Source of the DNA: Heliocybe sulcata
Lineage: Eukaryota > Basidiomycota > Agaricomycetes > Gloeophyllales > Gloeophyllaceae
DNA length: 61,698 nt
Direction: 5' to 3'
NCBI GenBank assembly: GCA_004369045.1
Contig: ML213520.1
Location: forward strand, 570,037-631,734
The position numbers and the translations under genes are program-made. Positions 1-61,698 of this stretch are shown here, piece by piece (position 1 is the stretch's first letter; each line of letters starts with the position of its first letter). The notes beneath the pieces are model-generated. The model ran no database searches and was not told where the DNA came from. It was given only the letters and a program-made list of their open reading frames with translations.

Positions 1-1116
1 TACTTGGTTTGCTACGACTACAGGTCGAGCAACTAGCACAATATAGTTTCACGTTGGATACCATGTCCTTCCACCACACGTGGTCTCGGAGTAGGTCCAG
101 CATTTTGTGCGTTCCCAAGTGGGCCAATAATAGATGAGCATGCGAGATAGCAATCTCACGAATGCTTCTTCCGCCAATACTGACGTCAGGCAGGCACAAG
201 ACTCGCTTGTCCTGCAATTGGAGGAACAGAAGTCCTTCCTCGTAAGTGAAGTTCTTAAAGTCCCTTGGTTTCTCAATAATAGCTTTGAAGAACAAATCCT
301 CCTTGTAGCGATGGCATACCGCTTCTTCGAGGGAGAAGTTCTCATGTATAGCTATGTAACTGAGTAATCCCGGATCATCCTCTGTCTCGGGTCCCGGCCT
401 GACAGGCGTGGGATTCTGGATCGCCTGGGCGATCTCAGTCCGAGTGCTTCGAATATGATCCTTCCATTCGGGAAGCTCATTTGGTTCCGTCTGGGGAACT
501 GTATTTGCTTCCGTCGGGGGAGTGTCAATGTGATCGGGTGAGTCATTATTCAGTTCATTCCTGACCGACGATTCCCTTTCACTGTCCTCGTTGCCTTCAG
601 GAGTTGACGGGGATTCGCCGGGTTGACTATCCTCGACTCCATCCCCCCCTTCCTGCGCGGGTTCACGCACGAGCAACTTAACCCGGCAGATACGCTTAGC
701 GAATTCGCGCGAGGTCTCAGGACGACCGGTTTCTGGCAACGCCATTGCCGATGCCTCAAGCCCGGTGAGTACTGGCATAGTAATTCCAAGATTTTCTAGC
801 TGCTCGTTTTCACCATCGTCATGACAGGTATATTCCGAGGGTGCGCGTACAGTCCCGGGTTTGTCCCCCGAGTACATGCGTGACAGCGCGTCAGCCAAAA
901 CATTCTCGGTACCAGGTACGTATTTGATCTCGAAATCAAACTCAGAGATTTTCTCCATCCACTGCGCTTGACGGCTGGTGAGATTTTTCTGCTTCATCAG
1001 GTGTGTTAAACCTCGATGATCAGTGAGCCAAGTGAACCTGGCTCCCTGCAGAATATCCTGATGGCGCAGCATCGATTCCATGCCCGCGAGCATTTCCTGC
1101 TCGTGGACAGCGTAGT
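1..1116 (-). pseudogene. gypsy RNase H C-terminal part and integrase zinc domain (partial)
   Basis: Downstream of the RT frameshift a new frame stays open from 1116 to the window edge. It begins with the RNase H continuation (NYAVHEQEMLAGMESMLRHQ, then FTWLTDHRGL with the conserved TDH), reaches YVPGTENVLADALSR, the classical end of gypsy RNase H, then an acidic Pro/Glu-rich linker of about 100 residues. The last 50 residues are an integrase HHCC zinc-binding domain (His residues in HAHLLLAHLG, Cys pair in CSTC). The catalytic DDE core would follow to the left of position 1. No start codon is expected, as this is the inside of Pol. Confidence 0.85.
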
Positions 1117-2303
1117 TTAGCTGAGTAGAATGCTGCTACGCATGCTGACTTGAAGTCTGCGCCCTGGCTGACAACGCCGGATAGACCCCCGTGTGAAGCA
1201 TCGGTTACCAGGAATATCGGTGGCATGTCCTTGGAATAATCCAGAGGAACGTGATGATGATTCCGGTGAGTCTCTACGATAGTTTTGATTTCCTCGAACG
1301 CACGCTGATGCGTTGGCTCCCAGCGGAAACTCACGGCATCACCCGTTAAGGCCGACAGGATCCCCATCGGGATACGCACATTCGCAAGATCATCTGCCAG
1401 GTATCCTACCAACCCCAAGAAACCGCATAGCAAGTCACGATTGATCGGAGTCTTCCAGGCAATAACACTATCGACCTTGTGCGGGTCCATTCGGATTCCC
1501 GCATCATCAACGATACGACCCAGAATCCGGATTTCCTGGCACAAGAAGTGCACCTTCTTTTCGCCAAGAAACAAAGATTCCCTTCTCAAGGTATCGATTA
1601 CCATCTTGCATACCTTAACGTGCTCGTCTAACGTGTCCGTGTAGATTATTATATCATCCAGGTACACGTCAAGGACCACACCTAGGTACGCCGCGAAGAT
1701 GTGGCACATTAGTGCCTGGAAGGTAGCGGGTCCGTTTGTATCTCCTTGTTGTAGGACTAGGCTGACCATATTCCCATCAGGAGTGGTCATAGCCGTGCGT
1801 TCTACATGCTCAGGTATAATGCAGACCTGCTCGTACGCATCTTTCTGGTCCAGGATCGACCGGAAACACTTCTTGGCTACACGACGCAAGATCCCCTCTA
1901 TATCAGGTAACGGTGTAGTTAACTTAATTGTGTTAGCATTACGCTCACGCAGGTCAACTACAATTCGCAACTGAGGAGGGACTCCCTTAACGCCGGTGCC
2001 CGGTTTGGTGAGCAGCATCATCGGACACGCGTTACGCGAGTGTGTAGGTTTCCACCTCCCACTCTTCAAGTAAGCGTCCCTTTTTTCTACCCAGTTAGCG
2101 CGCTGCACGTCCGGGCATTTGCTCGCTCACCACGTATAAATCTTACTCTCATCCTTTAAGGGGATCGAGTGATTTATCGCTCGGAATGGAGGAAGAGGTA
2201 CCTCCTTTCCGTCGAGAAAAATAGGCCGTGCGTACTCGACTAATTCACCACGAATTTTCTCTAACGAGTCTTCATACAATTCAGTCGCTCGCGAGGCGAG
2301 AAC
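1117..2303 (-). pseudogene. gypsy reverse transcriptase and start of RNase H
   Basis: RNA-directed DNA polymerase of the gypsy element. From 2303 the frame reads a short linker, meets TGA at 2129-2127, then gives the RT fingers (LRIVVDLRERN), palm and the catalytic YLDD box (VYLDDIIIYTD), followed by the thumb and connection. The RNase H domain begins at FLVTDASHGG, where the first catalytic Asp is visible. The frame is lost near 1117-1120, just after FYSAKL, where the expected continuation moves to another frame. The RT motifs are otherwise intact, so decay is modest. Family assignment is firm; activity is excluded by the stops and frameshift. Confidence 0.88.
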
Positions 2304-3881
2304 TCAAACCCCTTCACCCTTCAAGGGCAGAGGTGTTGCGCTTCCGACGACGACCTTAGCGGGGTTCAAGCCCATGAGAATTCGATGTTGGAACAAGAAC
2401 GGAGTCCCCAAAATGAGGTCGTAGTTCTGTAAGTTCATTAAATCGAAGTATCTCTCATAGTTAATATCCTGATACTGTATCAAGGCTTTCACGCTGCGAT
2501 TTACACGCGATCGCGAGCCTTGTATGGCCAGTTGGACTGGTAAGGCTTTTTCCAATTCAAAGGTTTTTAGCCTTAGCTGACTCGCCAGACTATGGGACAT
2601 GAAGTCACCCAAGGAGCCTGAGTCGAGTAGTGCGCGCGCCGGCTGTCCTGCAATATTCACTACCACCACGAGGGGTTTTGGAATAACACGCCGGAAGTCG
2701 CGCGTTCCTGCTGCGTTCCTCTGGAGACTTGGGTAGAGGTTTGGCGCTACCTGTACGCCATTTACTTCTAACACATAGTCTCCATCGGGCAGTTCCTCCA
2801 GTTTCAGGCAAGGTGGTTGTTCCAGCCAGCCATGGTGCTGCAGGAATGACACACGGAACTCTTGCTCCATGGTGTCACTTGGCGTTTCACAGTTGAACAG
2901 CAGAGGTAAGTACAGACTTTCGTCAACATCTCCACCTGCATGCTGCTCATCGATAAATTCGAATAGGTCCCGCTGGCATTTCCACAAGTGGAACTCGTAC
3001 CATCGCGGCAAGTCGAATCTCGGGTCCAAGACCTTCCTAAGCGAAACCCATGCGTCGAATCGGCGGGCTCGATCATGAATATAGACCTCCCAGCCATCGA
3101 TCGCACACACGAATCGCTGCATTGGTGCTACAAGGTCAGGTCCATCGGTGGCATAAGGCCCCGCGTTCTGCAGAACTTGGCGTACGTGGTTCGCGTACAC
3201 CTCTCCGAGGGCTAGTGAAGGAAAGGTGGCCGGGAGGGTGTTTAAGCCTCGCGGTGCTTCCTGATTTACTAACGCGGAGGTACGTTCCTGGCGATAACGG
3301 TTCGCGACATCGAGCGCCAGGTCCTTAGCTTCTTGGATAGATATGTAGATACTATTTCCTGTAGCGTAATCGTCGATAATGTAATAATCATCATCGTCAC
3401 GTGCTACAAGGAAACGATCACTATCATAAATGCCTCGTTTCCAGCCTTGAGACTTCGGCGCAATACTCTGAAGATTATCATCTCCAGGATAGGGTGTGCC
3501 CAGAAGTAACAAGCGTTCGGCCCACGCAGGGAACAGGTCCTCGCGATGTCCATAATACTTTCGGGATGATACGCTTGCATGCCACCCTACTCTATTCATG
3601 GAACGGCCACGGCCCCGAGCTTCTTCAGGCTGGCAGAACTCGTCTGAGTCTGTGCTTTCAGAGTCAGACCCATCGGTATCATACCAGTCTGAATCGTCAT
3701 GCTCCAGACTAGTTCGCGAGGGTCCGTGGCTCGGTACATCAATCTCACTGGCTTCCTCACGCTCGTTCTCGAAACACGGGAAGATAGCACCCAGAGAGAT
3801 CTCGTTGAGTGTCTCCACCGCCCCAGCGAAGTCCCGTAGTCTTTCTGCGCGATCCAATTCAACCTCGATGTTGTTATTCAT
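2304..3881 (-). pseudogene. gypsy Pol N-terminal part with aspartic protease
   Basis: This 525-residue frame starts (ATG 3881-3879) 12 bases after the Gag stop and in the same frame, so it may once have been a direct continuation of Gag. The first 400 residues are acidic and not recognised. The last about 120 carry a retropepsin-like protease with the catalytic motif ALLDSGSLGDFMS and a later hydrophobic strand ending in ILGTPFL, the usual flap and C-terminal landmarks. It would cleave the Gag-Pol precursor. The frame ends in TGA 2306-2304, but RT-type sequence continues in the same frame, so this stop also looks secondary. Confidence 0.8.
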
Positions 3882-3893
3882 CACACCCAGAGG

Positions 3894-6179
3894 TCACTTG
3901 TTATCACAAGATCGGACTTGGAAATTCTTTGGGCAGTTCCGGCCCAGATGGCCAGCTTCCTTACAAATGAAGCATTTGCCTTCAGCTCTCAGCTGATCGC
4001 GTTCCTCTTGCGAGAGCGTAGAGGCCTTGGCGTAGCTCGGCTTCGAGCCAGCGCCACTTTGTCCCTTTCAGGAAGGACCTCTTCCAGATTGGGAGTCAGA
4101 CTTCCAATTTCCTTTAGCTCCGCTCTTTGGCTGCTGGGAGTTCGAACTCGAAGAGTTTGAGTTCGATGGGCCTGGAGGACCTCCAGGTGGGCCGGGGCGG
4201 TAGTCTCCACCACCGCCACCTTTCCCATTGCCCCTTCCGTCCTTGGGGTTTTTGTTCTTGGGTTGAGTCACTCGATTAGCAGCATTACACGCAATCTCAA
4301 TAATCTCCACCCTTCGTACAATATCATCCCACGACGATTGCTCGGGATTGAGTTCCTCTTCCCACAGTTTAGCCTGAATATAAGGACTGAAACCTTCCCA
4401 GAGCGTTAGAACGTGATAGCGTTCATCAGGAATGCCGACTTGATTTAACAAGTCATTTAATTCGTAGACGTATTCCTTGACGGACATTTCTCCTTGATTA
4501 AAGTACTGCAGTTTTTTACGAAGTGACTGGCGATAATTTATAGGGAAACAATGGTCAAATAGCCCAGTAAAGAATTCATTGACCCCATACGAAGGTGCGC
4601 GTGGTGCCACACTTCTGGTATAGTAGTCGAAAGCTTTTCCTTTCATGTAATGGGATACATACTGCCAGCGATGCTCGCGGGGTAGATTCCCATCACGAAT
4701 ATAAGCCATAGATTCTTCCATAAATCTGCCGAACAGACGCATGTCTGCTGCGCCGTCGTACGGGTGCGGGGGCAGTGGCCGGATCAAGATTTTAGAGTTC
4801 TTCGAGCGTTTAGCCTTCCGTTTCAGGGACGAGCGATGGCGCTTTTTACAGCGCCTATCTTTATCGTCTGAACTATCGGAGCTGCTGCTGTCAGAAGAAT
4901 TGGGATCGTCTCGGTTCTTCCGATCAGAGCGGCATCTGCCCCTTCGGTCTGAATCAGATGAACTGGACGAATCATCCGAAGAACCGTCTCCTCCCATTCT
5001 ATTCAACATCTCTCCCACATAACTTTTGGGATCAAGCTGATTTGATGGTTTGAGATTATCGCGGTTGTGCTCAGGCATCAGGGAGTGCGAAGGCTTCCCA
5101 TGCTTAGCTTTGTCCGCGAGTTCGGTTACTCGATCCAATAATGGATTTCTCACACGACCACTATTCTTAGACCCCGAAGCGTTACTGTTCCTCGGGGTTG
5201 TATCCCGGTCCCTGACGGATCTCGGGGTAGCAGTCTTGCGTAGGCTATGAATAGAGGGCTCGCTATCGGGCGCTATTTCCGATTCAAGCCGTTCTAATTC
5301 AGCTCGGAGGCACCGGACTTCCTTAACCTTTGCAGCGCGTACTTCCTCACGTGTTAGCGTAACAACAGAGTCGTCGCGTGCAACCGGTACGATCTCACTC
5401 AGTTCAATGGAGGGCGAGGCACTCCTACTAGAACTTTGCGATGTCATGATCGCATCTCGGTAAGTGTTCCAGATCTCGATCTGTTCCCGCTGAGCATCCT
5501 CATTGAGGTCTGCCTCGGGAATTCCCGCTGTGCCCCAATTCCTGGGATCGACAGCTTTTCCCTTCGGGTTAGAGGGACCAGCGTCCTCGTTATTCATAAT
5601 CCTAACTCCGGTCTCAGACCGGTAAGAATTCGTTCCTTCTGCTGCAGACAGAACGGGAACGGCGTCAGCGCGTCCACCTGCATCAGGCACGCGATCGACC
5701 ACGGGACCCAGGGATCGGTTCCCGGATCTCGGTTCAGGTAATTTAGGGCTGTGGCGCCCATTACGGCCCACAACGGTCCAAATTCCATTCGCATCATCGG
5801 TGCCTACAGCAACCGAGTTTTCTATTACTTCCCTAGGGGTAGAGTAGATAGATACAGGCTCTAATAATACATTAGAGTCGAAACTGTCCTGACCACCACT
5901 AATATTAGCATGGTCTGGAGAACGCCTCCCAGTGTCCTCAGACACTTGGAGGGAAGATCGCGCCTTCACCGTCTCAGCGTAAGAACGCCCAGAGGATCCG
6001 ACGGACGGACTCAAAGAGCGACGACCACTTGGTGCGTCACTCAGCGGGTCCGTAGGAATAGGTGAGGCCACGGCCGGAGCCGTCCCTGCATCCACATCCT
6101 CGGGGGGTGGCTGTGCAGCCTGGACCGAACGCCCGGAAGGGCCGTTCCTAGCCCGCAGGTTGTACCTAGAGCCACTCAT
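3894..6179 (-). pseudogene. Gag polyprotein of gypsy element, with in-frame TGA
   Basis: Retrotransposon Gag, the structural protein of the virus-like particle. The first about 330 residues are Ser/Arg/Pro-rich and low in complexity. A Ser/Asp-rich tract (residues about 395-445) precedes a capsid-type retrotransposon Gag domain (about residues 470-640) and a Gly/Pro/Ser-rich tail. The 703-residue frame stops at TGA 4070-4068, but the same frame continues past it to a CX2CX4HX4C zinc knuckle (CFICKEAGHLGRNC) at about 3986-3945 and stops at TGA 3896-3894. Because the knuckle belongs to Gag, the first TGA is read as a disabling mutation, probably from CGA. The start ATG at 6179 follows a T-rich leader. 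Confidence 0.85.
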
Positions 6180-6660
6180 GTTTTAGCGCTATTTTTTCAA
6201 TTGAGTACTCACTTATATAGTTTTTTTTTTTCTTGATTTCTTGGGTTATACGGTATAGTCGACAAAGATAGAAGGTTCAATGAAGCTAGAGCAGAGAAAC
6301 GATGTAGGAGACGTTTGCCGTAGGAGTCCGATGGTGATCAGCCACAGGATCAGCCACACGGCGATGTCGCCTAGATAGAAGCTAGTCTCGTACCCATCCG
6401 TTATGGTGAGCTAGCGGATAGATCCGGCGGAGTTCCAAAAACTTGTGCAGAGAACTCACCATAACGTCTGGTGCACTTCGTTCGATGACTATGACTGATG
6501 TCATAGCGTGACAGCTGACTCAGCCAGAGTTTGCCATCTCTCGGCCAGACAGGAACACTGCACTTCGGCCATGTGCATGTTGAACATTGAATGACCATTT
6601 ACAACAGGCCTGTATAGACACAAGAGTGTAACTGACAAATAAATGAGGGACAGAGTTGCT
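6180..6660 (-). other. leader and probable 5' LTR zone of the gypsy element
   Basis: No gene is seen here. Directly upstream of the gag ATG (reading the minus strand) lie a T/A-rich stretch and an A-run of twelve, then an unremarkable sequence without an ORF. By position it should hold the 5' LTR and primer-binding site of the minus-strand element. I could not identify TG...CA ends or a primer-binding site with confidence. The part at 6429-6505 is repeated in inverted orientation at 6891-6967. Confidence 0.4.
6429..6505 (-). repeat. LTR-like fragment, inverted partner of 6891-6967
   Basis: About 77 bp match the sequence at 6891-6967 in reverse complement, with the shared core ATGACATCAGTCATAGTCAT and later GTTCTCTGCACAAG. 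The two copies differ by scattered substitutions. The position upstream of gag suggests that this copy is part of the element's own LTR. Confidence 0.6.
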
Positions 6661-6890
6661 CTACATGACTTAGGCTGAAGAATTTTCCTCTCGTTTTGGC
6701 AGTTGCCTTGTTTCTAAGTAAGAATCCTTGGTATCCTCGGTAGGGACTTCCAGGGATCATACTAATAGCAACACATTACTAGCCATGGCCTGCAGTTTTG
6801 CGTCTGGCACTGAAAGAGCGCGGAATATCGCATTCTGTCGTGCTGATTGCTTCAGCCACCAGATCACGGGACCGTGACTTGGCGTGACTT

Positions 6891-6967
6891 ATGACATCAG
6901 TCATAGTCATCGAATGAAGTGCACCAGACACTATAGAGAGTTCTCTGCACAAGTTCTCAGAACTCCG
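6891..6967 (+). repeat. LTR-like fragment, inverted partner of 6429-6505
   Basis: Second copy of the 77-bp sequence, in the opposite orientation to the gypsy element. The similarity weakly continues to about 7020 (the shared GAACGAGACTAG-type block). It is best read as a solo LTR or LTR remnant of a related element inserted head-to-head with the first. Confidence 0.55.
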
Positions 6968-7020
6968 ACTGGACTTGTCCGGGAACTCTGTATAGCGGCT
7001 GGGAACGAGACTAGATAGAA

Positions 7021-8163
7021 GCTTGATGTAGGCTAGCAAGTCTGCCCAAAGTTCTCACGGCTTTGTCAGCACGATCTGATGTTCTCGGGAGATCAGTGCT
7101 GGCCACACATGGAGAGAAGTGATGGACCTCCAAACAGGGAGACCCGGAGACGGGGGGCGGCCCAGGGGTTCTATGTATTGGTGCACGGTACCCTGCTCAG
7201 AAAGAACAGATATAAAACATATACAGAAGGACCGGTATTAGCCAGACAGGGCTGTAACGCAAAAAGCGAAAGTCCCTATGTCATTTCAGGGTGATATAGC
7301 CGGATGCTGAACCGGGGAATGCCGGAGGCGACACATAGAATATATTGAACTAGCGCGACCAACTGAGGAGAAAGAGTCCTTACATCACTTTACAGGAAGA
7401 CATGATTCATGGAGGTCTTATTTTGAGGAACCCGTGCCTCAGCAGGACTGAAACATACGAGATTATCCCTAAACGGGAAATACCGAGGGCGGGGACTTGG
7501 TCGCAAGCCAGCCAAAAACGCAAAAGCAAACTGTATACGCCATGAATCGAACCTGTAAGCTCTAGAGTACGTAGAATACACATGTCCATGACGCATCCAC
7601 TACACCACGGTGCTCTTGGGAGCCAAGATTTTTTTGGATATATATTCAGCAACATGCCCGCTGCCGAAAGAGGAGTCCGAGTCGGTCGCTGATCGGCTTC
7701 GGGAAGTTGCCATTTCGGGAGAATTGCCGATTGCGGTAACGCGAAGCGCTAGCGATGGCGTGTGAACTTTGGGCAGTCTTGCTAGCCCTTGATGTACTGT
7801 CAAAAATATGTGACGACGGCGAGACGTGGGAGTCGCGGAGCCGGCACACGGAGAGCAGTCGCACGAACTGAAAGACAGGTGTAAAGCGATAGTTGAGCGA
7901 GCTCTAGCGTACTAGTAAATAATACAGCTCTTATATACCCATTCAGGGGTTCGTAGGATAATATATTCAAGAAAGAAAGGAGCTCTAACATGAGCATGAT
8001 TAAGGAATGAATTGAAAGCGTTGGTAATCCGTCAGCCACCCGGCCCGAGACTTGCCCATCGGGCGTACGTTAGCCGGTACAGTTCCCGAACCGTCACACG
8101 CGATGATGGCCACGCTCAAATGCACGACTCGAGACGCGTCTACCGTACTGTCGGCGAGCACCG
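7021..8163. other. intergenic region upstream of the LAA1-like gene
   Basis: No convincing gene. Short ORFs on both strands have no recognisable domain. A tRNA-like stretch with A-box and B-box resemblance lies at about 7535-7625 on the minus strand, but its stems do not pair, so it is not called. The promoter of the + strand gene starting at 8164 should lie in the right part. Confidence 0.5.
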
Positions 8164-11100
8164 ATGGCTGGCCAACCAACCGACCAGGACACGCTCATCG
8201 ACGAGGTGCGAGGCAGGCTGTATATTCTTATGTTGGGTCTAATCGGGAGTAGAGCAAACTGGCAACTGAGAATGGCGACATATACCTTTTTACATGGCTA
8301 TCCGACCTCGACAAGTCACTGGCGTCCATGCCCGCTGTCAGTCTTCCCGACTTAATTTCGGTTCTTCCCTGACCATACTGGCTGCTTGACAGGATGAGCT
8401 GAAGTCTCACCAAGGCGAATTCGAAGCTACGTTGATCAAGGTTATCTCCGGGTCCGCTCCTTACCCCCCTCCTGGCCGCCCCTTGCGCAACCTGGTCGCG
8501 CGATGTCTCATATCTTTGTACTCGTTAACGGAGGCTCGGACCCTGTTTGACACACTTCAGAAGTTTATGGCGATCGTTAGCGACATGAAGGCGGTAGACC
8601 GAGATACAAGTAGGATGTCAGTACGTCCTGTCCACTCCTACTTACCTACGCCCAAATAGCGGAATATTCACATTCTCACTCAGAGCAGCGTTGTACTGTG
8701 TGGGGGAACTTATGCTTAAGTTCGGTTCCCAGGTGAGTGCCGAACGTCGTCCTGTTGCGTCTACACCCTCAGACGGTGCTCGTTCCAGGTCATGTCCTTC
8801 ATGGCCGAGATAGGGACGGTTACGATCAAGACCTACCGTTCTTCTTCTGTAAGTTGCATCCTCCCATGTATGCAAGTTGAATTCATTGGCATGCATGATT
8901 CTCCCGATAGTCTGTCTCCCTTCGTACTCATGCCCTCCTCGCATTGCGCAACGCCCTTCTGTCCGCGCGTCGAGCAGTCCCTGATCCACTGGCGCGGGAT
9001 ATCCTTAAGCAGATGCGAAACGGCTTAAGTGACAAAGCCTTGCCTGTCCAGCGAGCCGCAGCCGAGGTACACTCATTGTTCCTATAACGTATCCGATGCT
9101 TACACGCCGGTGACCACGATATTCTGACTTTAGGTATTAATGACTATGTATTCCTCTGGAACCGACATTCGCGCCCAGTCAGACATCGAAGCCGTCGTTC
9201 AAATTTGTACCAGATCCCTCGAGTCCGCCGATCAACTCACCCGGCGCTCCTTGGCGCGCTTGGTAGGGCAAGTGCTCACGGCGTCGAAGCCACCATCCCC
9301 GCCTCCTGCCCCTGCGAAACCGTCACAACCCGGTGCAGAAGACGACGATTCAATTGGCCCATCCGCCGCGGGGAGCGTCGACACGGAGACTCTGAAGACA
9401 GTCCTGGAGCCCGGGGAGATGTTTAGCTTGATTGCTGCCCAGTTCAATAAACCGAATACCTCTAGGAAGACTAAGATCGGTCTCTTTGACTTCTACTGTA
9501 GTCTGATCACTGCTCTTGGGCCTGCTTTTGTGGACTCTGACTACTCCCTCATCGTCTCCCACTTCGTGACTGACATCATCTCTCACCCACGTCCTACCGC
9601 CCCGCAGTCCTCGTCGGCCAGATATGACGAGCTGTTGTTGCGCAAGCTTGTCGGAACAGTTCTCCATGACTTAGTCGGAGTAAGGATGCTCTCCGAACAA
9701 GGCCAGATTTCAGCCATCCAAGAGCTGGCCAGTAAGTATCTCAAAAGGTGGCCGGCTATGATGCCTGGTCAAACGGAGCCCAATAGTCAAGTGTTAGTGT
9801 GTGTTCTGAATGAAGTCGGTGCTTTATTGGGGGTGTTGGGAAATGCACCGACTCCGGTACAAGTGAGTAGTGTTCTGTTGCAGAAGTCGTTAACTTCCAC
9901 ATATTTTTTCATATGATGAACTGACAACTGTGCACTTCTTAGGATGCTCTAGCTGAACCCCTGATGACACTGTTATCTCACCCGAGTCATGCAGTCCGCA
10001 TCAGCGCTGCCTGGGCCCTGCGGCGCTTTTGCGAGTCGACGCCCATTCAGCTCGCAAAGAGTCTCCTCAACCTGATCGACCACCTCACTCGCGATCTCGC
10101 TTCTCTGCCAGTTCCTTCTTCCGCCTCTCCTACATCAACAGCAGATCGTGGCGCTCGCGCGCTCGGCCACGCCGCCGCCGTCTCTGCCCTGGTTTCGCTT
10201 ATTCCAAGACACCCGCTGTACCTCTCCTATGACCTCGCGGCGAAAGTGCTCGACACCGCTATTTCGTTGCTCAAACGTTCTGGAGAGCATGAAATATCCG
10301 TAGCTGAGCCTGAAGTGGAGATAGCGTGGACTTGCATCGCAAGTCTGATGTCTCTAGGACCGAACTTCGTGAGAGGCCACTTGCCCCAACTGCTTGTGCT
10401 GTGGAGAAACGCGTTACCGAAACCCACGAGCAAGGATACCGCGACTGCCACGGGACGTAGTGCAGCAGAATGGGCGTTCCTCATCCATGTCAGGGAGAGT
10501 GCCCTCGGTGCGATCTGCTGTTTCTTGAAGAGCAACTCTCCGAGTCTGGTGACGCTGGACGTAACGCGACGGATCTCTTCGCTCCTCACAAATGCCCTTC
10601 TGTTTGCGAATGCGTATGCGAGACAGAACGTCACGGAGCTTTTGGAGCAGTACAGACTACTGGGGAGGAAAGGCCTGGGCTTGCAGTCAAGAGAGGCCCT
10701 GTTGCGAAGGAGGGTATTTCAGTGTTTTGGCGCTTTGGGACTTGGGGCAGTTGCCGAAAGCACCCAGACTACGTTATTGCAAAGTGCAATAGGCATATTT
10801 GCTGGTCCGGATTACGGGGGGACAGGAGTGCAGGGGGCAATTGCAGCTAGTGCGGGCGGCTTCACGTCCGTATGGCAGAGTGCAGATGGGATCGCCTTTG
10901 GAGTTACGGGCATCGAGATTGGTAGGGATGGCGAAGACAGTGGTAAGGGGGCGGACAGGCTGAATAGGGACACTGTGGAGGTGACGGTTGACGATCTGGT
11001 ACGCGTCTTCAGCGACAGGTTTATTTGCTGGTTACAGTCTGAAGAGAGATTTGTAGCACATGAAACCGTTGCTCGGATCCTACGAGTACGATCCTCTCAT

Positions 11101-14100
11101 GCTCTGCGAGTCGCCATCGGACACTACCGAGAGGGAGCCACTGGCGGCTACGACGGCAGTCGTCGATGCTGCGATTGAGCTTTTTGCTCACTTGCTACCC
11201 TTGCAGGATCTCAGTTCCTCGATTAAGGTGCTTAATCAATGTATCGAAAACGTGAAGTCGAACAAACTGGAAAGGAATGCCGGGCGGAGAGCTGCGATGT
11301 TGATCAATGTGGTTATTGCGCTGACATTGGCGCTCAGAAGAGTTACAGGACAGAGCGGCCAGCGGCTTGCGAGAGAAGTCTGGGCGAATACGCAGGTATC
11401 AGGGCTATTGTCACCGTTTCTGAAGGTAAATACTACCGTTCTCATGGTGCCCTGTACTAACCTGTGAGAAGGACGCTCTAGTGGAAAGTGACCCGGTGTT
11501 ACGAGAGGCCACCAGCGAGGCTGTTGGCCGTCTGGCGAGCCTTGCAGGCACGGCATTTCTGGCCCAGCAGATCAAGCAGCTTGTCGATCAAGTCGTGAGC
11601 AACAGGGATCCTTATGGACGAGCTGGATGTGCTTCGGCATTTGGCGCTATACACAATCATGTCGGAGGCCTAGCGGCCGGTCCTTTGCTGAAAACGACTG
11701 TCAATATCCTGATGTCTCTCAGCAACGACCCGCATCCCGTTGTCCACTTCTATGCGCTCGACGCATTGGGCAGCGTCATCTCTGCTGCAAGTCTCGCTTA
11801 TGGGCCCTTTGTGTCAAGCACGATAGGGATGTTGTTCAAGCTTTACCTGCTCGATTCACATGAACAGGAGGGCGGCAGCTTGGCTATGGCGAATATGAAG
11901 GGCGACTTACCGGCTTATCAGGCTGTATGCCACGTTATCGACGCAAGCATCACTGTGCTTGGACCAGACATGCAAGAGTCAAACCGTACTCGAAATCTGA
12001 TCCTCGATCTTGTCCGGCAATTTTCTGTCGAGGACGATGACGGTGTCCGGGTGGAAGCGATTAAATGCATACAACACTCGCTCATGTTTGCGCCGGATCA
12101 TACGCCAATGACTCAGTTAGTGGAACAACTGAGCAGCCATTTGTCCTCTTCCCGCCGGCCCCTGAAGATTGCTGCCATCAATGCGCTGTACCAACTTGTC
12201 CAACGGGATGCCCTGGCGATGTCGAGAGTGGGTGGCGATCGACTGGTGGAGCAGCTCTTCGCCATGCTTGATGATGATCCATCCATTGATGGTGTGCGGA
12301 ATGTTATCTCGAGTTGGCTGACACAGACCGCAGTCCACAACCCGTCGGCATGGATTGATCTGTGCCAACGGATCATGTCTCGAACTACAGCCTCTCAGCA
12401 GGCAACAGATGCTGCGTCCAAAGGCGCATTCCGGGATGACGAGGGTGAATCTCTGAACTTAGGGGGTACCACCGGTACCGCTGATGAAGGTCAATCGCCT
12501 TCGACCTCCAGATGGAGGACTCAACTATTTGCGCTGCAGTGTCTGCATGACATCTGCACGCTAGTGTCAGAGAGTGGACGAAGGGAACAGGTCGATATTC
12601 CTTTTGCTCGAAGCCATGGCATTCCAATCCGCGCGCTTTTGGTCTCGCGCGTGGCGGATTTGATCAGAATGGCCTTCACGGCGTCTGCTGCGTATGTCAC
12701 TGAAATCAGGCTGGAGGGCCTTGTCGTATTGCGCGACGTCATCACGGTGAGTCGCAACACAGTCTCCTTGTGCGCTGCGATGTAAGATACTGTGTAGGTT
12801 TTCGCGGCCTCGCCCGATCCTGACTACGAGGATTCCCTTCTGCTGGAGCAGTATCAAGCCCCCATCACTGCAGCACTCACTCCCGCGTTCTCAGCTGAAT
12901 CGACGCCCGATATCTTGGCATCGGCCGTCGGCACTTGTGCGATCTTCGTAGGTTGCGGAGTTATCAAGGACGCCGGGAGGATGGGTAGGATTTTGAAGCT
13001 TCTGACATCAGCACTTGAGCAGATTAAAGGTGCGAGTCGGATGGTCCACACGCAAGCACCGTGCTGAGTGACGTCTGCAGACTCCGGAACACTGTCTCTC
13101 GGAGACGCGGGGCCTTTGAGCCCCAACGCGTCAGCGATGCTGAGAGTCGCGACGGCTTCTGCTTGGGCTCAGCTGGAAGTAGCGAGTGCCCAGCACACAT
13201 ATCTGGCAAACATTCTGAAGCCTTACCGCTCGACTCTTGCGTCACTATGGTTAGGCTCATTACGCGATTACGCAAGCATCAGAGGCGAGTCAGAAGTAGC
13301 TCAGGAGGCTTCCTCGTCAACAATGGACTCTGCCTATTCCAGCTTGGGGAGAGAGGTCCTGTTGCCGGTTTGTTGTCTTGGTGCCTACGCAGTGAGAGGC
13401 CTCTGACGGACGTCCCTAGTATTATGCGGATTCCTGGGTTGTCATCCTTCAGGCTGTTTCCTCAGCCATGAGTGAAAAGGATCCGAATATCTTGGCTGCT
13501 ATGGATGGTCTTGAGGATGCAACCAAGTTGAGGACTGACCCATCGTCTCGGAAAGATCCCACTGCCATGTTCTTCGTCCTCTTCGGTCTTATCTACGACT
13601 CTCTCGCCTCCTCCTCCATCGATTCGTCTTCTGTTCAGGCTAGTCGTCGTACCTCCGAAGTCGCGCTTGGTGCTCTCAGGTATCTCATCCGTCCGGAATA
13701 TTCTGGGCAAGCCTTGCTGCAACCGAGTATCTTTGAAGAGTTCATAGGGCTCTGTTATAGACTGGCCTTGACTGAGTCATCCGAAGCACAAATACATCTG
13801 CTCAGTGCATTGACAGCGTTCGCGACGTCTCAGGGAACAGACGCATCTGGGTATGCTCTCGCTGTGCTCGTCTTGGAAACTGCTCACACTGGTTTATTCC
13901 AGATCGATATCTTGGAATGCACCTCAAGCTCGCTGCTTGCGAGTTTGTGCCCACGTACTCCGTCGTGCAATTCCCGGCGCCCACAGCACCGGATCATGTG
14001 AGCTTTCTACATCGTGTCAGTTGCCATATTGTTGCAGCCCATTAACGCCCTCTAGATGCTGGATCCATGGCAGTTAGCGACAGAGTCGCTCTCATTCGTG

Positions 14101-15242
14101 CAGGCTTCGCTGCCTTCGCGTCTGTCGGCGAGACCATCGGCCCGGCTAGCACAGAAGATGTACGTGCTGCTGGACTTTCGCTTTACGGCGGTAAGCCCTC
14201 TCACATTAAGCCTTCTTCGACGACGAATCCGAGTCAACTGTACGATTACTGCAGATCTCCTCAAGGACGAATCCTCGGATAGTGACTTCGTCGGCCCGAC
14301 GCTGCAATCGCTGAAGCTGTTACTCGAGAAAGCTCCAACGTCTCCTTCGCGACGTGATCAATACGCGCGGTCGGTTCATGGCATTATCTCCGCTTGCCTG
14401 ATCAATATCGATAATATGCGGTAAGTCGATGGTCTGGCCTCGCATTATCCGATTATCTATTCATACTGCGAAGGGGACGGCAGGGCGCCATTGCTTCCAA
14501 GATCATTAGGGGCAACTTACTCGCGATGGTGCTGATCTTGACGTCCCTCCCGAATACTGTCCAGCTTGGGAAGCCTGTTATCGAACGAGCCTGTTTCCTT
14601 GTAACCGAGCACCTGCGTGGCTCCGATGAGGTTCGGTCTTTCCTCACCGCCTGTGATAGCGGCCTCCTGACCCATCAACCTTCACTGTCCCACTCAGGTT
14701 GCCGTTACTGCTGCTCAATGCGCAAAGACCCTCATTATCTCCTCGGCCTCAGGAAGCGTGCTTCTGAGATATTGCTCGCGAATGCTGATTCCGGGCATAG
14801 TTGGCTATCTGCTCATGATTGCCGGCCTCGGTGAAGGGTCTGTCAAGGAAACGCATGTCAGAGCTGCGTCGGAGGTCTTGAAGGCGTTCTCAGCCTACCT
14901 TACTTCAACGCCGGAGGATCTGCGTAAGTGCTCTAAAGTGTCAGTAGTGACGTGCCACTGATGGGTGGTTGAGCAGGAGGCCGACTGCTCGGTGTCATAA
15001 TGCCTACACTTACCTACCTCCTTGACCCGGGAGCAACATCGTCCCCCCTTCATGCGCTGTGCGTTGCACAGCTCCTGTCGTATGCGACATTATCGCCAGC
15101 TGCATTCAAAGATGTTACCGCGAAGTTACAGCCGCAGAGTCGCGAGGTTTTAGAAGAGTCTCTGAGGCAGTCATTAGGATCCAGAGCCACGTCTGTCGAG
15201 CAAACATCGCAAAAGCCTCAGATATCACTGAGAGCGTTCTGA
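8164..15242 (+). CDS. LAA1: LAA1/HEATR5-family HEAT-repeat protein (AP-1/clathrin traffic)
   Basis: LAA1/HEATR5 proteins are very large HEAT-repeat proteins that bind the AP-1 clathrin adaptor and act in trans-Golgi/endosome sorting. I read 19 exons: 8164-8205, 8253-8336, 8393-8616, 8660-8732, 8789-8848, 8911-9066, 9134-9862, 9943-10998, 11057-11425, 11472-12746, 12798-13029, 13081-13367, 13420-13850, 13903-13997, 14056-14190, 14255-14420, 14474-14630, 14698-14923, 14977-15242. They join in frame to 2020 aa, close to yeast Laa1 and human HEATR5A/B. Family landmarks include the N-terminal YLFTWLSDLDKSL, the VVDAAIELFAHLLPLQDL region, HFYALDALG-type HEAT helices and the C-terminal LEESLRQSL. 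All introns are GT-AG, 43-80 nt. No break was found, so the gene looks intact. The first exon is the least certain, as its ATG was chosen by frame. Confidence 0.9.
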
Positions 15243-16100
15243 TGTACAGTCTTATGCACGTGTAGTAGTAGAGGTGTAATCATAGTAATCTTCGTATCAG
15301 ACTCTGCTCCTTGCAGTCTTTCAGTAAAGCGCACAAGAACACCAGTGTCGAATCATCTGAATCTGACCAGTAAGCCGGGACAAAACCTGATACACTCCGG
15401 ACAGTGTACGATATGTCAATCGAGTATTTGAGCGGAGTCAATTGCAACACGCTACACTAGGCCTATCAGTGAGCGATGAGCGCCGAGCATAAGAGCGTGT
15501 CTTGGTGACGATGAAGGTGTGGCGTCGAATCCCTCGTTACGCAAGCCAGAAACTGTAATCCTCCTTCCCAGACTAGAACATACCTGTGTTAAAGTTAGAG
15601 CCCTCGGACTATGGTTGGAGTCGATGCATATGCACTTCGGCTCCGTGTCGAGAAACACCCGCGAGTCGCATCCCACAGCATCAAAGATACACAAGACATT
15701 TCATTATTGCATGTATTGTATGTAGGTCGTCATCGTGTTCCAAAATATAGATATAAAATCGACCAACTTGCGATGAGATGAGGGATGAAAGATCCTAAAG
15801 TAACTAGTAGAGCGAGCTAATGGCTAATGTCACAACAGGTGGTGCGGGCAGCGGGACAGCTTGGCAATGACATGGGGAGAGCGTGACAGACATTCAGTAT
15901 ACTATAACGTAGCAAGCAGCAGGAGCGAGCGATGCAAGAGAAACACAAACGAGACAGAAAGACAGGCAGGGATGATAGGAAAGAGGACTTGAAGAGATCG
16001 TTCAGAAAATCGAAATATAAATATGCTTTTAAACACCTCCATGTTCCATGTAATCCACCGTGTCCGCTTCCAGAGACATACTCCACAGCGGGAGAGCAGT
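15243..16100. other. intergenic region between convergent genes
   Basis: The LAA1-like gene ends at 15242 and the minus-strand zinc-finger gene ends at 16101, so both 3' ends face this 858-bp gap. No ORF of note, RNA gene or repeat was recognised. It should hold both polyadenylation regions. Confidence 0.6.
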
Positions 16101-19019
16101 CTACCGGTTGATATCGACGAGCGTAAACTGGCGTTCGAGCTGGTTGACCGAAGAAAGGGCCTTGCTCTCCTCGCCGTCGAGGCGCCAGATGCTCCCGCCA
16201 CCCAAGCTAGAGAACGAGCCCTTGTTCACGAGCTTCCTGTCCTGCCTAGGCTGCGCGTGGCCATTGAGCGAGAAGGACTCGTCCGGGTCCTCAAGAGAGA
16301 ACGCAGACGACGTCGAGGCAGGCGAGAGCGACGGCGAGCGGACAATGTCGTGCAGGAAGGACGGGAGCAGCGGAACGGACGGCGCAGGAGCCTGCCTGAT
16401 GGGGAAGCTCAGGCGGGCAGAGTTGGCGGACGACGGTGGGCTCGCTTGAGGGTGACCAGAAGTCTGGTAGATCGTGCGCGAGCCCATGCACATGGAGGTG
16501 TCGTCAGAGGGCAGGTCAATCCGAGACTGCGTGCCACGAAGCTCCGGGGAGATGTCGATGAACAATGTCGACCGAGATTGCGAAGGATGAGGCCCGATAG
16601 CATGAGCAGGGTGCATGGGAGCACCATGACTTGGCATCGCAGGAGGCGACAGCTGAGTCGGAGTCGCCTGCGTCTCCTTGGCAATAACGGAAGCGAGCAG
16701 AGCAATCCGTTCCGCCTGCACAGCAGCCGAAATCGAGTCGCCATTCCCCTCAGCATCTAGACCCGCGTCAGCATTCCCACCCCCCATTGGCAAGCAATAA
16801 TAGCACATACAAGGGAAACACGTCTGGCACACTTTGCGCCGTCTCCAGTTCAGATAGCTGCATTTTCCACAGACCCCTGCAAATGAAATCCGAGATTAGG
16901 TGCGTGTGAGACAAAGTCGGCAAGTCGCGACACTCACAATCGCCGGGCTGGTGTTCGATCGGGCCTCGGTTCCCTGTGTTCAGAATGGGCGGGTGCTGGA
17001 ACAAAAGAAGAGGACAATCGCGTTAGACGATCGATCGAACAAAGGCAAGACAAGTCTATTCACCTGCAGGCCTGTCAGGGTGCTTGGCCGGATCTGGCTC
17101 TGCTCAGGCAGCGGCTCATTATCGGGCCACCACATCAGACACGGCGCAAATGGGTCGGTAGAGACATTCTGCACTTTGCCACCGACGGCGAGCGCGCGCC
17201 CAGATGGCGTCAGGACAGGATAGGAGGGTGGTTTGGACCCCAATGGCGCATGAGGGGAGGGCTGAGACCTGATTAGCCGGCTCAGGTCCAGGGGCGCGGA
17301 AGTAGACTGGAGTGGCGACAGCGGAGGCTGAGACATTCCAGGATGGAAGCTCTGCGGGCCCATGAATCGGGGCGAGGGGCAGAGGCGGTTTTGAGCGGAC
17401 CATGCGGTGGGGGAGAGAGGTTCCGGCGGGCTGTATCCGTTGACCGGACGCGCAGAACCACAGCCGATACAAGAAAGATTACGTCTGTAATATAGCCCAG
17501 TCAGTCTCAGATAAGGGACAGGGGGCTGTCAAGTAGTGACTCCGATCGCCCGTGTGGCGTCACGACGGAGACAATGACGATGAGACTAGATACGCACTGG
17601 AAGTTATGGACAGCGCAATTCGGGGAAGGGCACATCCAGTCGCCCATCCTAAAGTTGGCCCTGGCCGCTGGCGGGTTGCTAGACAACGTATAGCTGCCGG
17701 GCATCGGATGGTGGTCGTCTTGAGGGAACCGTGTGGCATCGTGCATGACGCGAGTGTGCATGTCGTTCGTAGATACAGAGGTCCGGAGAGGTGTTGGACG
17801 CGTCGTACGCGTGGGCGAGAGAGATGGAAGGGACGTGGCGGGCGAGGGCGGAATATGAAGAGTGGGCGCTGAAAGGACGTGCATGGATGCGGTCTGGAAC
17901 GGAAGGCGGTTTATGAATGAGGACGGAGATAGATGGATGAGCGATTATACACGAGTCAGTAGCGAAGAAGCGTACCGGTCCGGACAGGTCGAAACGTTGC
18001 AGCTTCTGGAAGGGCAAGAGCTCGTGTTCGAGGGCTGGAGCGACTGAAAGAACTGCGCCGTCGAGGACGAGGGCGGCGACGGCCTGGGGGGAAGAGTGGT
18101 TAGCGCTGGGTAGTGATGGTAGGCGGAGAAGGGGACGTCGGCGAGTGAGACGACCGTAAATATCGGGCGGTGGTCGTGACCGCCCGTGACGGCTCCGCCA
18201 CCGCACATTGAGCCGAGGCCAGAATGACCAAACGTATGACGCGCCCGACCAAGGCTCCCGTAAGCCCGTTCCTGGTCCAGCGCCAAATAAACCAGCCAAT
18301 CACAGACCGTGTCTGCGCGGGCTCGTCGGTCGCCGCGGCCGGCACACCGGGTCACCCCCGTGAGAAAACGCCAAGAAGCCCGCCCGCCGCGCACTCGGTG
18401 CCGAAAGAGTATCAAAATGCGCACCTCGTCGTGGGTCCGGAACACAGCCCACACACTGTCCTCCTCGTCCGGGCGCGGGCCACTGTAGCCCTCCCGTATG
18501 CACCACATTGACACCGGTGGCGTCAGGCACATGCCGTACTGCTCGGTGCCCTGCACGAATTGAGCTCATTGCACTCTGTGAGGAGCGGGAAAACATACGT
18601 CGAAAGAGGCACCAAACACGGCAGAGAGAAACGACGGGGCGGCAGGCGGCAGGTTGAATATCTAGGTCCCGCAGTTGGCAGCCCCATGGGTGACGAGTAG
18701 TATCGGCCAATAAGTCCATGTTTCGGAGTCGGCGATTTTTGGACAACGGCGTAAATTTCAAAGCAGCAAGTCAGACACAATGGTATACCACGAAAAACTG
18801 CGTGGCAAAACGACGTACCCGCACTACTCGGGAACATTCAGTAACAAAGCTCTCGTAAGCCGTGTTCGGAGCTCTCGTGGTGTCGGACTTGTGCATCAGG
18901 ACACTACGGCCGCTCGCAGGCGTTTCATCTGAAACCGGTCTCGGCACAAAAGTGTCAACGACGGTTGGGTAATCGCTGAAATCCTGGACACGCGACCAGC
19001 CATCCTCTACCGGAGCCAT
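16101..19019 (-). CDS. Nrp1-like RNA-binding protein, RRM plus two RanBP2 zinc fingers
   Basis: Yeast Nrp1 and its fungal relatives are RNA-binding proteins with one RRM and two RanBP2-type zinc fingers. I read eight exons on the minus strand: 19019-18819, 18661-18599, 18550-18425, 18083-17976, 17893-17598, 17484-17064, 16995-16938, 16876-16101. They join in frame to 682 aa. The RRM strand SRVVRIFNLP spans the first junction, and SVWAVFRTHDE and LPFQKLQRFDL follow. Finger 1 is GDWMCPSPNC with RNLSCIGCG, split by an intron. Finger 2 is PGDW/VCGKCSYLNWRRRKVCQTC, also split by an intron whose removal creates its Trp. The rest is Ser/Pro-rich and probably disordered. The 341-nt intron inside the RRM and the start codon are the weakest parts. 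Confidence 0.75.
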
Positions 19020-20110
19020 GACACGTATGATTGGCCGGGTATGCTGATTCGACGGAACTGGCGTAAGCGAATGGTCGAGCGCCGGCAGATGAAGCTGAGA
19101 ACGAGCGTAAGACTGCATGCTGCAGAATAAAGGCGGAGGAGAGAGCTGTCGTTCAAGCGGCGTCCAAGGCTCCCTTTGAATAGAAACAGCAGAGGCAGAA
19201 GAAGACTGGCCGGTATGGAAGGACGCCTGACGGATGGGTCGCTGTGGAAGAAGGCAGAGTGCGCCGGGTGGGCACAGAGCGGGATACAGCCAGAGGACTG
19301 CCAAAAGGGCGCATATATTCATTACGGAGCGGGAGAAGCGGGAGGTCGTAATGTGGCGCCTGACAAGTGAGAACAGGGTCCAATGCGATCTCCTCCAGAA
19401 TCTCCTTCAGAACGGATCGTCCTCCCCACCCAGCCCATCACGAATCCCCGTCTCTGCATCCTTGGCCCGCGAATAAACTGAGCCTCGTGGTGGGCGCTGC
19501 TGCCGCCAGACTCGCGGTCGAGCGTGTATATCCGCGACAAGTAAGGGCGCCAAGAGGAGGGATTCAAGGGCTCATAATGCGTGGGACGAGGACGAGAGCT
19601 TGATTGAGAACAGCGTCCGACTCGAATCAGATTCGCAACTTCCCACGCTCCCAATTCGCCAGCCCAATTCCTCGCACAGCCCCTGCACTCCCTCAATAAT
19701 GTTCCCGTATTCTATCGTTCGTTGCCAACGTGCTCATATTAATGCACAGATTGCGGTGTCCGGCGAGCGGGATATTCAAATATGATCTCGACATCGGCCC
19801 TGCTTATTGTACACGTTATCCCTTCATTGTGGCCGGGCGGCGTCCGTTGGCTTGGTTACGATGCCACTGCCTGAAAGGCAAGGCTATATATCACTCCGGC
19901 GCCATTGATTTAATTGGATCCTCACCGTGGCAGGATCATCCAGATATGCGCAACATGCTTGACCGACTACCTTTCCATTACTCTCCAACGTCTAAACTAG
20001 CTAAGATACAGCAAGGAGCAGAGCCATTGATACCCATCTATACTACATTAAGATTAGCATAACTTACAACCCAAACGTGACCCAAACCAACTTTTGAATA
20101 TCAGCAAGTA
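19020..20110. other. intergenic region, no gene recognised
   Basis: The region lies between two minus-strand genes. Several open frames exist on both strands (for example a minus frame at 19322-19696), but none shows a known domain, plausible splice structure or sequence complexity typical of a protein. It should contain the promoter of the Nrp1-like gene near 19020-19300 and the 3' end of the helicase gene. Confidence 0.5.
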
Positions 20111-23100
20111 CTATGACACCATACGCCTTGGGTGGTGGTGGTGGTCGTACTTAGCCATCATAACCACACCGCGGAGACTGGGTACTTCAGGATATGCCGC
20201 CTGTCTCGGCCTTTCCCCGCTCTGCACCAACCCCTCCTTCTGGACAAACTGCGCGTATTTGCGCCAAGCCTCCGCGTCCTTGCCAACCCGGCCATTCCGC
20301 TCCTCCCACCAACCTCCCATGCTCTTCCGCAACGTGCTCAGGCTTCCAACAACAAACAGACCCCTCTTCGCGCGGGTAAGTCCGACGTTGAGGCGGCGCC
20401 GGTCGGCCAAGAACCCGATCTGCCCACCCGCGTTGTTGCGCACTGTGGAGAAGATGATCACATCCTTCTCGCGACCCTCGAAACCGTCGACCGTTTTGAT
20501 CTCCACGTTCGCAAGCTGCATCGCGCGCTGCTGCCCGAGCGCGGCCATGAAGCGCTCGCGGTAACCATGATGTGCCCGGAGGAACGACTTCAGAAGGGCT
20601 TTCTGGGCCGCGTAGGGTGCAATGATGCCAATGTCTTCCCCGCTCATGTTCTACGATGATCAGGTCCGATCACATCAATACCGAGATCCACAGATGAACG
20701 TTGGGAGCTAACCTCGTTCAGGAGCAACAAATCCTCGACGAGATCGCACACGATTTGGCACTCCAACAAGTTGATGCGGCTGCGATCTTTTGCCTGCTCC
20801 GACCCTGCATGATCCAAGAAGATCACGGATGGACGATCGCCCGTTGCAGGATGATACCTTGACCTTGGCGGCAGTAGATGCGGATCCACAGTACCATCTG
20901 ACTTCTTCGTACCATCCCGCACCGAAAATTGGTAGAACTCCAAGGACGGGAAGCGCGAAATGGCAGGGTGCATGCGATACTGGACATCCAGCATGATCGA
21001 GGGGACTCCTGCAAAATGATGACAATTACGACGCCCTCGAAGACGTGGGTGGCGCTGAACTTACCTCCTTCCTCGGCAAGTCTCTCAAACATACTTATTC
21101 CTAGGCCCAGAGTTTGCGCTTCGCGGCTAGAAACTATCGGCGGTAGCTGCTTGTGATCACCGATGAGACAGACTTGCTGGGACTATGGTTGAATGGTCGT
21201 CAGCTTCACAATGATAGACGTAACGAGAGATAAGAAACCCACTCCTTTCGTCAATGGGATAAGCGATACAGGCTCCGTGGACATGGAGGCTTCGTCAAGA
21301 AAAACGATTGGGAAATCAATGACTCTCAGCGCGGCAGAGGCAGAGGTCAAACACGTGGTACAGACCTATGACCGACTTAGCACTATCTCGGCAATAGTTG
21401 AGGAACATAGCCATACCACGTCCGCCGAATGCACGATATCCTGCAACATCTCCTGCCGTAGACCATACATCTGGCTCCTCAGGCTCCTCCGCCGGTTGTC
21501 CACCAGAGCTAGCGCGCCCGTCATACGGCTTTCCCGTTCTGCGAATTTGCTCTGCTGCGTTACCGCTATCTTCTTCGCGAGATCTACCGCTTCCGCGGCA
21601 AGAACTTCTTCCTGTTTTACGAGATTGTCGTACTCTGCACGGAGGCGATGCTGTTCAAGCTTCGCTTCGAGAGTGTACTCGTGCAACGAAGTCTTGACTT
21701 TCCCCCCAAAACCAATGCGTAGTGGCTTCAAGCCACCCTTCACAAGGCCTTCCACCAAATTATCCACCGCCACATTGGTGTAGGTACACACCATCACCGG
21801 GTGCACGATTTGAAAATGGACCTGTCATAGCAAACGGGTTAAGTGATCCCGAGAGGTACTTCGGCTGCCTGCGTCCCACCTTCAACAGCTTGACAGCTTC
21901 TATAATTGTCTTGGTCTTGCCCGTACCTGGCGGCTGCAGACGAAGCAAAAGATCACAGCCGTCCATCAGCATCTGTACCTAACGGCGAAGTCTCGATGGT
22001 ACGTACACCCTGGACGAGGCTCAGCCTGTGGCCCAACATCATCGCGATAGCTCGGACCTGAGTGTCATTCAGTCCAGCGATAACGGGGTCTCCCTCGACC
22101 CGGACGGGGTTAGGTCGGCTGTAACGAGCTACCCAACTTTGGATCCTCATGTCTTGGCAGAGGATACTGCGTTCTGAAGCAGGCGGGGTCTGGACACCTC
22201 CAGCAATATCCACCAAAGGCGTCGAAGCTTCTGCGGCAGGTGCGAAGGAGCGGAGCAGCTTGTCACGGAGGAAGGTACCTTGCATGATCACCTGTCGCTC
22301 TGGGACGAACTTTTTGTTGGACTGTTGCTCTGTTTCTTGCAACGACGGGACTAGCTCGTTTTCGTGCAATGACGGGTCCAGATTAAGACACCGTATTGCT
22401 GCTCGCATGCGCTCGTAGATAATGTTTGTACTGCCGACATCGAGCCTGCATGTGGATCAGAGCGAATGTAGAGCGGAATAGTAGTAGATCGCACACCTCC
22501 AGAGGCTCTCAGAGTCCAGGTCGTGCAGTTCCGGGAACGAAATTTTGATTTGACCAGCGGTGGTGTTGACAACGCTACCACGTAAAGGGTCTTCCTTCAA
22601 CGGGTCGAGACGTGACAGCAGGATTTGAGTGCCGTTCCTGTATATCGACGCGAGATCAGTCACTTGTGATATACAAGTGGACGGACATACTCGAAACGGT
22701 GACCTTCAGGGAGAGAAATTCCAGGACCTAGGGTAAAACTTGCCACAGGCCGGCCAAATTGAGTCCCTTGAAGCCAGAACGCAGATAGCTCCGTGAGGCA
22801 GTATCCTTCTTGTTTCAGGCGCTCAAGAGACCAGTTCGACAACCGCTCCTTGATAACTGCTTCGCTTTCTCTTCGCTCAGCGTCCAAGAGCGGTAGAAAA
22901 CTGCATGCATGAGATGTGAGAATAGGTACGAAACATTGAGATAGGCCGCGCACTGGTCGTTATAGGCTTGAATCTGGGTATAGAAGGGATTCTGAGGACC
23001 ATTCTGCTCATGATCTGGATCAACTCGTTGGATATAACGTCTACGACCTTCTTCGGGCTGCGCTCGACGTGCTCCTTTTTCGCGTCTCGCTCGAAAGAGC

Positions 23101-23378
23101 GTTTGTCTCCAGTCAAACCTAGGCCGCTTGGTCGAAGAATCCGGGGAAACCAGGGCTTCTTCATACGCCTGGGAAACCGGGGTGTCTTCCACATCATCCT
23201 CCTGCAGCCACTCCTTCTCGGTTGCGGTGAGGCCCTCACCATCGTCGTTACGGACGCGGCTGGAGGAGGAGGCCAAAGTCCTATGCTGGCGCGCGCTCCT
23301 CGAGCATAGCAAGACACGTTTCCGAGAACAGCAAGCACGAGCAGCAGCCGACGGAGCCGAGATAGAGAGTGCGAGCAT
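20111..23378 (-). CDS. SF1 (UPF1-like) DNA/RNA helicase, Hcs1/IGHMBP2-type, probable mitochondrial
   Basis: ATP-dependent superfamily 1B helicase. Ten exons: 23378-22954, 22900-22691, 22637-22497, 22445-22007, 21933-21880, 21821-21417, 21365-21243, 21176-21065, 21008-20713, 20650-20111; they join in frame to 914 aa. Motifs in order: Walker A QGPPGTGKTKT (created across an intron), motif Ia VCTYTNVAVDNL, Walker B VFLDEAS, motif III GDHKQLPP, motif IV region DVQYRMHP, motif V TVDGFEGREKD and motif VI LNVGLTRAKRG. The N-terminus (MLALSISAPSAAARACCSRK...) is rich in Ala, Ser and Arg without acids, as in mitochondrial presequences. The ISFPELHD-type pre-helicase domain resembles Hcs1/IGHMBP2. Start chosen because the presequence begins there; an upstream in-frame extension exists. 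Confidence 0.85.
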
Positions 23379-25301
23379 AGACTGAACCCAGTAGTCTGAG
23401 CCTCCTACATCCAGGCAAGTTAAGCACACCCACAACGCGCAGAGTAAACTTCAGCCGAAGTTTGGCCACGAAGGCTTCCTATTGGCCGACAAGTTACGGG
23501 GTCCGCGCTCAAATAAGCATCGGACTATGAAAAATACTCGAGCACAGCAAGCTGAAGTCAACCGTGGAAGCACTACCAGCCTTTCGCCAGATATCCGGTC
23601 GTCCTCGACGATATCAAAGCCACATATAGCTAGCTGACCTGCAGGATGTACATCGCCGAATCCGGAGCTCAGGGTCAGGGTCCCATTGTGCATTCAATAA
23701 TCCTTTGCATTTGTAGAATTGCGAGCTCAAAACAGCAGGACTTCTCGAAGGCTGATGTAGAGAGTGAAACAACATTAATTCAGATGGCATATTATGTCTT
23801 GAATATATGTGAGCTGTCCAACACTTATGCCACTCACGTGTGGATCATGTTTGAGGTGTGGTGAAACCAGCACTGGCAGTACCTGACAATGCATTCAATG
23901 ATCACGGTATATGCCTTCTATACATATTTATTTCTCCCTAGCAGAAATAACTCAAGACAAAATGTTATGTAGTGGTTGCCCTCAACTTGGGCCATGTATG
24001 TATCAATAATACAGATAGATACAGCAGTCTTATTGAGCCATCAATGCATCACAGGTGGTTTGAATCACCACTGTTGATAGTCAAGGATTCAATCATACTG
24101 CAATTTCTATGTATAACCTAGTCCACCATGATCCCGCAGCAGCCACATCAGTTGAAGACAAGAAGGATGCAGCAATCAGGAAATATGAGACAGTTGCAAA
24201 AAAGCCAGAGGGTAGAATGCAGGACACCATGGATGAAGGAGTTAAAATTGTGAGTACATGGGAGTACCAGCAAATATACTAGATCAAGATCAGTGATAGG
24301 ATAATCCGGCCAGATGCTCCTAGTGAAGGAGCATGATAGCGGAAGAGTTCATAAGGTTTGATAAACAAATTGGAAGGTAAGAGTGGAGAGTATGGAGGAG
24401 GAGTTGTTAATGTCAGTGTAAGCAGAGTACTCGCGGAGCGGCTGGCGGTGGCTGGGCGGAGTTCGAACACAAGTCGATCGCGTCGAGCCACCCGACGCGT
24501 GACGTCATTCTCTGAGCTGCTCATGGTTAGTTTCTCTAGCCTACCGGAACAGATGGAGACTGGACACACTGTATCTTTTGGCTTTCTGTAACTCGCCCGC
24601 CCCTCTAACTTTACAATCAAGCCTCCCGCACCTGACATCGCCCTGGCCAACCTATGTAATGTTATCTCCGACCAGCGCTGCGTCTTCTCCTCGCACCGTC
24701 CGCCCTTTGCTCTGCTTCGGGAGCACCTCTCGAGTGAGGCTCGGTAACTCATCTCATATTCTCAATGAAGATCCACATCCAGCCGCCCACAGAAACAGGA
24801 TAGATACACCAGACCACGTGCCCAGTATCGGGCTCTTGGACCGTTGTATCCCTCCCGTTGTAGTCGAGCCACTGTCCGTTCTATTGCTCTCACGTGCGTG
24901 GTCCGTCCCATCCTGCAGGTTCGTGTTCTCCCTTTTCCTCGCCACGGATTCATGACTCTTCTCGCGTGTCTTACATGCGCTTCCGCTTTCAGGAAGTCAG
25001 CCGTGGAGAGAAGGGAACCAGACATATTGAAGAGAGCCTGGCTGTTTCGACTGTGTCTATTCTATTGTGTTTTCTCGCCGATGTGATGCTGCATGCGTAT
25101 CGCGTTGTGGTGAGGCGGATTGTAACCGGTTGGGGTTCAGGCGAGCTTGTCGTTGGCGAATCGAATACCACCCATTCAGAACATGTTCCGAGCAAAATGC
25201 ATTATCCCATCGCATCTGACGACCTAACCAACATAGGAGTACAACAAGCCGGACAAAACCCTCCGAACCTCACCCGTCCCCCTCATACCCGCCGGCCTTC
25301 C
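23379..25301. other. intergenic region with AT-rich remnant, no confident gene
   Basis: The first part (about 23640-24290) is clearly more AT-rich than the flanking genes. It contains a short coding-like + strand frame near 24111-24283 ending in TAG, so it is probably an old transposon remnant. From 24300 to 25300 base composition returns to normal. A 157-residue minus frame at 24279-24752 and an 87-residue minus frame at 24762-25025 are open but match nothing I know. A CACGTG box lies at about 24818. No RNA gene was seen. Confidence 0.4.
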
Positions 25302-25996
25302 TCACATATTCGACAACAAGAAAATGGACCCCACGCCGAGCCCCAGCCCGATAATGACAGTGACAGCGGTGCCTCCGGCGTTGAGAGCCTGGCCGAAGGG
25401 GCCGTCCCAGTTGGACGGGAGGGCGAGGGTGAGCGAAGTCGCGGGGACGGTGACGTTGGCGGAGGCGAGGCAGGCGGCGCCGTAGGCTGTGGGGCAAGGT
25501 GTTTGTTAAGATACGGGATAAAGAGGGAGAGCAGAGGCAAGGGACGTACCGGTCAGCGCGGTGCTCGATCCCACGCGAGGATCGGGCATGGGGATGTTCT
25601 GCGCGATGAGCTGGGTGAACTCGCACTGCTCGCACGCGAGGATATCGGTCACGGTCGGAGCGACGCAGAGGCAGTGGTCGTCCGTGCAGGCGGCGATGGC
25701 GTCCGTCGCGGTCTTGCAGGTCGCCGCGCACTAGGATTTGAATGAGCACAGTCAGTTGGGGTGGATAAGGAGGGGGAGAAAGAGAGGGGTGCGTACAGCG
25801 GACATGGAGGCGGGGACCTGGAGGAAGTCAGTCGCGGAGACGTTGCCGACGGTGCCACCGATGGTGATTGTCAGAGCTGCGACTGTGGGATAGATATCCG
25901 TTCAGCATCTTCTTTTCCAACGGAGGGGGTCATTATCGTACCTCGGCCAGCGAGCGCACACGCAAGAGCAACGGGAACGAATATTGAGAAACGCAT
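25302..25996 (-). CDS. small secreted, GPI-anchor-type, CFEM-like cysteine-rich protein
   Basis: Four exons (25996-25942, 25882-25797, 25730-25550, 25486-25302) join to 168 aa. A signal peptide (MRFSIFVPVALACALAG) precedes a short region and an eight-cysteine domain: CAATC, AAC, the HCLC pair, ACEQC and a last AAC. That pattern resembles fungal CFEM domains. The last 20 residues are hydrophobic (VTVIIGLGLGVGSIFLL), following a small-residue Asn/Ala/Gly stretch, as in GPI-anchored cell-surface proteins. CFEM proteins act at the fungal wall or membrane, some in haem uptake; the ligand here is unknown. It is divergent with RFT1, with 201 bp between the two start codons, so the promoters overlap or are shared. 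Confidence 0.8.
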
Positions 25997-26197
25997 GATG
26001 CTCGAAACAAGAATGAAAGAGAAGAAGAATGAAAGCACCTGCCAGAGGTCGGATGAGTGGAAAGGAGCAAGGAAACCTGGTTACAAGCGGTTTATAAAGA
26101 GCCGTCTATTCTTGCCCGGACACTGACAGATCCTGATGGCTGTTACCGCCACGTGGCTGCCTTTAACTCCCGGCACATTACCCTCTCGTCGTCGAGC

Positions 26198-28085
26198 ATG
26201 TCGTTGTCGGCGGCGTCGTTTGCCTCAGCGCGGCTGCTGATGGGCCTACAGCTGTCGGTGCGGCTGGTGACGTTTGGACTGAACCAGGCGCTGCTGAGGA
26301 AGACATCCCCGCGCGCGTTCGGGACCGCCGCCATCCACTTTGAGCTGCTCCTCAGCACCATCCTCTTTCTCAGTCGCGAGGGCGTCAGGAATACCCTGCT
26401 GCGCGTCTGGCCCTCTCCAAAATCTGATGCTGTGGCAGACGTTCCCAGCACCCTGCGCAACCTCACATACCTCCCCATCCTCACCGGCGTCCCCCTCGCC
26501 CTCGTTGCGTCTCTTGTATACTACCGCCAGTCCTCCCCCGACACACGCACTCAGCCACACTTCGAGCTGTCCGTCGTTATCTATGCCCTCGCAGCACTCA
26601 TCGAGCTCATGACCGAGCCAATGCACATTAGGTGCGCCAGCTCCCGGTTCTCAAGGTGTATGCTAACAACCTGCCAGGGCCATGGGCGAACTCCGCACCC
26701 ACGTCCGCGTCCGTGCAGAAGCCACAGCCGTCATCGGAAAGGCCCTTACCACATTCCTCATCCTCTACATTGACTCCAGCCGGCCCGCCCCATCGGAGGC
26801 ATACTCTCTCCTCGCCTTCGCCCTCGGCCAGCTTACGTACGCGTCCCTTCTCCTCCTGCTGTACCTACTCGCGTACCCCGCGTCTTTCCCAAATATATCA
26901 AACTTGTTGTACCCTAAACGCATGTGTGTGCCCCGCCCTCGCCTGCTGCCAGCCTCACTGATTGAGTGACGGTGATTGTCATGGGAAGAAAATCGTCTCT
27001 TGACCCCGAGCTGCTGAATCTGTCCCTGACATTCACCTCCCAGTCCCTCATCAAGCACGTCCTTACAGAGGGCGACAAGCTCATCGTGTCCCGCCTCAGC
27101 CCCCTCGACGACCAGGGCGGGTACGCCGTCGCGGTCAACTACGGTGCGTAAGCGTCCCTCACATCTGAAGATGAGGAATCAGCTCACGTTTGCCGTCTGC
27201 AGGGAGCCTCGTCGCCAGAATCGTATTCCAGCCCATCGAAGAGACCCTCCGCCTCTATTTCTCCAAGCTCCTCTCGCCCTCTTCTTCCCCTACCTCCCTT
27301 ACCTCCCTCGCCCAATCCCTCTCCACACTCCACCACCTCCTCGCTACTCAACTCTCCCTCTCCCTGCTCATTGTCACCTTCGCCCCGCCCTTCCTCCCGC
27401 TCGCCCTCACCCTCCTCCTCCCTCCCGCCTACCTCCACACTTCCGCTCCCAGTGTCCTCGCCGCCTGGATCTGGTACCTACCCGTGTTAGCAGTGAACGG
27501 CGGGATGGAAGCGTTCGTGAGCAGCGTGCAGCGCCCGGGGGATGTCAATCAGCAGAGTCGGTGCGTCTCCTTCCATCGAAAGAACAGGCGAGATAGCTGA
27601 TTACACGGCTGCATAGGTGGATGACAGCCTTCTCACTCCTCTACATCCTCTCCGCGCTCTCGCTCTACTCCTTCGGGTGCGGCGACACCGCCCTCGTCTA
27701 TGCCAACATCGCCAGCCTCGCATCGCGCATCGCGTACTGCGTGTTCTTTGCGCAGGCCTATTTTGCATCTCACTCCCCCTCCTCCCAACCGAGTAAGACT
27801 CGCTCCACCTCGCAAGTCAACAGGCTGAAGTTGGAGTGGAGACGAATCACGCCGGACGCACTCCTGCTAGCCGTGTGTGCACTATCTCGCGCTGTAATAT
27901 GGTGGAATGCCAAGCGGATTGGCGTCAGCGATATCATCAAAGAAGAGGGGAAGAGAGCATTGTTTCGGAAAGACGTTCTTGGGCATGTTGCGCTAGGAGT
28001 TGGGTTAGGCGTGGTTAGCCTGGGAGTGTGGTGGCTCCGCTCGGGACAAGCGCTCCTTCGTTCCAGGTGCGGAAAAGCAGACTGA
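26198..28085 (+). CDS. RFT1: RFT1, Man5GlcNAc2-PP-dolichol translocation protein
   Basis: RFT1 is a multi-pass ER membrane protein of the MOP flippase superfamily required for N-glycosylation, linked to movement of the Man5 lipid intermediate across the ER membrane. Five exons (26198-26631, 26678-26925, 26967-27143, 27203-27560, 27617-28085) join to 561 aa, close to yeast (574) and human (541). Family landmarks: the N-terminal LLMGLQLSVRLVTFGLNQALLR, the LIELMTEPMHIRAMGELR stretch, LTFTSQSLIKHVLTEGDKLI, and GGYAVAVNYGSLVARIVFQPIEE. About a dozen hydrophobic segments are visible, ending in GLGVVSLGVWWL. The second splice junction (after LYPKRM) is inferred from frame. Its 3' end faces FIG4, only 80 bp away. 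Confidence 0.9.
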
Positions 28086-28165
28086 CCGCTTCCGTAGTCC
28101 ATAGATACAATAACACCAAAGTACACCATATACTGTTATTGTAATGCCACGCAGACAAGCAACAG

Positions 28166-31100
28166 TCACCCAGGCCTCGTCGCCTCCCCCATCCACCGCT
28201 CATACCCCCACCCCGTCTCCCTCCCACTCTCCGTATACCCACGCTGCACAAACCCCATGAACACCACCACGTCGTCCTCCTCCACCTCCAGTCCCTCGCC
28301 CGCCCCCGCCCGTATGCTCGCTTGATACCGGTACATATCTTTTTCCTCCAGATCTTCCTCGCTGATGAGGAGGTCTTGGCATTGATCAATGTACCTTGAG
28401 TAGCCACAAGTAAGGAAGTGCGAGAGAATGTAGGTGAGAGCGAATGGACGTACCCCTGGTACTCGGCCTCTTCTTCGGGCGGAACCCACGGGTCGAGCAG
28501 GTGCAAAGCGAGGGTCTTGCTCGAATGGTGTATGTCTTCCACTTCCGAGCGTGCCTTTTCGCTCTCGGCATGTTGGATCGCTCGGCTGTGCGACCGCCGC
28601 GAGGGCGCCATGTCCCCGCCCATCCAGCGCCGTACTCCGTCCATGAGTCTGTGACATGTACGTCAGATAGATGCTCTGTGTACGGCAAAAAAAAAGTGTA
28701 CCGCGGGTGCGGTGCTCCATTCGCGTTCTGGGTCACAAAGGGGCTAAAGTTGATGTCTCTGGCCGTCTTACTGTAACAAAGCATTCAGCCACTACGAGCA
28801 GCGGTGCAAATACTGCAGCACGACTTACCCCGGCAGCTTAAGCGTGCTATTCATTGAATATGCAAAGTGCTTCCCCAGAGAGGTGAACAACAGCGGCCGA
28901 TAATACTCGATCCAGAAATCACTGCGGTTCTTCGCAAAGTCGCCGATGCCCTTCTCGCACTTATCCAGGACGTAGGGCGGCTCTAGGTTCTCGGGGTGGT
29001 ACCATTGTCGATAGCCACCTCGCTGTGGGGGAAGAGTCATTGACCGTTCACTTTGCACGCCAAGGAAGAGGTTGATGGCTGTCTGCTTGTCGGCGTCTGC
29101 GGTTGTTTGGGTGAACACAGAGGACTGATGATGAGATGGGAACGTACCGAGAAGGGAGTTGGTGTAGTATCGCCTGAAGTTCTCGATGATGTCCCGTGAG
29201 TGACTGTTCCAATGCGGCATACGCCTGTATGTCTCTACCCTGTTGACTAACGCACTGCCGGTATACTGTAGTGCGATGGCTGATGCCAACCGCTCATCAG
29301 TATTATCAGTCAATGTACTGCCGGTCAAACACTTACTATCGCCGTGATCGTGATACATCTCCGTCAGCATATTCACGGCATCCGAGTCGAAGACAAGGTT
29401 CGGACTGTCGACGATGCCGAGTGCATACAGCTGGTGCCCTAGCGCACGCTTGCCGAATACGAATTGGGCGGCATTCGTCCGGTCAAGACAGTCCACACAG
29501 TTGGTACGGCAGATACCATTCTGCAGCGATATGGTGCTTCGCCAGGTGAGATCGGTGTCAGCTCTATGGGACGCAGTTTAAGACATCACGGAATGGCGAC
29601 TGGCGATGAGAGCACCCACCGGTCCTCGTTTCTGAGATTGTGCGAGTATGTTTCAGGGCCAGAGTGGAAGAAGCCGGACATTTGGATAGATTCCTCCGCG
29701 AGATCCTCTAAATACCCTATCACATCACGAGTCTTCCTGGACAATAAGGGTCAACCAATGTCCTAAGCACGGATGCAAGAGTGACACAGACTCTTTATAC
29801 GCCCTCGACATATCCCACGCGCGGTACACCATCTTCCTCCCCTTTGGTAGGAACTGATTCAGGTAGTTGACGCATTGCGTGTACTCAGCTAGTAGCTTGG
29901 ATTCTCGTGGCTGCGGTTCGCGCTCTTTGATGAGGTTGAGGATCATGACAGGTGCACCGTAGCGCGAGAAGAGGTCGTCGAAATGTCGGGCCGCTGCGGT
30001 GAAGAACGGGTCGACAACAGGAACTGGTACATCATTGAGTCATCTGCTGCGTGAGCGCTGTAACTGCGACCTCCACTCACTCTCTATAGGAGGCTTCGGT
30101 GTCATTCCGCTAGTGTCCTGGGTCCAATACAGCGGTATACTCCCTCGATACTTTCAACTACGAGTTCAGCGTGCTATAGTCTCGCTGTGGCAAAACTGAA
30201 CGCACTTGGACGAAGCTGGTGTAATGTGGATTAGGCTTTCGTCCAGTCGGAGACGGGGAATAGAACGGCGTTGTGAGCGCTTCAGAGACGATCTGCTCTG
30301 TTTCCACTTCGTTCGCGACATTACCCTGAAATAAAGCGTTGTCAAGAGGGACACGGACAACAGCTTCTTCGCCAAATACCTCGTCGTTGACGCCACGCTT
30401 GAGATACCGAGCCCCCGCGTAATGGCGTGAACGTCTTGCTATGAGTGTGACGTAGACGACTCGGCCTAGGACCGTGAGCTCTACAAGGAACGGGCATACG
30501 TTACTCCGGAGACAATACGCCAAGGATATCGACATACTTGCTTGATCAACATGGCCATGTATCAGTGGTAGTAGCCAGTGTGCTTTCAGCGAAGGCCGAT
30601 CCTGGCTCTCGAAAGCAGATGTCAACATATGATAGTTCCAAGCGAAGCGGTCGTTGAAAGGGATGTGTCCTCCATAAAACCCGTCTGGCTGTGTTAGGTT
30701 ATATTGCAATGTTGATGTTAGATCGTAGGTGTAACTGTACAAGGTCAGGAAGGCGTCACCCATGAGGCGGGGATGCAGACCTGAAATAAAAGTTCTTGGA
30801 CATGTCCACTTGCTTAAATATGTTCATGAGGCGCTGCTCTTCAGTGGGTTTCTCCACTTTATGGTTGAATGAGATGGGCACGATGTCGACGTTCTCACAG
30901 TGGTACAAGTAGTGACCGCCAAGCAGAGCGACCACGGATCGTTTGGAGATGATGATCATATACCACCCTGCTGTAAAGCGTATGAAACCTGATGGCCACA
31001 AGGTTAGACGTATCTCAGGTGGAATAGCGCGAAGCGAGACATACCGACAAGTCCAAAGAAAACCCTGGCTTTCCCGAGCCCACCAGACGACTTGTTCCCG

Positions 31101-31372
31101 TCATCCAGCATCTTCAACATAGCGCTCATCTGCTTCCCACTGTAAACCGCCTCATCCTCAATCACAGCCAGCTCATCTTGTGTAGTGCGGTCGATCTTGA
31201 GGATGCGATGCCGGGAATCTGAGGCATTCGAGGCGACAATGTAAAAGCGCTGCCTGTTCTCGTAGAGGATAAACTTATTCAGGGACAGGTATCCATCGTT
31301 CTCACTCCTGGTCGAGACGGACGAGATGGAGGACTTTGAGCTCGCAAGCTTTGCAGCGATTTCGAGAATCAT
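28166..31372 (-). CDS. FIG4: FIG4/SAC3 polyphosphoinositide phosphatase
   Basis: FIG4 is a Sac-domain phosphatase of the endosome/vacuole PIKfyve (Fab1)-Vac14 complex that dephosphorylates PI(3,5)P2. The minus strand gives the family from end to end: [16 protein letters not shown] and HRILKIDRT at the N-terminus, [18 protein letters not shown], the [18 protein letters not shown] segment, [20 protein letters not shown], and the catalytic [13 protein letters not shown] (Sac CX5R motif) at about 29500. The FIG4-type C-terminus ends at 28166. Introns are short GT-AG and some cut conserved motifs, for example NFYF/SYTYD. I did not close every junction in the 28.3-29.8 kb part. The ATG at 31372 leaves about 30 residues before the conserved core, as in relatives. 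Confidence 0.88.
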
Positions 31373-31594
31373 GCCGCAACCGTCCGTTATATTAAGAGGA
31401 GATGTTAGCTGGTGTTCTCCTGTGAGGCGAGCGTGACGGGAAGTCACGCCCAGTAAGAACCGACATTTTTAAAGCAAAACTAAAATATGGCTTGTATGTG
31501 GGTTTCCCACCTACTTCAGGGAGAGCTTATTTTATCTAAGTGCATTACACAACTCTAATTAGTTTTTAAGTGAATATTTACTTGAAAGCTTTGT

Positions 31595-31668
31595 GGGCTA
31601 TAGCTCAATTGGGTGGATGGCCTCTTTTGCCTTCCCATGAGTGTGGCTGACATTTAGGATCACAGAGT
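31595..31668 (+). repeat. tRNA-like sequence, possible SINE head
   Basis: The stretch GGGCTATAGCTCAATTGGGT resembles the 5' half of a tRNA with its Pol III A box. The expected B-box region (about 31650-31665, CATTTAGGATCAC) has decayed. It is not a functional tRNA; a tRNA-derived SINE head is the simplest reading. Confidence 0.35.
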
Positions 31669-32167
31669 GTGGTTAGTGTACAGTAATCTCATGTATCTGA
31701 TGTGTCTCCTGAATTAATTCAGTTAGTGTCTTCTTTTGCCCACCAATTTTAACTGGCTCTGCAACTTCTCAACATGCACTATCAGGATTCTGCACCCTGG
31801 GAAATGGTGAATGTTTGGACCCTCATATTGAGACAGACCCTCTACAAGAAAGTGTCAGAAACATTTCCATTTTTGTCAAACAGATGAGCTTATCTTTCTT
31901 TTTTTTTTGTTGAGAACCATTGTATTGTTGTGCTATATCATGGCATTTTATGGATAATCCTCCCACTGGCATTTTATGGCAGAATATTTCACTCTCATTT
32001 ATGTCCCAAGCCAGAACTCTGAAATACTTGACCAATTTTACAGGCACTCAATGCTTAGACCTGCCCAAGCTGGCAATGCCTCCAGAGCTCCTTGGTATAA
32101 GCATCAAAATAGTCTACAACATATGAGAGCTAAAAGGAAGGGCAAGCAGTGTCTATTTTCATGTTTT

Positions 32168-32330
32168 CCGGGCTCGGGAGTGAAGCCCGGATGCAATGTG
32201 GCAGCACTGGTGGCGTGGGAACACAGCACTGAAAGCAGGCATGCCACGTGGCTCCAACCCTAAGCTAGGGTTGGCAGTGACAGTGATTTTAGCCTCCCCT
32301 AGCATAACAAAAGGGGGAGCAAGCTCCCCC
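32168..32330. repeat. cluster of three perfect hairpins
   Basis: Three inverted repeats stand within 163 bp: CCGGGCT/AGCCCGG (32168-32190), AACCCTA/TAGGGTT (32256-32272, 3-nt loop) and GGGGGAGC/GCTCCCCC (32313-32330, 2-nt loop). The block is more GC-rich than its surroundings. No function can be assigned. Confidence 0.5.
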
Positions 32331-32813
32331 AATAATGTCACATGGGATAGCCGCCCGGTCCCGTACCATGGCTTCCTGTCCCGCAAGATGGGCACCCTGT
32401 CACCCCTGCCCGAATCTCCTCCCCTGCTTCAAGGGTAGCTCTAATCTCTTGAATCCAGTTTCTTAGCATGTATAGCATAAAGGGAAAAATTGTTTTGGTC
32501 TGGTAGTGGTATAGCACATCTGCCTCGGAGTATAATGTTTGTGACCTCTATATGAAATTTATTAATGCAACTGCAGCTACTGACATGTCTGATGCTTGTT
32601 CAAGATCTCTCTCGTCCCATTGCTCATGGGTCTTTCTGACTTTGCTTTCATGCTTATGCTTTCTTTTGTTCTTTGGCTATTTGTGCCTCTCAGCTTGGCT
32701 GTTCTCTCCTGGAAGTCTATACTCGGACAATATGCATGCTGATCCTTTTGGGTGTTCGTGCTGCCAGCACTTGTTCTCTCACCACGGGTGCTGTGGTTTA
32801 ATGTTCAGACCAT

Positions 32814-32859
32814 CACTGCGTTTCAGCTGCTGATAGTCATGGTGTGAATAGGCAAGAGT
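32814..32859 (+). repeat. left terminal inverted repeat of CACTA element
   Basis: Starts CACTGCGTTTCAG and pairs with 41627-41672 in reverse complement: 12 of the first 13 bases match, then a patchy match including TCA.GG and GAATAGG. Most differences are C/T or G/A. Confidence 0.8.
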
Positions 32860-33226
32860 CTGTAGCAATGTCAGAGCTGTGAGCACCTGGACGACGTGCA
32901 CGAACAGGCCAGACAGTCGCAGACCGATTAGGCATGACCACGTGGCCTAGACATGTCGCGCAACCAGCACAGCTGATCGAAGTTCGAATAGCCGAGACTT
33001 GGTTTGACCAGCTATATGGCTCGCGTCTGCTCTCGATGTCCCTTCGCCGCCTCTTGTATCCTAGACTTTGTCAATATGATATTCTTTCTTTTTTTCTCTA
33101 AGTCCAAGCCCGAATCCACCCGACGCTTTTTGGCTCTGACTGCATCGCTTCCGGCTCTCGACATTGTCTCCTCACCTCCATCAGGCTCTGCAGAAGTCCT
33201 GCATACTGCTCTCGACGTCTATCCCG

Positions 33227-36200
33227 ATGCCTAAGACATCTAGAACGGTTCCTAGGGCCTCTGGCTGAAACTACAATCTCTCTACCAGCAGAACTACAGA
33301 ACCTGGCGCAACATCCAGTGCCTCGGGCACGAAACAATACCGGTGCTGGTGCCCTACGTGCAATGGCCAGCTCGTAACGCGCAGTGTCAAGGATCATCAT
33401 GAGCGACAGCAGATGAAGTCAATGTCCTTGGCAGCTATACGAGGAAGAGGGAGAGGCATGTTGGGCTCGATAATTTCTCGAGCAAAGAGCATGGGAAGGG
33501 GTGCATCGCTGAAGTTCCAGTCGAAGGCTCTGCCTACACCCCAGTTATATCCGAGAGGCCTGGGTACTTCTGGTCTGGCTGATAGTCTCTCTGAGCCTAT
33601 GGATATCGATCCGTCTCCTGATCATGTGTACGACACTATTGAAGATGCTCCCATTCAAGATTTGCCCGTTCCCTATGAGGTCCTGTCAGACATTGACGTG
33701 GAATCTGCCTCAATTAATGATGAGCTGCTGGATGAGGTAAGCCTGGTCATCTTTGCTTTATATATGCACATAATGCGCCTCTCTGACTTGATCGCGACAT
33801 CCAGGGCTCTCTGCCTGTCGATTCTGCTCATCCTGGCAGCACACCGCTTGCTGGCCCCAGTCTTCCATCCCCAAATATTTCTCCTTCTACACCGGCTCAT
33901 CTGCAGGACACTACCATGTCATCTGCTGCACCCTCTCTGCGCTCCAGTCAACACTCTGATATCATCAATGCCTCTGTTCCACCACTTGCTCCTCGGCGCT
34001 TGGGAAGACGCCCTATCAGACGGGTCATCAAGGAGGTCATGTCGTTAAAGGAGAAAGAAGAGGAGCGCCAGCGAGCGCAGCAAGAACGGCTGCAAGAGGC
34101 TCTACTTGAAGGGGATCGAGCGCTAGGTCTATATGATGATCCCGAAGATGGCGATGAGCTACAGTACAACCTTGCCGCTCAGCTGGAGCATGAGCAGGAT
34201 GACTCCTTGTCTGAGTCCTCATCTGGGCAGCGCCTATTGCCAGACACTATCTCCCGAGCTGATGTGAAGCCTCTTCCAGCCAGAGCCCTTCCACGCAATG
34301 CATATATGGACTCCCACAGCCACTGGTTTGTCCGCCTTGTGCTGCTCCTGGTCATACACCTACAGACCGTCCACCATGTCACGTTCCGTGCATGCGCTAT
34401 CATTCTATACACCCTTCGGCTTATATTCATTTGCATGGGCGCTCTCAGCGACGATGATCCAATGCCAGTCACGTATCAGAAGGTTATTCGTGACTTTGGC
34501 CTAGAGGATCGCTTCAGTATCCACCCCGCATGTCCAGACTGCCATTGTTTATTCAGTCCAGACCTTCCTGCCGATGCCAGATGCCCTGGGTGTGATACCG
34601 CGCTCTTCATGACGAGTCACAGAGGCATTCTAAGATGTCTCTGGGACAAGGCACAGAGACGTACTGCTCCGAAGCCTCCACCTGCGAAAGCTGTTCCGAT
34701 CGCCACGCTCTCTACTCTCTTAGCAGACTTCCTCGAGGACAACGAGATCGAGACGGCTTGTGAGCAATGGCTTGATCATACCCATGAGCGTGGAAAGTAC
34801 AGGAACCGCCTCGATGGTGAGGTAGCGCGTACTGTCAAGGATGAGAACGGCAAACTCTTCTTTTCCAGGGACTCTCATACTGAGGCCGACGAGCTCCGTA
34901 TTCCAGTCGATTTTAGCGCAGATTGGTACGTGGTAGCTCCAATCTTCCTGTCCTTTGATGGAATGAACTCTTCCCAAGGTTTAATCAGAATAACTCAAGC
35001 TTTGCCGGCAGCCACTCCTCTGGGATGATGTCATTCACTGTTGCGAGCCTGCCGCCAGAGTTATGGTGAGATACTCATATATTACTAGTGTTTATCCCTG
35101 ACTATATGTGCTATTATAGCTACCAAACCAGGAATCTACTCGTTCCTGTTGCCCTACCTGGTCCTACGGAGCCCACCGCCGAGCAGCTTCAGAGTTACCT
35201 CAAGTTCCTCGTTGATGATCTCGAGCTTCTCTATGGCGATGGTATCTACATTCCGACAGCAAAATACCCCGAAGGTAAGTGATTGCGCTCTGCTGTGATC
35301 TTAATATCTCACTGAATATTCCTAGGTCGCTTGATCCGCGTATTCTTGATGGCGATTGTCTGTGACCATCCAGCCATGTGTAAAATCTGCGGCTTTGCGG
35401 ACCACGCTCACAAGGAGGCCCCATGTACAAAATGCCATGTGCCTCAGGATGAGCTATTCTCGGAAACGTCTCTGAGAAATGGTGGGTGAATTTCGATTCT
35501 ATCGGTCTTGCCTCTCACGTTCCCCAGAATATCCTCCCAGGGATGGTGAAGAGCATAAGGCTCACTGCTGCCGCTGGAAGGAGCTGCCAACGCAGGAGGC
35601 ACGGGACAGCTGGTTCCAGAGCTCTGGCGCCCGCTGGACTGAGTTTGCAAGGCTCCCATACTTCGATCTTGTCTGGTTCACTCTCATCGACCCTATGCAC
35701 AATGTCTTGCTGGGTCTTGCCAAGAACCAGTGGTACGCCCGTTGGATCCAGACCAAAGCGCTTTGGGCGCCGACCTCTAAGTCTGAGCGAGAAATTGGGA
35801 TGCTCCACAACTTCCTGGAGACGGTGTGTAGTTCGCGCCTTAATGTTATGAAAGTACTCACATCATCATATCAGGTGGAATCACCTTTATGGGCCGGTCG
35901 TCTGCCTCTTCGTATGGGTGAGCCTGCTGGAGGATCTCTCACAGCAGACAAATATAAGTTTGCGTCAACTAGTGTTCTTCTGATTGTAGTAAGTTACAAC
36001 TCTTACACCATTATATCTGTTAATCAAGCACGACTCTCTAGATACCTATTATATGGGATGTCTACCTGGACTCCGCTGTGGCTGCACTTGGCTCTGCCCG
36101 AGAGCGCTATGAGGCTGAGACAGAACAGTACAAGAAGGACCACAAGTTATGGGAAGCTCGTGAAGCTCGAAGACAGAAGAAGGCGGAAGGGCAGGGTAAG

Positions 36201-37662
36201 ACGACTGCAAAGTCGAGCAAGAAAGATGCAGAGCCAGTCCCGCCACAAGAACCTGAGCAGCGTCTACGGGAAGAGGAACCAGACCTCTTCCTCAAGTTTG
36301 CAACCTCCCTGAAGATATTGCTTGGACGTTCTATCGATGAACGTGGTATCGCTCGGGCGCTAAGCCTTCTGCAAGATTATCTTCTCCAGTACCGAGAGGT
36401 GAGTATCTCTATTGCTTCAATCTCTGACCATGTATCGCTGACGCAACCATGTACAGTTATACGGTGAAGGCACTATGAAGCCTAACCACCACTGGGTTGT
36501 GCACCAGCCTGAACAAATACGTGACTATGGCCCAGTCTACACATTCTGGCTTTTCCTGACCGAGCGGCTCAACAAGACCATGAAGAACTATAACACGAAT
36601 CATCATACTGGAGGACAAATGGAGGTCACATTGATGCGCTCATTCGGGCGCGAAAAACGAGCGCGAGCGCTAGTAAGCTATAGATTGATTCGTCCTATAT
36701 GATTATCTGATATCGTCTACAAGATTGCCTCTGTCGTGAATGAGCCGCTGAACCGTGCTGAGCATGAAGTCTCAGCACGGATGCTCTCTCGCCATGGTGA
36801 AGCTCGCGGCACAATTGAAGCCGCTGCTGCTTGTTTGACGCCTTCATCTCGTCCAGAGCAGGCAGTACTTGATGATGGTAGGTACTGCTCTAATCCAAAC
36901 GCTATAATACCTCAGTAATCAATTCGGTATATCTTCCACAGCTACGTCAATCCTGCGCATACAAACTGGCCCTGCCACTTCAAAGCTGGGCGAGAAATTG
37001 TCTGATGTCGCCATCCGATTTCTTCATGACTATTATAATACCTCTGGGGACCACCAAGTATTCTTTCCAACCACACGCAATCCTCCAGTCGGTGCACGCG
37101 CGATATCAACTAGGGCACTTTTCTATGAGTATGTGCTGTTGGAGGGTCGTCGAATTGTCCCCATGACACGCAACCTCCAACAGACAGTGGGGTCATCTAT
37201 TGTTAAGGTTGTTCTTGACAATCGGATTCTTGGCGGTGAGGTCGTGTCCATTTTTCATCACCCGCAGAGAGGCGTCAAGGACAATACGCTATGGGCCGAG
37301 ATGCGCTGGATGAAAAAGCTCGACTACATTCCGACCGACAAAGATTACTGGGAGGACTAGTAAGTTCAGAATAACATGTTGCTCTCAGTCTCTGACACTT
37401 TTTGTAGTCCTGAGCTTGAATTGGAGTGCTGGGAGCTAGGGAAGTACTATAGCAATGAAGACCATGCACCACCACAATTTATCCTGTTCTCAACAATCCA
37501 ATGTCACTTGTTGCGCTGCCAGTACGACAGGGTTGAGCCGAAGCTCTGGCTTACAGTAACCCTCGACCGCGTAAGCATAATATGGACTTCGACGATGATC
37601 TTTACACTGACTGAAACTTACAGCATCCGACCGCATTTTTTGATCCCGATGAGGACGCCTAG
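33227..37662 (+). pseudogene. Tnp2-family transposase of CACTA element, with in-frame TGA
   Basis: Transposase gene of the CACTA element. The start ATG (33227) is followed after 13 codons by TGA 33266-33268, where the frame otherwise continues to a zinc-binding CPTC...HH motif. The middle encodes the family's hydrophobic block (WFVRLVLLLV...), then CPDC/CPGC zinc pairs, WFNQ and the conserved DPMHNVLLGLAKNQWY block at about 35690-35735. The C-terminal part carries RELYGEG and WVVHQPEQIRDYGPVYTFW. Introns at 33737-33804 and 34926-34978 are clear, with more to the 3' end. The last exon ends in TAG at 37660-37662. The single TGA could be a CGA-to-TGA mutation; otherwise the reading frame is well kept. 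Confidence 0.8.
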
Positions 37663-38143
37663 GACGTACTAGGAACCGTTCTGGTGTATATATACAGCAA
37701 TGCGCACGTACAAGACAATACATATTCATTCAGCAGCCTTCAACACCAATACAGTTCGCCATCATCACAAAGTAAACAGCAATGGTCTCAAGATAATCAT
37801 CGAGAATCTACGGCAGAGGGATCATAGGCTGAAGGCAGGTAAGCAGATTAGGGCAGATAAGCGATCCAGGTCCCTATAGAGCACAGAAAGGAAGCAGTAC
37901 TAGAGCAGAGAAAAGATGGCAGGTGAGAGCAGCAGATTAACGATAGCAAGGAGCGAGGTGAGCCAGTTCCAGGAGTGAGCAAAGGTGAGTAAGTCGAACG
38001 TGATAGACATTTGGTTAACGGTGCTTGATTCTTTCATATTCTAGTTCCTCTTGGTCAGAACTGTCCGAGTCGTCAGAGGTATCAGAGATGCTATCGCCAT
38101 TGTCGCTGTCACCGTTGTCATTGTTTGAGGGCGAGATACGGCA
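37663..38143. other. spacer between the two convergent genes of the CACTA element
   Basis: No ORF of note. It is moderately purine-rich on the + strand near 37840-37980 and lies between the transposase stop and the accessory gene stop. Confidence 0.5.
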
Positions 38144-41100
38144 TCACTTGGTGGTACCAATCAGCGGGTGACAAGGGCTTCGCTTCCTATAGTTCAGGTC
38201 AGGGTTTTGTCGGTCAGAGTCATCCTCAACAACGTCCGGTCTGTACTGATCTGTGATGTCGAGTTCCATGGCAGAGTTTACTGAAGTCTCTGCTGTACTG
38301 CCTTCAGATTCGCTGGATGGCCCGGTCCTATCGACAGAACAAGTCCCGCCAGATGAAGAAGTCGTTGGACCAGGAGGCAGCATCGTACTAGATCCAGAAG
38401 GTGAGCCGATTCGGCTGTCAGGAGACCTGCCGTGAGTCTCTGCATCTTCTAGGTTAGGATTTGCCTGGCGGGAGCATCGTCGAGCCCAAGTCTCCTCATC
38501 CTCGTACAGTTCCTCGATCTCTTGATCGTGCGCTTGGCAATGTGCATCTTGGCGGGCATGAGCCTCCTCGCTGTCGTCTGGATTGCTCTCATCCTCACCC
38601 GCGCTCTTGGCATCAGCGTCGTTTGGCGTATCCTCCCAGCCAGTCGGGTTACCATGCTCAAACCAGTCGCTGATGTGGTCGATGTACATCTGACGGAGTT
38701 CATCCCACCACTTCTTACAGATCATGAAGTCAAAGGGTGCGAGTGATGGGGGTGCATTGGACACCCATCCCGTGGTGTTGATGCGAATTCCGGTGAATCG
38801 TTGCTTATCTGTGTCCGAAGCGAGTTCCCACCACAATTTGTCGAGATCGTCAATGATTTCGGCATGCTTCAGTGGCGCGATAATGTTGGTGACAGAAGAG
38901 CACAATGAACGTAAGTACTTACCTGCCTGGAGCTCCAGCCTTGTCTTACTCGTTCCCACAGCTTCAGGTTATTGAAACGCGCGGCGGTCATACCAGGCGC
39001 ATCATGAGGCATGCCTGCGGCACGCCCCATACGCTGCCTCCACTGCTCTTTCGACTCATTACTCCCCTTCTCCGGGCTTGAAACGTAGAGCGGGAGCCAG
39101 TCCACCTCAAGTAAAGGCAGTGGATCACGGCCTGTACGTTGCTCGTACTGAGGTGCGATACCACGGAGGCGATGGCAGTCCTGACATCGGTGAGCGAAGA
39201 GTAACATGTTACTTGGGGAACCACTTACTGCAACTCTTCGCGCTAGACGGCGGCTTTTTGCTTGATTTGCTAGCCTTCGAGTGCCATGATCTGTTGGGTC
39301 TCTTGCTGCTCGGGCCTGCACTTTGAAACCGTCCCATGCTTTCTTGGCCAAAGCTTTGATTGTCTGGGCATTGAAGTACACAGAAGGATGCCGGAGCTCG
39401 TCTTCTCTTTGGTTGGGATCCTGGCCACTATCAGTATTGGTAAGCTTCAACCATCGGTCAAACTCACCTCAAGTTCTTCCATCAATAGGCTTGCGACACG
39501 GTCAAATATTTCCTGATTGACGTGATGGGTGCTACGAACAGAGAAATCTGGTGTGTAATAATCTTCGCCTGGTGCCGGACCGTCTCTGATCTCATCAGCA
39601 TGGGGCCAAGGGGCAGACTCCGTAACACCGCATATCTTGCGGAACTTGCGGCGTACGTGTTTCTGGTGAGCATGAGCTAACTTCATTGAGAATCACGATG
39701 TAGCATTTACACACCGCTAGGATGAGCTTCGCTGCTCATCGAGGTTCATTGAGGCCCTCAGCTGATTCAGTGAGCTCTTTCCAGCATCTAACACCCATAT
39801 GATCACTATCAGTGCCCGAAAATACAGGCTGGGCTCGACCGTCTTCAAGTGCTCGTATCTTGCGGGTCTTGGCCGCATTTTGTCGGCCTTTTTGGGGCTG
39901 CTCCCTCCGCCTGATGTAGGTGTGTGGATAACTAGAAGGACAGCGTGATTCGGCACGCTCAGAACCCATGGTAGGGCACCAGTCTGTGGAGGGTAAGTCA
40001 CTTAGACGGATTTGGTTTTCTGTGAGGACTCGCCATCATCTTCTGCTGCTGCAATGTGACGGCCACGTCTCCATGGGCTGATTTGTCTTGTGTCAGAGAA
40101 TTCACCCTCAGTACCGTCGCTAGTGTTGCGACCGCGCTTCCTCATGTCGGAGGTGAGTAGCCCCAGTCTGATATCAGGGATAATTGATCAGTACGTATAC
40201 ACAGATATTTAGAAATAATAGGTCCGACCTGTGGTCCCGTTCCCGTTCCCGCTCGCATCCACTGCGGCGTTCCTGTTCGCGCTCCTGTTCGCGTGCGTGC
40301 ACCCACATGTGTTCACGCTCACGCTCCTGTTCACGCTCTCATTCCCGCCGCTCTTGTTCCCGTTCCCGCTGCCTCTGCTGTTCATGCTCTCGTTCCCGTC
40401 GCTCTTGTTCCCGTTCACTCTGCCTCTGCTGTTCACGCTCTCTTTCCCTCTGCCTCTGCTGTTTACGCTCTCTTTCCCGCTCCTGCTGCTGCTCTCTTTC
40501 CCGCTGCCTCCGCTGTTCCCGTTCCCGCTGCCTCTGCTGTTCCCGTTCCCGCTGCCTCTGTTGCTCCCGTGCCCGCTGCCTCTGCTGTTCCCGCTCTCTT
40601 TCCCGCTCCTGCTGCTGCTCCCTTTCCTGCTGCCTCTGCTGTTCACGCTCTCGTTCACGCTCTTGTTCATGCTCTCGTTCCCGCTCTTGTTCATGCTCTC
40701 GTTCCAGCTCTCGTTCACGCTCTCGTTCCGGCTCCTGCTGCTGTTCCCCCTCGCGTTGCTGCTGTTCCGGCTCCTGCTGGCCCTCTCCTGTGTGCTCTTG
40801 AGCCAGCTCCTGGCGCAGCTCTTCAGGCTGGTCCTGCCCTTGGTTTGGCACTGTGCCATGCTCTCGTTTCCGACCAGTTCCCCTGAAATTTGGTATCTGC
40901 ACTCAGTACATTGCTCGCGCTGACGACTGCACTCGTACCTGGTTCTCTGGCTATTCCGACCCGAGCGCTGGACATTTCGGCCTCCCGTCCGGTTGCCAAC
41001 TGGCTGGACTGGCTGGCTGCTTCTGAGAACCAGCAGTACGGCGCTCATCAGCACGAGGCTGTCAGATGCGAAGAAAGAGCCTTACTGTTGGTGCATCAGC

Positions 41101-41282
41101 TCGGGATCTATTTCGGGCTCTGGTGGGTACGGATCTCCCATCGGACCATCTTGGTCGGGATCATGAGGCCGGGCTCGTGGCTCCTGATTTTGGAGTATCG
41201 ATAATTGCAAGGTAGGAGGTAGTCCTGCCCAAATCTGCGCACTAACTCCTTCAGGACATGGGTACCCCAGATCTCCCGGCAT
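38144..41282 (-). CDS. accessory protein gene of the CACTA element (hypothetical)
   Basis: Multi-exon minus-strand gene inside the transposon, convergent to the transposase. Recognisable coding blocks: an N-terminal exon starting MPGDLGYPCPEGVSAQIW (41282 downward), a very Glu/Arg/Gln-rich block (40902-40339), a block starting MRKRGRNTSDGTEGEFSD (40147), a zinc-like HRCQDCHRL block followed by TGRDPLPLLEVDWLPLYVS (39450-38960), and a C-terminal acidic block ending at 38144. Such a second gene is typical of agaricomycete Tnp2 elements, but its function is unknown to me. Exon joints between 40.2 and 39.5 kb were not resolved, so the joint may be wrong or two genes may exist. Confidence 0.5.
40230..40790. 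repeat. low-complexity pyrimidine/purine repeat coding Glu-Arg-Gln
   Basis: About 560 bp of degenerate repeats of the kind CGCTGCCTCTGCTGTTCC on the + strand. On the minus strand one frame gives a long EREREQQRQ-type tract, which would form a single charged helix or coiled coil. All six frames stay open over much of it because of the periodicity, so open frames here mean little. Confidence 0.75.
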
Positions 41283-41626
41283 TGAAGCAGGCTCTGGGGC
41301 GGGCGGGAGGGGAGGGCCCTGGCGGGGTAGGATGCGCGTAGGGGATTTCAGACGCGCGTAGGGGATTTCAAAGGACGCGTCGCGCCTGGATCTGTATTTA
41401 GGTACCACGTGGAATATGATTTGATTCCTGTCCGATGTGCGAGTATGTGAGATAATCACGGCTAGATCCGCAGTGAACAGCCGATCTAGTCTGACCTATT
41501 TGTGCATCGTGTATCTTATCGTAGATTAGATATTCGCATGGCAATTAGATTAGATACTTGTGGCGCGATTACACCTGACTCTCTGGAGAACTCATACCCA
41601 CTCGGCTGAGGTCGAGTAGGCGACCT

Positions 41627-41672
41627 AGACTCACCTATTCGGGCCGTGAGTAGGTGAGCCTGAAACACAGTG
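41627..41672 (-). repeat. right terminal inverted repeat of CACTA element
   Basis: Read inward from 41672 on the minus strand it starts CACTGTGTTTCAG, the partner of the left end. It overlaps a perfect 8-bp inverted repeat CTCACCTA/TAGGTGAG at 41631-41659. The 3-bp CAT follows directly at 41673. Confidence 0.8.
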
Positions 41673-42476
41673 CATGGAAGAGGGCAATGAAGATAGGTCT
41701 CATGTGCTCTTTTGAACCAGAAGTATGCCGACCTCAGCCTCCTGCCCTTGGTGTCCATCACTGCTGACCTGTGCATGTTCAGCCACCTCATTCTGCAGCA
41801 TCTCAGATGATGACCTCCTGTACTGGGCCAGCAAGGGCGAGGAGGTGCTGAATATGAGTTTGCATGCAGCCATAGGTCTGCTGGAGAAGATAGAGGAGGG
41901 CATGCTTAAGGTCCTTGAGATTGAGCATGCCGGTGCTTATATGGTGGAGGCAGTTTTGCTAACAGTATCCATATCGACTCTATGATCACTTCACTATGTT
42001 GTGCATTCTTTCCTGTAACATCTGGACTTATACATTATATATAATCTGTAATTACAGACTTGCATTTCACTTCTGTTTACCTTTTATGTTCCATTTGTCA
42101 ACCCAGCCAGCCTTACATATGAGATCTCATTCATCTGACTCCAAGTCCTTCAGTACTCCAGATTATTGGAATGCTACATAACAGAAAGATGCAAATTGCA
42201 GTAGAGGTAGGTATTTGGGATGATGAGAGGTGGCAAAGGCGCAAGAGGGCATGCCTCAAGAGGAAACAGGATCTATCGTGGAAGCAGGGTGATTGAGAAC
42301 ACGCGTGTGGTATGTGGGGCCAGTGAGACTTGTACAAGGCCCTTGCGGCAGGTGCGAGCAGGAGAGCAGTGTGTGCATGTCAATGTAAGTTGCATGGTCA
42401 CCAAAGGAGTATGTTTCAATTTGAGCAGACAGCATCAGGAGATTGAGTGCCTGGGCAGTCTGGTAGATGAGCATGG
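41673..42476. other. decayed transposon DNA right of the CACTA element
   Basis: AT-rich sequence with short open frames on both strands (for example + 41725-41985). No domain is recognised. By position it should include the N-terminal part of the second Tnp2-like transposase gene, but the sequence is too broken to show it. Confidence 0.4.
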
Positions 42477-43191
42477 ATGATTGTGGTTGGCATCCTGCAT
42501 CAAGAACAGGCACTCATGCACACCATCGAAAGAGACTGGCAGATGCAAGAAGTAGATTTGTGGCAGGCCACTCCCCTCAGTGCGGAGTGTTGTTGCCATC
42601 AAAAGAGGTCAAAGGGTGGTTTGAATGGCACAAAAGTAGCCCACATACCCTCCTGTCTGACTGCATGCACTTGACTCAAATATTGCAGGATTGAATCATC
42701 CTGATCTTCCAGCAACAACCTTCACACCTTCTTGGGCACAATATCAAGAGGATCTAGCAAGACTCATGGCTTCCAAAGACCAAAAAGACTATACTGAATG
42801 CTGTCTCAAAACAGGTATCTGCAAACCATCCATCTTTAGTGGTCTACCTTGAAGTCTTGGCTGCCCAGATATCTTTGGTATTGACATCATGCATCTACCT
42901 GCACTTAATATTCCTGATCTTTTTATCCATCTCTGGAGTGGAACACTGCAATGTGATCCACGTGATGATGTTTCCACTTGGGAGTGGGCTGTCCTTCAGG
43001 GTGAAGTCTGGGATGATTGTGGGAGGGCAGTTGAAGCAGCAGCCAAGTATCTCCCCAGCTCCTTCAGATGACCACCTCGTAATCCTGTGCTGAAGATAAA
43101 CAGTGGATACAAGGCCATTGAATGGCTGAACCTGTTCTATGGTATTGGCTCAGGCATACTCCATGGTGTACTCCCGGAGAAGTTCTGCCGG
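42477..43191 (+). pseudogene. second Tnp2-like transposase, 5' fragment before the LTR insertion
   Basis: Coding fragments of a Tnp2-like transposase different from that at 33-37 kb. The clearest block (about 42795-43191) gives IFGIDIMHLPALNIPDLF, WSGTLQCDPRDDVSTWEWAV, and, after a stop, PPRNPV and GYKAIEWLNLFYGIGSGIL and LPEKFCR. These are hallmark segments of an agaricomycete transposase family. The frame stops at 43191, exactly where the LTR retrotransposon begins, and resumes at 47769. A few in-frame stops and shifts show that the gene had already begun to decay or has done so since. Confidence 0.7.
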
Positions 43192-44267
43192 TGAAAGGCA
43201 CGAACACATGACGAAACCCGCACAGACCTAAAGGGGAACAACAACCACAAAGCATAGCACCAATCCCTTGGTGCTAGATGGCTGCGAGGTCTGGGGCGAC
43301 GAAGGGTATAATAGACGTTCGGAGGGAGTCAATGGTAAGGATAGGGCTGAGACCGCCAACCACAGGGCGACGTATACTCTAACGAAAATGCGATCAAAGC
43401 TAAAAATAGAATGCGATCAAAACGCGACGGCGCGCGACATTGCGCGCTCTAGAAGCGGAATACGCGCGCTAACTAAAAATAGATGTAGACGCTAAAAATG
43501 GAACAACGCGAAAACGGGAAACTCTGGTGTCTGGCGGGACACAGACAGCAGCAGTGACGGAAATCGGGAACAGCAGCGCAGCGACGAGAGACAGTAGACG
43601 CAGTAAGCTCAGAGATATAAGAGACGCAGAGTTGAGAGGGGAACAGTAGAATTGCGCGGGGAGGTAGTGACCTAACCTAACCTAAGGCCGAAGCTAACCT
43701 AACCTGGGGTACAGTGTCGGGAAGTCCGACTTAAGTATACTACAGAGAAAATCAAATAAACTGAGTACCATATGCTAACAAACTGAAACTACTCCTGAAA
43801 AACGATCCACCACAAGCCTCCGACAAGGGGAACAATCTCTGTACACTACAGTGACCATGTGCAAAGGTGGGCGCATACCAAAAAGGGCGTGGGAACGCGC
43901 ACAGCGCCGCATCAAAAAGCACTGGTGGGCCGTGTGGAGGCCGCGCCGGTGCCCGCAAGGCACATGCAAAGGCACTGCCGAGGCAGCGCAGCACCGCCGT
44001 GCAACACTGCCGCTGTCGGGAGGGTATTGCCACACCGCCGTGATGGCTGGGATGAGCACGCGCGCTTACGTAAACCAGTGGAGCGGTTGTCGAATGAGAT
44101 CGGGGAGTCGTCGGGAATTGCCGGAAATAGTGAAAAGTCCATGGAAACTCGAGTTTTGCTCGTAGCGCAACGCCGCGGATACGCTCACTCTCGCACAGAG
44201 CGTGGGAATCTGCGCAAATAGCCCGAAAATGCGTTTTCGGAGACCAGAACCACGTAGAGGCGTATCA
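43192..44267 (-). repeat. 3' LTR (copy A, short variant, 1076 bp)
   Basis: Shares its first about 150 bp (+ strand: TGAAAGGCAC...TTCGGAGGG) and a loose match over its last about 90 bp (…GGCGTATCA) with the 1.5-kb LTR copies, but the middle is unrelated or strongly diverged. The middle includes three CCTAA units at 43671-43685 and a further pair at 43694-43704. A 9-bp hairpin TAGCACCAA/TTGGTGCTA lies at 43255-43276. Confidence 0.8.
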
Positions 44268-44483
44268 CCCCCCTCGGACTCAAATATTGACTGTCCTCAG
44301 TCAGCGCCGAAGGTGCGCGCGACCGATGCGAGGCGTGGGAAGCAGCGCGCGACACAGCGGAGACCTGCACTGCACGGGGAGACTCGGGCGACGGCGGAGC
44401 GATGTCGAGCGCGAAGGAAATGAAGGAATGCGACAAGAAATGATGAAAGTGATGGGTATCGGGTTGGAGATGGAGCGCATGCC

Positions 44484-46082
44484 TCAGAGCGGCTCCGCCG
44501 GCTCTAGCGCTGCAAACGCCGAGACGAAAGGAGCACCTAAGAGCACCGAGTATGCCGCATCACGCACGACATGCGCCTGGACGATGAATGAGTGGCCTTC
44601 CACAACAATCGGGATGTTCCGAGCTAGCCCAAGTGACGGATCGCCTCCTACGCCTGCGCACGCTGCAAGCTGCACTCCGGGATCGAAGGCAATCGATAGC
44701 GCGTCGCACAGCGCTTCCGAGACCATGTTCACCGACTCGCCAGGGTCGACAACACACTCTACCGCTTGAGGCATGTGAAATGTTGCGGACAGTCGATAGG
44801 GAGATCTCGACGCTTTCGCGATAGTGTACGTCGCGGCGCTGGTGTCGGAAGGGATGGGAATAGCATCGGACATGCTTAGCGACGGCTGCGGGGCGGTGTG
44901 GGACACTGTGCGCGCGGTACGAGTGTGTGGCGGAGTGCTGGGTGTGGCAACATCGCGCTCTGGCTCTTCCGCTCCGAAGACATGCGCGCGTTCTGGTACG
45001 CTGCCGCGCGACTCTTGCGCTCGCTTCGATGCTCGAGACGATGGAGCACGTGGGTTCTGAACGTTCGTACGCTCGCGCACGGGGTAGCGCATGTGCCAGA
45101 TATGCATCCGCTCATGCATTGTTGCTCCTGGAAGGCTCCGCGGGATGAAACGACCACTCGGAAGCACTAAGCGCCCCTCCTCGTTGCGCTTGCACATGCC
45201 CGACGCAATGTCCGACATCGCGAGGGGGCAGCGCGTGATGCGACAACCTCTGGCGCCGCAGTAATGACACTCATCGCTGTGTAATGACTCGAGGACGGGT
45301 GGTGGAACGAGCACTGATGGTGCAGGATCGTGTTTCTGTGCGGATGGCGACGGCGTGGGAATAAGCGGAGCGACGCGCTGCGTAACGGTAGCGATGATGT
45401 CGTCGATGAGAGCGGGAGAGATGGCAGGCGAAGCGGGAGATGGTGTTTGCAAGTGCGCGGAGTTGTCGGGAAGCAAATGTGCGAGCGCGGGATGTCGATA
45501 GATGTCGGCGCTCTGCAAGACGAACAGCGCGGCGTCGTAGACGTCGCGAAAGGGGTGTACGCGGTGTGGAGAGTGGCTCGGGTGGATGATCTGCAGGCAG
45601 AGGAACGTCCGACCCCATAGCGAAGGTCCAAAAGCGCTCGAGAATGCGCGATCGAGCTCCTGCTCCGAAATGAAGCTGTGAGAGCGCAGTGGCTGTGCGA
45701 TGCGAACGAACTCCTGATGGAACTGACTCAGCGCTGCTACATCTCGCATCTCCTCTTCCGATCGCTTCCTGACCACGCGCTCCAAATCCTCAACTCGCCA
45801 ACGATGCTCCGGCGCGATCGTCGGGTACAAACGCTGCACCGCGGACTTGAACACTGCATACGCACACTCAGCGCGGAACTCCGAAAGTGAGCGCCAAAGC
45901 TCCTCGACCTCGAGCGGGATGTACTTGACCACCAAATGCTTCTTCGTGAAGTCCGATTTCGCGCTTTCCAGAAACGCGCCGAAAAGGTCCTCTACGTCCT
46001 CGAAATATCGATGTAGCGACTCGGGGTGCGTGGGATCAAAGAGCGGAGCGACCGGGTCATGTCGGCTAGGTAGTGTCGCCAT
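44484..46082 (-). CDS. Gag-protease polyprotein of the LTR retrotransposon
   Basis: Start at MATLPSRHDPVAPLFD, the form in which Gag of related mushroom gypsy elements usually begins; an open extension to 46268 enters the LTR. Residues about 1-180 are the Gag capsid-like part (SLHRYFEDVEDLFGAFLE...). A zinc-knuckle-like CHYCGARGCRITRC follows near residue 290, where the usual His is replaced by Cys. After a Ser/Pro/Arg-rich linker the last 110 residues resemble a retropepsin (ECVVDPGESVNMVSEALCD, then YSVLLGAPFVSAF). The catalytic Asp is kept but Thr/Ser of DTG/DSG is Pro. The frame ends 216 bp from the 3' LTR. It is 532 residues without a stop, so recent. Confidence 0.75.
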   Translation of the reverse strand: MATLPSRHDPVAPLFDPTHPESLHRYFEDVEDLFGAFLESAKSDFTKKHLVVKYIPLEVEELWRSLSEFRAECAYAVFKSAVQRLYPTIAPEHRWRVEDLERVVRKRSEEEMRDVAALSQFHQEFVRIAQPLRSHSFISEQELDRAFSSAFGPSLWGRTFLCLQIIHPSHSPHRVHPFRDVYDAALFVLQSADIYRHPALAHLLPDNSAHLQTPSPASPAISPALIDDIIATVTQRVAPLIPTPSPSAQKHDPAPSVLVPPPVLESLHSDECHYCGARGCRITRCPLAMSDIASGMCKRNEEGRLVLPSGRFIPRSLPGATMHERMHIWHMRYPVRERTNVQNPRAPSSRASKRAQESRGSVPERAHVFGAEEPERDVATPSTPPHTRTARTVSHTAPQPSLSMSDAIPIPSDTSAATYTIAKASRSPYRLSATFHMPQAVECVVDPGESVNMVSEALCDALSIAFDPGVQLAACAGVGGDPSLGLARNIPIVVEGHSFIVQAHVVRDAAYSVLLGAPFVSAFAALEPAEPL

Positions 46083-46232
46083 AGTCGGAGTGCGTCGGGA
46101 GGTGTCGCGCAAGCAGCGGGTGGCGTCGGAAAGAATAAACAAAAAATGCGAAAATGCGAAATATAATTGTGGAGGCTTTTTCAGCCTCCGAAAAACATCG
46201 AGATGGAAAGCGCAGGCCCTAAGAAAACTCCC

Positions 46233-46249
46233 CCTCGCGGTGGGCTCCA
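46233..46249 (-). other. putative tRNA primer-binding site
   Basis: Three bases inside the 5' LTR end, the minus strand reads TGGAGCCCACCGCGAGG. The leading TGG is complementary to a tRNA CCA end, and AGCCCACC could pair with an acceptor stem. The tRNA is not identified. Confidence 0.55.
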
Positions 46250-46252
46250 AAA

Positions 46253-47764
46253 TGAAAGGCACTAACACGCGACGAAGCCCACACAGACCTAAAGGGGAAC
46301 AACAACCACAAAGCGTAGCACCAATCCCTTGGTGCTAGATGGCTGTGAGGTCCGGAGCGACGAAGGGTATAATAGACATTCGGAGGGATAGGGTAGGGTA
46401 AGACGTATAGGTGGGGCTAAAGGTAGTTTGGTGCAGACCAGTCGCGGTCGTGCGGCAGTCTCAATTTGATACGCTCACTTCGGGAGACACTTGTATCGTA
46501 CTCCGCTTGACGATGCGATTCTAACGCACTCGGTGCGCACTTGGTGCGATAACTTCTCGGGCTGTCGTGGAGCGCGCGCTTGTCGCACGGTCTCGGAGGG
46601 AGCGGAATCAGGATCGCCTACACAATGCGATCGAGGCACGCATACAATGCCGTCAGTGCGATGTGCGATGCTTCTAAAACTCGAGACAACTCGAACGCGG
46701 TTAACAAGATGGGCGGCGCATGAGGCCGGACTTAAGAGAAACTTTGAAACGAAAGTGCTCAGTTGTCGCGCGCGCTGTCAGAAGGTTCGCGTAAACTCTG
46801 GGTGAAGTCGGAAGACCGTCAAAAGCCTTATACCCTTAGAGGAAACTCTTGCGCCGAGAACGAGATACGAAGGGTGAAGATAACTTGTATTTTCAAGACC
46901 AAGAGAAAGGATTTAAGTACAAACGTCGCCACTACACTACTCGCAGTCACACATGAAGAGAAAGCCGTCTTCCGCAAACCATGTCCTGTGTTGCGTGCTC
47001 GTCCACAAGGCGCGCACCCCCCCAACCACCCTGTACCTAACTTTCCTACCAATCCTATCGTCTCCTCGCAGCGCGGTACCTGCTTGAGTACGCTCGTAGC
47101 CTAGCTTAAACCGCGTGACGAGTCTTGTCCTCGCGCCACACCGTACGAGACCTTGCGTCGACGCGGTGGTGCCACAGTAACTTGAGTGGCGGGCGTAGTT
47201 GCCGAAGAGTGGCGCGGTTGTGCCGAAAGGGGTAGTGGGTCGGGCGAGTGATGCGTCGCGCGGAGGGAGCCGAAACCAATGATGGAGGCGGTGAGTTGAT
47301 GCGTACGGGCGCCCTGAGCATGCAACCCGATGGGCGGCGAAGGCGATGATGGGAATGACAGGCGGGACATTGAGTGGGATGGTCGATCTAGAATGACTCG
47401 ATGGCCTAGACTCCTCGGGACCGACCGGACTGTGTTGTGCCGAGTTGCTGTTGACTCAGTCGGAAAGATCCGGAGGCCGAGGCTTACGCGTCGTTGTGGC
47501 CGAGTCCAAGAATAGTTCCCGAGACCAGAATAGATCAGTTTGCATTGAGTCCCGCTGAATAGAGAGAGTGTCGCCGCGCTGCGGGGAATAGAGTCGTGGG
47601 CTCGCTGCCAGAGTGAATAGTCGGGGTCGCCAGTATAGTCGTCGCTCACCTTCCAAGGAGCTGTCAGCGGCGAGCGAACGCACAATAGAGTCGCAACATC
47701 GCCGCGATCACAAAACAACCCTAAAATGCATTTTCAGAGTGCAGAACCCTGATTGGCCGTATCA
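46253..47764 (-). repeat. 5' LTR (copy B, 1512 bp)
   Basis: Ends TG...CA. It has exactly the same length as copy C (53579-55090) and is closely similar to it along the whole length, the differences being mostly transitions. Copy D (57261-58764) is an inverted third member. A conserved hairpin lies at 46316-46337. No ORF is conserved between copies. Confidence 0.85.
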
Positions 47765-47768
47765 CCGG

Positions 47769-48798
47769 CACTACTGCAGACTTGTCTATGATATATGCCT
47801 ATGAGCATCGTATATCTACTGACCAGATGCGACATGGTCATCAAGCACTACTAGAGTTTGAGCATAAGTTTGAAGAACTATACCACCAGTGGAAGGATTC
47901 CCAGATTCATATGGTGTGCCCATCACTACATACTCTCACTCATATCTTTGCAGAAACACTTCAATGGGTCCAACACCTGGTTATTCTCACTACACAATTG
48001 AGAATGCACTGTGCAGATTAACCCCAGAGGTGCAGCAGCAGAGGAAGGCAATGGCAAATCTTTCTAAATGTGCAGTACACAGATGTCAGGTAAATGGTCT
48101 CAAAGCCATGATACCTGATTTGGAGCCTCCCGAGGACTATGTGTCAGAGCAGGATGTTGACTTGAGTGGTGGATATGTCATGCTCCATGCAAGAGAGAGG
48201 TCAAAGCGGGTTGTCCCCCCTACCCAGGTGCAAGCTATTGCATGCTTTTTGGAAGAGCATACTCTCAAAGGAACAACATATAGCCCTCAGCCACTTGTCC
48301 GGTGATGGGCTTGCCTCTGCCTTTCTAATGGCCAGATTGCACAATCACAATGGAAGGAAGTGGAATGCTGTAGAGACTCAAATCTAAGGATAACAAGGAA
48401 TGCAAAGGTGAGTGTATATTTCATAGCAGAGCAATATATCATCTAATGCAGTATGTAGCTTTAACTTAATGGCAAAACATTCTTTGCAGAAGTCTACTAT
48501 TATTTATTCTCATTATTCCACCTGGCACAAGTGCACACCCTGTTGCACTTATTTCACTGTACACTCAACCCGACACAACCCTATGTGAAATATCCTATGA
48601 TACTCTATGGTCTTGCTGTATACTGGAGATTTGAGGCTTCATGTTGTTGATGTGAAAGTGATTGAATCAGTGGTTGCAATGGTACCACATACACCTTCTA
48701 TCCCAGGTGAAGAACATGTTATTGAAAGGCTCTTTGTTGTTGAAAAGCCAGGACTTGATATTGCTACTATTGGAGGTTTCCAGGAGGAAGATGAGTGA
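47769..48798 (+). pseudogene. second Tnp2-like transposase, 3' fragment after the LTR insertion
   Basis: Continuation of the gene broken at 43191. After CCGG the frame gives HYCRLVYD, HGHQALLEFEHKFEELYHQW, then in shifted frames NALCRLTPEVQQQRKAMANLSKCAVHRCQVNGLKAMIPDLEPPED, GGYVMLHARERSKRVV and, near the end, VVDVKVIESVVAMVPHTPSIPGEEH with LFVVEKPGLDIA. These blocks are in the order known for this transposase family, up to its C-terminus. The stop TGA is at 48796-48798. Several frameshifts (near 47990, 48300 and 48600) make it a pseudogene. Confidence 0.7.
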
Positions 48799-50023
48799 GA
48801 TGTAACAGTATAGAGACACCTTTATTCTTTGCACCAACATCATGACTCAAGCTTAGAATACAGAACATTGCATGGAAAACAGCAGCAATCACAGTAGGAC
48901 AGATGACAAAACCAGATCATACAGTCAGCTAGTGACGAAGGTGTGAAAGTCTTTCTGCAGGTGTCCCCACCTAAAAAATATGTATATGATATCTAGTTGT
49001 GCATGGAGTAACATGACATACTGAAGTAATCATTGCCCACTCTAGTATCTCCTCACAATATTTGAAGCTCTCATCAAAGTCAGCCAACTTCTGGAAGATA
49101 ATTGCAACATCGGCATGGGATTGGAGGAAGCTTGCTGTTTCACCAGGCACCCATGTTGCCCACTGAGGAGTATTGAAACAATCAAGAGAGCCAGCTCATT
49201 TCTCCACAAGCAGTAAGATACTTGACTGTTGCTCAGAAGGAACCCCAGATTCAGCAGGAACAGAGATGAAGATATAGAGCCAGTAGGTATCCACATCTGC
49301 AAAGACAGCATTGGGATTGGGGTCCTGAAAGAAGTTAACTTATTATGCATAGCAGCAGAAGACTAGTATATATGAGCTTACTTCCTCTTTTTCCACAGAT
49401 AATTCATATATCACTTGAGTACAAGGGTCTTCGGGACTGGGACTAGAAACACAGTCCCCAGCAGATGCTGATACTGACTTAAGCCAGAGATCCCTGAAGC
49501 CCAGTTTTGGCAGAGATATCTGGGTACCGCGGTTCTGAGGCATAGCAAGCAGGCCTAGCATATAAATGCTGCAAGCAGAGCTGAATAGACTTGACACAAT
49601 GCATGACAAGAGCATAATATCTTGCTTAGATCAGCACACCATGTGGTGTGCATATATGCTGGCATTGTGTTGTCTTTCCTGCTATGGTGCCCTCTGTGCA
49701 GCTACATCTCAGACAGATATGTCGGAGGACCCATTCTGGCTTGGTACCAGAGATTTTGCTATGGACTCAAGCTCTCAACTCAGAGATTCTGTGACTCTAG
49801 CTTCTGATCAGCCTCTACTTTCTCAATGTGAACAGACTCTGTGGATGGACTCTCGCAAATTCTACCATATCAGCTACTCACCTTTGCTGCAATCTGGCAT
49901 AATTATTCAGAGTCTTCAGCAACACCTTCACAACAGGCTAACTACAGCCACCATGATCTGGATGACAGTGATCTTCGAGTGTATCCCAGCTCATAAACTT
50001 ATCAGTTACAGCAAGAGAATGCC
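48799..50023. other. decayed transposon DNA between transposase remnant and accessory ORF
   Basis: AT-rich. Open frames on the minus strand (49042-49350, 49343-49615) and on the plus strand (49566-50159) carry no domain that I recognise. They may be remnants of the element's accessory gene. Confidence 0.35.
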
Positions 50024-50896
50024 ATGCTCCATAAGGAGTTGGCTCACCTCAATAGTGAACTGTCTGGGCTCAGGGAGTCAGGTGGAAATGGGGTCCTTTT
50101 ACTGGTCCCACCTACTGTTGATGAGGAGATGCTGTTGCCAGAGAGGAAGAAGCAGCTAGTTTGGACTGCATATGACTGGAAGGTATTATGGGAGGAGCAG
50201 AAGAAGGATGGGAAATGTGATGCAACAGACTTCTCCAGAAGGAAGGGGGAGCAAGGTAAGACCCGCCAGAACAACAACAATGAGAATGTAAACCTCCACT
50301 ACATTGTGAACCTCAATGGTACACCAGTCATGGGTAGCCAGTGCCGAATAATCAAGGAGGCTCAGCGGCAGTGGTTCCAATCATCTCATCAGCATCATCT
50401 TGCACCAGCATTGTGGTTTAACCTTCCTTTCAAGCTCTTAAATGAGTATTGGCAAGTCCTCATCCAGGTACTCCCACAAATCAGCTATTGCTACGGAAAC
50501 TGGAAGGCTGACACTCGCATCACCTGTGTATAGCAACTGGTATCAGACCCATGTTGCTGACTCCAACTCCTTGGACTCTGGTGACAACCATTGACATTGA
50601 GCAAAACACAAGCACTCGAAGATATCTTGCTGCTCAAAGCACTCAGATGACTTGGGCGATGAGGTATGAGGTATGACATTGGAAGAGCCACAAGCATTCA
50701 AAAAAGTCATGGCGCTTGAGGCATTCGGACTTGGATTCTGGCTCAGGCTCTGATTCTGGCTCAGACTCGGAGGCAGGATATATGCACAGTAAAAAGAGCA
50801 AGAAAGGGAAGAAGTCAGTGATGGACAAAGGCAAGCAGAATACCGCCGAGAAGGCTAGCACAGTTGAGACAGAGGTGCTGCTGCAGGGAGACAGAT
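50024..50896 (+). pseudogene. accessory ORF remnants of the second Tnp2-like element
   Basis: The first frame (50024-50533, 169 codons) begins with a short heptad-like LHKELAHLNSELSGLRES, then a basic stretch and a C-terminal block ending QISYCYGNWKADTRITCV. This layout, a coiled-coil start and a final short block with NWK, is common in the second gene of mushroom Tnp2 elements. After a stop, a Ser/Gly/Asp and Lys-rich tail (50716-50896) probably belongs to the same protein. No biochemical role is known to me. Confidence 0.4.
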
Positions 50897-51016
50897 CAAT
50901 GTCTTACCCACTGTAAGTAAGGTTTTCTGTGGTCTGTTCATCTTTCTCTGCTGAATGTATGGGGGACAGTGCCAGCATTGTGATAACTACTGGTCAGAGG
51001 CAAGGTAAGTACAGCC

Positions 51017-51718
51017 TTGTTCTTGTCAAGGCTACTCAACAGGCTGTCAGCTCCAGGACTTGACGTGCCTCCTGCTCCACTGATCATACTGAGCAAAATA
51101 ACTCCAATTGCACCGATGATGCTACTTGACATGCCGCTGGATCAGGGACTCGGCATGCTGATTGTACCAAGCAAAATGACTACAACTGCACCTGACCTGC
51201 TGATGACTCCAATCATGCTGGGCATGTTCTCGACAGCACTACTAAACACACCACTGGACCGGGGACTCAGTGTGCCACCTGCTATATTACTCAAAGTGCC
51301 GCCAGCTCTAGGGCCCATATTCTTGTCAACACTACTCGACATGCTGCAGGATCAGGGACTGTCCAACATGCCAGCTCTAGGGCCCAACATGCCAACAACT
51401 ATGACTGCACCCGACCCGCTGACAACTCCAATCACACTGGGCATATTCTTATTGATGCTACTCGACATGCCGCAGGATCAGGAACTGCTCAAAGTACCAG
51501 CTCTAGGGCCTGACACACTGCTAACTTCAGGTCTCAACATCCTGGCTAATCTGGCAATCGATGCACCATCTGCCCCACTATCTGGCGGGTTCTCATCAAC
51601 TCCAAGACTCAAAACACTGCCACCTCCAAGCCTCAACACCTTGTCATCTTCTGGGACTATACCTCATACATCCTTAGTGTCTGTAAGAATATATCTGGTT
51701 CATAATATTCTTGCTTGA
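51017..51718 (+). repeat. coding-like degenerate tandem repeat
   Basis: An open frame of 233 codons made of imperfect repeats, units of about 200-220 bp with a shared core such as ACTCCAATCA.(A/G)CTGGGCAT and CTACTCGACATGCC. The units restart near 51107, 51186 and 51407. The product would be Leu/Pro/Met-rich (for example LLDMPQDQEL), which is unlike a normal folded domain. It is probably part of the old element. Confidence 0.5.
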
Positions 51719-51721
51719 CAT

Positions 51722-52009
51722 TTGTACAACTCATGGTCTGCCATAGCTGCCAGCACCACTTTGAAGAAGCCGTGTTGCACCTGGACTGTCCCGAATGAAG
51801 TGAACACTAGGTATGTTCATGCTCAGTATCCAGCAGGGTTATCATACACACTAACATATACTATACCCAGGAACAAATGCACTCATGATTGGCAAGTGAA
51901 AAACCCAGAGGAAATACAGAAGGAGTTTGTGGTGTATTTTCATGCTCTCAATGGAGATGCAAAAGTGGGTGAGGGTTATCTGTCTCATATATGGGTAGCT
52001 TGTGATTGA
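51722..52009 (+). pseudogene. short ORF remnant, unknown
   Basis: A 95-codon frame immediately after the repeat region, with a CCTWTVPNEV start and an EFVVYFHALNGDAK end. No family is recognised with confidence. It resembles fragments of the Tnp2 accessory proteins in style only. Confidence 0.25.
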
Positions 52010-52999
52010 CTGTTCCTGGTGTTGATACAGACTTGGAAAGAGCAGGCCCAGGCCATGGTATGTTGCATTGGGCTGCATCTGACATAGATTCTATGACTGA
52101 TACATTGTTTACAGAAAGCTGGGGCATTGAAGGAGAATCTGCCTGCTATGAAGGTGCATCACTCAAGCTTATTTTCTCAGTCATGTAACTGAGTGCAAGC
52201 ACAGAGATGACTGGCATATTGGTGGGAGCTGGGAGATAGTGGAGGACCAGCAATAGGAGCGTGGTTTGGCTGGGGACCAGGGGTGTTAGGATGGGATGGC
52301 TGGAGGGCTGGAGGGGGACAATGCCTGTATGAATAGTAAAATAAATGAAGTAGTTTGATAACAAAGGATTCTAAATGAACTCGAGTACAAATATGATTGC
52401 AATGCTAGTGAGTGTGCTGGCATCATTTAGGATCTTTCAATTTTGCACACAATAACACAAGAAAAGTAATGATTGACAATGATATTGATTGATAATAGAT
52501 GAACTTGACTGATGCTCGCAATCTTTTAAAGCTGAAAATCGGTAACTTTTGTCAATTGAGAGCTTTCAGTATCATTGCTTTTCATTGTGGTATGCTAAAT
52601 GAAGTATACCAAAGCTAAATGATATTTAGAAATGTCAGTCCTTACTGGGAGTCACGGCTCACTGCACACAAAATAGGAAGGGTAGTTACAAGTCCTGAGT
52701 TTATGAAGGATGAGTCTTTGCATGGGTTTTTTGGGTGCTTTGCCAAAGATTTTGGCTGTGGGAATATGGATGCTGAGTAATCAGAGTATGAATGTCTTTG
52801 TAATCATCAATACACTGAAATGAAACCCTGCTCCTATCGAGACTACAAGCCGAGTATCAAACATGTTTTGTAGTGGTCCCAACCACTATTTGTTGTTGGT
52901 CTCCACGAGGCTGACTCCTCAATTTTTGAATAGAAGCATATGAGAATATGTTGTGTAACTTAATAACTGTCAGCACATATAGCTAGTCTTAGAAGAAAA
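52010..52999. other. AT-rich non-coding stretch
   Basis: No gene or repeat unit is recognised. It separates remnants of the second Tnp2-like element from the gypsy element to the right. Confidence 0.5.
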
Positions 53000-53218
53000 G
53001 CTTGTTTCATGGCAAACCAGCACAACCTTCCCTATTGGGAAGTGTTCCTTCTGGATCAGGAACATTCTACAAATCTCGGGAGCATTGGGAGGTAACTTGC
53101 TGGATACCTGAGTCGTCAATTGTTTCAGACCTATGAGACAATCACTAGCACTTGATTCAACTCATAGTCATACCTTAGTAAGTAGCTAGTAGGCCATACC
53201 CAATCCCTGAATGTCTGT

Positions 53219-53230
53219 AGTATATAAAGG
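53219..53230 (+). promoter_or_regulatory. TATA-like promoter of gypsy 5' LTR
   Basis: AGTATATAAAGG is followed by a cytosine-rich, leader-like sequence and lies about 300 bp before gag, as expected for an LTR promoter. It is inferred from position and sequence only. Confidence 0.45.
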
Positions 53231-53517
53231 AGTGCACTGCAGCACTGGATATCAGTCCTTTTAACACATCAAATCTCCCTTCTATGAAGGTTTCTAAGTT
53301 GAACTATTGTACTAGGGCATTGTGCAACACTACTCTACTACAAACTGCTTAAGTATTGCTACAGCTACTTGAGTATCCATACTATACTATGCTCATATGA
53401 ACTGTTTGTTGTGTCAGGTAAGTGATTCTATTGCTGTCACACAACATTGGTGGACACTACCAGAAATCCAGTAGTGTTGCTGCATTTTTAATTAACATCT
53501 ATTGAATTGATTAGATA

Positions 53518-56500
53518 TGTCTACTCAATCCACTTCCCCTCCCACCCTGCCTAATCCTGAGCAGCTTGGACTATCCGTTGAAAGGCACTAACATGCGACG
53601 AAACCCGCACAGACCTAAAGGGGAACAACAACCACAAAGTGTAGCACCAAACCCTTGGTGCTAGATGGCTGCGAGGTCTGGGGCGACAAAGGGTATGATT
53701 GACGTTCGGAGGGATAGGGTAGGGTAAGACGTATAGGTGGGGCTAAAGGTAGTTTGGCGCAGACCAGTTGCAGTCGTGCGGCAGTCTCAATTCGATACGC
53801 TCACTTCAGGAGCCACTTGTATCATACTCCGCTTGACGATGCAGTTCTAACGCACTCAGTGCGCGCTTGTAGTGATAACTTCTCGAGCTGTTGTGGAACG
53901 CGTGCTTGTCGCACGGTCTCGGAGGGAGCGGATTCAGGATCGCCTACGCAATGCGATCGAGGCATGCGTACAATGCCATCGGTGCGCTGTGTGACGCTTC
54001 TAAAACTCGAGACAACTTGAATGCAATTAACGAGACTGACGGCGCACGAGGCCGGACTTTAAGAGAAACTTGAAAACAAAGGGCCTACTTGTCACGTGCG
54101 CTGTCGGAAGGTTTGCATAAACTCTGGGTGAAGTCGGAAGGCAGTCGAAGGCCTTATACTCTAGAGGAAACTCTTGCGCCGAGAACGAGATACGAAGGGT
54201 GAAGATAACTTGTATTTCCGAGACCAAGAGAAAGGGATTAAGTACAAACGTCGCCGCTACACTACTCGCAGTCAAACATGAAGAGAAAACCGACTTCCGC
54301 AAGCCACCTCTTGTGCCGCGCGCTCATCCACAAGGCGCACATCACCCCAACCACCCTGTACCCAACTCTCCTACCAATCCTATCATCTCCTCGCAGTGTG
54401 GTGCCTGCAGGAGCACGCTTGTAGCCTAGCTTGAAATGCGCGACGAGTCTTGTCCTTGCGCTATGCCGTATGAGACCTTGCATTGACGCGGCGGTGCCAC
54501 AGTAACTTGAGTGGTGGGCGTAGTTGCCGAAGAGGGGTGCAGTTGTGCTGAAAGGGGAAGTGGGTCGGGCGAGTGATGCGTTGTGCGGAGGGAGCCGGAA
54601 ACCGATGATGGAGGCGATGAGTTGATGTGTATGGGCACCCTGAGCATGTGCCCCAACGGGCAACAGAGGCAATGATGGGAATGACAGGCGGGGCATTGAG
54701 TGGGATGGTCGATCTAGAATGACTCGAGGGCCTAGACTCCTCGGAACCAAACGGGCTGTGTTGTGCCGAGTTGCCGTTGACTCGATTGGAAAGATCCAGA
54801 CACCGAAGCTTACGCGTCATTGTGGCCGAGTTCAAGAATAGCTTCCGAGACAAGAATAGATTGTTTTGCATTGAGTCCCACTGAATAGAGAGAGTGTCGC
54901 CGTGCTGCGGGGAATAGAGTTGCGAGTTCGCCGCCAGAGTGAATAGTCGGGGTCGCCAGTATAGTCATCGCTCGCCTTCCAAGGAGCTGTCAGTGGCGAG
55001 CGAACCCGCAATAGAGTCACAATGTCGCTGCGATCACGAAACGACCCTAAAACACATTTTCGGAGCACTAAACCCTGATCGGCCGTATCACTGTGTCTAC
55101 TGTGGAATCCCCAATAATTCCATCTCCTTCTTCCACTCACTCCATGCCACCCAACCCTGATCCTCCCTTGGATCCTGATGACCTCATGGAGAGGTCGGTA
55201 TCCATGGACCCTTCTGATATAAGGAACCTACTGGCCCTTCAAAACCTAGGTGCTGGTAGAAAACATAGTCTCTACAAACAATCCTTAATGTACAAGGTTG
55301 ATTTTGACATACACAGATTTTGGCCTTGCCAAAAGATTCTACCTCACCCTGCTGTGCTCGGACACATGCAGCAGTGGGTTTTAAGCATCTAGGATATTCT
55401 ACTCTGTGTGACTTACATTACATTACATGTTTGCAAGAAACCCATACCTTCACTGAGGAAGTTGGCTATTTGAGGCATGCAATTCTTCAACCCTTTATCC
55501 TACAAGTTAAGGATTATCCTCTGGGATATACTGTGGATTTCCACATGTACCAAGAACTCACCAAATGTTTGAAGAGTATTTATCTGTGAGTGAAGCCATT
55601 AATCGAAGCTAGAACTTGCAAATGCACCCTGAGCCAGTTTGGAGATGGAAGGGAGAATCACACCTCTTATTTGATCACAATGACTTTGAAATCTTAGGAA
55701 CCTGCTTTTGCAAGGAATTTGAGAGTTTCCTGGGGTTTGTCGGTGCAAATTGCAAGCTAGAGAGTTTCCCCACTAATTGGGATTATGCTTCGGCTGCTCA
55801 GCACATAGAATGCCTACCTGCTGAAGGCACTGTACCCTCTCCGAATAACCATCAAGTGCAAGTTTCACCATGGAACAGGAATCAGGAATCAGAAAAATCC
55901 TCATGGCATGAAGGCAATGCAATGATAATGAACGCACCTGAAGAAGAGGCACTCGACTACCTCTCCAACAATGAAGAACTTCCAAAGAAATACGACCTTG
56001 CTGCACTTGGCATGTAACTGCCATTGACTCTACCAGTCATTGTCCCAGTAACCATCAGATGTTTTAGGAAATTAGAGACACTCAGAATGAGCAGCTACGA
56101 GGGAACTAGCTTTGCTTGGGGAAGTCTGGCTCATACTTACACTCACCCAGCTGTTCATACTCAGTCACACCAAATGACAGAGTTACTCAGACCGACTCCA
56201 GCTGCAGCTATTAACAGCACAAGCACTTTGCGGAGGTGTTCTGCACCTATCCTACCTGATGGAGGAGACTCATCAGATGATGATGAACAGGGGAATGGTG
56301 AACCTCACTGAATATTCCAGCCTCTCACCATCCACCATTCAGAAACCCTCCTACCAGCTGTGAACCTCAACAGCCACTGACAAGTAATGACTCTAGCTTT
56401 GATTGTACCACTAGGACAGAAAATGTGCTGAGGTCTGACACAAAATATGAAATTGAAATTGTACTGGTATGGGATGGTGACTCTGACACTCTGGCACAAT

Positions 56501-57195
56501 GGTTAATCAAGGTTAATGCCCTAGCTAAACATTGGCACACCATAGCTAGACAGTTGGGGTCAGTGGTGCCCTGGTGATTCAGAGGCTCTGCAGAAGACTG
56601 GCATTATTCCTGACCAGATGAGTATAGAGAGACTGCCAAAGAAAGCTGGGAGACCCTGTGAACTGCCATTGGGGCATATTACATGAATCACCCCTGGATG
56701 GACAAGCAAAAAATCAGGGTGAATCATACTCAGTATCAGGGAATTGGACATAATAAGGAGACACCCAGCAAGTACTTCATTTGCAAGTGCAGTCTTCTAG
56801 AATTGGTGTATAATTACACAGACTTGCAATTAATCTCCGAGGTCATGGATGGCATACCTCCAATATGGAATAACATTTTAACCACTCAGCTGTATGACAA
56901 TCTAGTAGACTTCCAAGCAGCATTACAGTACCATGAGGACTCGCTCATGAAGCTCAATGTGGCTACTCGGTTTAATTCCATCCAGGAACAACATGAATAC
57001 AAGGACTTACTAAATCCTCAAAACTGCATAAAAGCCTATGTATGCCACATTGGTACCAACCAAAAAATGGGGACAACTCTCACTCCTACTCAGCCTAAAT
57101 TTCCTAGGGATGACTCAGTAGTTTCAATGGGGCATACCCCTGAGGAACTGAATGTTCAGCCATGTAGGCATTGCATATCAGGCAAACACTGGGAT
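53518..57195 (+). pseudogene. Gag of the gypsy element (interrupted)
   Basis: The ATG near 53518 starts MSTQSTSPPTLPNPEQLGLS, then the solo LTR intervenes at 53579 and the same frame resumes at 55091 with STVESPIIPSPSS. The capsid-type Gag block lies at about 56460-57000 (DTLAQWLIKVNALAKHW, MNHPWMDKQKIRVNH, SKYFICKCSLLELVYN, WNNILTTQLYDNLVDFQAALQYHED). It ends in the first half of a zinc knuckle, PCRHCISGKHWD, cut at 57195 by the next insertion. The middle (55.4-56.3 kb) is in broken frames and less certain. At least two TGA codons in the capsid region stand where Arg codons are usual. Confidence 0.7.
53579..55090 (+). repeat. solo LTR (copy C, 1512 bp) inside gypsy gag
   Basis: Same family and same length as copy B, TG...CA ends, given here in the orientation TGAAAGGCAC...GGCCGTATCA. 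There is no second LTR or internal part beside it, so it is a solo LTR left by recombination. Flanks are CCGT (left, 53575-53578) and CTGT (right, 55091-55094), a 4-bp duplication with one C-to-T change. Removing the LTR and one copy keeps the gag frame open. A hairpin lies at 53642-53663. Confidence 0.85.
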
Positions 57196-58968
57196 TGTAA
57201 GGGCTCCCCTTCAGCCACCTTCGCTTTCAGCCACTGTTACATGATGTCACGCTGATACAGTGATATGGCTGATCAGGGTTTAGCACTCCGAAAACACATT
57301 TTGGGGTCGTTTCGTGATCATGGCGACGTCGTGACTCTATTGTGCATATGCTCACCGCTGACAGCTCCTTGGAAGGCGAGTGATGACTCTACTGGCGACC
57401 CTGACTATTCACTCTGGCAGTGAACTTGCGACTCTATTCCCCGCAGCATGGCAACACTCTCTCTATTCAGCGGGACTCACTTCAAAACAATCCATTCTAG
57501 TCTCAGACACTATTCTTGGACATGGCCACAACAACGCATAGGCTCCGGTGGCCGGATCTTGCCGATCGAGTCACCGGCAACTCAGCACAACACATCCCAC
57601 TCGGTTCCGAGACGTCCAGGCCCTCGAGTCATTCTAGATTGACCATCCCACTCAATGTCCCGCCTGTCATTCCCATCATCACCTCTGCCGCGCATGGTCA
57701 GGGTGCTCATATGCATCAATCACCGCCTCAATCATCGGTTTCTGGCTCCCTCCATGTGACGCATCACCCGCCCAACCCACTTCCTCTTTCGGCAGGCCCA
57801 TACCCCTCTTCTGCAACTATGCCCGCCACTCAAGTTACTGTGGCATCGCCGCATCGACACAAGGTCTCATATGGCATGGCGCAAGGACAAGACTCACTGT
57901 GCATTTCAAGCTAGGCTACGAGCGTACTCATGCAGGCACCGCACCACGAGGAGATAATAGAATTGGTAGGAGGAGTCAGGTACAGGGCGGTTGGGGTGAT
58001 GCACACCTTGTGGACGAGTGCGTGGCACAGGAGATGGCTTGTGGGAGTTGGGTTTCTCTTCGTGTTTGACTGCAAGTAGTGTAGCAGCGACGTTTGGACT
58101 TAATCTCTTTCTCTTTGTCTCGAAAATACAAGTTATCTTCACCTTTCATATTTCATTCTCGGTGCCAGAGCTTCCTCCAGAGTATAAGGCTTTCGTCTGC
58201 CTTCTGACTTCACCCAGAGTTTATTGTGAACCTTCCAACAGCGCGTGCCGCAAGTAAGTCCCTTTAGTTCGAAGTTTTCCTAAGTCCGGCCTTGTGCACC
58301 GCCTGTTTCATTGATCGCTTTCGAGTTCCTTCAAGTTTTAGAGTTACATGCAGCACACCAATGGTGTTGTATGCACGCCTCGATCACATTGCATAGGAAA
58401 CCCCAAATCCACTCCCTCCGAGTCTGTGCAACCAGTGCACGCTCTGTGACAGCTCGAGAAGTTATTTTTAGAAGAGCACACCAAGTGCATTAGAATCGTA
58501 TTGTCAAGCGGAATACAATACAAGCAACTCCCGAAGTGAGTGTATCGAATTGAGACTGCTGCATGACCATGACTGGTCTGCGCCAAACTACCTTTAGCCC
58601 CACCTATACGTCTTACCACACCCTATCCCTCCGAATGTCTATCATACCCCTTGTTACCCCAGACCTCGCATCCATCTAGCACCAAGGGATTGGTGCTACA
58701 CTTTGTGGGTGTGTCTCCCCTTAGGTCTCATTTTGCGGGTTTCATTGCATGTTAGTGCCTTTCAATGCATCACGCGATGTGGCCACTTTGTGTTTTGCAC
58801 TTGTTGAAGGGCTCTTTAACCTGTTCCTCTTTGGAAGTCCCTTCAACAACATGCAGGTAAGCACTTAGATATCATTAGTGGATGTATCTAGTGCTTATGA
58901 GTGCATATATTTGCTTTTGAACTCCCTTCAACAATGTGCAGCCTTGTCAGCTCACTGGTTGTTAAGGT
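57196..58968. mobile_element. insertion with TGTAAGGGCT ends and GGGAT target duplication, holding LTR copy D
   Basis: Ends are TGTAAGGGCTCCC (57196) and GGTAGCCCTTACA (ending 58968), an inverted pair matching at 12 of 13 positions. The 5-bp GGGAT occurs directly before and directly after (57191-57195, 58969-58973). Taking it out rejoins the Gag zinc knuckle GKHWD-YVCKYSKKG. TG...CA ends and the 5-bp duplication suggest a short solo LTR or TRIM-like element of about 270 bp, into which the 1.5-kb LTR copy D was inserted. The right part contains repeated CCCTTCAACAA motifs. It codes for nothing. Confidence 0.8.
57261..58764 (-). repeat. LTR copy D, inverted, 1504 bp
   Basis: Reverse-complement member of the 1.5-kb LTR family (copies B and C), TGATATGGCT at its left end and GTGCCTTTCA at its right. 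Hairpin at 58677-58698. The flanks ACAG and ATGC do not match, so no target duplication is visible. It is more diverged from B and C than they are from each other. Confidence 0.85.
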
Positions 58969-59322
58969 AGCCCTTACAGGGATTATGTCTGCAAGTACTC
59001 TAAGAAAGGTCCCAGAGCCTTCAAGAAAGCTCAAACCCACCTCCCCACCTGCAATGAGGATGATTTTGACACACAGGTAGAGTACAATGAAATCTACTAC
59101 ATGCAACTAAGCAATGAGGATGGTGAAGCTGAGGAAGTGGGCCATCCGGAGCAGGATTTTGAGATTCCTCCTCAGCCTACTGAAGCTCTCCTAGCAGTAA
59201 GCAATCAGCTTGCTCACTCTTTGCATGCTTCAGCTCTGGGGGGGAGTCTTCAAGCAATTCTGAACACTTGGCATGTCCAGGAGCCACCATGGGAACCGAC
59301 CCTAACCCTAAGGCAAGCATGA
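58969..59322 (+). pseudogene. Gag C-terminal end of the gypsy element
   Basis: Resumes the zinc knuckle (YVCKYSKKG) and goes on with an acidic tail (NEDDFDTQVEYNEIYYMQL...), ending at 59322. In related elements this acidic linker precedes the protease. The frame is open to its stop. It is only meaningful joined with the part before 57196. Confidence 0.65.
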
Positions 59323-59518
59323 ATCTCGTGTGTTTGTCATCCTCTCGGATCCTTTGGGATGGACAGAAGGATGAATTAGAGGAAGACTGGAGCCAGTATT
59401 TGGTAAAGGATATTGGAAATACTAGGTCACTAACCAAGCCAACTGTTCATCGTGTCAAGTGCTGTAGTAAGTGCAATGATCTACAAGCTTCATACTGAGT
59501 TCATGCAGCCCCTACTCA

Positions 59519-60106
59519 ATGAAAGGCTTGCTAGAGCTGAAGAAGTATATGGCTCGGCCAAGCAGTGCATACTTGTTGGGGGCACATGCCACTAAAACCA
59601 AGGCATACATAAACCAGCCAAGCCAAAATAAATTGGATGTTATAATTGACTCAGGATTGGATATTACTCTGATCTCTCAGGAGTTCCTGGAGTTGCTTGT
59701 GGACCCTCCAAAGATAAAGTCCAGGCAGAAAATTAATCTTGTGCAAGTAATGGGTAAGCCATGGATATTGGGTTATGTAAACCTGGATCTCTACTTTCTG
59801 ATGCCAGATGCACCTGTCAAGGTTAATGTGGAAGCATACTTGCTTCATGGCATGTCTACACCATTCATCCTTGGAAATGATTTCACTGATCAATATAACA
59901 TATCCATAATTTGGAAGGATGGAATGGCTTACATCGAGTTTGGCACATCCAGATCGATGGTTCAGGCAGAAAATTTGACCTCTCTGCTCTACTTGGATGG
60001 GGAGGGACATGCTTTCAAGGTGCTCACCTCACAAAAGGATAAATTTAGAGCTCACCACAAGCACAAGAACCTCTACACTTTTGCTCTGCCGAAGCACAGA
60101 TCATGA
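59519..60106 (+). pseudogene. aspartic protease of the gypsy element
   Basis: 195-codon frame with the catalytic motif VIIDSGLDITLISQEFLE (Asp-Ser-Gly) and the later FILGNDFTDQYNISI, which are the two halves of a retropepsin. It would process Gag-Pol. The 59323-59518 gap and the stop at 60106 separate it from the Gag end and from RT, although in an intact element they would be one polyprotein. Confidence 0.75.
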
Positions 60107-60212
60107 GGTACGAGCAGCCAAGAACTTGGTGATCCCACCCAGAACCTCTGCACTACTCAAGCTCACCACCAAAGGACTACCTGTCAACACTACCCTTTAC
60201 TTGTAGCGAACC

Positions 60213-61339
60213 TTGAATGTTAACAAAAATCATGAAGGCATGTGGGGCTCACCCAAATGCCTTATATCCTCAGCACAGCCATGTCTTCATATTGCAAATT
60301 TCTTGAGGAAACCTGTTACTTTAAGTAAAGGGCAACCCCTTGGACATTTCCACTCACCAGAAGTAGTATTGAGCAAACCGGAAGAGTTTCTGCAAGCTGA
60401 CAGATGCACATTTGGTCAGCTAGCAAACTTTGTCTGCAATTATGGAAATCAGTTAGAACTTCACCCTAAGCCTAAGGAGGTACTTACTAGTGCTGTATCA
60501 AGCTGCGTAACACACCTAATCACACAGTGCTCCAAGACCTCTGCCACCGAAGACCCCTTGGCAGAAGACCCAATAGAAGGCAGTCCTAAGGCCACAGAAG
60601 TCCCCCCTGACCTAATTAAGGTGTCAGAATTCTTTATGCACATTGATTGCAATAAGGAACTTACTATACAGCAAGAATCACAGCTTAAAGAAATATTATG
60701 GGACAGGCAGCATGCTTTCGGACTCAATGGACACTTAGGAAATTACCCTGCTGAAGTCAAGATCACCATAAAACTAGGAATGAAACTGGCTCCATTCCCA
60801 TCCTCATCTGCCAAATGAGAAGTCATGGATAAACAGATGGACCAATGGCTCAGTCTCGGCATGATAGAGCCATCCTGCAGCCCACGGACAGCACCAGCCT
60901 TCATTGTATGGCATAACCATAAACCTAGATTTGTAGTTGATTTCTGTAAGCTTAATGAATTCTCATTACCAAGGCTAGATGATGTGCTGCAGACTCTTGA
61001 AGGGAGTCAATGGTTATCCACAACTGTCAGGTTTCACTCAACTAAAAATCGCAGACAAGGACAAGGAGAAACTGGCCTTCCAAACTCACCAAGGACTCCA
61101 TCAGTTCCTGTCCTAGTGTTTTTCAACAAGTAATGCAAACTGTGCTCAGACCATACTTGTGGCTATTCACCCTGGTCTATATTGATGATATCATCATTTA
61201 TTCCCACATATTTGAGCATCATCTAGTGCACATTGACCGTGTTCTTGAAGCCATCAAAGAATCGGGCCTTACACTGTCTCCTCCTAAATGCCACTTCACC
61301 TATCAGTCCCTGCTCCTCCTAGGTCAGAAAGTCTCCTGA
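60213..61339 (+). pseudogene. reverse transcriptase of the gypsy element, decayed
   Basis: The linker frame 60213-60818 ends SSAK followed by TGA (60816-60818). The next frame starts MDKQMDQWLSLGMIEPSCSP and FVVDFCKLNEFSLPRLDD, the RT fingers. Near 61025-61130 the frame shifts and about 14 residues of the palm (the MPFG region) are missing. The catalytic VYIDDIIIYS (YIDD) stands at about 61180, followed by ESGLTLSPPKCHF. The frame ends at TGA 61337-61339 after GQKVS, where related elements have Arg. Gypsy-like sequence goes on only to about 61404. Confidence 0.8.
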
Positions 61340-61404
61340 CTCAGCATATCAACTCATCAAGAAAAGGTCAAGGCCATTATAGACCTTGCTACCCCTCGCA
61401 AGGC

Positions 61405-61698
61405 CATGCTGTAGTGCTTTTGTGATACATAGGGATATATCCTACAGCTGTATTATAATATGCTTTCTGTGGCTGTGCAGGGAGAGCCACAGTTATCACA
61501 GTGCTGTTGTAGCCTAACAAAGATGGTCCTTGGTGGTCCTGCCATGGACCAGCCAGACATAAGGGTATTATGGAAGCTCTAATATGGAGAAAACATATTC
61601 CCAAAATAGCTGGGAGACAGGTGCGGTGGGTCTGGGTGGGAATATATGCCCCAAACTGGGGGAAAAGCCTGTGGGGCTGCTAGAAAATCAGGAAAAAA
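61405..61698. other. unrelated sequence after the gypsy break
   Basis: From about 61405 the gypsy homology stops (after ATPRKA) and a new sequence follows to the window edge. It has no recognised coding content, and ends in an A-run. It may be the end of another insertion or a deletion junction. Confidence 0.4.

Follow-up and report, generated by a model that had tools for sequence, protein, structure and literature searches.

The locus raises the question of what interrupts a transposase gene in the genome of Heliocybe sulcata, where the inserted sequence begins and ends, and which enzyme could have placed it there. The window, i.e. the whole stretch of 61,698 nucleotides that was analysed, corresponds to positions 570037-631734 of contig C18 in the 31.6-Mb, 51-contig assembly that was searched. 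A sequence-only reading of this DNA had proposed an LTR retrotransposon, bordered by a 4-bp CCGG duplication, within the transposase gene. The insertion is delimited by the following features (positions in the window).

42700..43191, plus strand: left piece of a tnp2-type (CACTA/Plavaka-like) transposase pseudogene, based on three-frame reading and on DNA and protein matches to the homologues L067, L068, L069, and L070
43188..43191, no strand: target site duplication CCGG, left copy, based on the sequence
47765..47768, no strand: target site duplication CCGG, right copy, based on the sequence
47769..48305, plus strand: right piece of the transposase pseudogene, reading HYCRLVYDICL and then a stop, with homology carrying on in other frames

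The two CCGG copies flank an insert (43192-47764) that starts with TGAAAGG and terminates with TATCA. The left transposase piece contains internal stops and ends in frame with ...VLPEKFCR, its last base being 43191; the right piece starts at 47769 with HYCRLVYDI, in frame with the left piece across the joint. Searching the assembly for the transposase yielded five matches, the window copy and four elsewhere, and both pieces are matched by all four homologues outside the window. These homologues are uninterrupted across the joint, reading VLPLPIWRHYCKLVYGV in L067 and L068, ILPLRYWQNFCRLVYGI in L069, and, with no gap, VLPDNIWRHFCQLVSAV in L070. The search for intact copies of the gene, suggested in the sequence-only reading, was therefore successful, and three further points were borne out: the location of an LTR-bearing retroelement inside a transposase gene, its exact ends, and the 4-bp CCGG duplication. 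The proposed restoration of the frame upon excision holds locally: the reading continues across the joint, but stops occur upstream, and 11 codons past the joint a further stop is reached, after which the homology lies in another frame. As these stops and the frameshift belong to the transposase itself, it would be a pseudogene even without the insert. The homologue L070 contains the Pfam domain PF02992 Transposase_21 (tnp2; E 4e-9, above cut-off), for which reason a KDZ transposase was dropped as the target gene; the scanned window pieces, which represent a later part of the protein, matched neither Transposase_21 nor any other Pfam family above cut-off. Given the NCGN rule described below, a chance match of two unrelated 4-bp flanks is expected for about 10% of pairs, so that the proof of insertion is the continuity of the host gene and not the 4-bp match alone. 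On this basis, 43192-47764 is confirmed as a single insertion inside a tnp2-type transposase pseudogene.

Two properties of the element go beyond the sequence-only reading: it is coded on the minus strand, and its LTRs belong to different families, denoted A and B. Read on the minus strand, the order is B LTR, 3-nt spacer, primer site, gag-protease frame, polypurine tract, and A LTR.

43192..44267, minus strand: A-family LTR, i.e. the 3' LTR, 1076 bp, TGAAAGG...GTATCA, based on A-type diagnostic sites and same-family solo copies elsewhere
44268..44275, minus strand: polypurine tract GAGGGGGG, adjoining the 3' LTR, based on the sequence and on comparison with the elements on C10, C27, C5, and C32
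44484..46082, minus strand: intact gag-protease frame of 532 aa, based on translation and on homology to the C10 gag-protease
46232..46249, minus strand: primer binding site TGGAGCCCACCGCGAGGG, complementary to the 3' 18 nt of a tRNA, CCA included
46253..47764, minus strand: B-family LTR, i.e. the 5' LTR, 1512 bp, based on B-type diagnostic sites, 93% identity to the C10 LTR, and solo copies elsewhere

With TG...CA ends and with the primer site and the polypurine tract at the inner edges, the element shows the layout of an LTR retrotransposon. Its frame harbors a zinc-knuckle-like motif (CHYCGARGCRITRCPL) and a DPG protease motif, both recognized by eye, and aligns with the C10 gag-protease at 35% identity over 341 aa and, at the protease, at 31% over 169 aa; further homologues are found at C32, C38, C5, C22, and C21. 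The Pfam family gag-asp_proteas was matched below cut-off only (E 0.05). Neither reverse transcriptase (RT) nor integrase was found in the insert by three-frame reading and Pfam scan, so that of the pol order protease, RT, RNase H, and integrase the window copy has the gag-protease part only. Gag-only non-autonomous elements such as TR-GAG also consist of a gag-protease frame between LTRs without pol; compared with these, the window element is present in single copy and carries LTRs of two families. A DNA search of the assembly with the interior returned one candidate, the window itself, with the exception of 28 bases at the primer site that are common to C10, C22, and C38. The complement of the primer site equals the 3' 18 nt of intron-bearing tRNA genes at three places on C1. 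ARAGORN labels these genes '???' or His, in our view because of the intron, and we read them as Lys(CUU). A 13-nt core of the primer site has 13 exact matches: six element primer sites, the three C1 tRNA genes, one partial tRNA-like copy beside a C1 tRNA gene, and three places without a tRNA according to ARAGORN.

Relatives with coding capacity for an integrase are present in the same genome. The element at C10:731150-742801 is bordered by B LTRs at both ends, which are 97.6% identical over 248 and 98.1% over 157 readable bases, the second LTR being partly masked. It encodes gag-protease, an RT-like region (PF00078, E 7e-4, below cut-off), RNase H, and the H2C2 zinc domain of an integrase, with a frame change in the integrase core. 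Relatives of this core are located on C27 (92%), C5 (88%), and C32 (88%), and two distant ones reach 36%. C5 and C32 use a third LTR family. The C32 frame stays open across both RNase H and integrase, with Pfam matches to RNase H and H2C2; a DD35E core and a GPY/F-like end were recognized by eye. Up to E 1, Pfam detected no rve core for C10 or C32 and no chromodomain in the C10 frames or the C32 frame. The nearest solved relatives of the integrase are those of PFV (E 3.7e-9) and Ty3 (E 7.5e-4).

The TG...CA termini had been taken as the ends of an LTR pair; the termini are correct, the pair is not. Similarity between the LTRs of the window element is limited to 136 bp (93%) at one terminus and to about 50 bp at the opposite one, and two identical or near-identical LTRs were not found in it. 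A normal LTR pair was hence rejected, the left LTR being of the A and the right of the B family, with homology at the ends only. Families were assigned by diagnostic sites; 48 of the 51 complete LTRs described below, namely 25 A and 23 B, served as references. The left LTR is A-type at 14/15 and 24/25 of these sites. In the right LTR, all 15 sites of the inner end are B-type, as are 21 of the 25 at the outer end, where one is A-type and three are neither. Between the outermost diagnostic sites and the LTR edges there are about 11 and 7-8 bases. B-type sequence extends to the primer site and ends there: past this site the B elements C10, C22, and C38 continue with GGATTTTACAAGAC, the window with GGAGTTTTCTTAGG. 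Such a stop is consistent with, though no proof of, a transfer from one cDNA to another in the course of reverse transcription.

The A family itself was followed from its LTR end. A search for the polypurine-tract pattern identified six places including the window; at two of the others, C4:584621 and C6:812133, A-like LTR ends lie beside the tract. A query made of the A-LTR end and 23 interior bases had 71 candidates, of which 40 were scored. Apart from the window, each of these (39) loses the match at the LTR edge or within 9 bases past it, and so none of the 39 enters the window interior. The A family's own junction of 5' LTR and primer site was not seen among the A copies examined.

Judged from this single copy of the interior, strand transfer would be the most likely reason for the unlike LTRs. 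Plus-strand strong-stop DNA (LTR, spacer, and primer site) of a co-packaged B element would have jumped onto an A element's minus-strand cDNA, with the outcome that the 5' LTR is copied from B and everything past the primer site from A. The main rival is a gene conversion after insertion, in which a B LTR from elsewhere replaced the 5' LTR of an element that had been inserted with two A LTRs. Homologous ends of 136 bp and about 50 bp would have been available for this, B LTR copies are numerous, and the one A-type site among the 25 at the outer right end could be a remnant, although it could reflect homoplasy as well as conversion. However, B-type sites come so close to the edges (about 11 and 7-8 bases) that both ends of the converted tract would need to fall nearly at the LTR edges, and the sequence past the primer site is not B. 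Conversion is thus a real but clearly less probable explanation than strand transfer.

Whether the CCGG duplication reflects a general habit was addressed with solo LTRs. Searches with the LTR ends gave 148 A and 63 B candidates; 40 were scored per family, and 30 loci per family were taken. Full-length matches were required, and truncated or interrupted LTRs (e.g. L012, L017, L028, L029, L036, L038, L040, L041, L055, and L058) therefore stand outside the table. Six of the 51 complete LTRs were dropped, i.e. the two window halves (L001 and L032), three beside interiors (L042, L043, and L073), and L018, which has a damaged left end and flanks without duplication (CTTA/GCGG). This leaves 45 solos, 25 A and 20 B, with one A solo (L069) contributed by the transposase search. 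Two solo copies lie in the window itself, the second outside the 45-copy count.

53579..55090, plus strand: solo B-family LTR (L059) with flanks CCGT/CTGT, a one-base decay of an NCGN duplication
57261..58764, minus strand: older B-like solo LTR (80%) with flanks ACAG/ATGC, no duplication kept

An exact 4-bp duplication is found at 28 of the 45 solos and has the form NCGN in all 28 (CCGC five times, ACGG, CCGT, and CCGG three times each, and nine other tetramers, i.e. 13 different NCGN). Flanks agree over 2 bp in 3/45 solos, and never over 3 bp or over 5 to 8 bp. The central dinucleotides on the left and right are CG/CG in 32 solos, CG with TG or CA in 12, and CG with AG in one, so that CG is present on at least one side in 45/45. 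In 5/45 solos the flanks differ by something other than a central change from CG to TG or CA, having CG on both sides or AG on one (e.g. L009, ACGG/CCGT). CG occupies the duplication centre in 36/45 left and 41/45 right flanks; at 58 other offsets per side in the same flanks, which served as control, the means were 2.1 and 2.2 and the maximum 6. The strongest single-base count outside the duplication, within 12 bases on either side, was G in 22/45 at +11. The three elements with integrase-coding interiors are flanked by ACGG/ACGG (C10), ACGG/ACGG (C5), and CTGG/CCGG (C32). ACGG also follows the 3' LTR of C27, the 5' LTR of which was not found within the 2.5 kb read. In the copies examined, i.e. 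the A and B solos and the relatives, a 4-bp NCGN duplication is the rule, and integration is CpG-centred. The duplication lengths at other LTR copies, which the sequence-only reading had named as a check, speak for 4 bp, with no 5-bp duplication among the 45. Its suggestion of an uncommon mobilising integrase was right regarding an unusual integration habit, the notable point being the CG centre and not the length. As the controls are other offsets in the flanks of this LTR group only, a CpG habit that is host-wide is possible.

The CpG context of the window insertion bears on how such sites are chosen. The transposase flanks are CpG-poor, with observed/expected (o/e) ratios of 0.20 on the left and 0.125 on the right and with 12 and 6 CpGs in 1 kb to the left and right of the insertion, and still the insertion occurred on a CpG. 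The element is CpG-rich (o/e 1.26; median of the 45 solos 1.2). This fits an insertion younger than the decay of the host gene, although the LTR families may simply be rich in CpG. The window B LTR is at most 93.6% identical to any other B copy, its private changes being mostly G>A and C>T (36/45), and the A LTR averages 94%; since neither is close to any sibling, the copy is not very recent. A CpG preference could alternatively be mediated by a reader domain or a host partner that recognizes methylated CpG or methylated, transposon-rich chromatin. The strong CpG depletion around the window site, a sign of past methylation, would agree with this, as would the TG/CA decay at duplication centres (12/45) and the 7/45 solo flanks with an o/e below 0.5. 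Against it, the 45 insertions also occur outside depleted DNA (median flank o/e 0.77), a cut register fixed on CpG would not follow from a chromatin reader alone, and no Pfam chromodomain was matched in the scanned frames of the relatives. Such a reader is rather improbable, and methylated DNA as the sole cause of targeting is unsupported by the flank CpG ratios.

Direct recognition of CpG by the integrase itself is instead suggested. As no integrase was found in the insert, the enzyme would act in trans, its source being an autonomous relative of the Ty3/gypsy type within the same group; C10, C5, and C32 are candidates. Mobilisation by this group is indicated by the common primer site, the polypurine-tract neighbourhood, and the NCGN duplications; the gag homology to C10 was counted as further support. 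The integrase of the group would insert the cDNA ends at cuts staggered by 4 bp around a CpG, generating NCGN duplications, and its target here would have been the CCGG inside the tnp2-type transposase pseudogene. Taken as a whole, it is probable that the locus harbors a gag-protease-only element, trans-mobilised by a Ty3/gypsy element of the same group with a CpG-centred integrase, whose B and A LTRs were combined via strand transfer.

Two readings that deny a single element are left. The repetitive LTR families and the masked or gapped stretches of the assembly might have allowed a chimeric or collapsed join of an A element with a B LTR, but this is quite unlikely: the flanks outside the element are in-register halves of a single transposase gene, the two CCGG copies agree, and the element itself contains no N. 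Two unrelated adjacent solo insertions or fragments, for which the two LTR families and the 10% chance agreement of flanks could be cited, are scarcely credible and were rejected, as neither half has a duplication of its own (L001 CCGG/CCCC, L032 AAAA/CCGG), primer site and polypurine tract lie at the correct inner edges, and the transposase is continuous across the outer flanks, which refutes them unless the homologues are misaligned.

Among known systems, Ginger1 DNA transposons come close with regard to the target. Their 4-bp duplications are CCGG (75%) or CCGT/ACGG (24%), and their transposase is related to gypsy integrases (PMC2836005). A CG-centred 4-bp target is common to both, whereas Ginger1 has terminal inverted repeats and moves as DNA. 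The window element has LTRs, a primer site, and gag, with RT-like and RNase H sequences in its relatives, and of the 28 exact duplications only 9 belong to the three Ginger1 tetramers, with different NCGN in the remaining 19. ZAM, an errantivirus of Drosophila and likewise an LTR element, integrates at CGCGCg (PMC2527525), and a review regards sequence-specific integration as exclusive to errantiviruses and their derivatives (PMC5408687). The ZAM integrase also has a strict, palindromic, CG-containing target, but ZAM requires CGCG(CG), whereas only the central CG is fixed in the 45 solos; the comparison concerns the target site. Fungal Ty3/gypsy elements share the LTRs, a primer site matching a tRNA 3' end, the polypurine tract, and gag-protease, as well as the RNase H and H2C2 integrase of the relatives. 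The differences are the CpG-centred 4-bp duplication, the unlike LTRs, the window copy in which no RT or integrase was found, and the chromodomain that defines chromoviruses at the C-terminus of the integrase, which Pfam did not match in the C10 and C32 frames. Duplications of 4-5 bp are reported for fungal LTR families, with CGAC and ACTT as 4-bp examples (PMC4522978), and one of 5 bp for fungal Helenus (PMC10886601), so that the 4-bp length alone is not new in fungi. No report of NCGN targeting by a fungal LTR element, or of one element with LTRs of two families, was found in a literature search with subscription journals and preprints largely outside its range. CG-centred targets are known from Ginger1 and ZAM, and the new aspect would be a fungal LTR group with only the central CG fixed. 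More tentatively, and with somewhat less than even confidence, this may be a non-errantivirus, probably fungal, Ty3/gypsy group with a CpG-reading, symmetrically cutting integrase, together with a preserved product of plus-strand transfer.

Since normal reverse transcription renders both LTRs of a copy identical, events of this kind are rarely visible, and the unlike LTRs would record one; LTR divergence is consequently unusable for dating such a copy. With an NCGN group outside the errantiviruses and integrase-encoding candidates in the same genome, CpG reading by a gypsy-type enzyme becomes testable, and the group links LTR integrases with the CCGG-specific Ginger1 transposases. If the integrase of the group itself reads CpG, the methylation-prone dinucleotide of the genome would be its address.

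The transposon-rich right part of the window is strongly depleted in CpG (observed/expected 0.13-0.21 at 41900-43191 and 47765-53578), whereas the ratio is about 1.0 at positions 1-9000; such a depletion is what past cytosine methylation would be expected to leave. Units of about 24 bases are repeated in tandem at 40389-40766 (12 overlapping copies listed), and composition is strongly skewed at this array, with an AT skew of -0.54 at 40001-41000.

The primer binding site is matched by intron-bearing tRNA genes at three loci (L088, L089 and L090), labeled '???' or His by ARAGORN; a partial tRNA-like copy is also present on the opposite strand of L088. The C10 and C32 elements each carry an open frame antisense to pol that lies in the stretch from pol to the 3' LTR: L071:9272-10000 (minus strand; cysteine-rich at its start) in C10 and L078:3-554 (plus strand) in C32.

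B-family LTRs with A-family LTRs nested inside were found at two fetched loci, L005 and L022. At L005, the two parts of the interrupted B LTR overlap by 4 bp, CCGA, which is itself an NCGN duplication.

In the genome assembly, solo LTRs of the A family (25 complete ones examined) greatly outnumber copies with an interior, and the window copy is the only A LTR with an interior among the matches listed. This excess of solo LTRs suggests that LTR-LTR recombination is very efficient in the A family.
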